Shown here: positions 1 through 50,104 of the stretch, piece by piece
Layout of the letters: every line of letters starts with the position of its first letter
How positions within the stretch are numbered: position 1 is the first letter of the stretch
Virus record (IMG/VR): IMGVR_UViG_3300042549_001238
Span: 1 to 50,104 of that record
Source: a virus
Direction: 5' to 3' (one strand)
Length of the DNA stretch: 50,104 nt
Notes under the pieces: generated by a model
The model's database searches: none
Told to the model about the DNA's origin: nothing
What the model saw: only the letters and a program-made list of their open reading frames with translations
Position numbers and translations under genes: made by a program

Positions 1-3000
1 ATTCAACCTCTTTCAACATAAACTTGAATTTCTTACCGTTGCGTCTATTTATCAGATACAAATCGTTCTCGCCTTCTTGAATTGTCCACTCACCCCAAGT
101 TCCGTCAACATCATTTTGTGAATCGCGATTTGAAAGGTTCAAGTCAGCGGTGTAGATGTTTGCCCATCTGTAATCTGTTGCTCCAAGATTATAAGTATTA
201 TCAGTTGCAGGTCTGAAATGACCATCGCTAGTAAATCGTGCTCGCTCAGATGTTCCATCTCCATCAATAAATGCAAGACCATCGCTGCCGTTTAGTGTTT
301 TGATATAAAAACGCCCTGTACCGTTTTCATATAAACCAAATCCAACTGCACCACTTGTTGCATTGATGTGTGAAACATAACCTGTTCCAGATACCACGAG
401 TCCGCCATAAGATGATGGATTCGTTGTTCCGATTCCGAAATTGCCGCTACTGTCAATTACCGCTCTCGGCGTTGAGCCAGAAGAAAGAAATCTTATGGTT
501 CCACTACTATCATCTATCTGATAACCTAATGTTCCAGATCTGGCAAATTGAATTGATGCACCACTAGATTTATCAAGATACAGATTATATCCACTAGAAG
601 TGGTAACATGTAATGCTCCTTGTGGATTTGTGTTTGCAATACCAACTTTCCATCCATTAGATGGATTAATTATTGTTCTCGGACTGCCACCACCAGCATC
701 TGCATAAACTCCAAATACTTCACTTTCGGTGCCGCTGTTAATTTTAACACCGATTTGAAGTGCATGAGTCGAATCGTATAAACCTCTTAAAAATGCTGCA
801 TAATTTGCATCCGTTGCAAGTCCACGAGATTCAATACTACCAGCCACCGTAAGTGATTCTGCAGGACTTAAAGTTCCAATACCAACACCACCAGCAGCTG
901 CTAATGTTAAAACAGATTTATCTAAATCTTTACTATAAAAATTTAAATCATCTGGATTTGCTCTTTTATAAATTTGCCATTTTTGAACACCATTTTCATA
1001 CAACCAAATACCTACTTCATTACCACTACCACCATCTATTCTTAGTATTGCACTAGATGCAGACCGTATATGCAATAAGTCACCAGGACTCGTTGTTCCA
1101 ATGCCGACATTAGTTCCATTATCATAAACAACACTATTTCCGAGTGTTGTTGACCCAGTAAATTTCGCAAGATATCCAGAAGTTCCGCCAGGATTTACAC
1201 CAGTAGCACCTTGTACACCTTGGTGTCCTTGTGCACCCTGTACACCCTGATGACCTTGAGAACCTTGAGCACCCTGCACTCCTTGGTGTCCCTGCGCTCC
1301 TTGAACTCCTTGGTGTCCCTGCGCTCCTTGAACTCCTTGGAATCCTTGTGCACCTTGTGCTCCAACTTCACCCTGATAACCCTGCGAACCTTGTCGACCT
1401 TGTGCTCCTTGTGCACCTGCGTCTCCTTGAGCACCAACAGCACCTTGTACACCCTGAGATCCTTGAGCACCGATCTCGCCTTGAACACCTTGATGTCCCT
1501 GTGAACCTTGGACTCCTTGGAATCCTTGAGCGCCTTGCACGCCTTGTGAACCTTGTGCGCCAGTATCACCTTTGTCACCTGTACGAACAAACGTGATAAT
1601 AATATTTGCAGTATTTGTTAAACTTGTAACACCGACAGTGCGCGCAACTGGAACAGACAAATAATTGACTAACTCAGCATGTAAACCATTAATGTTAAAG
1701 AATGCGAATTCATTTACGTTCGCAGTGTTAGCAACTTTAAATGTGCCTTTGATTGACGATGTTGAATCATCAATCGTTTGTAAATAATTGAATACATTAG
1801 CACCATTGTCATCAATGTGATCAATGAATAATCTTGTTGCTGTTGAGAAATCTGTGCTATCAAATTTAAGATTTGCTGCACCTGGATCAGTATTCGCAGT
1901 ATTTGTTAAGTAGACATATTCAAACGTTGCACCACCGAAGGATCCTGTTTCACCTTGTACACCCTGGAATCCTTGAGATCCTTGCACACCTTGATGCCCC
2001 TGAGAACCTTGTGCTCCTTGCGCGCCCACTTCACCTTGTTGTCCCTGCGATCCTTGTACACCTTGATGCCCCTGATAGCCTTGAGATCCCTGTGCTCCAG
2101 TGTCACCTTGAACTCCTTGGAATCCTTGAGCGCCTTGTACACCTTGAAAACCTTGACGACCTTGAGACCCTTGAGCACCAACATCACCTTGAAAACCTTG
2201 TGCACCCTGTGCTCCGATTTCTCCTTGTACACCTTGTGCACCCTGCACTCCTTGAGATCCTTGAGCACCAACAGAACCTTGAGCACCGATAGCACCTTGT
2301 ACACCTTGTGATCCTTGAGCGCCAACAGAACCTTGAGCACCTATGTCACCTTGATGCCCTTGAAATCCTTGAGCACCTTGATAACCTTGTGCTCCTTGTG
2401 CACCTTGTGCTCCGACTTCACCTTGTACACCTTGAGAACCTTGTGATCCAACATTACCTTGAAATCCTTGTGATCCTTGTATACCTTGAGACCCTTGAGC
2501 ACCAACAGCACCTTGATGTCCTTGTGCTCCTTGAAATCCTTGATGACCCTGAGCACCCTGTACACCTTGATAACCTTGCGCACCTTGTGGACCAAACACG
2601 TTACCCACATCAACGAAATAAGAGAACACAAGATTATCACCAATCTCAGTGTTTGCTGCAAGTGTTACTGTATTTCCTGCAACTGTGAAGTGTAAATTTG
2701 GTGAAAGAATCAAACCATTTTTAGAAACAGTCAAACGATTGATGCCATTGACTGACTCAGATAACATGTAAACATTTGTTTGCGCGACAGCAGTTGTTGT
2801 ATTAACACGAATATCAGTATTTCCGCTTGCACCAGCACTACCTTGGAATCCTTGGGCACCTTGTGCGCCATTAGAACCAGCAGCACCTTGAGCACCTACT
2901 GCTCCTTGTGGACCAGCAACACCAGCATCACCTTGCGCACCTTGCGCACCAATGACACCTTGAAATCCTTGTGCTCCTTGGAATCCTTGTGAACCTTGAG

Positions 3001-3550
3001 CACCAAATGCACCTTGTTGACCTTGAGCACCTTGTTGACCGACAGCACCTTGTATGCCTTGAAATCCCTGTGCTCCTTGTGCACCGATTGCGCCTTGAGC
3101 ACCTGCGACACCTTGATAACCCTGCGCACCTTGTGGTCCAACTGCATCAACAAATGCATTGAATGTTACACCATCATCAGACCAACCCCACTTATCAGTT
3201 GCTTCATTCCATCGAATATATGTGTTTGGGCTAGATCCACGATTGATTATAATTCCAGCATTAGTGCTCGGAATTCCTTGAACACCACTGTTTAGAACAA
3301 TCTCATTGTCTTCAACAACAAGAGTTTCAGTATTAAGTGTTGTGGTGTTGCCAGAGATAATAAGATTACCAGTAACCGCAAGATCACCAGTAATTGTGCC
3401 ACCAACCAATGGGAGTTTTGTATTCGCTGCATTAAACGCAGCGTTGGCTTGATCATATGCAGCACTTGGTGCAACACCTAAATTCGTGCGTGCGTCGGCT
3501 GCGTTATTCGCGCCAGTACCACCCATGAATATTGAAACTTTTTGCACCAT
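1..3550 (-). CDS. Collagen-like tail fibre protein, 3' end beyond the window
   Basis: This frame is open from the ATG at 3550 to the window edge (1183 codons). The N-terminus (MVQKVSIFMGGTGANN) is almost identical to that of the next fibre gene at 9088, so the two are paralogues. Order: N-terminal virion-attachment part (1-135), collagen-like G-X-Q array (about 136-237), spacer (238-318), second array (319-534), beta-type spacer (535-657), third array (658-784), then a receptor-type head with GIGTTSP-like repeats (785-1183). The last visible residues (YTADLNLSN ... WTIQEGENDLYLIN ... MLKEVE) match a C-terminal motif common in marine myovirus fibres, so only a few codons are probably missing. 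It is likely a trimeric host-recognition fibre. Unlike its paralogue it has no S74 chaperone. The receptor is unknown. Confidence 0.85.
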   Translation of the reverse strand, partial: MVQKVSIFMGGTGANNAADARTNLGVAPSAAYDQANAAFNAANTKLPLVGGTITGDLAVTGNLIISGNTTTLNTETLVVEDNEIVLNSGVQGIPSTNAGIIINRGSSPNTYIRWNEATDKWGWSDDGVTFNAFVDAVGPQGAQGYQGVAGAQGAIGAQGAQGFQGIQGAVGQQGAQGQQGAFGAQGSQGFQGAQGFQGVIGAQGAQGDAGVAGPQGAVGAQGAAGSNGAQGAQGFQGSAGASGNTDIRVNTTTAVAQTNVYMLSESVNGINRLTVSKNGLILSPNLHFTVAGNTVTLAANTEIGDNLVFSYFVDVGNVFGPQGAQGYQGVQGAQGHQGFQGAQGHQGAVGAQGSQGIQGSQGFQGNVGSQGSQGVQGEVGAQGAQGAQGYQGAQGFQGHQGDIGAQGSVGAQGSQGVQGAIGAQGSVGAQGSQGVQGAQGVQGEIGAQGAQGFQGDVGAQGSQGRQGFQGVQGAQGFQGVQGDTGAQGSQGYQGHQGVQGSQGQQGEVGAQGAQGSQGHQGVQGSQGFQGVQGETGSFGGATFEYVYLTNTANTDPGAANLKFDSTDFSTATRLFIDHIDDNGANVFNYLQTIDDSTSSIKGTFKVANTANVNEFAFFNINGLHAELVNYLSVPVARTVGVTSLTNTANIIITFVRTGDKGDTGAQGSQGVQGAQGFQGVQGSQGHQGVQGEIGAQGSQGVQGAVGAQGDAGAQGAQGRQGSQGYQGEVGAQGAQGFQGVQGAQGHQGVQGAQGHQGVQGAQGSQGHQGVQGAQGHQGVQGATGVNPGGTSGYLAKFTGSTTLGNSVVYDNGTNVGIGTTSPGDLLHIRSASSAILRIDGGSGNEVGIWLYENGVQKWQIYKRANPDDLNFYSKDLDKSVLTLAAAGGVGIGTLSPAESLTVAGSIESRGLATDANYAAFLRGLYDSTHALQIGVKINSGTESEVFGVYADAGGGSPRTIINPSNGWKVGIANTNPQGALHVTTSSGYNLYLDKSSGASIQFARSGTLGYQIDDSSGTIRFLSSGSTPRAVIDSSGNFGIGTTNPSSYGGLVVSGTGYVSHINATSGAVGFGLYENGTGRFYIKTLNGSDGLAFIDGDGTSERARFTSDGHFRPATDNTYNLGATDYRWANIYTADLNLSNRDSQNDVDGTWGEWTIQEGENDLYLINRRNGKKFKFMLKEVE
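1198..1578 (-). repeat. Collagen-like G-X-Q repeat array
   Basis: Nine-base periodic repeats on the minus strand encode G-X-Q triplets (GAQG, GVQG, GFQG, GHQG, GEVGAQG). It is the C-terminal array of the first fibre and lies directly before the conserved head junction GVNPGGTSGYLAKF. Prolines are essentially absent. Confidence 0.85.
1947..2594 (-). repeat. Collagen-like G-X-Q repeat array
   Basis: The central and longest array of the first fibre, about 215 residues of G-X-Q triplets. It is bounded by GPQGAQGYQG on the N-terminal side and GETGSFGGATF on the C-terminal side. The same boundary motifs recur in the paralogous fibre, so the arrays behave as interchangeable modules. Confidence 0.85.
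2840..3143 (-). repeat. Collagen-like G-X-Q repeat array
   Basis: The N-terminal array of the first fibre, about 100 residues, starting GPQGAQGYQGVAG. The same opening begins the first array of the paralogue near 8847. Confidence 0.85.
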
Positions 3551-3562
3551 TCTTTTACTCGA

Positions 3563-6500
3563 TTAATGTTTATTATTTATCAATGACTTTAATTCTTCAA
3601 TTTGTTTTTGCTGCTCTTTGATTGCTTCGATTAATAATGGAACAAGTTTTTCGTAATTAACAGTCAGATAATTTTTACCTGACTTAGATGGGTTAGGATC
3701 TTTATCGCCATTTTTATCAAATGGTGCATGCTCTACAACTTCAGGTAATACTGCTTGAACTTCTTGAGCGATTACACCAACATCAATTCCAGTTGTAGGA
3801 TAAAAGTCCCACTTATTACATTCTTCAAGATCCCAATTAAACGTGACGCCATTAATAGACAATAGTTTTTGCAGCGCATTGTCAATATTTTTAATATTCT
3901 TTTTAATTCTAACATCTGAAGAATATGCAGTAATGTTTCCAGTAACACTTAATGCACCAGTTCTACTCAAAGATGCTCTTTGTGTTACTGTTGTTCCATT
4001 ATATGTACAAAATACTAGTATTCCATTGCTGCCTGTATCCGAATAATAAATGCTGTGCTCGTAAGCATTTCCAGCCATATCAGTACCAAGACCCATCCAC
4101 GCATTAGAATCAGCATCAAGACCATAAACTTGAAGACGCGGACCACCGAAAAATGCACCACTGATCATCATAGCTGGTAATGATGTTGACACTTTAGCAA
4201 CTTGAAATTTATAAGTTGATGTAGTTGTTCCAACACTTACATTACCACTATTATTAATGGTCATACAGTCAATGTAGCCTGATCCAGATTTAACTAAGAA
4301 TTTAAGATTACCATTAGCCCAAGCTCCTGTGGTTCCTGAAACTTTTTGCGAAACAATTGCAGCAGTTGCAACAGGATTTGCTGAACTTGACGTAGTTTCG
4401 TTTGCAGCAAATACAAGTTTAGCACCTGTATTATCTGTACCATTTTTATTATAAAGAACAACAGTAGCATCCATTTCAGTTGCAGCTGTAGAAGAACTGT
4501 CTTTTCTAAACATCGCAGCTGGACTGTGGAAATATGCTCCTGGATACATGTCATAAAAACTTGTACTGCTACTACCACCACCAATAATAAATGGACCACC
4601 ACCAGAATTGAACGTTCCATTTACTTGGGCTTGAAATGTTGGACTGCTTGTTGCAATACCAACTAATCCTCCACTTGTAATTCGCACACGTTCAGTGTCT
4701 GCTGATGTAAACACAACAGGAGCACTTGCAATACTTCCAAAATATGCTGCACTTGTTAGTGGAGAAGCAACAGAACCATTACCCCAACCAACATGAGCAG
4801 TAGCAGTTCCAGAATCATTTAAAAAGTGCATTCCACTATAACCACTAGCGGATGTGTTTTTAAATCGTGCAACAATTGCTGAAGACGCAGATGTTTCTAC
4901 ATCTAAACGAACTCCAGGGCTTGCTGTTCCAATGCCAACATTACCAGCACCATTAAGAACCATTAAATGGTCTGCAGCCCAATGTCCAAATGTTAATCGA
5001 TTACTGTCAGATCCTGGTGTTCCGCTATATGTGTATCCAATATATCCAGAATTTTTTGTTGAACCTTCTCGACCAATAACATTAAGCACTGTTTGATTTG
5101 TTGTTAAATTTGGAGCAAAACTTTCTTGAGCATGAACAAAGGTAGATGAAGAAGTTACATCTAATGCTAAACATGGATCATTGGCAGTTCCTGCACCATA
5201 AACATTTAATCTTGCAGCTGGAGAAGATGTTCCAATTCCAACATTGCCAGATGAATCAATTAAAACATTATTAGTACCGCCTCCGTTTACTCTGAACGCA
5301 ATACCTCTACTCGTTGCAGAACAAATATATAAACCATCTTCGCCAGTATTATGCGCAAAAATTCTATTTCCACCATTATTATTGCCACTAAATCCTAGCG
5401 TTGTATATCTACCAGTTCCAGAAGTTCCATAAGTTCCATCATCACCTAATGTTAAACTAGTTCCTACTGATGGTTTATAGGAAATTGTGCCAACAACTTC
5501 TAATTTTGTTGCAGGATTTGTTGTTCCGATACCAACAAAACCGCTATTTAAAATGGTCATTAAATCATTATTATCTTCTCTAAAATAGATATTTCCAGAA
5601 CCACGAGAATTTAAAAATGTATGACCGCCATTTTGCCACAATAAAACATAGTCATTGCCTGGTGTCCAGATAGCATTATATGCGCCATATGTTGGATGTT
5701 CTCCAATAGAAATATTTGTATCGGCGTCAACGTAAACATTTAATTTTCCAGTTGGACTTGTTGTTCCAAGACCTACAAGTCCACCTTCAGTGATTAAAAA
5801 TGGTGGTGTACCTTGTAATGTTTTATTTGTAATGGCAAAATTAGTGACACCAACACTATATGGATTAACACCAATAATCCATTGTCTGGTGTAAGTAGTA
5901 TCATTTCCAGGCGAACCTGTGCCACCAGCAGCAATTGCTATGGTGGATTCTCCATCGTTGGGGTTTGCAACTTGTAACTGAGCCCAACCAGAACTTGCAG
6001 ATCTAATTAGTAATTTATTTCCTTCTATATGAATTCTAGCAACACTGCTTGGTGATGTGGTGTTTATACCAATATTGCCTAGACTGTTTATAGTCATGGC
6101 GTCTACTCGCGATCCACCACTTTTAACAAAAAAGTTTAATGATCCATCAGTCCAATTACCACTTGTTCCTGCTATTTCTTTTTTCGCAATAATGCCAGCA
6201 AGATTTACTGAATTTCCTGCACCTGGAGAACTTTCAGCTGAAACGAATGCTAAACCAACTGTAGTTTGATCTGCACCACTGTTGTTATAAAGACCCAGCG
6301 CAGGTCTAAATCCATTTAATCCAGTTGTCGTGTTATCTGCTCTAAGCAATAGTGGAGGAGTATGATCGCTGGGACTTCTATATGTTGCGCCTTCCCATTG
6401 AAAAAATGATTGACCATTTATAGTTTGACCAATAACATAAGCAGGAACAGTGAGTCCAACTACAGTACCATTATCTGTTACAGTGCTGTTACCTAATGTT

Positions 6501-9088
6501 GTTGATCCTGTAAATTTCGCAAGATATCCAGAAGTTCCTCCTGGACTTACACCTGTTGCTCCTTGAACACCTTGTGCTCCCTGCACACCTTGATGACCCT
6601 GTGCTCCTTGAGCACCCTGTGCACCAACAGCACCTTGTGCACCTACAGCGCCCTGCGCTCCAACTGCTCCTTGTGCACCAACGGCACCTTGCACACCCTG
6701 TGCTCCTTGTGCTCCGACAGCACCTTGAGCACCTACCGCACCTTGTGCACCGACTGCTCCCTGAACTCCTTGGAATCCTTGTGCTCCTTGAGCACCCTGT
6801 GCACCAACAACACCTTGTGCTCCTTGAGCACCAGCATCACCTTGCGCACCTACAGATCCTTGTCGACCTTGAAAACCTTGCGCTCCTTGAAATCCTTGGT
6901 GTCCCTGTGATCCTTGAGCACCTACATCACCCTGAGCACCGATAACACCTTGATAACCTTGATTTCCTTGTGCTCCGACTACACCTTGATGCCCCTGAAA
7001 TCCTTGCGATCCTTGAGCACCTTGCGCGCCGACATCGCCTTGTGCTCCGACGTCACCTTGATGTCCCTGTGCACCTTGTACACCCTGGAATCCTTGAGCA
7101 CCCTGAACTCCTTGATGACCTTGAGAACCCTGCACTCCTTGCGCGCCTTGTACACCTTGTGCACCGACATCTCCTTGAAATCCTTGATGACCCTGCGAAC
7201 CTTGTCGACCTTGTGCTCCTTGAGCACCAGTATCACCTTTATCACCTGTTCTAGTAAAAGTGATGATCACATCTTCATTATTAGGGAATGTGCTTACTGT
7301 ATTTGATGTTGCAGTAATTGGAATGTGAAACCATCCAGGAGATGTATCTGTATGTTCATGATTTGCGCCAATAATATTGTAAAACACAAATTGTAGTATG
7401 TTCGCAGAATTTGCAATTTTCGCAACACCCTTAATAGATGATGTTGAATCATCTATAGTTTGCAAATAATTTACAATATTCGCTGAATCATTATCCAAAT
7501 AACTGATGGCGAGTGCAGTTGCATCAAACAAACTTGCGGTGTTTACTTTTAAATATCCACTCGTTGGATTTGAATGTGTTGTATCTGTTGAGAATAAGAA
7601 GTCAAACGTCGCGCCACCGAAAGATCCAGTTTCACCTTGTACACCTTGATAACCTTGTGATCCCTGTACACCCTGTGCACCTTGAATGCCTTGAGATCCT
7701 TGTGCACCTATTTCACCTTGAACTCCTTGGAATCCTTGTGCTCCTTGTCGACCTTGTGATCCTTGTACACCTTGCGATCCCTGCACGCCTTGAGAACCCT
7801 GAGCGCCTACTTCGCCTTGCACGCCTTGATGACCTTGCGATCCTACATCACCTTGTACACCCTGTGCTCCTTGCGCACCAATAGTGCCTTGCACTCCTTG
7901 AAATCCTTGCGAACCTTGTATACCTTGATGCCCCTGAGAACCTTGCGCACCGACAGCACCTTGATGACCTTGCGATCCTTGATGCCCTTCGGCACCTTGT
8001 ACACCTTGATAACCTTGTGAACCCTGAGCACCAACATCACCTTGTGCTCCTACATCTCCCTGTACACCTTGAGCACCTTGGAATCCTTGATAGCCTTGAG
8101 ATCCCTGCGCACCTTGAGCACCGACAGCACCTTGTACACCTTGATGACCCTGAGATCCTTGGAATCCTTGTGATCCCTGCACACCTTGAGCACCGACATC
8201 TCCTTGTACACCTTGTGCGCCTTGACGACCCTGAGATCCCTGGAATCCTTGATGACCTTGAGATCCTTGTGCACCCTGAACACCTTGTGCACCTTGTACA
8301 CCTTGATAACCTTGTTGACCGATACCAGCAGCTGCAGTTACAAAGTAACGCACATCAATTACATCACCAATCTCACCTGTATCGATAATTGTAATTTCAT
8401 TTGTATTCGCAAACGTGAAGTCTGTATTAGGTATAAGCGAAACACCATTTTTATATACAAACAAATGTTCAATAGCAGGTGCTGGTGTTGTCAGCGTGTA
8501 AACAAGATTTCCTGAGTTTGATGCTGCACTAAATGAATCTGAGCGAATTACAGTGTCGCTGATACCTTGCGCTCCTTGAGGTCCTGTGCTGCCTTGAACA
8601 CCCTGATAACCTTGCGCTCCTTGAGAACCTGCGATACCTTGAGCACCTTGAAATCCCTGCGCTCCCTGCACACCTTGTGCGCCAACGTTACCTTGAAATC
8701 CTTGAGATCCTTGAGCACCTTCAGTGCCTTGAGCGCCAACAGCACCTTGCGATCCTACTGCGCCTTGTACACCTTGATAACCTTGTGGACCTTGTGCTCC
8801 TGCTACACCTTGATAACCTTGAGCACCTTGCGGTCCGACAAGAGATGTGTTAGCAGTGAAAGAAATATTTGCCGATGTTCCGCTTTGAGTTACGGAAACA
8901 TTAATCGTGCTAGTATTGTTGAAATTTAAATTTGATTTGGAAACAACAAGAGAACCGTTTGCATAAACTGCAACAGTGTTCGCTGCGGCATTTGTAGTTT
9001 CCGCAGAGGCAACTCCTAGATTTGTACGAGCATCTGTGGCATTATTTGCCCCAGTTCCGCCCATAAAGACAGAAACTTTTTGTACCAT
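3563..9088 (-). CDS. Giant collagen-like tail fibre with C-terminal Peptidase_S74 chaperone
   Basis: The product is 1841 residues. Order: N-terminal attachment part (1-79), G-X-Q array (80-174), spacer, second array (258-488), beta spacer (489-614), third array (614-848), a long beta-rich head with many VGIGTTSP repeats (849-1722), and an S74 intramolecular chaperone (1723-1841). The S74 start S-S-D-V-R-I-K-K-N-I has the catalytic-type serine (Ser1724), and the domain ends in a Lys/Glu/Gln-rich coiled coil. In this family the domain helps the fibre trimerise and then cuts itself off. The gene follows the 9093 fibre by 4 bases and precedes its truncated paralogue by 12, so all are probably co-transcribed. 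Role: host recognition at the virion surface; receptor unknown. Confidence 0.88.
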   Translation of the reverse strand: MVQKVSVFMGGTGANNATDARTNLGVASAETTNAAANTVAVYANGSLVVSKSNLNFNNTSTINVSVTQSGTSANISFTANTSLVGPQGAQGYQGVAGAQGPQGYQGVQGAVGSQGAVGAQGTEGAQGSQGFQGNVGAQGVQGAQGFQGAQGIAGSQGAQGYQGVQGSTGPQGAQGISDTVIRSDSFSAASNSGNLVYTLTTPAPAIEHLFVYKNGVSLIPNTDFTFANTNEITIIDTGEIGDVIDVRYFVTAAAGIGQQGYQGVQGAQGVQGAQGSQGHQGFQGSQGRQGAQGVQGDVGAQGVQGSQGFQGSQGHQGVQGAVGAQGAQGSQGYQGFQGAQGVQGDVGAQGDVGAQGSQGYQGVQGAEGHQGSQGHQGAVGAQGSQGHQGIQGSQGFQGVQGTIGAQGAQGVQGDVGSQGHQGVQGEVGAQGSQGVQGSQGVQGSQGRQGAQGFQGVQGEIGAQGSQGIQGAQGVQGSQGYQGVQGETGSFGGATFDFLFSTDTTHSNPTSGYLKVNTASLFDATALAISYLDNDSANIVNYLQTIDDSTSSIKGVAKIANSANILQFVFYNIIGANHEHTDTSPGWFHIPITATSNTVSTFPNNEDVIITFTRTGDKGDTGAQGAQGRQGSQGHQGFQGDVGAQGVQGAQGVQGSQGHQGVQGAQGFQGVQGAQGHQGDVGAQGDVGAQGAQGSQGFQGHQGVVGAQGNQGYQGVIGAQGDVGAQGSQGHQGFQGAQGFQGRQGSVGAQGDAGAQGAQGVVGAQGAQGAQGFQGVQGAVGAQGAVGAQGAVGAQGAQGVQGAVGAQGAVGAQGAVGAQGAVGAQGAQGAQGHQGVQGAQGVQGATGVSPGGTSGYLAKFTGSTTLGNSTVTDNGTVVGLTVPAYVIGQTINGQSFFQWEGATYRSPSDHTPPLLLRADNTTTGLNGFRPALGLYNNSGADQTTVGLAFVSAESSPGAGNSVNLAGIIAKKEIAGTSGNWTDGSLNFFVKSGGSRVDAMTINSLGNIGINTTSPSSVARIHIEGNKLLIRSASSGWAQLQVANPNDGESTIAIAAGGTGSPGNDTTYTRQWIIGVNPYSVGVTNFAITNKTLQGTPPFLITEGGLVGLGTTSPTGKLNVYVDADTNISIGEHPTYGAYNAIWTPGNDYVLLWQNGGHTFLNSRGSGNIYFREDNNDLMTILNSGFVGIGTTNPATKLEVVGTISYKPSVGTSLTLGDDGTYGTSGTGRYTTLGFSGNNNGGNRIFAHNTGEDGLYICSATSRGIAFRVNGGGTNNVLIDSSGNVGIGTSSPAARLNVYGAGTANDPCLALDVTSSSTFVHAQESFAPNLTTNQTVLNVIGREGSTKNSGYIGYTYSGTPGSDSNRLTFGHWAADHLMVLNGAGNVGIGTASPGVRLDVETSASSAIVARFKNTSASGYSGMHFLNDSGTATAHVGWGNGSVASPLTSAAYFGSIASAPVVFTSADTERVRITSGGLVGIATSSPTFQAQVNGTFNSGGGPFIIGGGSSSTSFYDMYPGAYFHSPAAMFRKDSSSTAATEMDATVVLYNKNGTDNTGAKLVFAANETTSSSANPVATAAIVSQKVSGTTGAWANGNLKFLVKSGSGYIDCMTINNSGNVSVGTTTSTYKFQVAKVSTSLPAMMISGAFFGGPRLQVYGLDADSNAWMGLGTDMAGNAYEHSIYYSDTGSNGILVFCTYNGTTVTQRASLSRTGALSVTGNITAYSSDVRIKKNIKNIDNALQKLLSINGVTFNWDLEECNKWDFYPTTGIDVGVIAQEVQAVLPEVVEHAPFDKNGDKDPNPSKSGKNYLTVNYEKLVPLLIEAIKEQQKQIEELKSLINNKH
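6543..7245 (-). repeat. Collagen-like G-X-Q repeat array
   Basis: Third array of the S74 fibre, about 235 residues. It includes near-perfect GAVGAQGAVGAQ runs encoded by almost identical 18-base units around 6590-6780, a plausible site of slippage or unequal recombination. It ends at GATGVSPGGTSGYLAKF, the junction shared with the other fibre. Confidence 0.85.
7622..8314 (-). repeat. Collagen-like G-X-Q repeat array
   Basis: Second array of the S74 fibre, about 230 residues of G-X-Q, ending in GETGSFGGATF as in the paralogue. Variation at X is mostly A, V, F, Y, H, S, D and E. Confidence 0.85.
8566..8847 (-). repeat. Collagen-like G-X-Q repeat array
   Basis: First array of the S74 fibre, about 95 residues, opening GPQGAQGYQGVAGAQG after a beta-type N-terminal domain. 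Confidence 0.85.
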
Positions 9089-9092
9089 ATTC

Positions 9093-11564
9093 TTATCTTA
9101 ATGTTCTTGCTTCAATATTCAATCCGTTTGGAGGCATGAATGTGAGAGTCAATGTTGTACCAGAAACGGTGTAATCTTCAGTTGGTAGAATTGTCACACC
9201 ATCAATCGTAACAAGAATATTATTTACGCTTGATACAGATGACGAGAGTGTATAAGTGTTTGTGCTACCATTTGTTGTAAATCGAGAACTGACTGCATTG
9301 GTTGCTGCAAACGAAACATTCGCATTAGATCCAGCTCCAGTTACTGTAACTGCAATCGATGATGTGTTATTAAAGGATAATACATTCGCTGAAACAGTAG
9401 AACCAGAATTAGCAGTGACTCTTACAGCTGCATTGTTCGCAGCATTATACGCAAGATTGGCTTGATTGTATGCAGCTGAAACGTCTATAACAGTCGCAAC
9501 AGAATTTCCAGATAATAAAATGCTATTAGCATTAATATTAGCACGAAGTGTTGCTAGGTTTGTGTTAGCAAAATCAATAACATTTGATTGATGCCCTGCG
9601 TCTGGTAAATTGTCAAACAAGTACCAAGTGCCATCGGAAGCATCGCGAGCAAGACCAGTATGTGTTGTTTGCGGACCATTATTTTTTGCAGCAACAAATC
9701 CAAGATCAACTGTGTCGCTAATTGTATTATTTGAACCAAGATAAATTAACGCATCATCAACAACGAATGTTGCTACGTTGATGAAGGTTGTGTTACCAGA
9801 TAGATAAATGTTACCACTCGTAACATTCAAATCACCGCTAATATTAAGTGATCCGCTGAGCGAACCACCTGTTAAACTTAATTTAGAATTTGCTGCACTA
9901 TAAGCAGCATTTGCTTGCCCATATGCATTAGTAGCGATTAGATATAATCCATTCGCAATGTTCGCAGTTGCAGCAGCAGTTACGTTTCCTTGCGCAGTAT
10001 ATGTGTCGTTGACAATAACTTGCGGAGCAGCAGTAAACGAGATATTTGCATTCGTGCCATTTTGTTCTACAGTAACAGATACAGTTGCTGTATTATTAAA
10101 TGATAATGTATTCGCAGAGAACGATGCGCCTGAGTTTGCTGTTACTTTAACTGCTGCATTATTTGCAGCATCATAGGCTAGATTTGCTTGCGCATAGGCA
10201 TTATTCGCTTGAAGTCTGGCTGCATTCGCTTGACCATAAGCAGAAGTTGCAATGATGTAGCCAATTCCTGCAGTAACATTCGCAGTGTTTGCTTGATCAT
10301 AAGCATTTTGAGCAATCGATGTTGCTGTGTTCGCCTGACTATATGCATTGTTTGCTTGTGTATACGCTGCGTTTGCTTGATTATAAGCAGCATTTGCTTG
10401 AGCATAAATGGTTGCACTATTAGTTTCGATAACAATGTTACCGACCATTCCGCTATGCACTGTACACTGATAAACATATGCATTACCTTGTAGCGCATAA
10501 GGAATTTTCCAGTACAGTTTACCACTGACTTTACCTTGTGCGCTAGACCCAGTGCTTACAGTGCCATTTGTTGCAACGTGAGTTAATCCTGTGTCATAAT
10601 TTGCGCCGCCACTTGACACACGAATCGTAAATGGATGCCCTGCATTATTTAAATTAAACGCAATGGTTTCACCAGCGCGAACATATATTGCAGGATTATC
10701 TACTGTGCCGTACTGATCAAATCGATATGCTGTTGCGCCGTTATTCGTCACTGCCAATTCAGTTACAGCTGGCTGATAGTCTGAATTTGCTTGAGCATAT
10801 GCAGCGTTGGCTAACGAATATGCTAGGTTTGCTTGATTGAACGCACCATTAGCAGTTGTGTTTGCATTAATTGCAGTGTTGTTCGCATCAACAGCAATAT
10901 TGTATCCAGTGTTTGCTTGATTATATGCATCGCGCGCGATTTGAAAACTGTAAAAATTACCATTAACATCAGACCAACCCCAATTATCTGTGCTTTCGTC
11001 CCAGCGAAGAAACACATTGGTTGAGTTACCGCGATTAACAGTAATGCTAGCATTAAGAGTTGGTGTTCCAGTTAAACTGGAATTTAAAATAATTTCGTTG
11101 TCTTCAACGCTTAACGTTTCTACATTAAGTGTTGTTGTGTTGCCAGAGACAGTTAGATTGCCATCAATCGTCAAACTGCCTGTGATTGTGCCACCAGCAA
11201 TATTAAGTTTTAAATTAGCCTGATCGAATACTGAGTTTGCTTGAGCGTAAGCAAGATTCGCTATGTTATATGCAGATGTAGAAACGAGATATACAGCATT
11301 AACTGAGTTTGGTGTGGCTGCGCGTGTGACACTATTGGAAGTCACTGTGTCGTTTAGTTGAACAACACCAGCTTGATTCACATTTGCTGAATTGGCGGAA
11401 ATGGTACCAGTTAATGTAATCGGACCGCCAGTTAAACCGTTACCAGTGGCGAGGTTTGTAATGCCGCCATCGCCAGTTGTCGCGACTACACGATCACCAC
11501 GAACTTTGTTCGCACCAATTGTAGCAGCAGTAGTTGTATTACTTGTGGTAACTTTAATCTTCAT
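9093..11564 (-). CDS. Tail fibre protein with embedded cupredoxin (amicyanin-like) domain
   Basis: The product is 823 residues. It starts MKIKVTTSN with a beta-rich attachment region, then alanine-rich heptads of the type AY-QAN-A (for example AYNQANAAYTQANNAYSQAN), which suggest a trimeric coiled coil. Around 265-385 lies a globular insert with cupredoxin sequence: A-G-H-P-F-T-I-R (His310) and Y-Q-C-T-V-H-S-G-M-V-G (Cys367, His370, Met373). The spacing C-x2-H-x2-M is that of amicyanin. More coiled-coil and beta modules follow. The segment NTTTLNVETLSVEDNEIILNS is shared in type with the collagen-like fibres, showing module exchange. Probable virion fibre or its proximal part. Copper binding is predicted only from the residues. 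Confidence 0.8.
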   Translation of the reverse strand: MKIKVTTSNTTTAATIGANKVRGDRVVATTGDGGITNLATGNGLTGGPITLTGTISANSANVNQAGVVQLNDTVTSNSVTRAATPNSVNAVYLVSTSAYNIANLAYAQANSVFDQANLKLNIAGGTITGSLTIDGNLTVSGNTTTLNVETLSVEDNEIILNSSLTGTPTLNASITVNRGNSTNVFLRWDESTDNWGWSDVNGNFYSFQIARDAYNQANTGYNIAVDANNTAINANTTANGAFNQANLAYSLANAAYAQANSDYQPAVTELAVTNNGATAYRFDQYGTVDNPAIYVRAGETIAFNLNNAGHPFTIRVSSGGANYDTGLTHVATNGTVSTGSSAQGKVSGKLYWKIPYALQGNAYVYQCTVHSGMVGNIVIETNSATIYAQANAAYNQANAAYTQANNAYSQANTATSIAQNAYDQANTANVTAGIGYIIATSAYGQANAARLQANNAYAQANLAYDAANNAAVKVTANSGASFSANTLSFNNTATVSVTVEQNGTNANISFTAAPQVIVNDTYTAQGNVTAAATANIANGLYLIATNAYGQANAAYSAANSKLSLTGGSLSGSLNISGDLNVTSGNIYLSGNTTFINVATFVVDDALIYLGSNNTISDTVDLGFVAAKNNGPQTTHTGLARDASDGTWYLFDNLPDAGHQSNVIDFANTNLATLRANINANSILLSGNSVATVIDVSAAYNQANLAYNAANNAAVRVTANSGSTVSANVLSFNNTSSIAVTVTGAGSNANVSFAATNAVSSRFTTNGSTNTYTLSSSVSSVNNILVTIDGVTILPTEDYTVSGTTLTLTFMPPNGLNIEARTLR

Positions 11565-11569
11565 TTAAT

Positions 11570-11905
11570 TTACTGCGTAATTTGTGGAAAAACTGTTATA
11601 ATGCCCTCTACAACTCTGGATTTGGTGCTGTCTGCTCTTACCATTTTGATATCATAAAGATATCTTCCTGCACGAATGTTTGCAGTTGTTGCAGCGTTCA
11701 TGGAAAGAACAACATTTCCGCTTGCGGCATTGGCAACAGTTACCGTTAGATTAGCAGTAACATTAGATGAATAATATGATTTGCGAATAGAGGAACTAAA
11801 CGTATAGTTTGTGACGTTTATGGTGCTTCCATCGTCATTGGTAAGGTCTAAATTTACAGTAAAATCTGTACCTTGGTCGCAGGAAAGCTCTAAAAAACTA
11901 GCCAT
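11570..11905 (-). CDS. Small beta-rich structural protein, unknown function
   Basis: The product is 111 residues, starting MASFLELSCDQGTDF. The pattern of short beta strands and turns (a 'polarised' N-terminus, then ...AGRYLYDIKMVRADS... and ...VVEGIITVFPQ) resembles the N-terminal baseplate/fibre-attachment domains of BppU-like proteins, but I cannot name a family. It lies 5 bases upstream of the cupredoxin fibre gene in the same direction, so it is probably co-expressed and may be a fibre adaptor. The start is supported by TTTAGGA seven bases before the ATG. A small hairpin overlaps that site. Confidence 0.65.
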   Translation of the reverse strand: MASFLELSCDQGTDFTVNLDLTNDDGSTINVTNYTFSSSIRKSYYSSNVTANLTVTVANAASGNVVLSMNAATTANIRAGRYLYDIKMVRADSTKSRVVEGIITVFPQITQ

Positions 11906-11912
11906 TGTTATA

Positions 11913-11931
11913 TCCTAAAGAGAGTTTTAGG
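11913..11931 (-). promoter_or_regulatory. Hairpin over the ribosome binding site of the 111-residue gene
   Basis: On the minus strand CCTAAA-ACTCTC-TTTAGG forms a 6-bp stem with a 6-base loop. Its 3' arm contains the AGG of the TTTAGGA Shine-Dalgarno site. If it folds, it would partly mask ribosome access. The stem is short and A/U-rich, so the effect may be small. Confidence 0.35.
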
Positions 11932-11955
11932 TATTTAGGTATTTCAAAAACTATC

Positions 11956-12033
11956 TTATAACGGTGCGCCAGAGAAAACTTCTGCGAAATCAGTATTAAT
12001 ATCTTGTGCTGACGTTGAACTTGGACTTGGCAT
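11956..12033 (-). CDS. Putative 25-residue microprotein
   Basis: A short ORF lies alone in the gap between the GlcNAc transferase gene and the 111-residue gene. ATG is at 12033 and TAA at 11956. The peptide begins MPSPSSTSAQDINTDF and ends FSGAPL. A weak CAGGG sits nine bases before the ATG, and a perfect late-promoter octamer lies 34 bases upstream of it. There is no recognisable domain. It could be a real microprotein, a leader peptide for the downstream fibre genes, or a chance ORF in the 5' leader. Confidence 0.35.
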   Translation of the reverse strand: MPSPSSTSAQDINTDFAEVFSGAPL

Positions 12034-12066
12034 TTATTTGAACCCTGTAATATCCAACCCAATATG

Positions 12067-12074
12067 TATTTATA
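12067..12074 (-). promoter_or_regulatory. T4-type late promoter (TATAAATA)
   Basis: An exact TATAAATA on the minus strand lies in the gap just after the stop of the glycosyltransferase gene. It would fire toward the microprotein, the 111-residue gene and the fibre operon. This octamer is the known gp55-dependent late consensus of T4-like phages. Exact copies also occur by chance in AT-rich DNA, but its placement in a gap before virion genes supports it. Confidence 0.65.
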
Positions 12075-12080
12075 ATTGTC

Positions 12081-13031
12081 TTAGTCCGTTTTATCTGGGA
12101 TTACCCAATCGACTTCGATATTTGGTTTAATTGCGTTTGTCAAAGCACGTTTTTCAATCTTTCTGTTTATATAATCGACTCCAGAGTAGCGCCTAAACTC
12201 CTCAAAGACTACGTCGTCCACAGAATCAATGAACCGTCTAAATTCTAAATCTGATCTATATTTTCTTTCTTGTATAACTTCATCTGAGACTATAGGATTA
12301 TAGTCCTGTTTAGAAGTATGTTGATTAGATCCAATATAATGGTAACAATTAATCTGTTTACCGTGAAAGATTGAATAGCCAACCATAAACGAAGAAAGAA
12401 CCATAATTTGTTCTTCCCCATGAAAAAAGATTTTTGGATTTATCCCAACATTATTAATCCAATCTGCATGAGTGAACATGTTGCCTGCAAAAATATGGCT
12501 GGCTGGCATAACACTAGTAGTTGGATTGGTATGTTCGCCGTGAGCAAATAACGAAAGACTTTTATCAAATTGATAAAATTTGGCTATACAAGCAACATTT
12601 TTATTGTGCTCAAGTTTAACATGTCCTTCGACGAGATTGAAATTTTTACAATTAGATGATATGACTACTTTATTTGAGTTAGCAATTAAACAGCCCTCTT
12701 TGTAATCATTAATTAGTTGCCTATCCCAGTTGTTATCAAATACCATGTGAGAATCAATTTGATAATAAAAATCCTCATCAGTTAATTGTAAAGCATTAAT
12801 GTTTCTCGCCCACCCAACGCCCTCAGAATATTGTGGGTCAATTCTCTTATACTTTACATCAGGTCTTGATATTAATTCTGGATGCAGTGTTTCTAAACTA
12901 TTTTCTTTTTCTGTTTGTTCGAATATTCCATATACTACTTCAGCAAGCGAGGACTTACTTTGAATTAGAGATTTTAGTGTGTAAACTAACAGTGGATCTC
13001 TATATGAGCATATGCTTACAAATATTTTCAT
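12081..13031 (-). CDS. GT60-type GlcNAc transferase (glycosyltransferase, Skp1 GnT1-like)
   Basis: The product is 316 residues. The N-terminus MKIFVSICSYRDP is the typical first strand of the GlcNAc-transferase family (PF11397, CAZy GT60). G-V-G-W-A-R (71-76) and Y-Y-Q-I-D-S-H-M (89-96) follow, where D93-S-H95 is the DXD-like metal/UDP-sugar site. A later F-F-H-G-E-E motif is also typical. In Dictyostelium a GT60 enzyme adds GlcNAc to a hydroxyproline of Skp1. The start overlaps the stop of the upstream gene by 4 bases, so it is the last gene of the cassette begun by the 2OG oxygenase. The substrate could be a virion or host protein; donor and acceptor are inferred from family only. Confidence 0.75.
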   Translation of the reverse strand: MKIFVSICSYRDPLLVYTLKSLIQSKSSLAEVVYGIFEQTEKENSLETLHPELISRPDVKYKRIDPQYSEGVGWARNINALQLTDEDFYYQIDSHMVFDNNWDRQLINDYKEGCLIANSNKVVISSNCKNFNLVEGHVKLEHNKNVACIAKFYQFDKSLSLFAHGEHTNPTTSVMPASHIFAGNMFTHADWINNVGINPKIFFHGEEQIMVLSSFMVGYSIFHGKQINCYHYIGSNQHTSKQDYNPIVSDEVIQERKYRSDLEFRRFIDSVDDVVFEEFRRYSGVDYINRKIEKRALTNAIKPNIEVDWVIPDKTD

Positions 13032-13879
13032 TCTTTATCTTCTTTTGGTTGTTGATTAGGATCTTCTTCCACTCTATCTAATGTAAAACTTTTTTTAATA
13101 TTATGGTTTTTTCTATAAAATTGATTCTCATGTATTTTTGGATCATATGAGAGTATACTTTTTTGTTCGATATTAGGTGGACCGTATCCACACTCAATGT
13201 GTCTATTGTAAAACGGTATCACATGCAATAGGGGTTCCCCTGCTTTGATTGTATACTCACATTTTTTTCTTGGTGCTAAAATTGCATTCATAGTATGAAA
13301 TGTATTATAGTCAACTATGCCAGGATAAACATAAAAATTTTCAAGAAATTCTGGACTTGAATGATACCATGCAGGTAATATTAACGCTGAAATATCTTTA
13401 TCATAACTAAAGATTTTCCATGGAGAATTTATATTAAATGGTCGTAGAGGAATGCCATCTTGAATGTTAAAGATACCATCGACTATGTCACTAGCCATTG
13501 GAACAGGATCTCTAAATGGAGAACTTCGTTTACCACCCCCAGCATAGGCGATACAACCTGCTTTGTTTATTTTAAAATGAAAATCTGCCCAACACGGAAC
13601 AATATATCCTAATCTAGAATAATCAAACATCCCAGGGCATAGTGGAAATGTAAATTTATTTCCTAGGTCCTCAACATGTTTTCTAGAATTGACTGGAACA
13701 TCTTTTGCTAATTTGATTGGCAAACTGGCAAATACCAACTCAGAAGAATCAATAAATTCTAGTTTATTTTTTTGCAAAGGAGATTGAATTACTGTTGAGT
13801 TAGAAACTTCTATTTCTTCTTCAACTGAAGTTGATTCATAAAGAGGTTTTTTAGATTTAAAAATATTAAAAAGATTCAT
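13028..13879 (-). CDS. DUF6065-like protein of unknown function (copy B)
   Basis: The product is 283 residues. The first ~80 are Ser/Glu/Lys-rich and probably disordered. The rest aligns by eye with the neighbouring 246-residue protein: L-G-Y-I-V-P-C-W-A-D-F-H matches L-G-Y-V-I-P-L-C-G-D-L-H, and Y-P-G-I-V-D-Y ... A-G-E-P-L-L-H-V-I-P-F matches L-S-G-L-V-D-T-D ... A-G-T-P-L-V-T-A-I-P-I. The pattern (aromatic strand, GIV-D, AG-PL-P) resembles DUF6065 as I recall it. It overlaps both neighbours by 4 bases, so it is translationally coupled in the hydroxylase/glycosyltransferase cassette. No catalytic role can be assigned. Confidence 0.6.
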   Translation of the reverse strand: MNLFNIFKSKKPLYESTSVEEEIEVSNSTVIQSPLQKNKLEFIDSSELVFASLPIKLAKDVPVNSRKHVEDLGNKFTFPLCPGMFDYSRLGYIVPCWADFHFKINKAGCIAYAGGGKRSSPFRDPVPMASDIVDGIFNIQDGIPLRPFNINSPWKIFSYDKDISALILPAWYHSSPEFLENFYVYPGIVDYNTFHTMNAILAPRKKCEYTIKAGEPLLHVIPFYNRHIECGYGPPNIEQKSILSYDPKIHENQFYRKNHNIKKSFTLDRVEEDPNQQPKEDKE

Positions 13880-14616
13880 TTCTTAACTCTCAATTCATTT
13901 GTATAAACATGCATTCTACTGTGTTGTTGCTTTTTAATTGTTTCAATAGTGTTAAAATCGTCATCCGTCATTTTTCTAATTTTTGGTTTTTTATCAAATG
14001 TATTACGTTTAATTGGAATAGCAGTTACTAGTGGTGTTCCTGCAGAAATAATACCATCAAAACCAGGCTTATTCCAGATTGCAGGAAAATTAACTTCTTT
14101 TGGATATTTGTCTGTATCTACCAGCCCACTTAAACAAGTAAATGGTTGATCAATATGATTCATTGGTGGCACAAACAATGTTGACCAACCAGGAGCAGTT
14201 TTAACGATCCAATGATTCACAAACTTAATCGGATGTAATGGAAATCTTGGCGCATTTTCACCCCCTAATTGATCTACTGAATGAAATTCAGCAAGTTTTA
14301 AACCAGGTGGATTGTGAGTTTTAATTTCCGTCATATCAGGATCAACTTGAACATGAAGATCACCGCACAATGGGATTACATATCCTAGGGACATTGCATC
14401 AATCAACGGCAAACATTTTTTTGCACTCATTGAAGGAACATTGAACATAGTATCCCTTTTATCTGGGAGAGTTGGTGGCAAAATTCTAAACCATTCTGGT
14501 AGATATTTTATTGCTGGTTTAGGTTCTGGAATCACACCACTTAAATCTGGATGGCAATAAAACTCAATGACATCGTTACCCCAAAATTTAAATATATTGC
14601 GCAATGTATTCAACAT
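13876..14616 (-). CDS. DUF6065-like protein of unknown function (copy A)
   Basis: The product is 246 residues with an IEFYCHPDLSG start region, then L-G-Y-V-I-P-L-C-G-D-L-H near residue 78, T-A-P-G-W-S-T-L-F-V-P-P and G-I-I-S-A-G-T-P-L-V-T. These match my memory of DUF6065 (APGWS-L, PP-N, G-V-TD, G-P--P). It is the tandem paralogue of the next gene. Its ATG overlaps the end of the 2OG oxygenase gene by 7 bases and its stop overlaps the next start by 4. The context suggests a part in the same modification of a protein, but the function is unknown. Confidence 0.65.
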   Translation of the reverse strand: MLNTLRNIFKFWGNDVIEFYCHPDLSGVIPEPKPAIKYLPEWFRILPPTLPDKRDTMFNVPSMSAKKCLPLIDAMSLGYVIPLCGDLHVQVDPDMTEIKTHNPPGLKLAEFHSVDQLGGENAPRFPLHPIKFVNHWIVKTAPGWSTLFVPPMNHIDQPFTCLSGLVDTDKYPKEVNFPAIWNKPGFDGIISAGTPLVTAIPIKRNTFDKKPKIRKMTDDDFNTIETIKKQQHSRMHVYTNELRVKK

Positions 14617-15200
14617 GATCGCTTACCCATAATCCAAGTAACTAATGATTTACGGACACCAGACTTCACTGGCACCACTCTGTGTGGCATCCAAGAAGCA
14701 AAAAATACAACGGATCCGATTGGTGGCTTTAGAGATATTGGTTTTTCAATGTTACCATCAGTAACTATTTCGAATTCACCACCACCATATTTTGATGGGT
14801 CAGATAACAAAATTATTGCGCTCATTTTGCGTTCATAATTTTGATACTCAGTAAAGCAATCAAAATGCCAATTATAATGTTGTTTTGCTTTATATTTTGT
14901 GTATTGAAAGGCATCAAATCCATCGATATCATACATAAAATTAGCATGATTCACTTGAGCCATCAACCAACTGAATTTATCAAACAACCATTTTGACTCT
15001 GGTGATGGAATAAGCCAGGATATTTCGCTGTCTCGATAATCCTTGTTGATTTTTCCACCATTATCTACACCAAGTTTTCCTTCTGAGAAAGTTTGTAGTT
15101 CTTCTAAGTCGATGATCTTTTCGATTTCTTCTGGTGTGAAGTAACTTTCGTTGATTGAAAATTGTGGTAATGGGCGAATATATTTTACAAATGTGGGCAT
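14610..15200 (-). CDS. 2OG-Fe(II) oxygenase, prolyl-hydroxylase (PKHD) type
   Basis: The product is 196 residues from the ATG at 15200. I prefer this to a TTG at 15212 because TTGGAG lies six bases before the ATG. It has the facial triad H112-x-D114 (N-W-H-F-D-C-F) and H173 (W-M-P-H-R), with R183 ten residues later (G-V-R-K-S-L) to bind 2-oxoglutarate, as in the PKHD/prolyl 4-hydroxylase fold. The GGGEFEIV strand is also typical. Such enzymes hydroxylate protein side chains using O2 and 2-oxoglutarate. They are common in marine T4-like phages but their substrates are unknown. It is first in a four-gene cassette ending in a GlcNAc transferase and lies just after a Pro-rich repeat protein gene, its possible substrate. 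Confidence 0.85.
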   Translation of the reverse strand: MPTFVKYIRPLPQFSINESYFTPEEIEKIIDLEELQTFSEGKLGVDNGGKINKDYRDSEISWLIPSPESKWLFDKFSWLMAQVNHANFMYDIDGFDAFQYTKYKAKQHYNWHFDCFTEYQNYERKMSAIILLSDPSKYGGGEFEIVTDGNIEKPISLKPPIGSVVFFASWMPHRVVPVKSGVRKSLVTWIMGKRSC

Positions 15201-15223
15201 AACAAACTCCAATTTTAAATCAT

Positions 15224-15252
15224 ATTATACTATAGTTCTTTAAATTATTCAA
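15224..15252 (-). promoter_or_regulatory. Sigma70-like promoter of the modification cassette
   Basis: On the minus strand TTGAAT (15252-15247), a 17-base spacer and a perfect TATAAT (15229-15224) lie in the small gap before the oxygenase gene, with the -35 in the end of the upstream coding region. The transcript would start near 15217, about 17 bases before the ATG, leaving room for the TTGGAG site. It would allow host-polymerase expression of the cassette apart from the late genes. Confidence 0.6.
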
Positions 15253-17074
15253 CCTTCACTACTATATATCCACCTGTTGGAACTGCAACAGGATATGTTG
15301 CATTGTCTGGATAATCCCAATAATTTGTAACTGTTTCAGAAACATATGGAGCAACTGCACCAACTCCACCGCCTGGGAAATATACACCAAGAACTGTAGT
15401 TGGTGTTCCTGGGTTTCCAGGAACATATGGATAACTGTTTACAGTGTTATAACTTGCAGGTACAAACGGATAATTCGTTACCGTATTATAACTTGCTGGA
15501 GTAGTATTGTAACTTGCATTTACATACGGATAACTAACTGGTGTATATGGATAACTAACTGGTGTATATGGATAACTGACTGGTGTGTAAGGGTAACTGA
15601 CTGGCGTGTATGGATAATTCGTTACTGTGTTGTAACTTGCTGGAACTGTGTTATAACTTGCTGGAGTAGTATTGTAACTCGCGTTTACATATGGATAACT
15701 TGCTGCTGTATACGGATAATTTGTCACAGCTGCATTATAACTTGCAGGTACAAATGGATAGTTAGTGACTATGTTATAACTGCTTGGAACAATGTTATAA
15801 CTTGGAGCCACATATGGATAATTTGTCACAGCTGCATTATAACTTGCAGGTACAAATGGATAGTTCGTCACTGTGTTGTAACTTGCATTTACATATGGGT
15901 AATTTGTTACCGTGTTATAACTTGCTGGAGTAGTATTGTAACTCGCGTTTACATACGGATAACTGACAGGTGTGTATGGGTAACTTGTTGGCGTGTATGG
16001 ATAGTTCGTCACTACAGAATTATAACTTGCTGGTGTGTATGGATAATTAGTTGTGCAACTATATGTTACTGAATAATAAGTTAGAAAATAACCTCCAGAA
16101 AGAAATCCACCAAAATTCGGAAACGAGTAGTATCCAAATGGGTAATTATAAGGGTTTGGTGGTGTGTTTGCAGGTATCTGTGGTCCTAGATCGGCATAAC
16201 CATCAGGTGGGCAACTAGTTCCAGATCCGCTGCCTGGATAACTTGCTGAATAGAATGCATAATTTTGCTCGTCGAATACTTCTTCATAAAGTGTTGAATT
16301 CCAATTAACAACAGTATTGTAACTTGCAGGTACATATGGATAGTTCGTTACTGTGTTGTAACTTGCTGGAACTGTGTTATAACTTGCTGGAGTAGTATTG
16401 TATGAAGCAGGAACAAACGGATAACTGACTGGCGTGTATGGATAGTTTGTTACCGTATTATATCTTGCTGCTGTATATGGATAGTTCGTGACTGTGTTGT
16501 AACGTGCATTAACATATGGGTAATTTGTTACCGTGTTATAACTTGCAGGTACAAACGGATAACTATCTGGTGTATATGGATAATTTTGAACGGTGTTGTA
16601 ACTTGCATTTACATATGGGTAATTTGTTACCGTGTTATAACTTGCTGGAACTGTGTTATAACTTGCAGGCACAAATGGATAACTAGCAGGTGTGTATGGG
16701 TAACTGACTGCTGTATATGGATAATTCGTTACTGTGTTGTAACTTGCTGGAGTAGTATTGTAACTTGCTGGAGTAGTATTGTAACTTGCTGGAACTGTGT
16801 TGTAACTTGCTGGAGTAGTATTGTATGAAGCAGGAACAAACGGATAACTGACAGGTGTGTATGGATAATTCGTTACTGTGTTGTAACTTGCTGCTGTATA
16901 CGGATAATTTGTTACTGTGTTATATGATGGTGCAACACCAGAACCACCGCGACCACTCACTGATGTTTTGTTTCTACCATAAGCAATATTAATATTGCCA
17001 CTGGCATTGAATGTGGTAGTTCCTCTGGAAGACCCAGGAATCCATGTTTTATTTAAATCAAAACTACGAGGCAT
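15245..17074 (-). CDS. Tyr/Pro/Asn/Thr repeat protein, probable virion fibre component
   Basis: The product is 609 residues, dominated by repeats of about 6-7 residues: ASYNTVT, NYPYTP, VSYPFVP, ASYNTTP, NASYNTV. The N-terminus (MPRSFDLNKTWIPGSSRG) and C-terminus (PTGGYIVVKVE) are not repetitive, and a Gly/Tyr-rich segment with two cysteine regions interrupts the middle. Every repeat carries Tyr, most carry Pro, and Asn/Ser/Thr are frequent. It resembles hydroxyproline-rich wall proteins in composition but not in family. It sits 3 bases from the upstream fibre gene's stop and directly before the hydroxylase/GlcNAc-transferase cassette. The likely role is a long extended virion fibre and perhaps a substrate of that cassette. 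No known domain was recognised. Confidence 0.75.
   Translation of the reverse strand: MPRSFDLNKTWIPGSSRGTTTFNASGNINIAYGRNKTSVSGRGGSGVAPSYNTVTNYPYTAASYNTVTNYPYTPVSYPFVPASYNTTPASYNTVPASYNTTPASYNTTPASYNTVTNYPYTAVSYPYTPASYPFVPASYNTVPASYNTVTNYPYVNASYNTVQNYPYTPDSYPFVPASYNTVTNYPYVNARYNTVTNYPYTAARYNTVTNYPYTPVSYPFVPASYNTTPASYNTVPASYNTVTNYPYVPASYNTVVNWNSTLYEEVFDEQNYAFYSASYPGSGSGTSCPPDGYADLGPQIPANTPPNPYNYPFGYYSFPNFGGFLSGGYFLTYYSVTYSCTTNYPYTPASYNSVVTNYPYTPTSYPYTPVSYPYVNASYNTTPASYNTVTNYPYVNASYNTVTNYPFVPASYNAAVTNYPYVAPSYNIVPSSYNIVTNYPFVPASYNAAVTNYPYTAASYPYVNASYNTTPASYNTVPASYNTVTNYPYTPVSYPYTPVSYPYTPVSYPYTPVSYPYVNASYNTTPASYNTVTNYPFVPASYNTVNSYPYVPGNPGTPTTVLGVYFPGGGVGAVAPYVSETVTNYWDYPDNATYPVAVPTGGYIVVKVE
15435..16950 (-). 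repeat. Degenerate tandem repeats encoding (A/V)SYNTV-TNYPYTP units
   Basis: Units of 18-21 bases recur many dozens of times in phase with the reading frame, with small sets of near-identical blocks (for example the four successive copies of a VSYPYTP codon block near 15530-15615). The interruption at about 16040-16310 is unique sequence. Array size is likely to vary between related phages. Confidence 0.8.
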
Positions 17075-17076
17075 AA

Positions 17077-19626
17077 TTATCTCGCGTCTTTAACAGCAAG
17101 TGTTCCGATGAATGTCGATCCGCCATCATATGTTGTAAACGTCCAAAGATCTCTTGCGCTGGCGCTGGTTGTTGCAGGAGGAACTTGCCCACCTGCCCAG
17201 TAAATTGTGTTAGCCCATGTTGGTGTTTTACTGCCAGTTCCATCTTGAAGAATGACTAGCGTTACTGTAAATCCAGTTCCAGAAGTAGGTGCATTGGTAA
17301 ATGTAATTTGTCTGTTTCCAGCAGTACTGGTGAGTGTTAGTTTATACCAGTTTGACACTGACAAATCTACTGTCTTACTTCCTGTAACATTCGTGTCTTC
17401 AGTGATAGAATCTTTGTATGCCTTTAATGTGCCACCGAATGTGCCGCTTGCCAGTGCCCAACGAACTGAGTTTGCAGTTGGAACATTAACGAGGCTAGTA
17501 GATGTAAACGAATCAACAACATTGGCGATTGTAATAATTGTATTAAGAGTTGCGTCGCTACCACCTGCTCTCCAAACACCAAGTGTTTCTGACCATTGCA
17601 CTGAGGCATTTGCAGTTGCTGATCCACGGCGAACAGTAAAATAGCCATCGCGTGCTGCTGTAGGAACTTCGTTTAGAATAATTCTATCAGAAGTTGTAAC
17701 TGATGGTTGCGATAATGTAAACGTACCTGAAACACTGAGGTTTTTAAATACACCGTTACCACGTTCAATATAGAACGATTCAGTTGACGACGTTTGAATA
17801 TAATATGCGAATAAGTTTTTTCCTTGCGGAATATACACATTATCAGTCACATACAACTGATTGCGCACATTTACAGTGCCAGTTGGAGAACCAAGAACGA
17901 CATTAGCAGCAGCACCACCAACATTTAATGCAGTTGTCGATGTATTTCCAAGATTAAAAGTTGCTGGACCAGTAAGATCTCCACCATCAACATCAATATC
18001 ACCAACCACGTTTAAATCATTTCTTACGTTAGTTGTGCCGACTAACGAACCCATCGTTAGCTGCGTAGCAGCACCAGCAAAATTTACCGTTGTTGCAGTT
18101 GTATTAGCAAGATTAAATGCAGAAGTTGAAACAGTTAAATCGCCACCGTCGATGTTTACATCACCATCAACATCGAGATTGTTGTTGATGTTTGTTGTTC
18201 CAGAGGCAGCACCAATCTCAACTGTTGTAGCAGCGCCACCAAGATTTAGTGTTGTTGTCGTGGTGTTTAATAGGTTTGCTGTAGCAGTAGAAGTAATGTC
18301 TCCACCAGATACAACTAGATCACCAGCAGCAGTCACTGTACCAGCAGCTGCACCCATGTTTAATGCAGTTGCAGCACCACCAAAATTTAGTGTTGTTGTG
18401 GTTGTATTAAGTAGATTTGCTGTAGTAGTGGAAGTAATGTCTCCGCCATCAACATCAAGATCACCTGTGACGTTTAAATTATTTTTAACGTCTGTAGTTC
18501 CGCTAGATGCACCCATATTGAGTGTAGTTGCTGCGCCACCGAAATTTAAAGTTGTGGTTGTTGTATTAACTAGATTTGCTGTAGCAGTAGAAGTAATATC
18601 ACCACCAGATACAGTTAAATCACCAGCGACAGTTGTATCACCAGAAGATGCAGTTACATTAAATCTATCGGATCCAACTTTGAAGTCGCCAGTTACGTTT
18701 GCAGTACCAGAAATTGTGGCGTTTTGCGAGACAGTTGCATTTTTAGAAACTGCTAGATTACTTGAAAGCGTTGTGTTTCCAGTTACATCTAATGTGTTAC
18801 TTAATGTAACTGCACCAGTAACTGCTGCCGTACCAGTAACTGCTAGATTTTGGCTAATTGTAGTGTTCTTTGAGACAGCAAGATTACTTGAAAGGGTTGT
18901 GTTTCCAGTTACATCTAATGTATTGCTGAGTGTAGTTGCCCCAGTAACTGCTGCTGTGCCAGTAACTGCTAGGTTTTGACTGATCGCTGTATTTTTAGAT
19001 ACAGACAAATTGCTTGACAGTGCAGTGTTACCTGTTACATCTAGAGTATTACCTAATGTTGTAACACCAGTAACATCAGCAGTTCCAGTGACTGCTAGGT
19101 TTTGGCTAATTGTTGTGTTTTTAGAAACTGCAAGATTAGAAGAAAGTGTAGTGTTTCCTGTAACTCCTAATGTTCCAGATAAAGTAGAATTTTGAGATAC
19201 TGTTAGATTAGAAAATAATTGTGTGTTACCAACAACATCTAATCTTGAAACAACGTTAAGAGTTCCAGTAACATTTGCGTTTTGAGAGATGGTTGTATTT
19301 TTAGAAACAGCAAGATTACCAGTAATAACTGTGTTACCAGTAACAGATAATTGATTAGCGACCGAAGCGTCATCACCTACGATAAGATCTGATGTGGTTG
19401 TTGTACCACCAACAATGGCATCACCACCAGAACCAACGGTTAACAGCGTACCACCACCAGAGCGGTCAATAACAACAGCGCCATTGGCGATTGTAAAATT
19501 AGAGTTGTCTTTTACATATGGGTGATTGCGAAGAATGTTTCGATCTACAACCAGATCATTTGTGCGTGTACGCCATTCATCGAATGTGTTCGTAACTGCA
19601 ATAACAGATATATTTGCGTTAGCCAT
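17077..19626 (-). CDS. Repetitive tail fibre / structural protein
   Basis: The product is 849 residues. After ~60 unique residues come repeats of about 14 residues alternating TLSSNLAVSKNTTISQ and NLAVTGTAAVTGA types (about 70-320). A second set of about 48 residues follows (DVDGGDITSTATANLLNTTT-type, about 330-600), with a non-repetitive C-terminal domain that ends FIGTLAVKDAR. Alternating polar/valine periodicity suggests a beta-helix or triple beta-spiral fibre shaft. The start is supported by AGAGGA a few bases upstream and overlaps the previous gene's stop by 8 bases. Probable tail fibre; receptor unknown. Confidence 0.75.
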   Translation of the reverse strand: MANANISVIAVTNTFDEWRTRTNDLVVDRNILRNHPYVKDNSNFTIANGAVVIDRSGGGTLLTVGSGGDAIVGGTTTTSDLIVGDDASVANQLSVTGNTVITGNLAVSKNTTISQNANVTGTLNVVSRLDVVGNTQLFSNLTVSQNSTLSGTLGVTGNTTLSSNLAVSKNTTISQNLAVTGTADVTGVTTLGNTLDVTGNTALSSNLSVSKNTAISQNLAVTGTAAVTGATTLSNTLDVTGNTTLSSNLAVSKNTTISQNLAVTGTAAVTGAVTLSNTLDVTGNTTLSSNLAVSKNATVSQNATISGTANVTGDFKVGSDRFNVTASSGDTTVAGDLTVSGGDITSTATANLVNTTTTTLNFGGAATTLNMGASSGTTDVKNNLNVTGDLDVDGGDITSTTTANLLNTTTTTLNFGGAATALNMGAAAGTVTAAGDLVVSGGDITSTATANLLNTTTTTLNLGGAATTVEIGAASGTTNINNNLDVDGDVNIDGGDLTVSTSAFNLANTTATTVNFAGAATQLTMGSLVGTTNVRNDLNVVGDIDVDGGDLTGPATFNLGNTSTTALNVGGAAANVVLGSPTGTVNVRNQLYVTDNVYIPQGKNLFAYYIQTSSTESFYIERGNGVFKNLSVSGTFTLSQPSVTTSDRIILNEVPTAARDGYFTVRRGSATANASVQWSETLGVWRAGGSDATLNTIITIANVVDSFTSTSLVNVPTANSVRWALASGTFGGTLKAYKDSITEDTNVTGSKTVDLSVSNWYKLTLTSTAGNRQITFTNAPTSGTGFTVTLVILQDGTGSKTPTWANTIYWAGGQVPPATTSASARDLWTFTTYDGGSTFIGTLAVKDAR

Positions 19627-19831
19627 TTTGTCCTCTGATCAAGATCTGAAGCATCTCTTTAATTTCTGAGATCTCGTTCTTAAGTTTATTTATTTCCTCA
19701 TCTCTAATCTGATTTTCTCTATATTTCCTCATCTCAGATTCATATCTTGTGACTTCTGATTTGTCATTACACAATACAGCCATATTGTTTAGGTCACGAG
19801 AAAATTTAGTTCCTTGAATCTTCAATTTCAT
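19619..19831 (-). CDS. Small coiled-coil protein, unknown function
   Basis: The product is 70 residues, basic N-terminus (MKLKIQGTKFSRDLNN), then a heptad-like helix (EEINKLKNEISEIKEMLQIL) near 45-65. It sits between two large virion genes and overlaps the fibre gene by 8 bases, so translation is coupled. It could be an assembly factor or a connector of the fibre. I do not recognise a family. Confidence 0.6.
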   Translation of the reverse strand: MKLKIQGTKFSRDLNNMAVLCNDKSEVTRYESEMRKYRENQIRDEEINKLKNEISEIKEMLQILIRGQNG

Positions 19832-19834
19832 ATA

Positions 19835-22765
19835 TTAACCACCTGGAACAGCAACAACTCTGAGAGACTCAACAGCTGGAACCACTGTTGGATCTTCGGC
19901 TGTCAAGCGAATCTTTACAGCAAAATATTTAAATTTGCCGCCGAGTGGTAGCGTTCTTGCACCATCAAAGTATGTAATAGATCCCTTATCCAAGGTGTAT
20001 CGGAATTCTAGTGGAACTGTTTTAACCTGATCTGGCGAAGTATATTCTTTCACTAGTCTCATCTTCTGCCACTTCTTCGTTACAAAAGGATCAGAATCTA
20101 AAGCTGATAGCACTTTAAAGTATACAGCAATATTTGTTCCTTGCGGTTTGATTGCATTCATACGGACAATCAGATCGCCAGCATCAAATCCATCTTCGAG
20201 CGTGACAATCTTAGTTTGGTATTTACCACCGATAATATTACCACCAGATATGTCTGTTTCGCCATTAACAATTGCTGTTGCGTTTGACGTTGCAGCTGCT
20301 TCTGATATAGAAACTGTTGGTGATGTGAAATATCCAGCACCAGGATTAATTATATTAATTCCAGTAACCTTACCACTTGATAGCATTGAAGGCAAGACAT
20401 TGGCTGTTGCTCTATTAGAACCAACATCAGGATTACTGATTGTAACAGCAATGTTAGCGGCATTTGCATGACTTCCGCTATTTGTAATAGAAATTAGATT
20501 ATTGGCAATACCAGCATTGTTGATAATATTTTGTAGTGTGTAAACAGCAAAACGTTCGCGGTTGATAATTGGTGCTACGGAATCGTCAGATGTTGCCATT
20601 GTAACTTTAACATTTACAGCATTTACATTCGCTGCTGGAATTAATCTTCTGCGTTTTGCAGATGCGCTAGAAATATTAGTATCTTTACCGAAGTTATAGA
20701 TCTCATTATTATCAATCTTAATGAAACCAGCAGAAGTACCATCTGTTAAGAATGTCTCAACTTCGAAGTTCACACTTGTTGGCGAGAATTGTTGTTCTGT
20801 CACTTGAATCTTGATTAAGTCTGCAATAGTATTGCTTTGTAAGTCCCTTGACGGAACAAGATTAAAGTAAACTTCTGATGGTGTCGTTGCGAATGAAGCA
20901 CGATTTACGCGGAACATCAAATCCTGATTGAGGATCGGATTCCAGTTTGATGCGTTCATTGACTTGAAGAAATTACCAACGTATGGCTGCTCAGAAATAC
21001 GACGCTTGTTTCCTGTTTCGTCTGTATATTCACCACCGAGTTCGGCTGTCCATACTTGATAGTCTGGTGATTCGGTGATTAATTTAATGCAGTATTCTGT
21101 TGCAGGTAACAAATACACTGGATCCGTAAACGTAAACTTCGTCAACGTTGATGTGTTTGATAAACTTGGATTAGTTGATGTGTTAATATATCCTGGCTCT
21201 AGTGTTCTTTCTGCTATAATGTCGTTAGAAGGTAAACCATTTTCAACCTTTGAGATAGCCACTGTAAATGGTAGCAACTCATCGTTGTTAGTTGGTTTTT
21301 CTTTAAAAAACAAATCAACAGAAGTCATAAAGACGCCATACGCATTCTTTACTTGACCGTTGACAATTGAATTGCCTTTTGGTGTAAAGAAAGTTTGTGC
21401 CATATACTTACGATCGTTGATTTTAACGCTCGTGGTTTCATTGATAATTTTTGCTTCGGCTTGTTGCGTGTTTGGCGTTTGTTCGCGAAGAACAAAGTTA
21501 CGAGCATTTTCCGCTGTATTTGTTTTACCGAGAGCTGTATACTTGGTAATTGCACGCATCTTATAATCGTTATCATTATGAGTTGCGGTGTCGGTAATTG
21601 TAAATACACGCTCACCAGTTAACCATTTTAAATTAGATTCAGATGGAATATGGAAGATACCAAATAGAGAACCAACGTCATCTACTTTCTGCTCACCGAT
21701 GGAGTATACAGAATTTGATGTGCATAATTCTGGTAAATTAGCATCGATAATTGCTTCGTTCCAGCCATTTGCTGTATTTGCTGCAACTGCAACAACATTG
21801 GCTTTGAATCCCATGTTAGTTCCAGAAACAATAGTGATTGTGTTACCAACAATGGTACTGATTCCGTCGCGAGTTGTATTGTTTGACGATATAACGATTG
21901 AACGAAGATTATTTGTGTTAGCACCAGTGACTGAAGAGGACAATGCAATGTATGCATTGGCGCCACTTAATGTTCCAATTGATGCTCCGCTGGTTGCATT
22001 AACAATAGATTCACTATTTTGGAATCTGTTGTTAGCCATAGTAATAGTTGCTTCGCGCGCATCTGCGATAAAGGTAGAAAGATTCCAAACATTGTATGCA
22101 GCTGCATCGCTTAATGTTGTCTTTAGATTTCCAAGTATAGGTTCAACTACAAGATAACCTACTGTTGCACTTGACACTTCCCATTTCTTAACTTTTCCCA
22201 GGAAACTAAAGTTTGGCTGAATGCTGCTAGGATCGAAAATCGTAAATGTTAATGCGGTTCCTGCTGCTGTTTGGTACACTAAATCGTCAACGCGATAATC
22301 GCTCGCGCCTAGATCTGCAGAACCAGCACCTTTAGTAACCTTAATTGTGATAAAGTTATCGTTTACATAGATAAGATTTTGTGTTCCAGTTCTTGATGTT
22401 CCTAGAACTTCAGCATATGCGCGAGAAGTTGTTGCATAAATTCCCTCGTTGACTTTAACACTTGTCAATACACTTGAAGAACTTACGTTGATAGTAGAAG
22501 CTCTTTGCGCAAAACGATTGACTGGCGTTGCATCAAAGAATAAATTTGCAAGTGCTTCTGGTTTTAAATTTCTGGCTGCGAAATTAATATCATTTTCACG
22601 AATAAATGGACTTAACCCAATCGGAGTAACTTCACCAGTGTCGCCTGTAATTGCGCTTTCGGTGAGGGAGAATCCACCACGATTAAGACGCGAAGGAATC
22701 GCACCTAATTCGTTTTCGTCTCTCGCCCATCTATTGCGACTAAAATCTTGATCTCTCCAAGCCAT
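19835..22765 (-). CDS. Large virion structural protein (baseplate periphery / fibre-connector region)
   Basis: The product is 976 residues, starting MAWRDQDFSRNRWARDENE. It is largely beta-rich with many Asn/Ser/Thr, carries a GKVTGINIINPGAGYFTSPTVSI segment (a 'GxGY' beta motif that recurs in gp6- to gp8-type baseplate proteins of marine T4-like phages), and ends in a domain with VESLRVVAVPGG. It occupies the slot after gp8 and the DUF4815 protein, where marine T4-like phages have large structural proteins in place of T4 gp9-gp12. Virion location is inferred from order; the exact role is unknown. Confidence 0.7.
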   Translation of the reverse strand: MAWRDQDFSRNRWARDENELGAIPSRLNRGGFSLTESAITGDTGEVTPIGLSPFIRENDINFAARNLKPEALANLFFDATPVNRFAQRASTINVSSSSVLTSVKVNEGIYATTSRAYAEVLGTSRTGTQNLIYVNDNFITIKVTKGAGSADLGASDYRVDDLVYQTAAGTALTFTIFDPSSIQPNFSFLGKVKKWEVSSATVGYLVVEPILGNLKTTLSDAAAYNVWNLSTFIADAREATITMANNRFQNSESIVNATSGASIGTLSGANAYIALSSSVTGANTNNLRSIVISSNNTTRDGISTIVGNTITIVSGTNMGFKANVVAVAANTANGWNEAIIDANLPELCTSNSVYSIGEQKVDDVGSLFGIFHIPSESNLKWLTGERVFTITDTATHNDNDYKMRAITKYTALGKTNTAENARNFVLREQTPNTQQAEAKIINETTSVKINDRKYMAQTFFTPKGNSIVNGQVKNAYGVFMTSVDLFFKEKPTNNDELLPFTVAISKVENGLPSNDIIAERTLEPGYINTSTNPSLSNTSTLTKFTFTDPVYLLPATEYCIKLITESPDYQVWTAELGGEYTDETGNKRRISEQPYVGNFFKSMNASNWNPILNQDLMFRVNRASFATTPSEVYFNLVPSRDLQSNTIADLIKIQVTEQQFSPTSVNFEVETFLTDGTSAGFIKIDNNEIYNFGKDTNISSASAKRRRLIPAANVNAVNVKVTMATSDDSVAPIINRERFAVYTLQNIINNAGIANNLISITNSGSHANAANIAVTISNPDVGSNRATANVLPSMLSSGKVTGINIINPGAGYFTSPTVSISEAAATSNATAIVNGETDISGGNIIGGKYQTKIVTLEDGFDAGDLIVRMNAIKPQGTNIAVYFKVLSALDSDPFVTKKWQKMRLVKEYTSPDQVKTVPLEFRYTLDKGSITYFDGARTLPLGGKFKYFAVKIRLTAEDPTVVPAVESLRVVAVPGG

Positions 22766-22788
22766 ATTAGTTATTCCTGAGTAATGTG

Positions 22789-25700
22789 TTAAAAGTCGTC
22801 AAATTTACCGAAACTTTGCGCAGTTAAGAATCCATCTTGAGTCCAGTCAGGAGTAAAGATGTTTTCCACAGCAGATTGTCCAAATCCTCGTTGCGTTCCA
22901 GCCCAAGTTGAGTTTAAGAACGTTTCTGGAGCAACACCAGCTAAATTAATATCTAGTTGTTGTGTCACCCTTGGATCTATGTCAGATGCTGGACCAGCAT
23001 AATGAGGAACTGATACGGTTGAACTCACTGAAATTGGCGAATTTCTACCAGAAATAACTGAATCATAATATGTCGTAGAGTAATATCCACCGCCACCAAT
23101 TGTCTCAATAACATTATCAGTTAATGAAGAAGCTGGTGTTGTTTGTGTTTGACGCAATTCGAAGTATCGACCAATAGAATCAGTGATATATGGTTGATGC
23201 TCTAGCGAGTAAAAATAATCGCTTTCTGGTGTAAGCGTTACGAATCCTTCAAATTTAGCAATCATTGTTGACTGTACAGTTTCACTTGCGCCAGTTGTAG
23301 ATAGTTTCTGCTCAGCAAAAGATGATTCTGTATATGGAATCGTTACAAATTTATCGCGAATATTATTTCCAGTTGTTGCTGGTTTTAGCGAGAAAGTTGT
23401 GATATTCTTATATGCTGAAAGTTTGCCGTTCTCAATTGAACACGCGAAATCGTTATTGGTGTCAGCGATTGTTAGGTCATTAAACTCATCTACCAATGTT
23501 CCATAAATTGGTTTGTTCACTTCTGGTGTAATTGGTGATTTAGGTGGATCCTGGATTAAATCCTGCTCAGATTGTTTTAGTGCAATAAAGTTTTCAACTT
23601 CAGCCAATCTCTTATCCATAACAGAAATATCTTTCATCGTATAACGACGATTGTCGATATACTTCAGATCGATTGACTGCAACGAAGCTGTGTATGGTGG
23701 AATATACAGCGTGTATATCGCCATTGAATCTTCGTTTTCAATTGGCTCTTTCGGTGTTAGTGAAGGAACGCCATTTAAAATTTTAAATTCTTTGTCTTTT
23801 GTTACAATAAGTTTATCTATGCGTGGTAGATAATAGTCATAGTCCAGTTCCATAGGATCTGTTGGACGCTGAATAATTGACCCATTAAAATCATAATTTT
23901 GGAATACCATATTAATTGCAGTATTCGTAGACGATGCGCTGAATGAAGAACTGACTGTGACAGCTGTTAAATTAATAACAGAATTAACAGTGCGATAATC
24001 GTTACCAATTTTAATTATAGATCCAGTAACAATAGGTGGCGTCAATATGTTTGAAGACAATGCTGTGTTAGATTGAACTAGAGTTCCACCAGAAGCCACA
24101 TTTACGCGAGCATCGACAGGTGCTGTTGAATATGGTGTAACAGATGTTCCTGGTTCGCGGAATGGACGAAGGTCAATACAATCGCGAAGATTATAGTTTT
24201 TACCAGAAATGCTCTTGTAGACAGGAATCTTTTCTTCGTCGTAAATTGTGCTGTCATATGATTTAGCAGACAAATAACCAGTACCTGTATGCGTATAATA
24301 GTCAAATAGAACTGCAGTTTGACCTTTTGGAGCTGATGCACCTGGCTTTAAAATAATCGCAGCATGATCATAATAGTTATCTGTTTGACCACTATCAAAT
24401 GTATAGCGATCAGTGATGTCAATCATATTTGTTGTACTTGGTATTTGAGTTATGTCGCCAGAATCATAAATCTTTTTAATCTTTACAACGTCAGAAACGA
24501 ACAATGATTGTTTTTCGCCAGGCACTCTAGCAATAACACTTGATGATGTGTACCAAGCAATACCATTTGATGTGTTCAATTCAACATCAGTATACCCTAA
24601 CACTGGATCGGAGCTGCTTAATGTATCACCAGCAGTTAATGCTGAGTTAGATTGAACTAGTGTCTTATTGCGGCGGAAACTACCGTTAGCATTTGTAATT
24701 TTAACTGTAACATATACGTCACCAGTAAAATCTGTTCCTGACGCGCTATCTGTACAAATATCAATTGACTGACTTGTTGTGCGCTTTACATTTGCTGCGC
24801 CAGCAGTTAAGTCTACGATTCTACCTGGAGTTGTTCCAGTTGTAGGAACAACAATAATATTTTCAATTAGATCTGCATCAGAAACAACACTTCCATTCAC
24901 ACCGAAATCGTATGTTTCAGAGCCTGTGAGTGCAAGAGTCAAAGCACCATTCGTTGTGAAACTTTGATTCTTAATAATTTTTTTTCTATACAAATCAACG
25001 CTTAGGTCGCTATTGTAGCGGATATAATAGTTTGGCAATTCAAATACCATTCTATTAAACGATGTATCCTGAATAGAAGCACTTCCTAAGATATCCTTGC
25101 TAGTAGATGAAACATTGGCTTGTAAATTAGCTGACGTCAATGATGTTGTATTTGCTACCATAATAGATTCTGATGTGCTCACTGGCATAGAGAGCGAGAA
25201 TCTTTGATTCACAACAATAGTTTGTGACAACTGACGATCTAGAACAGCAACTTTAGTAGTTCCGTTGTAATTTGTGATAATACCATACTCACCTGAAATC
25301 TGATCGATCATTGTGACCGTTCCACCAACATAAGCATCATTAGTTGATGAGAAGTGTGAACCAAGATTTACTGATGTGACGTTAGGGCTTTGAGCACCTG
25401 TCATTGAGATAAATGGATTATAATTTACATCTGTTAGATATGCATAGTAAATTGATGCACTAGATGTTCTATCAAGGTTTCTTAATTTTGCAGTACCGAT
25501 ACGAGTTGCATAATACTTTGATGACTCACCGCTGGACAAATCAACTTGATTGTTTGCAACGCAGTGAATGTCAACTTCGTCTAGGTTGTCTGAGAATATA
25601 ATACCATTTGTAGTGCTGCCTTGAACATTGGCAAGCTGTATTCTATTTCCATAATACACAGAAAGATTGTAATCTTTACTAGACTTATAATTTCTTGCAC

Positions 25701-26718
25701 GGTCAGCAGAAATTTTGCGAGTTCCAATTGTTTCAAACTCAAATCCTTTAACGTATGCTTTTCCTGGCTCTACGTTGATTATAAATGTTGATGTGTTTTC
25801 TGATTGACCTATTGGCGTGTTTGCAGTAATATTAACACGGAAAGGTTTTACAGCATAGTTGCCAGATTCATCATAGGTTCTACGCGCAAATGTTTTTTCA
25901 AGTTCAGAGTAAATTGGATAACTGACTTGACGTGTAATTACACCATTCTCAACACGCAACAGTTCAAAGAAACGACTATCGTCAACAGAATCTAATGTTC
26001 TCTTAGCCAAGACTAACGAGAACTGATAGCGATGAGCACCAGGAGCCTGATAGTTAAAGGCTTCCTGAGCTGGATCTAGTAGAGCATTATCAACTGACTC
26101 AGTGACAATTTCCTCATCGATTTCTAGACCAACTCTGTAGGTTGGTGTGCTAGAATATGGTTCAAGAACAATTGTTTGTGGTGCAACTGTTACGAAGTAA
26201 CCGTCGACATAAAACACACCTTGATTGATAGAAACAACAGAACCAGTGCCTGTTGGTGCTGTTGTAGTTACGTTTGCAGAATTGCCACCAGCTGTTGAGA
26301 TAGTTTGCCCAGAAGTAAATGAAGTACCACGAAGATACTTAATCATCAAAGTACGGTCGGCGGTCGTTGAATATGTCTGAATTACTTTTGCACGTGTTTT
26401 AGGTGCGCCTGAATTGAACACGGTAAGACCAAAAAAGTCTTCAAGGTCAATATCGTTTCCAGCAAATTGTGGGTTTAATTTAACATAGTTAATTGATGTG
26501 TCGAGCGTTAGGTGACCGCCAATAACTGGTGAGCCATCCTGAAAGATATGATCACCGAACTGCTTAATCTGGTTCTGTAGAATAGACTGAATTTGAGTCA
26601 ATTCGCGAGCCTGAACAGCGAATCCAGGACGGAACAAAATACGCATATAGTTCTTTTCTAATGCGCCATTCGTTGCCTCGAAATCGTCCCAATACGGTGA
26701 TGCGTTAAAATCTGCCAT
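22789..26718 (-). CDS. Very large virion protein with DUF4815
   Basis: The product is 1309 residues. The N-terminal part (about 1-50 and on) has the DUF4815 signature: N-Y-M-R-I-L-F-R-P-G-F-A-V-Q-A-R-E-L-T-Q-I-Q-S with the following Q-N-Q-I-K-Q-F-G-D-H-I-F-Q-D-G-S. This family is found in T4-like cyanophage virion proteins next to gp8. The rest is beta-rich, and the C-terminus contains a YYSTTYYDS segment and an aromatic end. AAGGTGT lies eight bases before the ATG. It probably links baseplate wedge to fibres. Confidence 0.8.
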   Translation of the reverse strand: MADFNASPYWDDFEATNGALEKNYMRILFRPGFAVQARELTQIQSILQNQIKQFGDHIFQDGSPVIGGHLTLDTSINYVKLNPQFAGNDIDLEDFFGLTVFNSGAPKTRAKVIQTYSTTADRTLMIKYLRGTSFTSGQTISTAGGNSANVTTTAPTGTGSVVSINQGVFYVDGYFVTVAPQTIVLEPYSSTPTYRVGLEIDEEIVTESVDNALLDPAQEAFNYQAPGAHRYQFSLVLAKRTLDSVDDSRFFELLRVENGVITRQVSYPIYSELEKTFARRTYDESGNYAVKPFRVNITANTPIGQSENTSTFIINVEPGKAYVKGFEFETIGTRKISADRARNYKSSKDYNLSVYYGNRIQLANVQGSTTNGIIFSDNLDEVDIHCVANNQVDLSSGESSKYYATRIGTAKLRNLDRTSSASIYYAYLTDVNYNPFISMTGAQSPNVTSVNLGSHFSSTNDAYVGGTVTMIDQISGEYGIITNYNGTTKVAVLDRQLSQTIVVNQRFSLSMPVSTSESIMVANTTSLTSANLQANVSSTSKDILGSASIQDTSFNRMVFELPNYYIRYNSDLSVDLYRKKIIKNQSFTTNGALTLALTGSETYDFGVNGSVVSDADLIENIIVVPTTGTTPGRIVDLTAGAANVKRTTSQSIDICTDSASGTDFTGDVYVTVKITNANGSFRRNKTLVQSNSALTAGDTLSSSDPVLGYTDVELNTSNGIAWYTSSSVIARVPGEKQSLFVSDVVKIKKIYDSGDITQIPSTTNMIDITDRYTFDSGQTDNYYDHAAIILKPGASAPKGQTAVLFDYYTHTGTGYLSAKSYDSTIYDEEKIPVYKSISGKNYNLRDCIDLRPFREPGTSVTPYSTAPVDARVNVASGGTLVQSNTALSSNILTPPIVTGSIIKIGNDYRTVNSVINLTAVTVSSSFSASSTNTAINMVFQNYDFNGSIIQRPTDPMELDYDYYLPRIDKLIVTKDKEFKILNGVPSLTPKEPIENEDSMAIYTLYIPPYTASLQSIDLKYIDNRRYTMKDISVMDKRLAEVENFIALKQSEQDLIQDPPKSPITPEVNKPIYGTLVDEFNDLTIADTNNDFACSIENGKLSAYKNITTFSLKPATTGNNIRDKFVTIPYTESSFAEQKLSTTGASETVQSTMIAKFEGFVTLTPESDYFYSLEHQPYITDSIGRYFELRQTQTTPASSLTDNVIETIGGGGYYSTTYYDSVISGRNSPISVSSTVSVPHYAGPASDIDPRVTQQLDINLAGVAPETFLNSTWAGTQRGFGQSAVENIFTPDWTQDGFLTAQSFGKFDDF

Positions 26719-26728
26719 AAATTACACC

Positions 26729-28354
26729 TTAAAATTCTACAACAAGTTTGGTTGTTTCTGTTTGATTTTCGTGACGAGTAATCTTTGCTCTGTTTTCAAT
26801 GTAAAGAATTTCTCCAGAGAAAATATTTATATCTGGTTCAATAACATTAAACACTTTAGCAAAGACTGACGGAGCGTCTTTTTGGTAAATCGTTTCGTTT
26901 TCAGCGCCAGTGACGTCGCCAACGATGTTGTTTACATATAAGATATTGGTATCATTGTCGAAATGCACTACCCTTGCACTAAATGTGGCAGTCGCAAAAC
27001 TACTTCCAACATATACAGTTTCATTATGACCAAAATCTACTGGAGGGTTGGATGTAATAATTTGAGTGTACATTGGATAGGCTGATGCAGTTGCAAATAA
27101 ACCATTAGCAAATTTAACGTCCTTAATAATAGAAATTTGTCTGATTAGGTCTGTGCCATCATTTTCTACTGGTAGATTTCCATCGACATCACCCTCAAAA
27201 TCTACTGAAATCATTAAATCTGACCCACCAAGTTCTCTTTGTGGATCATATCCATGACCATATTGTGAACTGATAATTGCTTTAAGGTTTGCAGCTGTTC
27301 CTATTGTTTGTTGCAGTGGGTCGTTGGTCGTAATGGTTGCAGTTGTATAATTATTGCCGCCATCTAGAATATTAATATCCACAATCACACCAGACGCAAC
27401 GTCAACACTGACGTTTGCCAATGTTCCATCGCCTGTAACCGCCACTACTGGGTAATTGTTAACACTACTACCTGCATAATAACCAGATCCACCATTAATA
27501 ATCTTAATAATATCGATACGACCATCGACTGCGTTATCGAATACGATAATGTCGCGAAGAACTGGCATATACTTATCGGTGAAGAACTTATTCTTTAATC
27601 CAGTTGGGATTGTATACATATACTTCCATTTGTATCCATCGGCAGTTTCAACGTATGGATTTTCTGGCAATTCGCCACCTAATGAAATTTGTGGTTCGGT
27701 GTTAGAAACAATACCAGCATTATTGAACAAACATTTAAATACTTGGTCTTTAGAATTTCTTACATAAAATTTATTAGAATATTGGGTATCAGAAATGTCT
27801 ACTTTAAATATGTTAGCAGAAGTGTACGCTGAAGTAAAGACGCTGTTAACTCGCAAAAAGTCGCCTTTGGCATTTACTGAAACAACTTCTTTAGTTTCGT
27901 TACCTATCTTAATGATTGAACCTGCAGTCAATGCTGGTGTGGCAGAAGCGAGATTTACAACGTTGGCATTTACAGTGTTTGCTAAACTTAATGATACGTT
28001 AACATTACCACCAGCAACTTTTGTATCAAGAATTTTAACGAATAGATTTGCTGTTTGATCATACGCAACATAAACTGTGTTGTTAGACCAGTCTACACGA
28101 GGGATAACTGGCTGAATATCGTTGCTGGTAATTCTTTTTAACAGTTGACCATCTCTAAACAATTCATTTTTATATTCAGTTGTATCGTGTGGCGCCGCAA
28201 TTTCAACGTCATCAAATAATGCTGTGTTCGAAGTGTTAGCCCAAGCCAAAGACCGTCCAATGCAAACATAAACATTTGCGAGGGGAACGGAAACCATCTT
28301 CTCGAAGTTCTTAGCGTTTGTGATCCCAAAATCTTTGGTAATTAATGACTTCAT
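26729..28354 (-). CDS. gp8: Baseplate wedge protein gp8
   Basis: The product is 541 residues versus 334 in T4, because of beta-rich inserts. T4 gp8 hallmarks are present: early Y-V-C-I-G-R-S-L-A-W (T4 has F-I-T-F-G-R-S-E-P-W), V-I-P-R-V-D-W, the A-D-G-Y-K-W-K-Y-M-Y-T-I-P strand, and the C-terminal G-E-I-L-Y-I-E-N-R motif. gp8 forms the wedge with gp6, gp7, gp10 and gp53. The gene follows gp7 by 3 bases. The inserts include a GGSGYYAG glycine-rich motif seen in the neighbours. Confidence 0.85.
   Translation of the reverse strand: MKSLITKDFGITNAKNFEKMVSVPLANVYVCIGRSLAWANTSNTALFDDVEIAAPHDTTEYKNELFRDGQLLKRITSNDIQPVIPRVDWSNNTVYVAYDQTANLFVKILDTKVAGGNVNVSLSLANTVNANVVNLASATPALTAGSIIKIGNETKEVVSVNAKGDFLRVNSVFTSAYTSANIFKVDISDTQYSNKFYVRNSKDQVFKCLFNNAGIVSNTEPQISLGGELPENPYVETADGYKWKYMYTIPTGLKNKFFTDKYMPVLRDIIVFDNAVDGRIDIIKIINGGSGYYAGSSVNNYPVVAVTGDGTLANVSVDVASGVIVDINILDGGNNYTTATITTNDPLQQTIGTAANLKAIISSQYGHGYDPQRELGGSDLMISVDFEGDVDGNLPVENDGTDLIRQISIIKDVKFANGLFATASAYPMYTQIITSNPPVDFGHNETVYVGSSFATATFSARVVHFDNDTNILYVNNIVGDVTGAENETIYQKDAPSVFAKVFNVIEPDINIFSGEILYIENRAKITRHENQTETTKLVVEF
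26824..26831 (-). promoter_or_regulatory. Possible late promoter inside gp8
   Basis: An exact TATAAATA on the minus strand lies in the gp8 3' coding region, about 106 bases before the DUF4815 gene. It could be an internal late promoter, but the octamer also encodes ordinary codons, and chance matches are expected in DNA this AT-rich. Confidence 0.25.
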
Positions 28355-28357
28355 CTT

Positions 28358-31300
28358 TTATCCGTTATTTCTAATAATTGTGTAAGATACAACGTTATAT
28401 GTTGGATTCTTGAGGTACAAGACATTTCCTGTAGCTGATACTGAGGCATTTAAAGTCAATACATTGCCGCTGTTAGCTGAAACGTATCGATCATAAACTG
28501 TTCCAGAAATGTTAAAACTAATGTTATCTCCATTTTCTAAACTTTCGCCTATTGGAGAACTATTGGCATAAACAACAACGTCTGGATTACCGCTGGTTAT
28601 TCTTAACCTACCATCGCCAAGCCCACCAATCGGACTTTCTAACCATAAGGTATTGTCGTTGACAACGTTCGTGATAACTCTGGTATAACGCTTAAACTCT
28701 GCAGTTTCAGTTGTATTTATTACAAAAAGATCACCCACGTTGGCTCGAGTTAAAAATGCTGAAGTATTACCATAAAATACATTGCTGGAGTAGGTTGTAT
28801 TACCATTAGTAGATTGAGCAGTATTTGTTGTGTGTAGATCAGATTCAATAACGATTTCGCCATCTATAATGTTTTTAAGAAGATACTTGGAGAGTAACTG
28901 CATACCAGCTGGATGAGCCACACGGTACAAGGTATCACTGTAATCGTTTAACGACCGTTCTGATGAGATTTCATATGAGAAATTGTGGTAGTAATCGTTG
29001 TCTTGGATTTTTTTATCTGCACTTAAGAATCCATCTGTGTTTAGATAGAATCCATTGTACTTAATAAGACCTCTTAAGAATTCTGCATTGGCTTTAGCAA
29101 GACCATTACCATAAAAGTGTGGGTAAGTTCTTTCCACTGCATCATTTACATCATTAAATGATATTGTAGCATTTGCAGAAGTGCTGGTTGGCAATCGTAG
29201 CGTTAGGTTGCTAGAGGTTGTTGCAACTTTAATCGGCAAGGATGTGTCTATAGAACCAGAATAATTGAAGACGCGAATTACGGTATTCGTTGAGTCAGCA
29301 CGATAAATCTCGTCGACAGTTCCGCGGAAGGTTGCATCAGCATTTGTTGCACCACCCTGCCAAACTGAATCGCCACCCAAAATAATTTGTCCTGCAGCAA
29401 GATTATCAGTGAGGATATCTACAACCTTTAGAGAAGTTGTAGGCGTGTTAGCGTAATCGAATCCACGATTAATAATCTTAAAGTCTTGAATACGACCGAT
29501 GTCTGACGTCTCAGCTGAAAATTCTTCTTCGTCGCTCAACAAAATAACATCCAACACCGCGCCAGTTCCAGTAGAGGCATTACCAGTATTGATGTCTCTA
29601 ATTAATATTGTTGGTCTGGCTGAATATCCTTCACCGCGATTATCTAACGTGACGGTTTCTATAGTTCCAGTTGCATTTACGGTGTGATATGCATTAGCAC
29701 CATATCCAGTTCCAACAAATTCAATTACATTGTTTATGGTGTTATATCCAGTTCCACCATTTCGAATTAAAATTGTTCCGAGTTTACCTGCACCGCGCAC
29801 ATTAGGGCGGACATCTAGGAATAATGCAAAATTTAGAATGTTGGTTTGATTTATATTATTCTCAAATAATCTGTCAAGATATAATGTTTTAGTATTTGAT
29901 GAACTTCCTGGATTATTTACAACATAATCTACCACTTCAGCGAAGTGTGCTGTATCGCCGACATCTAAGAATAGACGACATCCTGTGTAAAATCCATTAG
30001 CCAAACTATATGAAGCATTAGATGAATTTAAACGAATTGTTGGTGGTGTTGCTGCAGGATTATATTGAGAAAATTGACTTGAAGGAATACGAATAAATCC
30101 TTCGTCAAGAGAATAATCAGATTCAAATACTGAAATAGCATCAAAGGTTGGTTCTTCTTCAAAGAACGACCCACCATCTTTTAGATCTAATGCACTGATT
30201 CTTCCCAATCGTATTGTTTCAAACGTCATGGCTCTACCGATTTCGGTTTGAGCATTTGCATAAATTTTTACATTGCTCGTAGCATCTGGAGCAACGGCAA
30301 GTGCTGTAGCCAAAGTTGCAACTTTACTTGTACCATTATATGCGGAAATAACTGCTGAGTTCGGTGAACCTGCTACTCCTGTTCCGCCAACAATTTGCAA
30401 AACGAAAGACTTATACCAATCATTTACAGTGCTTGCTGTATATGTGGCAGTGTTTAGGTTTACCGTTGTTGTTGTATTACCAGGATTAGTAGTTAAATTT
30501 GCATATGCTGTAACATTATCAAAGTCATATTGTGTTGCGTTTAATAGAATATCATTTTTATATACAATAGCATCTGTATTGAACTCTATGTCTGCACCAT
30601 TAGCACCAACATCGTTAACACCGAAAATGATGACATTAGCACCAATACCTGATGTTGAGAATATGCGAACTAGCGAATTCGGATCTTCTCTAAAGAAGTA
30701 TCCAGGTTTAGTAACTTCGATGGATTCAATAGAACCTGTTGAAACATTATTAACAACAGCAACTGCTTTGGTTGCATCTGGTGAATCTGCTAACCCACCA
30801 AATAAAACTACTGGGTCACCTTTCTTGTATTTTCTACCAGTTTGTACAACGCCAAATCTGTTTCTAAACAAACTTAAATTAGATATCAAAGATATGATCT
30901 TAGATTTAAATTGCTTAATATCGCCGTTCTCATCGGTGTAGTTTACGACAAGATTTTCGCCAGCATCAAACAGTCGAGTTACATTAGACACATATATTTC
31001 TACGAACTCTCGACCTGTTTCACCGTCTACTGTCAGCACTGCTTTCTCAATCACACAAGTTGTTCTTGAGTTTTCGCCTACACCTAAACATTTTTCAAGA
31101 AGTTTAATGTTAAAGTTGGTGTATTCGCTTAATTCAACTTTGTAGAGTTTTACAGAATCATAGGTTTGAGGGATTACATCGTTATTAGCATACTTTGTAT
31201 TTGCGAATGCGATTTCAACGTTCATGTAATCGCCAGCTGTATTAACAAATGTCACTAGACGACGATTTTCACCAATACGAATGTATGAGTTTGCAGTTAT

Positions 31301-31825
31301 ACCTTTAGTGATTAAGTTAAAACCATTAGCAGTAATTGTGTTAGCAGTTGCTGCAAATACGTTTACATTGCCACCAGGAACCAAAGAACTTGCATCTGTA
31401 AATGCCAAACGAAGTGCTTGTGGTAGTTTCCATTTACCGTCAGATGCTTTTAAGATATCTTCTTTAGGGAAATGAAGATCTACATCTTGACCATACAATG
31501 TACGAAATAAAAACTTAAAAGATTCGCCAGTACCTTTCTTAGAATAAAAATACTTGGCTGCTTTTAGTAATTTTTCTGTTGTAAACTCAGTTTCTTCAGG
31601 AAAATTTGGAATAATTTTAGATTTAAAATACTTAACGAGGTCTGCGCGAGTCTCGTCAATATCCATATAATCGTATAATTGTTTTCCTACGTTTACTGCT
31701 TTAGTATTTTGTTCTAGATATTCATAATACTTTTTAATCAGTGTAACAAATTTTGGGTGATCTGCTAGGACGAATCCTGGTAATTGATTCTCAACAAGCG
31801 TTGATATGTAATTATTTGCAAACAT
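28358..31825 (-). CDS. gp7: Baseplate wedge protein gp7-like
   Basis: The product is 1155 residues. The start region (LADHPKFVTLIKKYYEYL, then ...KYFYSKKGTGESFKFLFRTL...) matches the C-terminal part of T4 gp7, which has FYSTKGIEASYKFLFKVLY, and a late V-A-H-P-A-G-M segment matches HPVGF. The T4 order of parts is rearranged: the gp7-type helical module is N-terminal here, followed by a long beta-rich region with many GGTGYN or RGEGYS motifs. gp7 links the wedge to the hub. It overlaps gp6 by one base (TAATG). Confidence 0.75.
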   Translation of the reverse strand: MFANNYISTLVENQLPGFVLADHPKFVTLIKKYYEYLEQNTKAVNVGKQLYDYMDIDETRADLVKYFKSKIIPNFPEETEFTTEKLLKAAKYFYSKKGTGESFKFLFRTLYGQDVDLHFPKEDILKASDGKWKLPQALRLAFTDASSLVPGGNVNVFAATANTITANGFNLITKGITANSYIRIGENRRLVTFVNTAGDYMNVEIAFANTKYANNDVIPQTYDSVKLYKVELSEYTNFNIKLLEKCLGVGENSRTTCVIEKAVLTVDGETGREFVEIYVSNVTRLFDAGENLVVNYTDENGDIKQFKSKIISLISNLSLFRNRFGVVQTGRKYKKGDPVVLFGGLADSPDATKAVAVVNNVSTGSIESIEVTKPGYFFREDPNSLVRIFSTSGIGANVIIFGVNDVGANGADIEFNTDAIVYKNDILLNATQYDFDNVTAYANLTTNPGNTTTTVNLNTATYTASTVNDWYKSFVLQIVGGTGVAGSPNSAVISAYNGTSKVATLATALAVAPDATSNVKIYANAQTEIGRAMTFETIRLGRISALDLKDGGSFFEEEPTFDAISVFESDYSLDEGFIRIPSSQFSQYNPAATPPTIRLNSSNASYSLANGFYTGCRLFLDVGDTAHFAEVVDYVVNNPGSSSNTKTLYLDRLFENNINQTNILNFALFLDVRPNVRGAGKLGTILIRNGGTGYNTINNVIEFVGTGYGANAYHTVNATGTIETVTLDNRGEGYSARPTILIRDINTGNASTGTGAVLDVILLSDEEEFSAETSDIGRIQDFKIINRGFDYANTPTTSLKVVDILTDNLAAGQIILGGDSVWQGGATNADATFRGTVDEIYRADSTNTVIRVFNYSGSIDTSLPIKVATTSSNLTLRLPTSTSANATISFNDVNDAVERTYPHFYGNGLAKANAEFLRGLIKYNGFYLNTDGFLSADKKIQDNDYYHNFSYEISSERSLNDYSDTLYRVAHPAGMQLLSKYLLKNIIDGEIVIESDLHTTNTAQSTNGNTTYSSNVFYGNTSAFLTRANVGDLFVINTTETAEFKRYTRVITNVVNDNTLWLESPIGGLGDGRLRITSGNPDVVVYANSSPIGESLENGDNISFNISGTVYDRYVSANSGNVLTLNASVSATGNVLYLKNPTYNVVSYTIIRNNG

Positions 31826-33927
31826 TAATCGACTGATTTAACTGTTATGTTGATTGCATTTATATCTTGGTCATCAATAGTAATAATGCGACTACGAGCA
31901 GATTCAAAGTTATTTGTTTCTGGTTTAGCCACAATTCTAAAGATCTTTAGTGGGTCTTCGATAGAAACTGGATCAAACTGATTAAGCACAATTTTACCTA
32001 ACAAATAATCAATCGTTCCTGCTTCTGCATTTAGTGTTGTTTTAATGTTATTGTTGTCGAAGAAGTAACTACGCAATACACCATAGCGACCCTGAATATT
32101 TACACTAAACGATGCGGTTGTATCAACCTTATCCTGATAGTACAAAAGAGCAGTTGCTGTTGTATAGTTTATACCTGGTTTATCCACAATAACTTGTTTA
32201 ATTTTTCCATTTACAATTACTGGATATGCATTTGCTCCAACGCCGTCACCATTAATCGTAATAAATGGCGCTGTTCCACTATTGATCATCGATGTTGTAA
32301 TCTCATACGATGATTGAGTAGTTCCAGCAACAATATCTATAGACTCAACACCAGAAGAAGTGCCTTCTGTTTCTTCAAAAAAACATTTACGAAGAACGCC
32401 TTCTGAGTCATATTGTCTAAATGCTGGTGTTGAATAAATTCTATACGAAGGATCTTCGCGCGAAATTGATGTACCGAAATCAATTGTATAGTTTCTTGCA
32501 GCACCAACTTGAGGAATAAATCTTTTCTCAATTAATGTAACTGCATCAGAATACTGAATAGAAGATTCTGAGTCATCTATATTTCGAAGCAGTTTGGAGA
32601 TCTTAAATCTACCATTAAAATTATCTAGATCTGAATCTTTGTAGTTTATAATTGCATCTCTAACGATAGATTTTACTGAATCAGCAGAACGAGTTGTTTT
32701 AGTTTTATCATAAAATACTTCAGCAAAAATATTCAAATAGTTATAGTCAACGTCTACGAATTCAGGGATAATCGTAACTACAGAAACTGGTTTAATGATA
32801 TTATTAATAACATCTAATTTTTCAGACTCTGTTATCTCAAATCCAAGCGTTGGTTTCGCTGCAATGAATACTCTTCCATAAATTGGCGGATCATTTTCTT
32901 CGCCACCCCAAACGTTGACTGCTTCAAAGTATGGATAATTTTTATTGATCAACGCAATTAAATCTTCTTTAGTCACACCACGGTTATTAGAAACATATGC
33001 CTTTGGCGCACTGAAACGAATTTTTGATATTGATTCTTGCGCAGTGCCACCAGAAGCTGCTTTAATTGGATAGATGATAGAAGTTGTAAATCCACCAACA
33101 GAATCAACAAGAGAAAACGCATTAGATTTGTTCGCTGCGGCACCGTCAGTGCGAATGTAGTTTACGATAACAATGTTTCCGCTGGTGAGAGATTTACCTA
33201 ATACACCATCACCGAAATAAATTTTGTATTTACCGTTACGAGTTTCGTCTAGATAGTATACTGCAGCATTAGAAGAAACTGTCGTAGCATCTGTTGACAA
33301 TGTATATCGTTCAGTTTTAATACTTGTTGAAGATTCTTGTACCAACACTTCCATTGTATTTGTATCAATCCCATCATCAGGAAGTTCGAATGAAGCAGAT
33401 GGATTGTTTGTTGGATTATATGTAAATGTATAGGTCAATGGTTGACCTTGGTAGATGTACAGATTATCAAAACAAAAACGATTACATGTTGGATCGTAAT
33501 TTGTAGTTTTGGCTTCTGTATTCACAAAGGTATATGAGATACCATTTAGTGGTGTTGACTGAAGTCGTGTAAAACGTGGTAACGTCAATGATGCTGTTGT
33601 GTCGCCAGTTGGTCTGGTAATTTGAAGGTTGACAGTTGCTCTTGGAGCAACAGAAGAAACAGGAGTGTAACCTAGCATCTTAGCATGGGAAACTACGGAA
33701 TCGCGAAGAATGGCAGTGTCCAGAAACATCTCGTTGGCAATCATATTGTTATAATATGCCATGTAATGCGTGTTGTACGCGAGAACGTCAAGTAACGTAC
33801 TCATGCCTGAGGCTTCAAAGTCGAAGTCAGTAAATTCTGATTGATCGCGCAGGAAGTTTTTTAGATTAGTTTTAATCTGCGCAAAGTCTAGTTCTGTAAC
33901 AACTAGTTTTTGGTCTGTATTAGCCAT
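31825..33927 (-). CDS. gp6: Baseplate wedge protein gp6
   Basis: The product is 700 residues, close to T4 (660). The N-terminus F-A-Q-I-K-T-N-L-K-N-F-L ... F-T-D-F-D-F-E-A-S-G-M-S ... D-V-L-A-Y-N-T-H-Y matches gp6/gpJ-type baseplate proteins. gp6 dimers form the iris-like ring of the wedge that triggers sheath contraction. It overlaps gp25 by one base and gp7 by one base, so the 25-6-7 genes are translationally coupled as in T4-like phages. Confidence 0.9.
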   Translation of the reverse strand: MANTDQKLVVTELDFAQIKTNLKNFLRDQSEFTDFDFEASGMSTLLDVLAYNTHYMAYYNNMIANEMFLDTAILRDSVVSHAKMLGYTPVSSVAPRATVNLQITRPTGDTTASLTLPRFTRLQSTPLNGISYTFVNTEAKTTNYDPTCNRFCFDNLYIYQGQPLTYTFTYNPTNNPSASFELPDDGIDTNTMEVLVQESSTSIKTERYTLSTDATTVSSNAAVYYLDETRNGKYKIYFGDGVLGKSLTSGNIVIVNYIRTDGAAANKSNAFSLVDSVGGFTTSIIYPIKAASGGTAQESISKIRFSAPKAYVSNNRGVTKEDLIALINKNYPYFEAVNVWGGEENDPPIYGRVFIAAKPTLGFEITESEKLDVINNIIKPVSVVTIIPEFVDVDYNYLNIFAEVFYDKTKTTRSADSVKSIVRDAIINYKDSDLDNFNGRFKISKLLRNIDDSESSIQYSDAVTLIEKRFIPQVGAARNYTIDFGTSISREDPSYRIYSTPAFRQYDSEGVLRKCFFEETEGTSSGVESIDIVAGTTQSSYEITTSMINSGTAPFITINGDGVGANAYPVIVNGKIKQVIVDKPGINYTTATALLYYQDKVDTTASFSVNIQGRYGVLRSYFFDNNNIKTTLNAEAGTIDYLLGKIVLNQFDPVSIEDPLKIFRIVAKPETNNFESARSRIITIDDQDINAINITVKSVD

Positions 33928-34319
33928 TAACGGACCTTCTCTAAGAAAAAGTTAATTGTAACTGGTGCTTCAAGGTTATTAATATAAAATCTGATAGTAA
34001 TATCATAACGATTTTGTTCTGGATTTGCTTGGACTCTTACACCATCTATACCGACGCGAGGTTCAAAATTCTTAATTGTGTTCTGTATTTCGGTCTGCAT
34101 AATGCTTGCAGTAATAAACGAAACATCTTCAAACAACAAACTACGAATTCTAGAACCAAAATTAGGCTGGAATGGTTTTTCGCCCACATTGGTTAGAATT
34201 AAATTCTTTAATGCGCCAATAATCGCTGCATTTCCTGTGCGCTTGACGACATCCTTTGTTACTGGATGGGCTCTAAAATTTAGATCCAAGTCTTTGTAAA
34301 CTCTAACGTCTAACGACAT
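33927..34319 (-). CDS. gp25: Baseplate wedge protein gp25
   Basis: The product is 130 residues (T4: 132). The conserved core includes N-V-G-E-K-P-F-Q-P-N-F-G-S and the EPR motif (E86-P87-R88, N-F-E-P-R-V), which holds the gp25-gp6-gp7 core bundle that anchors the sheath. The old label 'lysozyme-like' for this family does not imply activity. AGAGGTG lies five bases before the ATG. Confidence 0.92.
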   Translation of the reverse strand: MSLDVRVYKDLDLNFRAHPVTKDVVKRTGNAAIIGALKNLILTNVGEKPFQPNFGSRIRSLLFEDVSFITASIMQTEIQNTIKNFEPRVGIDGVRVQANPEQNRYDITIRFYINNLEAPVTINFFLEKVR

Positions 34320-34339
34320 CTATACACCTCTCAGCATAT

Positions 34340-36310
34340 TTAGCAAGGTTTGGCGCACGGATCTTCTGGAACGTTCACATCTGGGTCACCGCGATCAACG
34401 CCAACATTACCTTCTCCATCACCGATTCCAGTTCCTTGATTTGGTAATGTTCCACCAACTAAATTCCTGTCATCAAAATCTGTGATTGGTGTTATATTGG
34501 TATTAGAAGAGAAAGTTGGGAGCGTGATTCCAGGGTCGTTATATTCGTCATCAAAATCATCTAACACGATAATAAAATCGCTAGTATTGGCATCACATCC
34601 TTGGCGTTCTGGATTTGGATATAATATTAGATTTAGATATTCGTCAGAATCAGTTGCTTCGCCACCTTTTTTCTTTTTCTTAGAGCAAGCAAGCGAGAAC
34701 AGTTTGATCATACCCTTTAACAGACTCTTAACCGCATTTAGTACTGCTTTATCTTGTGCAATAATATCTTTAATTTCGTTTTTAATGTTTTTAAATCTAG
34801 TAATACTATTGTTTATTCTGCTTATAACTTCGGCATCTGTTAAATTTCTGATAGCGTCATCACGCAAATCATACTTCATTTGGTTTAAATTTTCTCTAAC
34901 CTTTTCCATTAGTTTATCTTGAAGTAATGATTGTGCAGCATCGGTTGGTGATGCTGCACTTACTGTCTGGTAAATACCGTTGGCTCGTCTGACACGAGTG
35001 GTAAATCCATTCATAAAATTAGGGTCGCCAGTAATGGTACTTGGCAATGTAAACGCATTTACAATTCCATCTGGATCTACTAAATCTTCGTCTAATCCAA
35101 TATATGGAATTTCATCGGTAACTTTGTAAACTGCAAAATTCTTAGTTACTCTGAGATAATCGTCAACCACAATAGTTGTATCGGTTACAGAAATAACAAT
35201 ATATTCTTTTGCGTCATAATAGATCTTATTGTTAGCCTGTAGATCGGACGTAAAGGTAGTTCCGACGCCAGTAATTACGTTATCCAAACAAACTGAGTTA
35301 CAAACGAATGAAGTCTGAACTTTAAGTTCTTGATCTGTTTTAGTTGTTGTATACGCAGTGTTCACATTAAATGATGTTTCTACATAAAATGTATTGGCAA
35401 CTGCAGACTCATAAAATGGATTGTAAACTGTTAGATAATCGCCGAGTGAGTTAATTGTATTAACTTGACGCACCTCACCGTTTACAGAGATGTACATATT
35501 GGTGTTAAGTTTAATGGTGCCGCTGGTAGCGATTAAATGGTTTGCAAGGTTTAGAGTGCCTACAGAAGTCGTTGTAACCTTCACATTATCTGTTGTTGTA
35601 TCCACCGATACAGTTCCAGATGGAGCTGCAGTAAAGTTCTTATCGATCATAATTCTTGGCTGATTGTCTATGATTATCAAGTCGCCAAGTTCAATTACTG
35701 GATAAACAGTTGCGCTTAAATTTGGGCTAACTTGATTGCTAGAAGCAATGTTTGCCGTTGCGCCTGTAAATACAACATTACCATATAGTCTTTGAATTTC
35801 GAGAGCGGTTCCAGCTCCACCAGTTCCAGAAAGATTGTCAGTGTGAGTTTGAAAATCTCTCATGGCTCGAGCTAAAGAATCTGATTCCTCAGTAAGATTT
35901 ACCAGCTCACCAATGCTAAATCCACCAATTTTATATGTGTTTGAATTTTGTTGTACAGAACCTAGCGTATTAAGAAGTTGAGTACGAACATTAGAAATTG
36001 CACCACCAGTTCTACCGAAAAGATTTGGAAGAGCTGCCTCTAACCTAATTTGACCATCTGGTCCAGTAAACTTATCAAAAAATGCATTCACATCATTAAA
36101 AAATCCACCTGTTGCTCTATCAAGAGGACCCAATACGCTATCTCTAATACCACCAGTTATCTTGTTAACAAACTCATTTAAGCCATTTCTAAATGCATCT
36201 ACACCGCGTTTTGCAGATTTAGCCAAATCGCTCAATGCCTTTCCGAGTTTAGTGTCGGCGAAATTGAGCCCTCCATTTTTTGCAAAAGGAACAGGTAAAC
36301 ACGAAAACAT
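34340..36310 (-). CDS. Large structural protein of the baseplate operon, unknown function
   Basis: The product is 656 residues from the only ATG, starting MFSCLPVPFAKNGG. There is an amphipathic helical N-terminus, a beta-rich middle (about 180-420), a helix and lysine-rich stretch with four lysines (LACSKKKKKGG) near 550, and an acidic Asp/Gly-rich tail ending DPCAKPC. It occupies the slot between gp5-side genes and gp25 in marine T4-like phages. The reading frame is open for about 36 more codons upstream without a standard start (see findings), so the true N-terminus is uncertain. Confidence 0.65.
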   Translation of the reverse strand: MFSCLPVPFAKNGGLNFADTKLGKALSDLAKSAKRGVDAFRNGLNEFVNKITGGIRDSVLGPLDRATGGFFNDVNAFFDKFTGPDGQIRLEAALPNLFGRTGGAISNVRTQLLNTLGSVQQNSNTYKIGGFSIGELVNLTEESDSLARAMRDFQTHTDNLSGTGGAGTALEIQRLYGNVVFTGATANIASSNQVSPNLSATVYPVIELGDLIIIDNQPRIMIDKNFTAAPSGTVSVDTTTDNVKVTTTSVGTLNLANHLIATSGTIKLNTNMYISVNGEVRQVNTINSLGDYLTVYNPFYESAVANTFYVETSFNVNTAYTTTKTDQELKVQTSFVCNSVCLDNVITGVGTTFTSDLQANNKIYYDAKEYIVISVTDTTIVVDDYLRVTKNFAVYKVTDEIPYIGLDEDLVDPDGIVNAFTLPSTITGDPNFMNGFTTRVRRANGIYQTVSAASPTDAAQSLLQDKLMEKVRENLNQMKYDLRDDAIRNLTDAEVISRINNSITRFKNIKNEIKDIIAQDKAVLNAVKSLLKGMIKLFSLACSKKKKKGGEATDSDEYLNLILYPNPERQGCDANTSDFIIVLDDFDDEYNDPGITLPTFSSNTNITPITDFDDRNLVGGTLPNQGTGIGDGEGNVGVDRGDPDVNVPEDPCAKPC

Positions 36311-36387
36311 ATTTGCAAGTGTTTGGAGTAAGGGAAGACCTCCTATGAGACACAGGATAATCTTAATAATTTTGCCTATAATTTTAC

Positions 36388-36615
36388 CTAGGAAGACACT
36401 ATACTCCTCTTGATTCGTTCAGTCTCTTTTGCTGCAAATTCTTCTAATCTATCCAAATCTTTCTTTATGTTATATGATACCATATAACCAGTGTACTTTT
36501 GATGCAGCCCATGTTCATTTAAAAACTTTACATCTTCTTCAGAAAGAAGAATAAACTTTGACATTTTAGCAGTTATTTTTTGATAGGTTGCTAAATCTTT
36601 AGGTTTTAGACACAT
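36388..36615 (-). CDS. Small protein, unknown function
   Basis: The product is 75 residues, mostly helical by look, with MCLKPKDLATYQKITAKMSK at the N-terminus and a charged C-terminal helix (DRLEEFAAKETERIKRSI). It begins 2 bases after the upstream stop and is in the baseplate operon, so it may be a small assembly factor. I recognise no family. Confidence 0.55.
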   Translation of the reverse strand: MCLKPKDLATYQKITAKMSKFILLSEEDVKFLNEHGLHQKYTGYMVSYNIKKDLDRLEEFAAKETERIKRSIVSS

Positions 36616-36617
36616 AT

Positions 36618-37277
36618 TTATGCACCTGGCACATAGACGCCATCGATAATTTTACCAGGCGCATTTGGTGGCAATTTTTTATACTTGGCATAAAATGCCT
36701 GATACTGTGGTGGAATTCCTAGTGCACCACCAGCTCGTTCTGCTGAAGAACCAATCGGTACAGCTGTATCGGCAGTTTGAGTTGTTGTTGCAACATCAAC
36801 TTGATCCTCCACATTTCCTGCTGAAATTCTATCATAGACTGTATTTGCTGCAGTAACAATTTGATCGCCAGTTGGTGCTGTTGTGCTTAAACTTCTGCTA
36901 CCATCATAGTTAAGTCCAGTTTCTATTTTAATATTACTATCTTTTGGAAATACATCACTATAAGTTAAACCAGCAGCTACTTTAGGTGCAAGAACAGGGT
37001 TTTCTTTAGCCTCTTTTTGTGCTTTTGGTGCATATTTTTCTGTTTTAGGTGACGCTGACCTGGAAGGAACTCGACCAGTTGCTGCTAGTATTGGTTTATC
37101 TGCAACTGCTGCAACTTCTGTTTTTCGCGCAGTATATTCTTTTTCTACCCATTCTGGATATTGTTTATCTGGATTTCCCCTTTTATCAACTTGAATGGCT
37201 CGAAGTTGATCTTTTGTGAGTGGCGTCCCTTCTTTAGCCTCAACTTCACCTATGTAATAAGTTTTATCGTCAGCCAT
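36618..37277 (-). CDS. Structural-operon protein, unknown function
   Basis: The product is 219 residues from the ATG at 37277. I prefer it to an upstream GTG because GAAGGTGG sits 5-9 bases before this ATG and the gp5 stop is one base away. It has a charged, probably disordered middle rich in Lys/Pro/Ala and an ordered C-terminal part ending PPNAPGKIIDGVYVPGA. Its position next to gp5 suggests a baseplate hub accessory. No domain was recognised. Confidence 0.55.
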   Translation of the reverse strand: MADDKTYYIGEVEAKEGTPLTKDQLRAIQVDKRGNPDKQYPEWVEKEYTARKTEVAAVADKPILAATGRVPSRSASPKTEKYAPKAQKEAKENPVLAPKVAAGLTYSDVFPKDSNIKIETGLNYDGSRSLSTTAPTGDQIVTAANTVYDRISAGNVEDQVDVATTTQTADTAVPIGSSAERAGGALGIPPQYQAFYAKYKKLPPNAPGKIIDGVYVPGA

Positions 37278-37278
37278 A

Positions 37279-38592
37279 TTAACCACCTTCTGGTAAATTA
37301 ATATTAGGCATTGGGAAATCTGATGGATTTAATGGAGGCAGTTCAGGGAAAACTGGATCAGGAACAGAAAGTGCCTTATCTGCTATTGGTGGAATACATG
37401 AATTTGTGTCTTGGATTCCATATGTTTGGTTTGTAATACCTATAGTTTGTGTATTTTCGCCAATCATTGCTGCCATCTTACCTTTAATACCAGCCACGCC
37501 AGCACTCTCGACTTGTGCTCTAACACCACCAGAAACTTTAGCGGAAACACCTGCACTCACTGAAGCAGTAACTCCAGCAGTCATTGAAGCACTCAATAAA
37601 CCAGAAGCTGAGAACATTGCACCTGATACTGACACACCTTGTCCTGCTGAAATACCAACAGAACTGCCGCTAGAAATCTCAAATCCTTCACATTGAATTT
37701 TAATTTTACCATTGACTCTTAAGAAGAAATCAGAATCAATTGTTTCGTATTTTGATCCATTTACATAATTTCGATGGTCACCCATAGTTACATCGTAACG
37801 ACCTTTTTGAGACTTAATTTTTGTGTGTCCCTCAGGGAGGAACTCTAGCGTAGAGCCTGTTCTATGCGATAATTGTACACGCTCGAAGTTGTTTGTATCA
37901 TCTAGTTCTAATGCATGCCCAGATTCAGTTTCAGTTACGTTATTAAATGGATATTGTGCATTGAACGATGGATATGGTTCATCCCAAGTATCATTTGCCG
38001 CAGTTTGAATTTTGGTTATTCTTGTTTTTCTCTGTATATCGATGGTTGTTCCAGCAATTGATTCTGGAGCAACGCCATCATAACTTCCATCATCTGCTTG
38101 TCCACGAGTTGGTCTAGACAGTCTAGAAGTTGTAGGTTCGTTTAGATTTGCAGGATTTCTTTTAGGGACATCTTCTACAATCTTAACGCCAGTTGTATCT
38201 GGTACGATTGATGCTTCTTTAATTTTCTTAGGGAATGTTTTACTGGCTTTGTCAGCCTCAGTATATGGATCTGTGAATCCTACATTGTTTTGGCGAATTT
38301 CGTCAGGAATTCCTGGAACTGTTCCCATAATAATTGGATATTGCCCATCTTCGCCGTCGGCGAAAAATCCAAAAACCATTGTTCCTTCTGCTGGTGGCTG
38401 CACCGAACGAACACCATAAGGGACAATTGGATGCGCCCACGGAAGTTTATTGATTGGAATTTGATTCACATCTTCATTATGCCAACCAAAGCAACGGACT
38501 TGGCAACGTCCAAGCTCGAGTGGGTCTAGACGATTTTCTACTACGCCAAACCACCAAACAAAATTGTTTAATCCTAAGAAGTCTTTTTGCAT
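37279..38592 (-). CDS. gp5: Baseplate hub/needle protein gp5 without lysozyme domain
   Basis: The product is 437 residues (T4 gp5: 575). The N-terminal OB-fold (about 10-125) has N-R-L-D-P-L-E-L-G-R-C-Q-V-R and W-A-H-P-I-V-P-Y-G, as in gp5/VgrG proteins. The C-terminal half is a trimeric beta-prism with Gly/Ser/Val octad-like repeats (for example SGAMFSASGLLSASM), the cell-piercing needle. The T4 lysozyme domain between these is absent, as in other marine T4-like phages. A lytic transglycosylase is instead visible in the tape-measure protein. The gene is followed by the 219-residue gene with a one-base gap. Confidence 0.85.
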   Translation of the reverse strand: MQKDFLGLNNFVWWFGVVENRLDPLELGRCQVRCFGWHNEDVNQIPINKLPWAHPIVPYGVRSVQPPAEGTMVFGFFADGEDGQYPIIMGTVPGIPDEIRQNNVGFTDPYTEADKASKTFPKKIKEASIVPDTTGVKIVEDVPKRNPANLNEPTTSRLSRPTRGQADDGSYDGVAPESIAGTTIDIQRKTRITKIQTAANDTWDEPYPSFNAQYPFNNVTETESGHALELDDTNNFERVQLSHRTGSTLEFLPEGHTKIKSQKGRYDVTMGDHRNYVNGSKYETIDSDFFLRVNGKIKIQCEGFEISSGSSVGISAGQGVSVSGAMFSASGLLSASMTAGVTASVSAGVSAKVSGGVRAQVESAGVAGIKGKMAAMIGENTQTIGITNQTYGIQDTNSCIPPIADKALSVPDPVFPELPPLNPSDFPMPNINLPEGG

Positions 38593-38593
38593 T

Positions 38594-39928
38594 TTAAAAT
38601 AATTTTGCTACTTTGTGTGAGTTGCCAGCAGCCTTACTTATCCGAGCTGACACTGAGTTCTTTGAAAGTTCCATAACAGTTTGTAATGAATTTGGAGTTA
38701 TCACGTGTCTAACAGCAGTAATTAGATATCTGCCAGAATAGTATTCATCATAATTTTGTTGGTTTTCTTGATCAACGCTAAACGCTGGCATTTCAACATC
38801 TAGAGTAAATCCTACTGAGTATAATGGATTTCCTGGAACAACGCAATGAAGTTCAGTATTATTTATCGTTTCTATTAACATCTGACGTTGGGCTAAAATT
38901 TCCTCAACGTATGTGTCATTAGATCTAACTCTTTTTGATATAAAATATGGTAAATTAGAATGTGATTTATTGGTTAACCAATATCTAATCTTAGAGTCAT
39001 ACGCAGCATACACTGGTTCATTTTTTCTATTACTTGCATCATTAAATGGGAAATATCCATCAATCATAACATCTCTTGTTTTTTCGTCAAGAATAGAAAT
39101 TTCGCCCTTTGTATATTTTTGTGTAATTAAATCCAATGTATAAAGTTTAGAACTATACAGCCCCTCGCGAGTTGCTTTAACCATATCAAATGTGCTGTTG
39201 AATTTAAAATTCTTCATCTTATTGATACTGTCAAATGGACTTGTATCTGACGCAGCAGTATATTGCGCTCTATCATATTTTAAAATACCGAGTGACGCAT
39301 TTTTGTACAAATTTATCAAAGATTGAAAATTAAATCCATTTTTATTTTCGTAAAAAAAGAATGGCGAATTAGAGTCGCCAAACGCATTCTCTGTTAAATA
39401 TTGAATAGCATCGAGTGGATTTTTTCTTGTCAACACAAATTCAGATGGACCCTTTGACTGGTCAAATGCTGCTAATCTATTTTTGTTTACTTTTAAATCA
39501 GTTTGACAAATGCTCTTTACATAGTCAGAAACATTTTCGCCAGTGAACGATCTTGAGATAGATTGCTGATTCGAGAACACCAATTCATCTGAGCAGAAAT
39601 GCAATACATAAGTTTGTGTTTGAGAAGCTGGGGATTTTTCTCTATCTGTTATTTTATAGACACGAAATACTTTATCGTATTTTTCCTTTAATCCAACTTT
39701 TTCGAATTTTATAGAAAGATACTCATTTCCATGAACAGCAAAGTCGCCAAGTAAATTGATGCCGTCTATCAATTGAATTGTGCCTGTGATGACGTGCTGA
39801 AAAATATCTTCATAGATATTAATCGTATTGAATATTTTTCTTAAATCTGCATTCTTGCCATTAGAACTAATAAGCGTCAATTCTAATAGTCTAACATCAT
39901 CTGCAGTTCTAGGCGTATCATTAAGCAT
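38594..39928 (-). CDS. Baseplate hub protein (gp27-like)
   Basis: The product is 444 residues. It lies between gp5 and gp53, where the hub gene is found in marine T4-like phages. Its beta-barrel-type N-terminal half (D-V-R-L-L-E-L-T-L-I, F-R-V-Y-K-I-T-D-R) and late Y-Y-S-G-R-Y-L-I-T-A-V-R-H-V strand fit the gp27/gpD hub fold that carries gp5. Sequence identity with T4 gp27 is low, so the call rests on position, length and fold-like pattern. It overlaps gp53 by 8 bases. Confidence 0.65.
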   Translation of the reverse strand: MLNDTPRTADDVRLLELTLISSNGKNADLRKIFNTINIYEDIFQHVITGTIQLIDGINLLGDFAVHGNEYLSIKFEKVGLKEKYDKVFRVYKITDREKSPASQTQTYVLHFCSDELVFSNQQSISRSFTGENVSDYVKSICQTDLKVNKNRLAAFDQSKGPSEFVLTRKNPLDAIQYLTENAFGDSNSPFFFYENKNGFNFQSLINLYKNASLGILKYDRAQYTAASDTSPFDSINKMKNFKFNSTFDMVKATREGLYSSKLYTLDLITQKYTKGEISILDEKTRDVMIDGYFPFNDASNRKNEPVYAAYDSKIRYWLTNKSHSNLPYFISKRVRSNDTYVEEILAQRQMLIETINNTELHCVVPGNPLYSVGFTLDVEMPAFSVDQENQQNYDEYYSGRYLITAVRHVITPNSLQTVMELSKNSVSARISKAAGNSHKVAKLF

Positions 39929-40610
39929 TTAAAACCCTTTCAATTTCATCGACCAATGATTCAACATATTCTGGTTTTAAAATTTTAATAGTACGTCTAG
40001 ATTCATTAAGAGCATCTTCATGCTCATAGACATATACAGGTTTATATGTTGATGTCATAGTTAAGGTTGCAACTGTTGCAGTATTAACATTGGAATTATT
40101 AGCATAAAAGGTTATTGTTTTTGTTTCTGAATTAGCAGTTCCTAAATCTTTAATTTGGATTGCATTAGAAGAATAGTTATATTGCTCTAATGTTATGATG
40201 CTAGTATTTGTTGTTTCTGTTGTTGGTCCATCAACCTCTGATAGTATTTTTTTAACTTCTAATTCGTAATGATGAATTGCTGAATATGCTTCAGCAATAG
40301 AAGAATAGCCATATTGCTTTACTATCTTTCTTTCTAGTGCATCACGTGATAGCGGAAGTTGAAACAATGGATCATTGATGTTATTAACCATCAAAACAAT
40401 CCAATGATAATCAGGATTACCATATTGTTTGTAAGCAATTAGTTCAGGTGTGTCGGAATCTTCAACTTGATATTTGTAAAAACCTGAAGAGTTATCAATT
40501 AAACTGCTATTAATACTAAATCTAGAAAAGATATTAGTTACAGCTGCAATAGTTCCTTGATTGGATAAATCAAAAGAGTATGGAATTTTTGGGAATTGTC
40601 TGAAGTACAT
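39921..40610 (-). CDS. gp53: Baseplate wedge protein gp53
   Basis: The product is 229 residues (T4: 196). The key block Y-G-N-P-D-Y-H-W-I-V-L-M-V-N-N-I-N-D-P matches T4 gp53 (YGNPQLYWVLLMCNDNYDP), and the N- and C-terminal hydrophobic/LysM-type pieces fit. gp53 clamps adjacent wedges together. It overlaps gp48 by one base (TAATG). The C-terminal helix (ILKPEYVESLVDEIERVL) is also T4-like. Confidence 0.85.
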   Translation of the reverse strand: MYFRQFPKIPYSFDLSNQGTIAAVTNIFSRFSINSSLIDNSSGFYKYQVEDSDTPELIAYKQYGNPDYHWIVLMVNNINDPLFQLPLSRDALERKIVKQYGYSSIAEAYSAIHHYELEVKKILSEVDGPTTETTNTSIITLEQYNYSSNAIQIKDLGTANSETKTITFYANNSNVNTATVATLTMTSTYKPVYVYEHEDALNESRRTIKILKPEYVESLVDEIERVLNA

Positions 40611-41920
40611 TAGAATCCTTCTCCAACTGCAGTTCTGTCAATGATCACTGTTTCAGTAAACTTTAAACTCAATCTAATTTCAACAGGCGCACCAGTATAG
40701 AATGTGGCGAATGAGCCACCACCAGTGTAATCGATGCTAATATCCTCTAACACACATTTCTTAGTTTTAAACAAATATGAGTTTGGCATAGCATGATTTA
40801 CGCCATCATAAAATTCCAATTGAAACTGTGACGGTGGAATAAAGTATCTGCTAGAAGTTTCCGCAGAAATTTGTGGAGCAGCTTCCAATTTTAAAATCTG
40901 TAGAATAGACTGAATAGCGCCAGACTCTTCTGGGTTTCGTGGGATCATTCTAAAATCCAATGTGAACTGGCGCAACGCAGGGGAATTGTATATTAGTTCT
41001 AATTGAGGATTAAGCGTTCTGCCTGTTGCAGCAAAAAGTCCTAATTTTCTAAAATCTTCACTCAATATATTTCCAGCAAGCCTACCAGCTGCTTCAGCAA
41101 TAAACGGATTAGCATTGTCTCCTTTGCCATTTGTTGAGGCTAGAGCTTGTGCCGCCAAGCCAAATCCACCCAATGCTGCTGTTAAAGACAGTTGGTCATA
41201 ATTGTTTTGGTATGAAACTGCTAAATTTTCAGGCATTGTTAATGCTATAGCGTAACTCAGTTGTTCTATATTTCTTCTTAATTGGTAGTTTGTGAGCACA
41301 CTTTTTGCTCGTTGAGCAAACTCGCCAACGCCAGGTGCAGCTGCATTTAAAGCCGCACCTGCTTTAGTTATATTATCGTTAACCAAAGAGCCAAGTGATG
41401 TGTTTTTAATTTCAGTGGAAACAGCCGTTCCTGCCTTTTCAATCGCACTTACTATATTTGTTGCAGGATCAAACTCAGCAGCCGCTGCTTCCTCGGCGTT
41501 TTGTGGCGGCGAGATTGTACCAACAGCACTTCTAAACATTTTTATAAGGACATATGGTGTGGCATCAGTTTCGATTGTGGATGGAAATTTAATTATACCT
41601 AACTGCGAACGATCCAGCGGTGATCGATTTACATTAGTTATTTCAGAATTTAATTGGTCAACAATGGGATCGGTTGTAGATGCCGATCCAGTTGATGTTT
41701 GTGGTCTAGATGATCTAGATGGTTCGTTTCTAGTGTCGAAACCAGCTCGAGCACGCAATGGTTCTAGAGTTGCCATCTCTCGTTCAAATTGCGTTTGGCT
41801 AATTTGTCCTCGACTTCTTCGTGCGGCTAAATTAGAAACTGCTTGGTTATATACTTGCGCAGCGTTTGTTTGTCTATCATATGATACTCTGCCGCGAGAT
41901 CTTGGTCCGCCTTCGCTCAT
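40610..41920 (-). CDS. gp48: Baseplate tail-tube cap protein gp48
   Basis: The product is 436 residues (T4: 364). The N-terminal ~80 residues are Arg/Ser/Thr-rich and probably flexible. The C-terminal tube-type domain has L-D-F-R-M-I-P-R-N-P-E-E-S (T4-type gp48 motif) and Y-F-I-P-P-S-Q-F-Q-L-E-F. gp48 caps the hub and starts the tail tube. AGGA lies eight bases before the ATG. It is the first gene of the long leftward baseplate operon and diverges from gp4. Confidence 0.8.
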   Translation of the reverse strand: MSEGGPRSRGRVSYDRQTNAAQVYNQAVSNLAARRSRGQISQTQFEREMATLEPLRARAGFDTRNEPSRSSRPQTSTGSASTTDPIVDQLNSEITNVNRSPLDRSQLGIIKFPSTIETDATPYVLIKMFRSAVGTISPPQNAEEAAAAEFDPATNIVSAIEKAGTAVSTEIKNTSLGSLVNDNITKAGAALNAAAPGVGEFAQRAKSVLTNYQLRRNIEQLSYAIALTMPENLAVSYQNNYDQLSLTAALGGFGLAAQALASTNGKGDNANPFIAEAAGRLAGNILSEDFRKLGLFAATGRTLNPQLELIYNSPALRQFTLDFRMIPRNPEESGAIQSILQILKLEAAPQISAETSSRYFIPPSQFQLEFYDGVNHAMPNSYLFKTKKCVLEDISIDYTGGGSFATFYTGAPVEIRLSLKFTETVIIDRTAVGEGF

Positions 41921-41931
41921 TTAGTGTTTCC

Positions 41932-41939
41932 TATAAATA
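41932..41939 (+). promoter_or_regulatory. Possible late promoter for the rightward genes
   Basis: An exact TATAAATA lies in the 23-base divergent gap, four bases before the gp4 start codon. If used, transcription would begin within the ATG, which suggests either a leaderless or near-leaderless gp4 message or a chance match. The octamer is close to its own inverse, so it could also serve the leftward gp48 side weakly. Confidence 0.4.
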
Positions 41940-41943
41940 CTTG

Positions 41944-42378
41944 ATGGCATACAGTGGTAAATTTAGTCCTAAAAATACCAATAAATATTTAGGTGATCCA
42001 ACAAACATCTGGTATAGATCGTTATGGGAGCGCCGAGTTATGGTGCACCTGGATGATAATCCAAGTGTAGTTGAATGGTCTAATGAGGAAATAGTAATAC
42101 CTTATTTATCCCCAGTTGATAATCGTTGGCATCGTTACTTTCCAGACTTTTTTGTCAGAATTCGCAATAAAAATGGAACTTCTGAAGCAATGATTCTTGA
42201 GGTAAAGCCATTTAATCAGGTATTGCCGCCTCAGCGAAGAAGTAGAGTTACAAAACAATATATCCGTGAAGTTGCAACTTGGGGTATAAATGAAGCCAAA
42301 TGGCAAGCTGCGATGGAATACTGTAAGGATAGAAATTGGACGTTTAAAGTTATCACAGAAAAAGATCTTGGAATTTAA
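41944..42378 (+). CDS. gp4: Head completion protein gp4
   Basis: The product is 144 residues (T4: 150) from the ATG at 41944, giving MAYSGKFSPKNTNKYLGDP, which closely matches the T4 start MAYSGKWVPKNISKYRGDP. The conserved core W-E-R-R-V ... I-P-Y-L ... Y-F-P-D-F-F-V ... I-L-E-V-K-P has the D and E-x-K of a restriction-endonuclease-like fold. It works in head completion at the portal side. A longer upstream start (41866) is rejected because it would overlap the divergent gp48 gene. Stop and next start overlap in TAATG. Confidence 0.9.
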   Translation: MAYSGKFSPKNTNKYLGDPTNIWYRSLWERRVMVHLDDNPSVVEWSNEEIVIPYLSPVDNRWHRYFPDFFVRIRNKNGTSEAMILEVKPFNQVLPPQRRSRVTKQYIREVATWGINEAKWQAAMEYCKDRNWTFKVITEKDLGI

Positions 42379-42926
42379 TGCCATCACTATTTGATAAACT
42401 CAGCAAGGAAATGACAGCGGCGAACATTCGCCCAAGAACAGACGCAGCCAGAGCATGGCTAGGCGACAAAATTGGTCGTATGCGCATTCCTTCAGATAGG
42501 TCTAATATCTTAAACGACGCAAGTCGTATCTCACCAAAAGCCTTTATCGGTCGTATGTATTTTTACCACTATGACCCAAAATATAAAAATGTGCTTCCAG
42601 TCTACGATAAGTTCCCTCTGGTAATCCCAATGGATATGTATTCAGATGGATTCTTGGGTCTGAACCTACATTATCTAGATCCATACAGCCGTTTGGCGCT
42701 ATTAGACAAACTCTTGGATTTTGCCAATAACGATAAATATAACGACTCGACAAAATTAAATTTATCATATGACCTGTTAACTCGATCTCGTCGATACAAG
42801 ATGATTGAACCTTGTATTAAACGATACCTGTTAAACCACATAAGATCGTCGTTGATTTATATTGAACCAATGCATTGGGAAACGGCGATTTTTCTACCAA
42901 CCGCAAAGATGGTGTATAAAACATAA
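42378..42926 (+). CDS. Conserved T4-like phage protein, unknown function
   Basis: The product is 182 residues. Notable conserved-looking segments are G-R-M-Y-F-Y-H-Y-D-P-K-Y, V-Y-D-K-F-P-L-V-I-P-M-D and F-L-G-L-N-L-H-Y-L-D-P, followed by a helical C-terminus ending MVYKT. Similar proteins recur in marine T4-like phages near gp4, but I know of no function. Overlaps of one base on both sides show tight coupling to gp4 and the tube-fold gene, so a role in the head-tail junction is possible. Confidence 0.6.
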   Translation: MPSLFDKLSKEMTAANIRPRTDAARAWLGDKIGRMRIPSDRSNILNDASRISPKAFIGRMYFYHYDPKYKNVLPVYDKFPLVIPMDMYSDGFLGLNLHYLDPYSRLALLDKLLDFANNDKYNDSTKLNLSYDLLTRSRRYKMIEPCIKRYLLNHIRSSLIYIEPMHWETAIFLPTAKMVYKT

Positions 42927-43558
42927 TGGCAGAAGAAACTAAACCAGGTATTTTTGAATCCCTACAAAATTTGTGGAACAAATATACAACACCAACAGAT
43001 GGCGCGCAGCAAGGTCAAAGCCTTCTTGGCTACGATTATAACAGTGTTGCAAATCAAAACTTACTTAGAAGCTGTAAGTTTGCAGTTCAATTTACCAGAA
43101 TACCAGGCATCGAGCCAGCAGATTTAAGAAGACTAACTTATCTGTGCGATTCCGTAGAATTTCCTGGACAAACTTTAACTACAACAGACTATAGAATCCC
43201 AGGGCAATTAAAAACCAAAATTCCATATGCCAGAGAACTTTCTGAAGTAACCTTTAGTTTTTATGTTCCTGTAGATTACTCTCCCTACACTTTAATGAAT
43301 GATTGGATACAGTCCATTTCATTATCAACAACTCAAAATCGTTATTTGGATGAGATCGTTGGTTCTATCAGCTTATATCAATTTGCTGATACTGGTAAAA
43401 GTTTTATACGAGGAACACCGTCTAAGAGTATGCAGGTAGATTTGATTAATGCTTACCCATTAAACGTACAATCTATGCCAGCCAACTGGGGTGACGATGG
43501 ATTCCATAAATTGACTGCGAGCTTTTTCTTTGTTGATTACAGAATTACTGAATTTTAA
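42926..43558 (+). CDS. Tail-tube-fold protein (gp19/gp54 type)
   Basis: The product is 210 residues. L-R-S-C-K-F-A-V-Q-F (43-52), V-E-F-P-G-Q-T-L-T-T, and the later A-R-E-L-S-E-V-T-F-S-F-Y-V-P strand are typical of contractile-tail tube proteins, and the last beta strand F-F-F-V-D-Y-R ends the fold. It could be the baseplate tube initiator (gp54) or the tube protein (gp19). It sits before the gp26-type chaperone and tape-measure genes, the usual order of tube, chaperone and ruler in tailed phages. Confidence 0.65.
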   Translation: MAEETKPGIFESLQNLWNKYTTPTDGAQQGQSLLGYDYNSVANQNLLRSCKFAVQFTRIPGIEPADLRRLTYLCDSVEFPGQTLTTTDYRIPGQLKTKIPYARELSEVTFSFYVPVDYSPYTLMNDWIQSISLSTTQNRYLDEIVGSISLYQFADTGKSFIRGTPSKSMQVDLINAYPLNVQSMPANWGDDGFHKLTASFFFVDYRITEF

Positions 43559-43575
43559 TATTGTTTGGAGTTACT

Positions 43576-44331
43576 ATGCCATTACCAAAAATTGATTTGC
43601 CAATTTATGAACTGAAGTTGGTTTCCAGAGAAAACCCTATCAAGTTTAGACCCTTCCTAGTAAAGGAAGAAAAGTTGCTTTTGATGACGTTACAGTCTGG
43701 AAAAGAAGAAGATATTTTAAAGTCTATCAAGCAAGTTATTAACAACTGTATGCTAGAAGAGATCGATATCGACACACTTCCAATTTTTGACATCGAATAC
43801 CTATTTCTCAATATCCGTGCCAGATCAGTTGGCGAAAAGGTTGAAACCTATTTCGTGTGCAGAAATGTTGTTGGTACTAAGAAAAATGAAATGGGTGAAG
43901 ATGAGGATGATGTTTGTATGCACATGATGCCAGTTGAAATCAATGTGTTAGAGATCAAACCGCCAATCGATGATATACCCTCTAAGATTTTTATTACAAA
44001 CAAAATTGGAATTAAACTCAAATTTCCTACATTAGAAAACTACAGATCTATTCAAAATTTAATGCTCGATAATGAGACAAACAATTTATTCAATATGATC
44101 TATGATTGCACTGAGTATGTGTTTGATGAGAATGGAATCTATTACTCTAGCGAAACCAGTAAAGAAGAGTTTAGTCAATTTTTAGAAAGTTTAACTCAAG
44201 AACAGTTTGAACGAATTGCAAACTTTTTTGAAAAACTTCCTACAATCACACATGACTTCGAGCACTCTTGTCAAAAATGTAATTTCAAACACAATCTACA
44301 CATGGAGGGACTCAACGATTTTTTTACTTAA
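43576..44331 (+). CDS. gp26: gp26-type baseplate hub / tail assembly chaperone (T4_baseplate family), short form
   Basis: The product is 251 residues from the ATG at 43576. I prefer it to a TTG at 43561 because TTTGGAG lies five bases before this ATG. The N-terminal K-I-D-L-P-I-Y-E-L and F-R-P-F-L-V-K-E-E-K-L motifs are typical of the gp26 (PF12322) family. Four cysteines (C95, C114, C232, C235) could bind zinc. It ends H-M-E-G-L-N-D-F-F-T. A slippery T-run lies six bases before the stop, and the downstream frame continues the protein (see the fusion entry). It acts in baseplate hub assembly in T4; the context here is that of a tail chaperone. Confidence 0.8.
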   Translation: MPLPKIDLPIYELKLVSRENPIKFRPFLVKEEKLLLMTLQSGKEEDILKSIKQVINNCMLEEIDIDTLPIFDIEYLFLNIRARSVGEKVETYFVCRNVVGTKKNEMGEDEDDVCMHMMPVEINVLEIKPPIDDIPSKIFITNKIGIKLKFPTLENYRSIQNLMLDNETNNLFNMIYDCTEYVFDENGIYYSSETSKEEFSQFLESLTQEQFERIANFFEKLPTITHDFEHSCQKCNFKHNLHMEGLNDFFT

Positions 44332-44570
44332 CCTTCCGTGACAGATCCCTCAAGGACTATTACGGAAACATGTTTACGATGGTACATCAATACAAATACA
44401 CTCTCACAGAACTAGAAAATATGATTCCGTGGGAGCGAGATACTTACATAGGCATGGTAAACAATTGGGTTAAGGAAGAAACTGAGAGAGCCAAAAAAAT
44501 GAAAACTGAACAAGAAGCCAGATTAAGTGCATTAACGCGAAAGCGTAATCAAGGAGTCAAGAGAAGATAA
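43576..44570 (+). CDS. -1 frameshift fusion of gp26-type protein (331 residues, predicted)
   Basis: Reading T TTT TTT at 44319-44325 and slipping one base back continues in the -1 frame without interruption to the stop at 44570. The first 250 residues are those of the short form, then Y-L-T-F-R-D-R-S-L-K-D-Y-Y-G-N and the rest of the downstream ORF (MFTMVHQYKY ... ENMIPWERD ... coiled-coil Lys/Glu end). The join reads naturally as a continuation of GLNDFF, and the extension is a helical piece like T4 gp51-type hub factors. It matches the lambda gpG/gpGT arrangement upstream of the tape measure gene. It is a prediction from sequence, and efficiency is unknown. Confidence 0.7.
44319..44325 (+). 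promoter_or_regulatory. Slippery heptamer T_TTT_TTT for -1 frameshifting
   Basis: Seven Ts are in exact X_XXY_YYZ phase with the zero frame (GAT TTT TTT ACT TAA). They lie one codon before the stop. Both tRNAs (Phe, Phe) can re-pair after a one-base slip, and translation then continues for 81 codons. Confidence 0.7.
44334..44367 (+). promoter_or_regulatory. Stem-loop downstream of the slippery site
   Basis: TTCCGT (44334-44339) and ACGGAA (44362-44367) form a perfect 6-bp stem with a 22-base loop. It starts 8 bases after the slippery heptamer, the usual distance for a frameshift stimulator. CCTT (44332-44335) and AAGG (44352-44355) give an alternative or pseudoknot-like pairing. Confidence 0.5.
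44370..44570 (+). CDS. Downstream frame of the chaperone gene (independent start doubtful)
   Basis: An ATG at 44370 opens a 66-residue ORF (MFTMVHQYKYTLTELENM, then a charged helix). There is no good Shine-Dalgarno site, and the same frame already reads protein-like sequence back to the slippery run. I therefore take it as the extension of the gp26-type protein rather than a separate gene. The stop overlaps the tape-measure start by one base (TAATG). Confidence 0.6.
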   Translation: MFTMVHQYKYTLTELENMIPWERDTYIGMVNNWVKEETERAKKMKTEQEARLSALTRKRNQGVKRR

Positions 44571-47143
44571 TGGCGTTAGCTGATATTGCATCCAGGTTAT
44601 ACCAATCATCTGCATATAGAAACACATCAGTTGCAAAGGCATTGGCTGATTCTGTTAAGATCAGCCTTAAAACACGATTTTCTTTGGTGGGCATGGCTGC
44701 TTCATTAACTGGTTCAAGAACTTTATATGCGATTGCGCAGCAAAAATATGGCATAAGTAAAGAAGAACTACAACAAGAAGAAAAGAACGAACAGTTTAAA
44801 AAATATACTGTAGAATCTATTGCTACGCTGTCTAAACAGATTGCGCTTTTAGAATCGATCACCGAAAAGAACTCAAATATGATTAATTATATCATTAACG
44901 ATTTGGGTTATTTCAAGTATCAAAAACGAATGAATCCAATGACACGTGGTGGGTTTATGGCAGTACAGATGCCAGTGAACGCTAAAACGGTAAAGGGTAA
45001 ACTCCAAGAAATTAATGAGCAAATTCAGGCGCTCAAAGGTGTAAGAGTTGCGAAGGCTACTGCTGAACAAAACAAAATTAATAAACAAAAAGAAAAAGAC
45101 GAAAAAGAAAAAAACAGGGCTTTACTTGCTGCTGGTATTTTAGGAACATTGACTTCATTGGGCGTTGGCGCAGCAGGTGGCGGTGTGGCTGTAGCAGGGC
45201 TTGCTGGCACAGCAGTGGCAGGTGCAACTGCAATGCTAGGGTCAGCTGTTATTAATAAAACAGTTAAGGCACTCATTGGTAAAGCAATGCCAATATTAGG
45301 CACTGCATTTAAAGTTACTGCATTAGGTGGTCTTGCTCTCAGTTCAAATGAACGCGCCATGAAAAGATTGAGAGGCGAAAGGGGCATGGAGCTCTTTAGC
45401 AAAGAAGATTTAAAAAATGAATATAATCCTGGCACATTTGAGTATGAACTTAAACAGCAACAAATTCAAATGAAGAAGGATATTAATGATCTAATTGAGT
45501 CAGTTATGCGTCCAGTTGATAATGCTATAATGTCTATCACTGGATTCTTAGCATTAAAATATGGTATCAATGCAGCAGAATTTCTAAAAGGAAAATTTGG
45601 CAATGTTCCTCGTGGTAGCGGAGTGTTAGGTGGCATTAAAGGTTTGATGGGGATGGGTGCTGCTGCAACAGCTGCTGGGGGTGCTGCCGCTGCTGCATCT
45701 GCTGGTGGTGGTGTTGCCGCAGGGGTTGCTGGTGCTGCAGGTGCTGTTGCTGGTAGAGGATTACTCCCAGGAATGGTTCGCGGTGGAAGAGTTTGGGATG
45801 GTAAAACGTGGAAAAGTTTACCAGAACAAACTGGTGCTCCAACAACAACAGCGCAAAGAGTGCGTAAAAAAGTTCCTGTTATTGTTAAAAGAGGATTGGC
45901 GATGATGTCTGGATTCATCAACAGCCCTAAACTAAAATTTGCTGCAGCAAAAGGTGGCGCTTTGGGTATCGCTATTCTTGTGCCAACTATCATGGATATG
46001 TATGCTGCAGTGGAACAGTATGAAAATGGTAACATTGGATACGATGAATACAAAAATAGATCAGTTGAAGGCTGGAGAACTTTAGTCAATGTGCTTGGTG
46101 TTGGAACTATCAGCGGAGTGTTGGGTGGATTACTTGGCACTGCTGTTGGTGGACCAATTGGAACTGCTGTAGGTTTTCTAGGTGGTCTTGGTTTAGGTGT
46201 TGTTGCAGATTTCGCGATGGGAGATACAACTACATCAGCTGCTGAATGGATATTCCGCATGTTATATAACGGAGAACCTCCTCCTCCGTTGCCTACCACA
46301 ACTACAGGTGAACAAACAACTACACCATCAGAAGCTGATTTAAATGCGTTCAACAAAGTTCAAAAGTTTGAAGGCGTAAATCAAATTGATGGTGGTGTAG
46401 AAACTATTCTTGCAACAATAAGACAAAAAGAATCTGGTAATAACTACAATGCTGATTTGATGAAAAATCCTGCAGCACAAGAGCGTGCTAGAAAGGCAGG
46501 ATACGCAAAGGCGAGTGCCTCTGGTGCATATCAGTTTGTTGATGGAACATGGCAAGGACTCACTAAAAAGTACAACATCGGAACACAATATCAAAGAGCA
46601 GTTGATGCTCCACCAGCTGTTCAAGATATGGTCGCTGCTGCCTATGTAAATGAGGTTTTAATTGCAACGAATGGTGATGTTTCAAAGGTTCCTGTTGCTT
46701 GGTACACTGGTAACATACGTGGAGAACTATCGGCGCAGCAACTAGCAATGAATACTGGGTTGACTGTTGAAAGGTATCAGGCAAGTTGGCTAGATGCTTA
46801 TCAAAAGCAAGGCGGTGCCTCTGGAACTTTAATGGCATCACGCGACAGATTAAATGCATTAAGAAATAATCTTGCTCCTCAAAACAGTGCTGAGGCTGAT
46901 CAAGCAATGATGAAATACTTTATGTCATTGGGAACTATTGCTCAAGTATTGCCTACAGCCACAGAAACACCAGCAGTTGCTGATCAAACAGGTGATGCTA
47001 CATCAGCAGAGATAAAAGCAGAAGCAGCAGTTGTTGGCGTCAAACGAACAGTTGAAGAACTTACTAGAGTTGCACAAGATGTAAAGGTTCTACAACAAAG
47101 AAATAATATTGACGAACCATTCCCACACGTTAGAAATGCATAA
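44570..47143 (+). CDS. Tape-measure-like protein with lytic transglycosylase domain
   Basis: The product is 857 residues. A helical N-terminus with coiled-coil heptads (about 70-180) is followed by long Ala/Gly hydrophobic segments (about 180-230 and 510-550) that could cross the host membrane on DNA entry. The C-terminal part (about 610-750) is a lysozyme-like fold: R-Q-K-E-S-G-N-N-Y with the catalytic-type Glu621, and S-G-A-Y-Q-F-V-D-G-T-W. Location after the chaperone genes and length favour the tail ruler. The muralytic domain would cut peptidoglycan at injection, compensating for the gp5 without lysozyme. The exact relation to T4 gp29 is not clear from sequence alone. Confidence 0.75.
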   Translation: MALADIASRLYQSSAYRNTSVAKALADSVKISLKTRFSLVGMAASLTGSRTLYAIAQQKYGISKEELQQEEKNEQFKKYTVESIATLSKQIALLESITEKNSNMINYIINDLGYFKYQKRMNPMTRGGFMAVQMPVNAKTVKGKLQEINEQIQALKGVRVAKATAEQNKINKQKEKDEKEKNRALLAAGILGTLTSLGVGAAGGGVAVAGLAGTAVAGATAMLGSAVINKTVKALIGKAMPILGTAFKVTALGGLALSSNERAMKRLRGERGMELFSKEDLKNEYNPGTFEYELKQQQIQMKKDINDLIESVMRPVDNAIMSITGFLALKYGINAAEFLKGKFGNVPRGSGVLGGIKGLMGMGAAATAAGGAAAAASAGGGVAAGVAGAAGAVAGRGLLPGMVRGGRVWDGKTWKSLPEQTGAPTTTAQRVRKKVPVIVKRGLAMMSGFINSPKLKFAAAKGGALGIAILVPTIMDMYAAVEQYENGNIGYDEYKNRSVEGWRTLVNVLGVGTISGVLGGLLGTAVGGPIGTAVGFLGGLGLGVVADFAMGDTTTSAAEWIFRMLYNGEPPPPLPTTTTGEQTTTPSEADLNAFNKVQKFEGVNQIDGGVETILATIRQKESGNNYNADLMKNPAAQERARKAGYAKASASGAYQFVDGTWQGLTKKYNIGTQYQRAVDAPPAVQDMVAAAYVNEVLIATNGDVSKVPVAWYTGNIRGELSAQQLAMNTGLTVERYQASWLDAYQKQGGASGTLMASRDRLNALRNNLAPQNSAEADQAMMKYFMSLGTIAQVLPTATETPAVADQTGDATSAEIKAEAAVVGVKRTVEELTRVAQDVKVLQQRNNIDEPFPHVRNA

Positions 47144-47146
47144 AAA

Positions 47147-47167
47147 AGGGGGACACAAAGTCCCCCT
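47147..47167 (-). terminator. Intrinsic terminator after gp32
   Basis: A perfect 8-bp G/C-rich stem, AGGGGGAC paired with GTCCCCCT around a 5-base loop, is followed on the minus strand by TTTTTT. It ends leftward transcription of gp32. On the plus strand, a run of A precedes the stem and no U-tract follows, so it should act mainly leftward but may also slow rightward transcription from the tape-measure gene. Confidence 0.85.
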
Positions 47168-47186
47168 GAAAACATCTACGGTTTTC
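47168..47186. repeat. Second small inverted repeat next to the terminator
   Basis: GAAAAC (47168-47173) and GTTTTC (47181-47186) form a 6-bp stem with a 7-base loop in the gap between gp32 and the main hairpin. It may stabilise 3' ends of the gp32 message. Weak alone. Confidence 0.4.
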
Positions 47187-47195
47187 TAATTTAAC

Positions 47196-48095
47196 TTATT
47201 CGGCAGCCAACTTCTCGAAGAATGCCATGTCGTCATCATCGACGCTGACTTCCTCAGCAGTGACCCTCTTGGCTGGAGCGGAGCGAATGACAGGAGAAGA
47301 AGTTTCTTCATCATCAATCTTCCTCGAGGCAGCACCAGCAGTGCCACCAGCACCAAGAACGCGATCCAACTTCACCTTCAGTTCGTCATAGGACTTGAAG
47401 TTTTCTGGCTTCAAGAAATCCTTGAGCGAGTGAGCAGACTTCCAGACCTTCTCAATCTGAGCATCGTCACCATTGAACAGCGGAGCAGCAGAATCAAACT
47501 CCGACTTATCGTAGTTACGATAGCCTTCGACGTTGCGAATCTTGACCTTAAAGTTTGCACCCTTCCAGAAGTCAAACGGATTCAGCGGAGTTTCGTCAGC
47601 AAACTGTGGCTCAAGTTTTTCCTTGATCTTATCAAAGATCTTCTTACCAAACTTGTAGAGGAAAACCTTACCTTCATTCTGCGGACGCTTCGGATCAGAA
47701 ACAACAAGAACGTTCGCGATGTAAGTCAACTTACGCTTTTGCTTACGAGCGATTTCTTTGTTTGCTTCAATTCCTGAGTTCCAGAGAACTGTGTTGTGCT
47801 CAGAAACAGGATCCGTCTTACCGATAGTCGTCAATGAGTTCTCGATGTACCAACCGCCTGGACCTTGAAAGCCATGCGACCAGATCTGAACCCAAGGAAG
47901 ACCATCTTCACCGTCAACGGCTGGCGTATCGAGGAAGCGGATAACTGCGTATCCGTTGCCAGCGGCATCAACTTCTGGTTGCCAAAAACGATCATCGACG
48001 TTCTTGCCACCACCATTACCTGCTGAAGATTGCTCAACTGCCTTCTTCAACTTATCAAGAGATGAACTCTTGTTCTTTAGACTTGATAGACTCAT
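47196..48095 (-). CDS. gp32: Single-stranded DNA-binding protein gp32
   Basis: The product is 299 residues (T4: 301). It has a basic N-terminal segment with S-L-S-S-L-K-N-K-S, typical for cooperative binding, the core with D-D-R-F-W-Q-P and V-I-R-F-L-D, and an acidic C-terminal tail (DDDDMAFFEKLAAE) for partner proteins. The zinc ligands of T4 gp32 (His and three Cys) are missing: the matching loop (about 75-105) has no cysteine. The GC content is visibly higher than in the neighbours, as expected for a strongly expressed or codon-selected gene, or for a different history. GGAG lies seven bases before the ATG. Confidence 0.92.
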   Translation of the reverse strand: MSLSSLKNKSSSLDKLKKAVEQSSAGNGGGKNVDDRFWQPEVDAAGNGYAVIRFLDTPAVDGEDGLPWVQIWSHGFQGPGGWYIENSLTTIGKTDPVSEHNTVLWNSGIEANKEIARKQKRKLTYIANVLVVSDPKRPQNEGKVFLYKFGKKIFDKIKEKLEPQFADETPLNPFDFWKGANFKVKIRNVEGYRNYDKSEFDSAAPLFNGDDAQIEKVWKSAHSLKDFLKPENFKSYDELKVKLDRVLGAGGTAGAASRKIDDEETSSPVIRSAPAKRVTAEEVSVDDDDMAFFEKLAAE

Positions 48096-48160
48096 TTGTA
48101 TTCTCCGTATAGCGTTGTATTAATGTATATCGACTTGTCCACTTTCTTCATCACCATATT

Positions 48161-48189
48161 ATTATATATCACAATCGTCGCCAAGTAAA
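48161..48189 (-). promoter_or_regulatory. Sigma70-like promoter of gp32
   Basis: On the minus strand TTTACT (48189-48184), a 17-base spacer and TATAAT (48166-48161) precede gp32 by about 65 bases. The -35 and most of the -10 overlap the end of the gp59 gene. It is a good candidate for early or middle expression of gp32. The downstream leader is about 60 bases long. Confidence 0.5.
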
Positions 48190-48767
48190 GTTTGCTTTGT
48201 TAGCAATTTATACTTATCGACATTCACGTTCAAGAATGATCCATACTTGCGAATCTTTCTTGAAATTTTGGGATAGATGATGTCTTCAGAAATCTTCTTG
48301 TCCCAAATTTGAATAAAATTGAAAAGATTGTTTAGAATTACCATCGTTTCAATTGTAATATCTCTGTGCATAAAGTGAGTTAGCAATTTAGGGAACTCAC
48401 CCTCTTGAACTTTAAACAGATCGTTGAATGTTTCTTTATTGCAAATTTTGTTTAGATCTTCAACATAGATCTTGCTCATGGAATCTGTCGTTCGTTTCCA
48501 TTCTCTGTAGGTAGATTCAGCTTCTTCCTCAAGTAGAGACTTGGTCCAATTATCATCACTATGTACAAAATTAGCAACCAGAAATGGAACCATCTCATCG
48601 TCGCGATACTTGCGCGCAAGACGGTGGAATAAAAATTTGTCACGGCGTTTTTGAAATGCATCGACTGAGATCCTTGTCTTGCCATCGTAATGAAAGAAGT
48701 TATAACTCTCGGAAGTAAAATGTAACTTGATGGCTTGATATAATCCGTAGAGATCATATCCGTTCAA
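48162..48767 (-). CDS. gp59: Helicase loader gp59
   Basis: The product is 201 residues (T4: 217). The gp59 signature is clear: Y-D-L-Y-G-L-Y-Q-A-I-K near the start, then V-D-A-F-Q-K-R-R-D-K-F-L-F-H-R-L (T4: DAAYQKRRDKYFFQKL) and two helical domains. It loads the gp41 helicase onto gp32-coated forks. It lies directly upstream of gp32 as 59 does in T4. Overlaps the next upstream gene's stop by 4 bases. Confidence 0.9.
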   Translation of the reverse strand: MNGYDLYGLYQAIKLHFTSESYNFFHYDGKTRISVDAFQKRRDKFLFHRLARKYRDDEMVPFLVANFVHSDDNWTKSLLEEEAESTYREWKRTTDSMSKIYVEDLNKICNKETFNDLFKVQEGEFPKLLTHFMHRDITIETMVILNNLFNFIQIWDKKISEDIIYPKISRKIRKYGSFLNVNVDKYKLLTKQTLLGDDCDI

Positions 48768-49015
48768 CGTGTTACTCCTCTTCGAATTTTATCCATGTAT
48801 TGCTGCATCTGTTCTAATGTTTCTTCATCTAGTTCAGTTGTTTTTTCTTGCTTTGCGTTTTCTTCTACAACTGCCTTCACCAAATCAGATGCGCTTTTAG
48901 TCATTGTAAAAGCAGCAGGAAGAATCAACCACCACATGCTAGACTTCGTCACATAAATCATGACGCCTGTGAATGTCCACGAAAAGATATTCCAGATTAG
49001 TAACTGCCAACTCAT
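48764..49015 (-). CDS. Small membrane protein, unknown function
   Basis: The product is 83 residues. Two hydrophobic segments (about 3-22 and 27-40: LLIWNIFSWTFTGVMIYV and WWLILPAAFTM) form a likely membrane hairpin. A charged cytoplasmic-type C-terminal half (EENAKQEKTTELDEETLEQM) follows. It sits between gp59 and gp33 and overlaps both by 4 bases, so it is translated with the replication genes. No family recognised. Confidence 0.65.
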   Translation of the reverse strand: MSWQLLIWNIFSWTFTGVMIYVTKSSMWWLILPAAFTMTKSASDLVKAVVEENAKQEKTTELDEETLEQMQQYMDKIRRGVTR

Positions 49016-49233
49016 ATGGGCAACCTTCCGCTTCTTGGGAGATAACGCAGTTGTTCAGCCTCAGATTCGATTAGACTCTTCAAAGACTCATTGATGAGTG
49101 TAGCGGCAACTTCAATCTCAAGGTTATTACGTTCGCAATAAGTTGTAATTGCATCCATGTGGTCTATCTTCTCATTGATTGCCATTTGCATGATCATCAT
49201 TGAAAAGTTATTCTTTTCTTCTCTGTTTGCCAT
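49012..49233 (-). CDS. gp33: Late transcription coactivator gp33
   Basis: The product is 73 residues from the ATG at 49233 (an upstream GTG at 49251 would run into the previous gene). H-M-D-A-I-T-T-Y-C-E-R-N-N-L-E-I-E-V-A-A and the C-terminal L-P-R-S-G-R-L-P-I fit the short gp33 of marine T4-like phages. gp33 joins the gp45 clamp and RNA polymerase with gp55 to activate TATAAATA promoters. Its place in 32-59-(x)-33 order is conserved. Confidence 0.75.
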   Translation of the reverse strand: MANREEKNNFSMMIMQMAINEKIDHMDAITTYCERNNLEIEVAATLINESLKSLIESEAEQLRYLPRSGRLPI

Positions 49234-49234
49234 A

Positions 49235-50104
49235 TTAGATCTCATATTCACTCAAGGAATTGTTCAACTGCTGAGTAACACGAACAAACGTTGTACGCTT
49301 ACTCAACTCTTTCAATTCACTTGCTCCAATATAAGTACACGCTGAACGCAGACCACCAAGAATATCTTGCATAGTTCTGCCCACTTCACCACGATATGGA
49401 ATCTCAACGGTCTTGCCTTCAGAGGCGCGATAGTTTGCCACACCACCATTATGTAAATCCATGGCTGTATCAGAACTCATACCATAAAATTGATTGTCAC
49501 CAAACGGAGATGCTCCACCTTCTTTGTGTCCAGCAAGCATTCCGCCAAGCATAACAAAGTCGGCTCCTGCAGCAAATGCTTTCACAATGTCTCCAGGAAC
49601 GGTACACCCTCCGTCCGCTATAATATGACCCTTGAGACCATGTGCAGCATCAGCACACTCTATAACCGCACTCAACTGAGGATAGCCGACGCCTGTCTTT
49701 TTGCGTGTAGTGCAAACAGAGCCAGGACCAATACCAACTTTCACGATGTCAACACCTGCGAGAATTAGTTCTTCTGTCATCTCTGGTGTGACAACATTAC
49801 CTGCCATCAATATCACATCAGGATACCACTCACGAAATTCTATGATAAAATCAACAAACGATTGAGTATAACCATTGGCAACATCAATACAAACTTTTAT
49901 AGATGGATTTTTGACATTGCTATAGACAAATGCAAATTTATCGCGATCATCATTTGAGATTCCCAGAGAATAAATGCTGCTGCTCATTTTTTTCGAGAAA
50001 TGTTCAACTAATTGTTCGGCTGTGTAGTGTTTGGTAACTGCAACCATACACTTATGCTTATTGAACTCATCATCCATCTCAAGAGTGCCAACTCCATCCA
50101 TGTT
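49235..50104 (-). CDS. guaC: GMP reductase (GuaC), 5' end beyond the window
   Basis: The 289 visible residues start at N-M-D-G-V-G-T, which in E. coli GuaC is about residue 57, so roughly 56 N-terminal residues lie outside. [11 protein letters not shown] holds the catalytic cysteine. [25 protein letters not shown] and the [14 protein letters not shown] end all fit GuaC rather than IMP dehydrogenase. It reduces GMP to IMP with NADPH, allowing guanine nucleotides to be turned into adenine nucleotides. One base separates it from gp33, so it belongs to the replication operon. Confidence 0.88.

Follow-up and report, generated by a model that had tools for sequence, protein, structure and literature searches.

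A predicted cupredoxin domain carrying a candidate type-1 copper site lies between the stalk segments of a phage tail fibre

The window, by which we mean the whole 50,104-nucleotide stretch of viral DNA analysed (IMG/VR record IMGVR_UViG_3300042549_001238), carries an 823-aa tail-fibre open reading frame within a T4-like baseplate and tail gene cluster (Table 1). The protein matched the tail-fibre repeat family Phage_fiber_2 above the Pfam cut-off (E = 7.8e-6) and PHROG 677 over profile positions 167–409 of 412 (E = 3.4e-18). It contains a single cysteine, C367, with five histidines and three methionines. The nearest relatives of the gp6 protein of this phage are those of Pelagibacter phage HTVC008M and of Methylophilales phages (∼40%), so the host need not be photosynthetic.

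A further fibre, of 1841 aa, with collagen repeats and ending in an S74 chaperone, is encoded at 3563–9088 on the minus strand. Near it lie genes for a 2OG-Fe(II) oxygenase (PF13640) and a PF11397 (GlcNAc) glycosyltransferase, at 12081–13031 and 14610–15212 (both minus strand); PF11397 includes the Skp1 hydroxyproline GlcNAc transferase. Possibly, this phage hydroxylates and glycosylates its own collagen-like fibre. The adjacent genes at 13028–13879 and 13876–14616 (minus strand) both matched PHROG 7084, of unknown function, and the second also matched DUF6065.

Table 1. Features of the 823-aa fibre, with positions in the window, and ligand-poor domains of related fibres.
Feature	Residues	Window position	Strand	Basis
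Tail-fibre ORF	1–823	9093..11564	−	Phage_fiber_2 and PHROG 677 matches
Ala-rich heptad (AYxQANx) stalk before domain	205–261	10782..10952	−	Predicted single long helix
Cupredoxin domain (predicted)	262–381	10420..10781	−	AF2 model; Foldseek and VIA matches
Ala-rich heptad stalk after domain	382–440	10245..10419	−	Predicted single long helix
First candidate copper ligand, in G-H-P-F	H310	10635..10637	−	F+7 spacing; conservation
Candidate thiolate ligand, sole fibre Cys	C367	10464..10466	−	Gapless alignment to amicyanin Cys ligand
Second candidate His ligand	H370	10455..10457	−	Alignment and conservation
Candidate axial Met ligand	M373	10446..10448	−	Alignment and conservation
Ligand-less or ligand-poor domain, L006	972–1089
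Ligand-less or ligand-poor domain, L044	426–532
Ligand-less or ligand-poor domains, L096	185–306 and 497–606
Ligand-poor domain, L329	254–369
Ligand-poor domain, L155 (S-B43)

A first-pass annotation of the window had proposed an amicyanin-like cupredoxin domain inside the fibre, at 10420–10770, and had called for structure prediction. The placement within the fibre stood; the end did not, since the domain extends to about 10781. AlphaFold2 (AF2), given 34 relatives as input, modelled the domain as a cupredoxin-like beta-sandwich of some ten short strands, with a mean pLDDT of 93.5 and a pTM of 0.87. The top Foldseek matches in the PDB were amicyanin (E = 5e-5), rusticyanin, Cu nitrite reductase, multicopper oxidase and plastocyanin. 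On re-alignment with VIA, the best Z-scores were obtained with the type-1 domains of Cu nitrite reductases and multicopper oxidases (Z 9–10.6, mostly at ∼2–3.5 Å), and rusticyanin gave a Z of 9.4; rmsd values were larger by Foldseek than by VIA, probably owing to long loops. Among predicted viral structures, matches were found to cyanophage gp9-like connectors, tail fibres, other tail proteins and proteins labelled as peptidase S8, together with beta-sandwich and blue copper proteins of giant viruses. The model thus places in the fibre a Greek-key beta-sandwich of which nearly all matches are blue copper proteins or related to them. The presence of a cupredoxin fold in residues 262–381 is, on these predictions, nearly certain.

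Sequence profiles gave a weaker match to the known copper proteins. Pfam Copper-bind matched the fibre domain at E = 0.0011–0.0015 (19.3–19.8 bits), below the cut-off of 21.2; matches at E ≤ 0.01 were obtained in 21 of 34 relatives, the best at 1.1e-5. A PF00127 search of the virus record returned no match, as expected of a domain below threshold. It is for this reason that the domain goes unlabelled; in the phage records, its carriers are named connectors, tail fibres or hypothetical proteins. The domain alone matched PHROG 677, the gp9-like ‘baseplate wedge tail fiber protein connector’ of cyanophages, at E = 7.6e-27. The PHROG proteins have the same domain with the same ligands, but there it is C-terminal in a protein of roughly 410–500 aa, whereas in the window it is in the middle of a stalked fibre.

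The domain is bounded on both sides by AYxQANx heptads, in the window fibre and in its close relatives; the flanks vary while the domain is constant. An AF2 model of residues 205–440, of moderate confidence (mean pLDDT 71.5), consisted of a long helix (model residues 2–58), the sandwich and a second long helix (179–235). The domain is therefore best described as a cupredoxin bead inserted between two heptad stalk segments, the insertion being read from the sequence and the fold and helices from prediction.

The four residues named as type-1 copper ligands in the first-pass annotation were found in the fibre translation at exactly the positions claimed, and the C-x2-H-x2-M spacing of amicyanin was upheld by gapless alignment to the amicyanin loop. 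The loop also aligned gaplessly to a nitrite reductase, in its C-terminal domain, and the same C-x2-H-x2-M is present in the C-terminal cupredoxin domain of 9cck. In the AF2 model, C367 ends the penultimate strand, H370 and M373 lie in the loop that follows, and H310 immediately precedes a central strand, as in cupredoxins; this predicted arrangement is that of the superfamily, in which the first ligand His stands before the fourth strand and Cys, His and Met are in the last loop. The bare C-x2-H-x2-M pattern occurred five times in a six-frame translation of the window (about 100,000 codons) and is not significant alone. A chance motif is nevertheless ruled out by the fold, the conservation described below and the single-Cys status of the domain.

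The assignment of H310 needs a further argument. In the plastocyanin profile alignment it falls two residues ahead of the plastocyanin ligand His, and it is followed by Pro instead of the Asn or Ser of typical blue proteins. Despite this shift in register, H310 is likely to be the equivalent of the first ligand His, because it lies at the same distance past the preceding strand Phe (F+7) as the His of the pseudoazurin G-H-N-V and because His-Pro-Phe has a precedent in laccases. Laccase type-1 sites have His-Pro-Phe, and multicopper oxidases have His-Pro at the type-1 His, so a Pro at this place is compatible with copper. From spacing, loop position and conservation, we infer that the four residues together make up a type-1-like copper site, in the position that is canonical for this fold. 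Copper is probably its natural metal.

The likeness to amicyanin stops short of family membership. The NCBIfam models, amicyanin (TIGR02657) among them, gave no fibre match at E ≤ 1. Amicyanin shares the cupredoxin fold, but it has Pro-His-Asn at the first ligand where the fibre domain has Gly-His-Pro-Phe. It is a free periplasmic protein, exported as a partner of methylamine dehydrogenase, whereas the fibre domain is part of a larger virion protein in a T4-like tail cluster. Because of the His-Pro in place of His-Asn and the lack of a family-model match, the fibre domain is to be classed as amicyanin-like, in a subfamily different from that of amicyanin itself. Plastocyanin, a weak profile match, has a ligand loop two residues longer, and identity with pseudoazurin and plastocyanin is about 14–22%. 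Unlike multicopper oxidases and Cu nitrite reductases, the fibre has a single cupredoxin domain, without type-2 or type-3 copper ligands or an enzyme partner.

Conservation of the ligands in homologous phages had been proposed as a check. Loci were gathered from viral contigs with peptide patterns lying outside the C-x2-H-x2-M loop; in one scan, the first His was contained in one of six patterns. Loci from the scan with profile A2, whose pattern contained the ligands, were excluded from the counts. In the viral-contig scans, 113 of 118 distinct domains kept C-x2-H-x2-M together with the His-Pro site. Among representatives at 90% identity, isolates included, all four ligands were kept in 97 of 102; the corresponding figures were 31 of 36 after clustering at 70%, where pairs were on average 33% identical, and 14 of 19 at 50%. 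In the 90% and 70% sets, the ligand columns ranked 4th to 9th of ∼115, amid structural Gly, Pro and aromatic columns. Exactly one Cys was present in 112 of the 113 intact domains, and Cys density was 7.6 per 1000 residues in the domain as against 0.68 elsewhere in the fibres, an approximately eleven-fold difference. Among close relatives, dN/dS was 0.05–0.10. The ligands are thus kept in most homologues, and their loss, which was to have counted against the proposal, was largely not seen. Very probably, the ligand set is selected as a metal site.

At least five copies nonetheless keep the fold, judging by sequence, with most or all ligands gone (Table 1). Essentially the entire site is lost in L006, L044 and both L096 copies, three of the four ligands are lost in S-B43, and the lost copies within the 70% clustered set each lack at least three. 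The first set had suggested that ligands are lost strictly all together or not at all; this rule was broken by L329, which lacks the Cys and one His, and by a cellular domain (L247) that lacks the first His only. Since ligand-poor copies keep the fold, the site is not essential for the module, and we conclude that the candidate site is under selection yet dispensable to the module. The ligand-poor fibre domains offer natural controls for the function of the site.

A metal-binding or redox fold in a fibre had been thought unusual. This was not borne out: the genomes of aquatic phages that have the module number in the hundreds, and most of them have it in gp9-like connectors of cyanophages. Relatives were found in 322 to 365 of 50,697 phage records and in at least several hundred IMG/VR contigs; of the 365 records, about 350 are from cyanophages. 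The carriers looked at among the phage records were mostly Kyanoviridae but included the podovirus P-GSP1; a partial match was found in a Pelagibacter phage. The usual place of the module in these records is the C-terminus of a gp9-like baseplate/fibre connector; other tail proteins also end in it, and in stalked fibres it is internal. The module is most likely mobile. A C-terminal cupredoxin domain was also seen in proteins of Synechococcus phages S-H9-1, ACG-2014e and ACG-2014j (L157, L160 and L165); the S-H9-1 carrier has the annotation subtilisin-like serine protease, and a peptidase S8 label was seen on predicted-structure matches of related proteins.

Recent acquisition from a cellular genome gained no support from a scan with the close profile, which found no cellular relative, and a plasmid search gave no match. 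With a wider profile, the same His-Pro and C-x2-H-x2-M were found in apparent secreted lipoproteins of haloarchaea and in signal-peptide proteins of actinobacteria, as well as in apparent phage contigs within metagenome-assembled genomes. The haloarchaeal proteins L254, L256–L258 and L260–L262 carry a His-Pro cupredoxin domain, single or paired; the N-terminus of several is of the lipoprotein type, and one of them scored above the Pfam cut-off for the plant At5g54830-like domain.

Blue copper proteins, a plastocyanin borne by phages and metal sites in the T4 fibre are already known. In the T4 gp37 fibre tip, iron sites formed by His-x-His within a trimeric beta-structure use metal ions as structural staples. 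A metal in a T4-like tail fibre is what we propose for the cupredoxin domain also, although the gp37 site is not a cupredoxin copper site. In the open-access papers searched, no description was found of a cupredoxin with intact type-1 ligands in a phage virion protein. A phage-encoded blue copper protein, the plastocyanin PetE, is carried by cyanophages (PMC3037559). PetE, at about 110 aa, carries electrons as a free protein, whereas the fibre domain is a piece of a virion protein. Proteomes are available for S-SM1, S-PM2 and Syn9 (PMC3037559).

We favour, at about an even chance for the explanation as a whole, a copper-binding bead set between stalks as a stapled structural or adhesion module. 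The candidate site would bind a single copper ion outside the cell or once the cell has lysed, rather than earlier, since the cytosol, in which the fibre is synthesized, has little free copper. Copper would then staple the C-terminal loop and the sandwich, and the stapled bead would present a rigid surface for fibre joining or for weak contact with the host surface. The metal-stapled structural or adhesion role taken by itself falls slightly short of even. The Pro after the first His and the Pfam score just below the cut-off count against the favoured explanation. The ligand-poor copies do so too, implying that the domain can work without the site. They are also what one would expect if the cupredoxin had been recruited for its fold only, with His, Cys and Met persisting through packing or inertia and the fibre working in the apo form. 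Assembly in a copper-poor cytosol agrees with such a purely structural sandwich, as does the frequency of decorative Ig-like domains in phage fibres. Against it, ∼95% of the distinct copies retain all four ligands, even where identity falls to roughly 30%; the same is argued by the near absence of Cys elsewhere in these fibres and by the joint rather than single loss of ligands in the clustered set (L329, with two lost, and the cellular L247, with one, being the exceptions). We consider this structure-only reading unlikely.

Readings that give the metal a different part to play are less probable still. A copper or redox switch, in which fibre conformation or receptor engagement would change with the Cu(I)/Cu(II) state or when the site is loaded after lysis, would make use of the intact redox-type ligand set, of an extended, exposed fibre with the domain between two stalks and, in gp9-like proteins, of a C-terminal position in the annotated baseplate–fibre connector. 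Cupredoxin folds are rigid, however, and change little with redox state, and ligand-less copies persist; the switch is possible but unsupported, and we rate it as improbable. We give no better prospect to a site for another soft metal (zinc, silver or mercury) or for copper scavenging in place of a native copper function. Cupredoxin sites do accept other soft metals, and with Pro behind its first His the fibre site is unlike typical blue copper sites, but Cys, two His and Met in a cupredoxin fold are the copper set of the characterized families, and the Pro has its counterpart in multicopper oxidases. An electron-transfer role is unlikely because the fibre has no evident partner.

The bead, a cupredoxin with a single cysteine set on a coiled-coil stalk, is a neat natural module, and virions bearing it may carry copper. 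It is a tentative and rather doubtful further step that many ocean and freshwater T4-like phages have, on their fibres or connectors, type-1 copper centres that are filled extracellularly and serve as an attachment element dependent on copper or redox state; if true, this would be a metalloprotein function undescribed for phage virions in the open-access literature searched. If copper is bound, some of the most abundant phages of the sea would have metalloprotein tails, and the finding would bear on seawater copper chemistry, on virion maturation after lysis and on fibre design.

Follow-up and report, generated by a model that had tools for sequence, protein, structure and literature searches.

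The viral sequence analyzed here, a 50,104-nucleotide IMG/VR record (IMGVR_UViG_3300042549_001238) to which we refer as the window, carries a conserved module of a long repeat protein (REP), a 2OG-Fe(II) oxygenase, a pair of DUF6065 proteins and a GT60-family GlcNAc-transferase. On balance, we think it somewhat probable that this cassette is a phage-encoded maturation system dedicated to the neighboring, virion-type REP, with Asn as its likely target. A cassette with one constant repeat-protein partner offers a concrete and testable substrate for the 2OG oxygenases, which many marine T4-like phages encode for mostly unexplained reasons and which have been discussed there with regard to nitrogen metabolism and 2OG (PMC3037559). 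It also suggests that many uncultivated T4-like phages chemically decorate a virion protein of their own.

The window is a single virus record whose baseplate, tail and fibre genes are T4-like. All five cassette genes are on the minus strand, where the preliminary description had placed them, and are read in the order REP, oxygenase, DUF6065a, DUF6065b and GT60. Directly upstream of REP is a fibre-type structural protein (17077..19626, minus strand), which is the same neighbor in many relatives. Directly downstream of GT60 is a small protein (11570..11905, minus strand) that matches 'L-shaped tail fiber protein assembly' families, followed by further fibre genes, beginning with a phrog_677-like tail-fibre protein (9093..11564, minus strand). 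Neighboring enzyme genes overlap by 4-7 bp, as had been described, and 44 bp separate REP from the oxygenase. Based on this spacing, we infer that the cassette forms one transcription unit; strand and spacing agree with the earlier claim of such a unit, but matches to the late promoter TATAAATA are not above chance. A recent transfer of the cassette was considered from its composition and rejected, as GC3 resembles that of the neighboring genes. In a search with defence-system models, a generic 2OG model was the sole match.

REP (15245..17074, minus strand) is a 609 amino acid protein rich in Tyr, Asn, Pro and Thr. It contains 106 Tyr and 84 Pro (14% Pro) and agrees with the Tyr/Pro repeat protein reported earlier. 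The gene has DNA repeats of 21, 39 and 42 bp, with protein units of 7 and 13 residues, and the repeats lie between an N-cap (residues ~1-48), a central non-repeat island (~254-342) and a C-cap (the last ~60 residues). The end caps are conserved in relatives and are mostly modelled with high confidence, and the repeats have a pLDDT of ~33; the caps are beta-rich and the long Tyr/Asn-rich repeats probably flexible. In the REP model only the caps and some of the central island are confident, and a fold search against the PDB gave no match. No REP match was seen in isolate phages, even when the search used just the two caps and allowed E values up to 1, and homology of the N-cap to cyanophage Gly-rich proteins was rejected as weak (hhalign E 0.02, probability 2%). 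Judging from its position and end caps only, REP appears to be a virion protein.

REP homologues in IMG/VR are 36-54% identical to the window REP and are followed by the same genes for as much of the locus as each contig covers. Every relative that was first found through REP has the identical gene order, and at this level of sequence identity the shared order reflects more than chance. A less circular test of the REP link comes from scans that started from GT60 or DUF6065 and are blind to REP. The DUF6065 scan of viral contigs covered the best 80 of 249 matching stretches, the most distant being outside the sample, and these were pooled with other loci, a few of which had been first fetched with REP itself. 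In this pooled set REP is found in 46 of 50 DUF6065a clusters (95% identity). One of the four REP-less clusters comes from a contig with only 218 bp of sequence upstream of the oxygenase. The other three are distant homologues: L073 stands alone, and L074 and L076 lie beside a different repeat protein, which has an FFAPPG array. The preliminary description had named cassettes without a repeat protein as a finding that would speak against it, and none were found among close relatives.

The module occurs in three settings: between fibre genes, as in the window; upstream of gp13/gp14/gp15-type (neck) genes and terminase (L028 and L031); and upstream of tail-tube-cap, hub and gp6 genes (L035). The module of L020-L024 and L037 is divided into REP'-2OG'-GT60 and REP''-2OG''-DUF6065a-DUF6065b. 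At these duplicated loci every REP copy precedes an oxygenase of its own, and the oxygenase tree and the REP-end tree group the paralogues into matching clades. Other loci are rearranged; for example, GT60 precedes the oxygenase in L230-L233, with REP still within the module, and two other genes lie between REP and the oxygenase in L025 and L028, which speaks against a dedicated link. Additional genes found in the modules of some relatives encode a second oxygenase family, a JmjC protein, a PhyH protein, a methyltransferase and sulfotransferase-like proteins, as one would expect of a modification island. The presence of REP in nearly all clusters, in three positions and with its own oxygenase after each duplication, supports the conclusion that the enzymes serve REP. 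The earlier proposal that the enzymes modify REP thus gains a functional link from co-occurrence, relocation and duplication, but Pro as the hydroxylated residue is not supported as a general rule, as discussed below. The sole match in a scan of genome contigs was one short contig binned with a Chitinophagaceae MAG, which we do not take as host evidence.

The oxygenase (14610..15200, minus strand) belongs to the P4H/PKHD-like enzymes. Its ORF spans 14610-15212, and the ATG at 15200, which is preceded by ttggag, is probably the true start, giving a protein of 196 amino acids. The ligands H112, D114, H173 and R183 named earlier are exact in this form and correspond to H116, D118, H177 and R187 in ORF numbering. 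The protein matches PF13640 with 63.6 bits (cutoff 27), and its PDB profile matches are PKHD hydroxylases and P4H. The HxD...H Fe ligands and the 2OG-binding Arg are present in the window oxygenase and in 61 of the 66 distinct oxygenases of relatives. Against a dedicated link, this family of oxygenases is a generic one among marine phages and mostly occurs there without REP. In the duplicated loci the oxygenase that adjoins GT60 lacks the distal Fe-ligand His, and another oxygenase pairs with DUF6065; the former may be a docking pseudo-enzyme. A Tet/JBP search gave no match, and neither did its control.

The transferase gene (12081..13031, minus strand) was correctly assigned to GT60, matching PF11397 with 104 bits (cutoff 21). 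Its D93-S94-H95 motif, which is linked to GT60 catalysis, is invariant among the 17 sequences compared. GT60 alone is not diagnostic of the module, as distant or lone GT60s occur at L038-L053, L228 and L229. In the GT60 family, Gnt1 requires hydroxyproline as its acceptor (PMC6939170), and other members, in T. cruzi, place GlcNAc on ordinary polypeptide (PMC6939170; PMC8724618). Glycosylation therefore need not depend on a new hydroxyl.

One of the questions raised by these enzymes is which residue of REP they modify. Lys, with a median of 0% in the REP cores, is out as a target. Based on the Skp1 pathway of Dictyostelium and Toxoplasma (PhyA and Gnt1), it was suggested that the oxygenase forms hydroxyproline in REP and that GT60 adds alpha-GlcNAc to it. 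The presence of a P4H/PKHD-type oxygenase together with GT60, the Pro content of the window REP and the acceptor requirement of Gnt1 all agree with such a pathway. Yet the same enzymes and ligands are kept by relatives with nearly Pro-free repeats: in L028 and L230, Pro is missing from 62% and 81% of the 12-residue windows, respectively, and Asn from only 4% in both, and all Fe/2OG ligands of their oxygenases are intact. Pro is therefore not supported as the general hydroxylated residue. In addition, no GT60 is seen at the L071 and L122 loci, and the oxygenase neighboring GT60 in duplicated loci is the His-less paralogue. The Skp1 analogy therefore holds for the enzyme families and not as a demonstrated pathway, and we regard the full hydroxyproline-GlcNAc scheme as unlikely; it is one option for the window and not the rule. 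Skp1 modification is also cytoplasmic and eukaryotic, with a single-site substrate, whereas the phage genes form a probable operon with a repeat protein and a DUF6065 pair.

Tyr-Asn is the commonest repeat core, although L071 lacks it. The short REP-type protein of L118 has almost no Tyr, and none in its repeats. With L118 almost Tyr-free and L230 and L028 Pro-poor, no single chemistry explains all of the families. The repeats of all families inspected contain Asn, which is thus the best common denominator. From composition, Asn would be the likeliest common hydroxylation target, and lineages may differ; Tyr or Pro is possible as a target, perhaps by lineage.

Another option is that the substrate is the long fibres or the collagen-like arrays next door, with REP as a mere neighbor. 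The cassette is flanked by fibre genes, and in relatives large collagen-like proteins are encoded just downstream. However, the arrays of the window are nearly proline-free, as had been noted before, with 3 X-Pro and 0 Y-Pro in 188 Gly-X-Y triplets, and the picture is similar in relatives (Pro X:Y 191:3). Known P4Hs favor the Y position; a Bacillus P4H does so as well, although it can use X (PMC8968730). With Pro almost only at X, and hence without the Y-position Pro of a collagen-like P4H substrate, the nearby arrays are poor candidates. In L031 and L035 the cassettes lie beside REP with no collagen array in the contig stretches examined, and the constant partner is REP, not a fibre. We consider this option improbable.

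A slightly less probable reading still is that the synteny is conserved without functional coupling, since tail modules move as inherited units. All loci with enough context belong to T4-like phages and the trees are broadly congruent. Vertical inheritance of a linked block may account for part of the co-occurrence. As the sole explanation it is weak, because REP is kept in the module through three different genomic settings, through duplication (two REPs, two oxygenases) and through rearrangements such as the GT-first order of L230-L233.

DUF6065a (13876..14616, minus strand) matches PF19541 with 39.3 bits (cutoff 26.6). DUF6065b (13028..13879, minus strand) has no Pfam match of its own and belongs to phrog_7084, as does DUF6065a. 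Profile comparison shows that the two are homologous (E 3.8e-15), in line with the paralogy reported for this divergent pair. No mention of DUF6065 was found in the literature searched, and the predicted dUTPase-like fold is new here. The AlphaFold2 model of DUF6065a (pLDDT 87) has dUTPase/dCTP deaminase as its top PDB matches (E 3.6e-4, target TM 0.69). In hhalign against seven dUTPases, the segments that we presume to be motifs 2 (GWSTLFVPP / AMMLPRSGLG), 3 (GLVDTDKY / GLIDSDY, with the catalytic Asp, D167 in DUF6065a) and 4 (AGTPLVTAIPI / PGERIAQMIFV) align in register with E 1.2e-4 (control 0.39), but with a probability of only 55%. Motif 3 is conserved in DUF6065b as PG.VDY. The hhalign match stops at motif 4, and no motif 5 or Gly-rich C-terminus is seen; no dUTPase chain was matched when the sequence profile was compared with the PDB. 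Because of this probability and the missing motif 5, we predict DUF6065 to be dUTPase-like and not a dUTPase. No true dUTPase (PF00692) was found in the contigs of five relatives, which are fragments.

In haloviruses DUF6065 neighbors RNR or thymidylate synthase, which fits a nucleotide-related ancestry. These neighbors and the dUTPase-like fold would also suit a hypermodification system in which the oxygenase and GT act on bases, but this is very improbable given that the oxygenase profile matches PKHD/P4H, that GT60 is a polypeptide-acting family and that the cassette is located next to REP among tail-fibre genes, in a window where no base-modification genes were seen.

A mechanism that fits the REP-dedicated system would be as follows. 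The enzymes, made together with REP, would act on its flexible repeats, either ahead of assembly or while it proceeds. The P4H-like oxygenase would hydroxylate many repeat side chains, with Asn as the likeliest common target, and GT60 would attach GlcNAc either to the hydroxyl formed in this way or to Thr/Ser already present. The DUF6065 pair may be accessory, binding or processing a nucleotide (e.g., a uridine nucleotide) or serving as an oligomeric scaffold. Fastened to the tail-fibre apparatus by its end caps, REP would end up there as a bristle or adhesive that is both hydroxylated and glycosylated. If so, phages would hydroxylate and glycosylate a fibre-region protein as a strategy for building adhesive or shielded fibres. 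A broader and more doubtful generalization is that such loci are widespread, previously undescribed 'fibre-maturation islands', each combining a virion repeat protein with its own hydroxylase, GT60 or other modifiers (JmjC, methyltransferase, sulfotransferase) and a dUTPase-fold pair repurposed for protein modification, with Asn and not Pro as the common target.

Several known systems resemble parts of the cassette. The GT60 polypeptide alpha-GlcNAc-transferases of T. cruzi, which initiate mucin-type glycosylation, share the family and a polypeptide acceptor but are eukaryotic, and we know of no oxygenase linked to them. Mimivirus collagen hydroxylation and glycosylation, and B. anthracis BclA with its P4H, are cases in which a virus or bacterium modifies its own repeat surface protein (PMC8968730); there the substrate is collagen Gly-X-Y, whereas the REP repeats are non-collagen. 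Mycobacteriophage virion proteins also carry glycans (Freeman et al., 2023, via PMC12619734), in that account on capsid and tail-tube targets and, as far as it is cited there, with no hydroxylase described. Fibre-adjacent oxygenases together with a DUF6065-like gene also occur in the islands that follow the tail fibre in cyanophages (Syn9, S-RIM44), in which no REP or GT60 is seen and halogenases occur instead. These islands also encode Gly-rich proteins, and the weak DUF6065-like gene lies between the tryptophan halogenases and the 2OG oxygenases, after the tail-fibre region.

Relatives that carry the duplicated variant have the module split into one part with the repeat protein (REP), a 2OG oxygenase and the GT60 gene, and another with a second REP, a second oxygenase and the two DUF6065 genes. 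In five oxygenase paralogues that directly precede GT60 (loci L020, L021, L022, L024 and L037), the second His of the HxD...H...R iron-ligand set, the distal one, is replaced by Ala or Ser while the HxD and the Arg are retained, and these proteins are possibly pseudo-enzymes. The first REP of this variant is made up of two genes. Its N-terminal part in L020 (3790-6006) ends in a Pfam-scored Hint/intein-like domain, which the tails of L022:3572-5848 and L021:747-1769 resemble when judged by eye. A Hint-like domain also appears to form the end of the protein at L074:3088-4401, although Pfam gave no score for it there.

Other modules differ in composition. At L074:3088-11127, two DUF6065-like proteins and several oxygenases of the 2OG-FeII_Oxy_3 type lie downstream of a repeat protein with an FFAPPG array. 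At L071:4451-11316, where no GT60 was seen, a Tyr/Pro repeat protein without YN is accompanied by a 2OG oxygenase, the two DUF6065 proteins, and one protein each of the JmjC and 2OG-FeII_Oxy_5 types. Genes resembling sulfotransferases, located within the module or next to it (L025:5273-5923, L028:5153-5845 and L031:11527-12285), suggest sulfation of Tyr or of a glycan. In the cyanophages Syn9 and S-RIM44, a cluster in or after the tail-fibre region brings together Gly-rich proteins and 2OG oxygenases with a DUF6065-like gene and two tryptophan halogenases; these halogenases, too, may modify virion proteins.

Within the window, PHROG gave no match for two tail-region ORFs, of 857 aa (44570-47143, plus strand) and 656 aa (34340-36310, minus strand). 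The collagen-like fibre (3563-9088; 1841 aa) contains 188 Gly-X-Y triplets and is rich in Gln and nearly devoid of Pro.

Follow-up and report, generated by a model that had tools for sequence, protein, structure and literature searches.

A probable -1 frameshift site in the gp26-type tail chaperone gene of a marine T4-like phage

The tail assembly chaperones gpG and gpGT of phage lambda (Levin 1993; Xu 2004, 2013; reviewed in PMC5009743) are encoded between the tail tube and tape measure genes, where a -1 shift near the end of a short ORF yields a minor extended form. This frameshifting is widely conserved, and a 2016 review listed T4 as an exception (PMC5009743). The tail assembly chaperone (TAC) gene of Pseudomonas phage Adele and the Vandenendeviridae, which precedes the one for the tape measure protein, has also been described as shifting by -1, on a conserved GTTTTT (PMC12846349).

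For T4-like phages, PMC10885494 and PMC12846349 state that the chaperone genes were identified in 2022 by Vladimirov, Gautam and Davidson (Virology 566:9), in a paper that, by its title, proposes that the chaperone products arise by a means other than frameshifting. PMC10885494 adds that in some T4-like phages the short and the long chaperone each have a gene of their own, and PMC12846349 credits Vladimirov et al. with frameshift signals of the poly-T type in the TAC-N genes of T4-like phages.

The window analyzed here is a stretch of viral DNA of 50,104 nucleotides, positions 1 to 50,104 of IMG/VR record IMGVR_UViG_3300042549_001238, and all of its features given below are on the plus strand. 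An earlier note on this DNA, made from the letters alone, proposed a -1 frameshift at the end of a gp26-type gene and implied that such a shift was new for T4-like chaperones. That implication is not supported in view of the 2022 work as described in PMC10885494 and PMC12846349; as far as those accounts go, the T4-like version had been outlined before, and the window holds a well-supported further case of a frameshift already known in tailed phages.

Gene 26 and the junction at its 3′ end

The gp26-type gene (43576..44331) begins at an ATG at 43576 with GGAG upstream and encodes a predicted short chaperone (TAC-N) of 251 aa. Its product matches the T4_baseplate family PF12322 at the level of the whole protein (E 8e-57, profile positions 1-218 of 219) as well as phrog_150 (E 3e-60), both scores having been computed on the frame from 43597. 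The AlphaFold model of gp26 has a pLDDT of 85, and over residues 1-87 its top PDB matches were 3fgx, at Z 7.1, and 2ob9, the tail assembly chaperone of HK97, at Z 6.6, although matches with Z below 8 may represent a common arrangement and the matched part is only the N-terminal third of the protein. The 2ob9 match spans 77 residues and ranked second among 681 chains, with the next rows at Z 4.4 and 3.9. The modeled fold agrees with a chaperone role while falling short of proof, because Z is under 8. Farther along the protein, residues 145-242 (in the frame 43597-44331) gave weak matches to HSP33 (HslO) with E about 0.02, below the cut-offs; this region has a CxxC, and a CPECG motif lies in the corresponding part of T4 gp26.

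The upstream neighbor is a tail tube protein gene by profile (42926..43558; phrog_45 tail tube, E 4e-27; Pfam Phage_TTP_2, E 1.5e-6). Downstream lies a long gene (44570..47143) whose 857-aa product has four hydrophobic segments, matches no family in Pfam, PHROG, NCBIfam, or PDB above cut-off, and, among the neighbors compared, is clearly similar only to its counterpart at one related locus (L006). Position, length, and hydropathy suggest that this is the tape measure gene. Lying between the tail tube gene and the presumed tape measure gene, gene 26 would occupy the place that gpG/gpGT occupies in lambda, and it shares with the lambda locus a -1 site close to where the short ORF ends and, by prediction, a minor extended form; the slippery sequence is a different one, and the likeness is drawn without any claim of sequence homology.

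Read directly from the letters, the zero frame of gene 26 ends ...GGA CTC AAC GAT TTT TTT ACT TAA, so that the protein ends ...GLN-D-F-F-T and the stop codon TAA occupies 44329-44331. The heptamer T_TTT_TTT at 44319-44325, noticed earlier before this ACT TAA end, is indeed present and has the phase required for a tandem -1 slip. It is followed by a spacer of 8 nt (44326..44333), as had been counted, which contains the zero-frame stop, and then by a predicted hairpin (44334..44367). The stem, described earlier as 6 bp, is better given as a predicted outer stem of 8 bp (44334-44341 with 44360-44367) that includes one G-U and is supplemented by inner pairs, with a minimum free energy of -13.6 kcal/mol and a z of -3.04. 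From TAC at 44325 the -1 frame reads on through 81 codons (44325-44567; YLTFRDRSLKDYYGNMFTMVHQYKYTLTELENMIPWERD...KRR), the length claimed earlier, to a stop at 44568-44570 that overlaps the ATG of the next gene, at 44570, by one base. In having a slippery -1 site late in a short ORF, with an open extension behind it, gene 26 shows an arrangement by which a chaperone gene of the lambda gpG/gpGT type is recognized.

The reading that best accommodates these features, and that is very probably correct, is a lambda-type chaperone pair, TAC-N and TAC-NC, produced by programmed -1 frameshifting. Most ribosomes translating gene 26 would terminate at TAA 44329 and release the short chaperone of 251 aa. 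A minority, delayed by the hairpin at 44334-44367, would shift back by one base while the P site and the A site each hold tRNA-Phe on a TTT of T_TTT_TTT, and would read 81 more codons to give a gp26-gp51 fusion of about 331 aa. If the lambda gpG/gpGT pair is a guide, TAC-N may coat the tape measure protein while the extension of the rare TAC-NC may recruit tail tube subunits, and both forms would depart before the tail is completed.

Conservation of the heptamer and the downstream hairpin

Homologous loci were gathered from IMG/VR in six scans, five around gp26 relatives of the window type and the sixth centered on a Salmonella phage of the Ackermannviridae, and named isolates were taken from a phage collection. 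In the first collection, all loci (96/96) had a -1 extension with a T6-containing heptamer. In the enlarged set, 266 of the 267 homologous loci with a detected extension had it in -1, preceded by T_TTT_TTN at the same pair of codons, a count that passes over divergent extensions (Ackermannviridae, PhiW-14, Ps15, Ci1) because the extension HMM misses them; these were inspected by eye. Conservation among aligned homologues, which the earlier note had named as a check, is thus evident, and a chance origin of the signal is ruled out by the recurrence of the same arrangement. Isolate genomes with this arrangement include P-SSM2, S-PM2, S-CAM7, Cr30, Melnitz-3, and PX29, among others. The three cyanophages, P-SSM2, S-PM2, and S-CAM7 (Kyanoviridae), share the window's junction, in the form T_TTT_TTC; their gp26 shares no more than about 38% identity with that of the window, and the locus is recorded in them as two genes with no join. 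The myovirus TAC genes of Adele and the Vandenendeviridae likewise shift by -1 on a T run, but belong to a different phage family and use GTTTTT, not T_TTT_TTN.

The sole exception among the 267 is a contig (L189) with an in-frame gp26-gp51 fusion and a shortened T run, around 2185-2200, which could be genuine or a sequencing error. It is also the one observation in favor of supposing that an indel in the homopolymer, introduced by sequencing or assembly, has split a single fused gene at the other loci. Such an error would hardly place the split in the -1 frame every time at 266/267 loci, across many separate contigs and isolate genomes; this explanation deserves next to no credence, and the number of separate genomes with the -1 split rules it out.

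Codon usage sets the slip site apart. Among non-redundant loci, TTC is never the first Phe codon there (0/91), whereas it opens 47/102 of the Phe-Phe pairs elsewhere in these genes (Fisher P 1.4e-16); the 91 loci were selected for having the heptamer, although every locus of the first collection in which an extension was detected had it. The codon preceding the Phe-Phe pair ends in T at all 91. A requirement for Phe-Phe at the protein level does not explain this pattern, to judge from the absence of TTC at the site and its frequency elsewhere.

The base that closes the heptamer varies: among 144 non-redundant loci it reads T_TTT_TTC in 92, TTT in 42, TTA in 8, and TTG in 2. This variation bears on transcriptional slippage, in which RNA polymerase would add one U on the T run and the ribosome would then read the -1 frame without shifting. 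The window's template, with its seven Ts, could be thought suited to such slippage, but in 102/144 of the non-redundant relatives only six Ts are followed by C, A, or G, and six-T runs are short for transcriptional slippage. The phase of the heptamer relative to the codon boundaries and the hairpin downstream fit the ribosome instead, leaving slippage by the polymerase a very improbable source of the extended product.

The hairpin of the window, which begins 8 nt 3′ of the heptamer, has counterparts elsewhere. For the three nearest relatives, z of the downstream hairpin runs from -4.2 to -5.7, and strong hairpins also follow the heptamer in the cyanophages P-SSM2 (z -3.3) and S-PM2 (z -6.8), with quite different stem sequences. 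Over 91 loci, and among the offsets tested, folding was in excess only in the 45 bases directly after the heptamer, where mean z was -1.27 and 43% of loci fell below -1.5; at seven control offsets that share was 5-16%. The hairpin is not universal, since the median z downstream of the heptamer in these loci is only -0.81. Compensatory changes at columns 26/55 and 31/50 of alignment A3, where both sides change and pairing is kept, provide modest evidence for the hairpin from four close relatives.

Named phages of the Ackermannviridae keep a -1 extension after gp26 without the perfect heptamer, the site being NTT TTC or GTT TTT. In Salmonella phage SFP10 and its relatives gp26 ends ATT TTC, an ending retained in the SFP10-type contigs examined; CTT TTC, GCT TTC, and GTT TTT occur elsewhere. 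The loci whose gp26 3′ ends were considered in this connection (L110, L113, L115, L116, L120, L123, and L124-L138) are mostly Ackermannviridae or close matches to them, and the records of L115 and L123 have no family assignment. The extension in this family may be reached by a minimal T_TTY shift, by reinitiation, or by another route.

The -1 extension and its counterpart in T4

The extension (44325..44570, 81 codons plus stop) belongs to the gp51 family, matching phrog_634, 'baseplate hub assembly catalyst', with E 2e-19. It was aligned with 28 relatives and is 54-81 aa long in 87 complete cases; by this comparison it is protein-coding and conserved.

Annotations imply that this piece is a separate gp51 protein, translated alone after ribosomes reinitiate at the stop codon of gp26 or close to it. 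It stands as a gene of its own in many database records, an ATG overlaps the gp26 stop as TAATG, together with the heptamer, in 18/91 non-redundant loci, and TGATG or TAATG overlaps are present in PhiW-14 and some Ackermannviridae. Independent initiation does not fit the window, because the stop context there is TAACC and the earliest ATG, GTG, or TTG of the -1 frame is the ATG at 44370, 15 codons into the extension; a protein begun at that point would be without the conserved first part. Across the 91 loci compared, no start position for the extension is conserved, and initiation within the extension would leave the codon-level conservation of the heptamer without explanation. A gp51 made only as a separate protein is therefore very unlikely, although the 18 phages with TAATG might make a free gp51 piece in addition.

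Frameshifting into a gp51-like tail is also consistent with the composition of the T4 proteins. The chaperone genes named in the 2022 work on T4-like phages are reportedly 26 and 51. In T4 itself these are separate genes on opposite strands. T4 gp26 matches the gp26 profile over its whole length (hhalign E 3e-16). The FF near its end has the codons TTC TTT and is separated from the stop by two residues, with neither heptamer nor extension. T4 gp51, for its part, consists of a complete PF12322 domain at residues 1-201 (E 4e-52) and a C-terminal piece, residues 206-244, that aligns with the -1 extension of the window; it was the only match in T4 to the extension profile built from alignment A2 (E 1.6e-5). 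By sequence comparison, the extension is homologous to the C-terminus of T4 gp51, and since that protein is a gp26-like domain plus extension, the predicted frameshift product would share its architecture, the short product having that of T4 gp26. The window and the T4-like chaperones thus draw on the same two protein families and have a long form built of a gp26-like part and the gp51 C-terminal piece. This composition bears out the earlier proposal that the '26' and '51' pieces form one system.

Related contigs of 197, 162, and 96 kb, which may be incomplete, have one gp26 and one extension each, counts that are limited by the failure of the gp26 profile (alignment A1) to detect the gp26-like part of T4 gp51. 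The earlier note had expected that homologues with separate genes and no T run would speak against frameshifting. Such homologues do exist, in T4 and PG7, but theirs is an arrangement of paralogues, which leaves the site in the window unaffected. One tentative history, perhaps somewhat less probable than its alternatives taken together, is that T_TTT_TTN frameshifting was ancestral in T4-related myophages, that Tevenvirinae such as T4 switched to duplicated 26 and 51 genes, and that the Ackermannviridae kept the extension with a minimal T_TTY site.

Annotation and significance

Among the named isolate records examined, none has a joined-gene feature at gp26/gp51. Public genomes list 'baseplate hub' and 'hub assembly catalyst' at this locus as two distinct genes, or miss the second piece; in named records, among them L104, L105, L106, L107, L108, and L121, the extension appears as a separate 'gp51', as a hypothetical gene, or not at all. 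A joined feature would be the more accurate annotation.

Judged from the sequence signal and its conservation, it is almost certain that this marine T4-like phage produces its tail-building helper protein in two versions, by a -1 slip on seven Ts. The comparative evidence is strong that a classical frameshift makes the tail chaperones in a large group of T4-related phages, cyanophages included, in contrast to the place of T4 as an exception in the 2016 review (PMC5009743).
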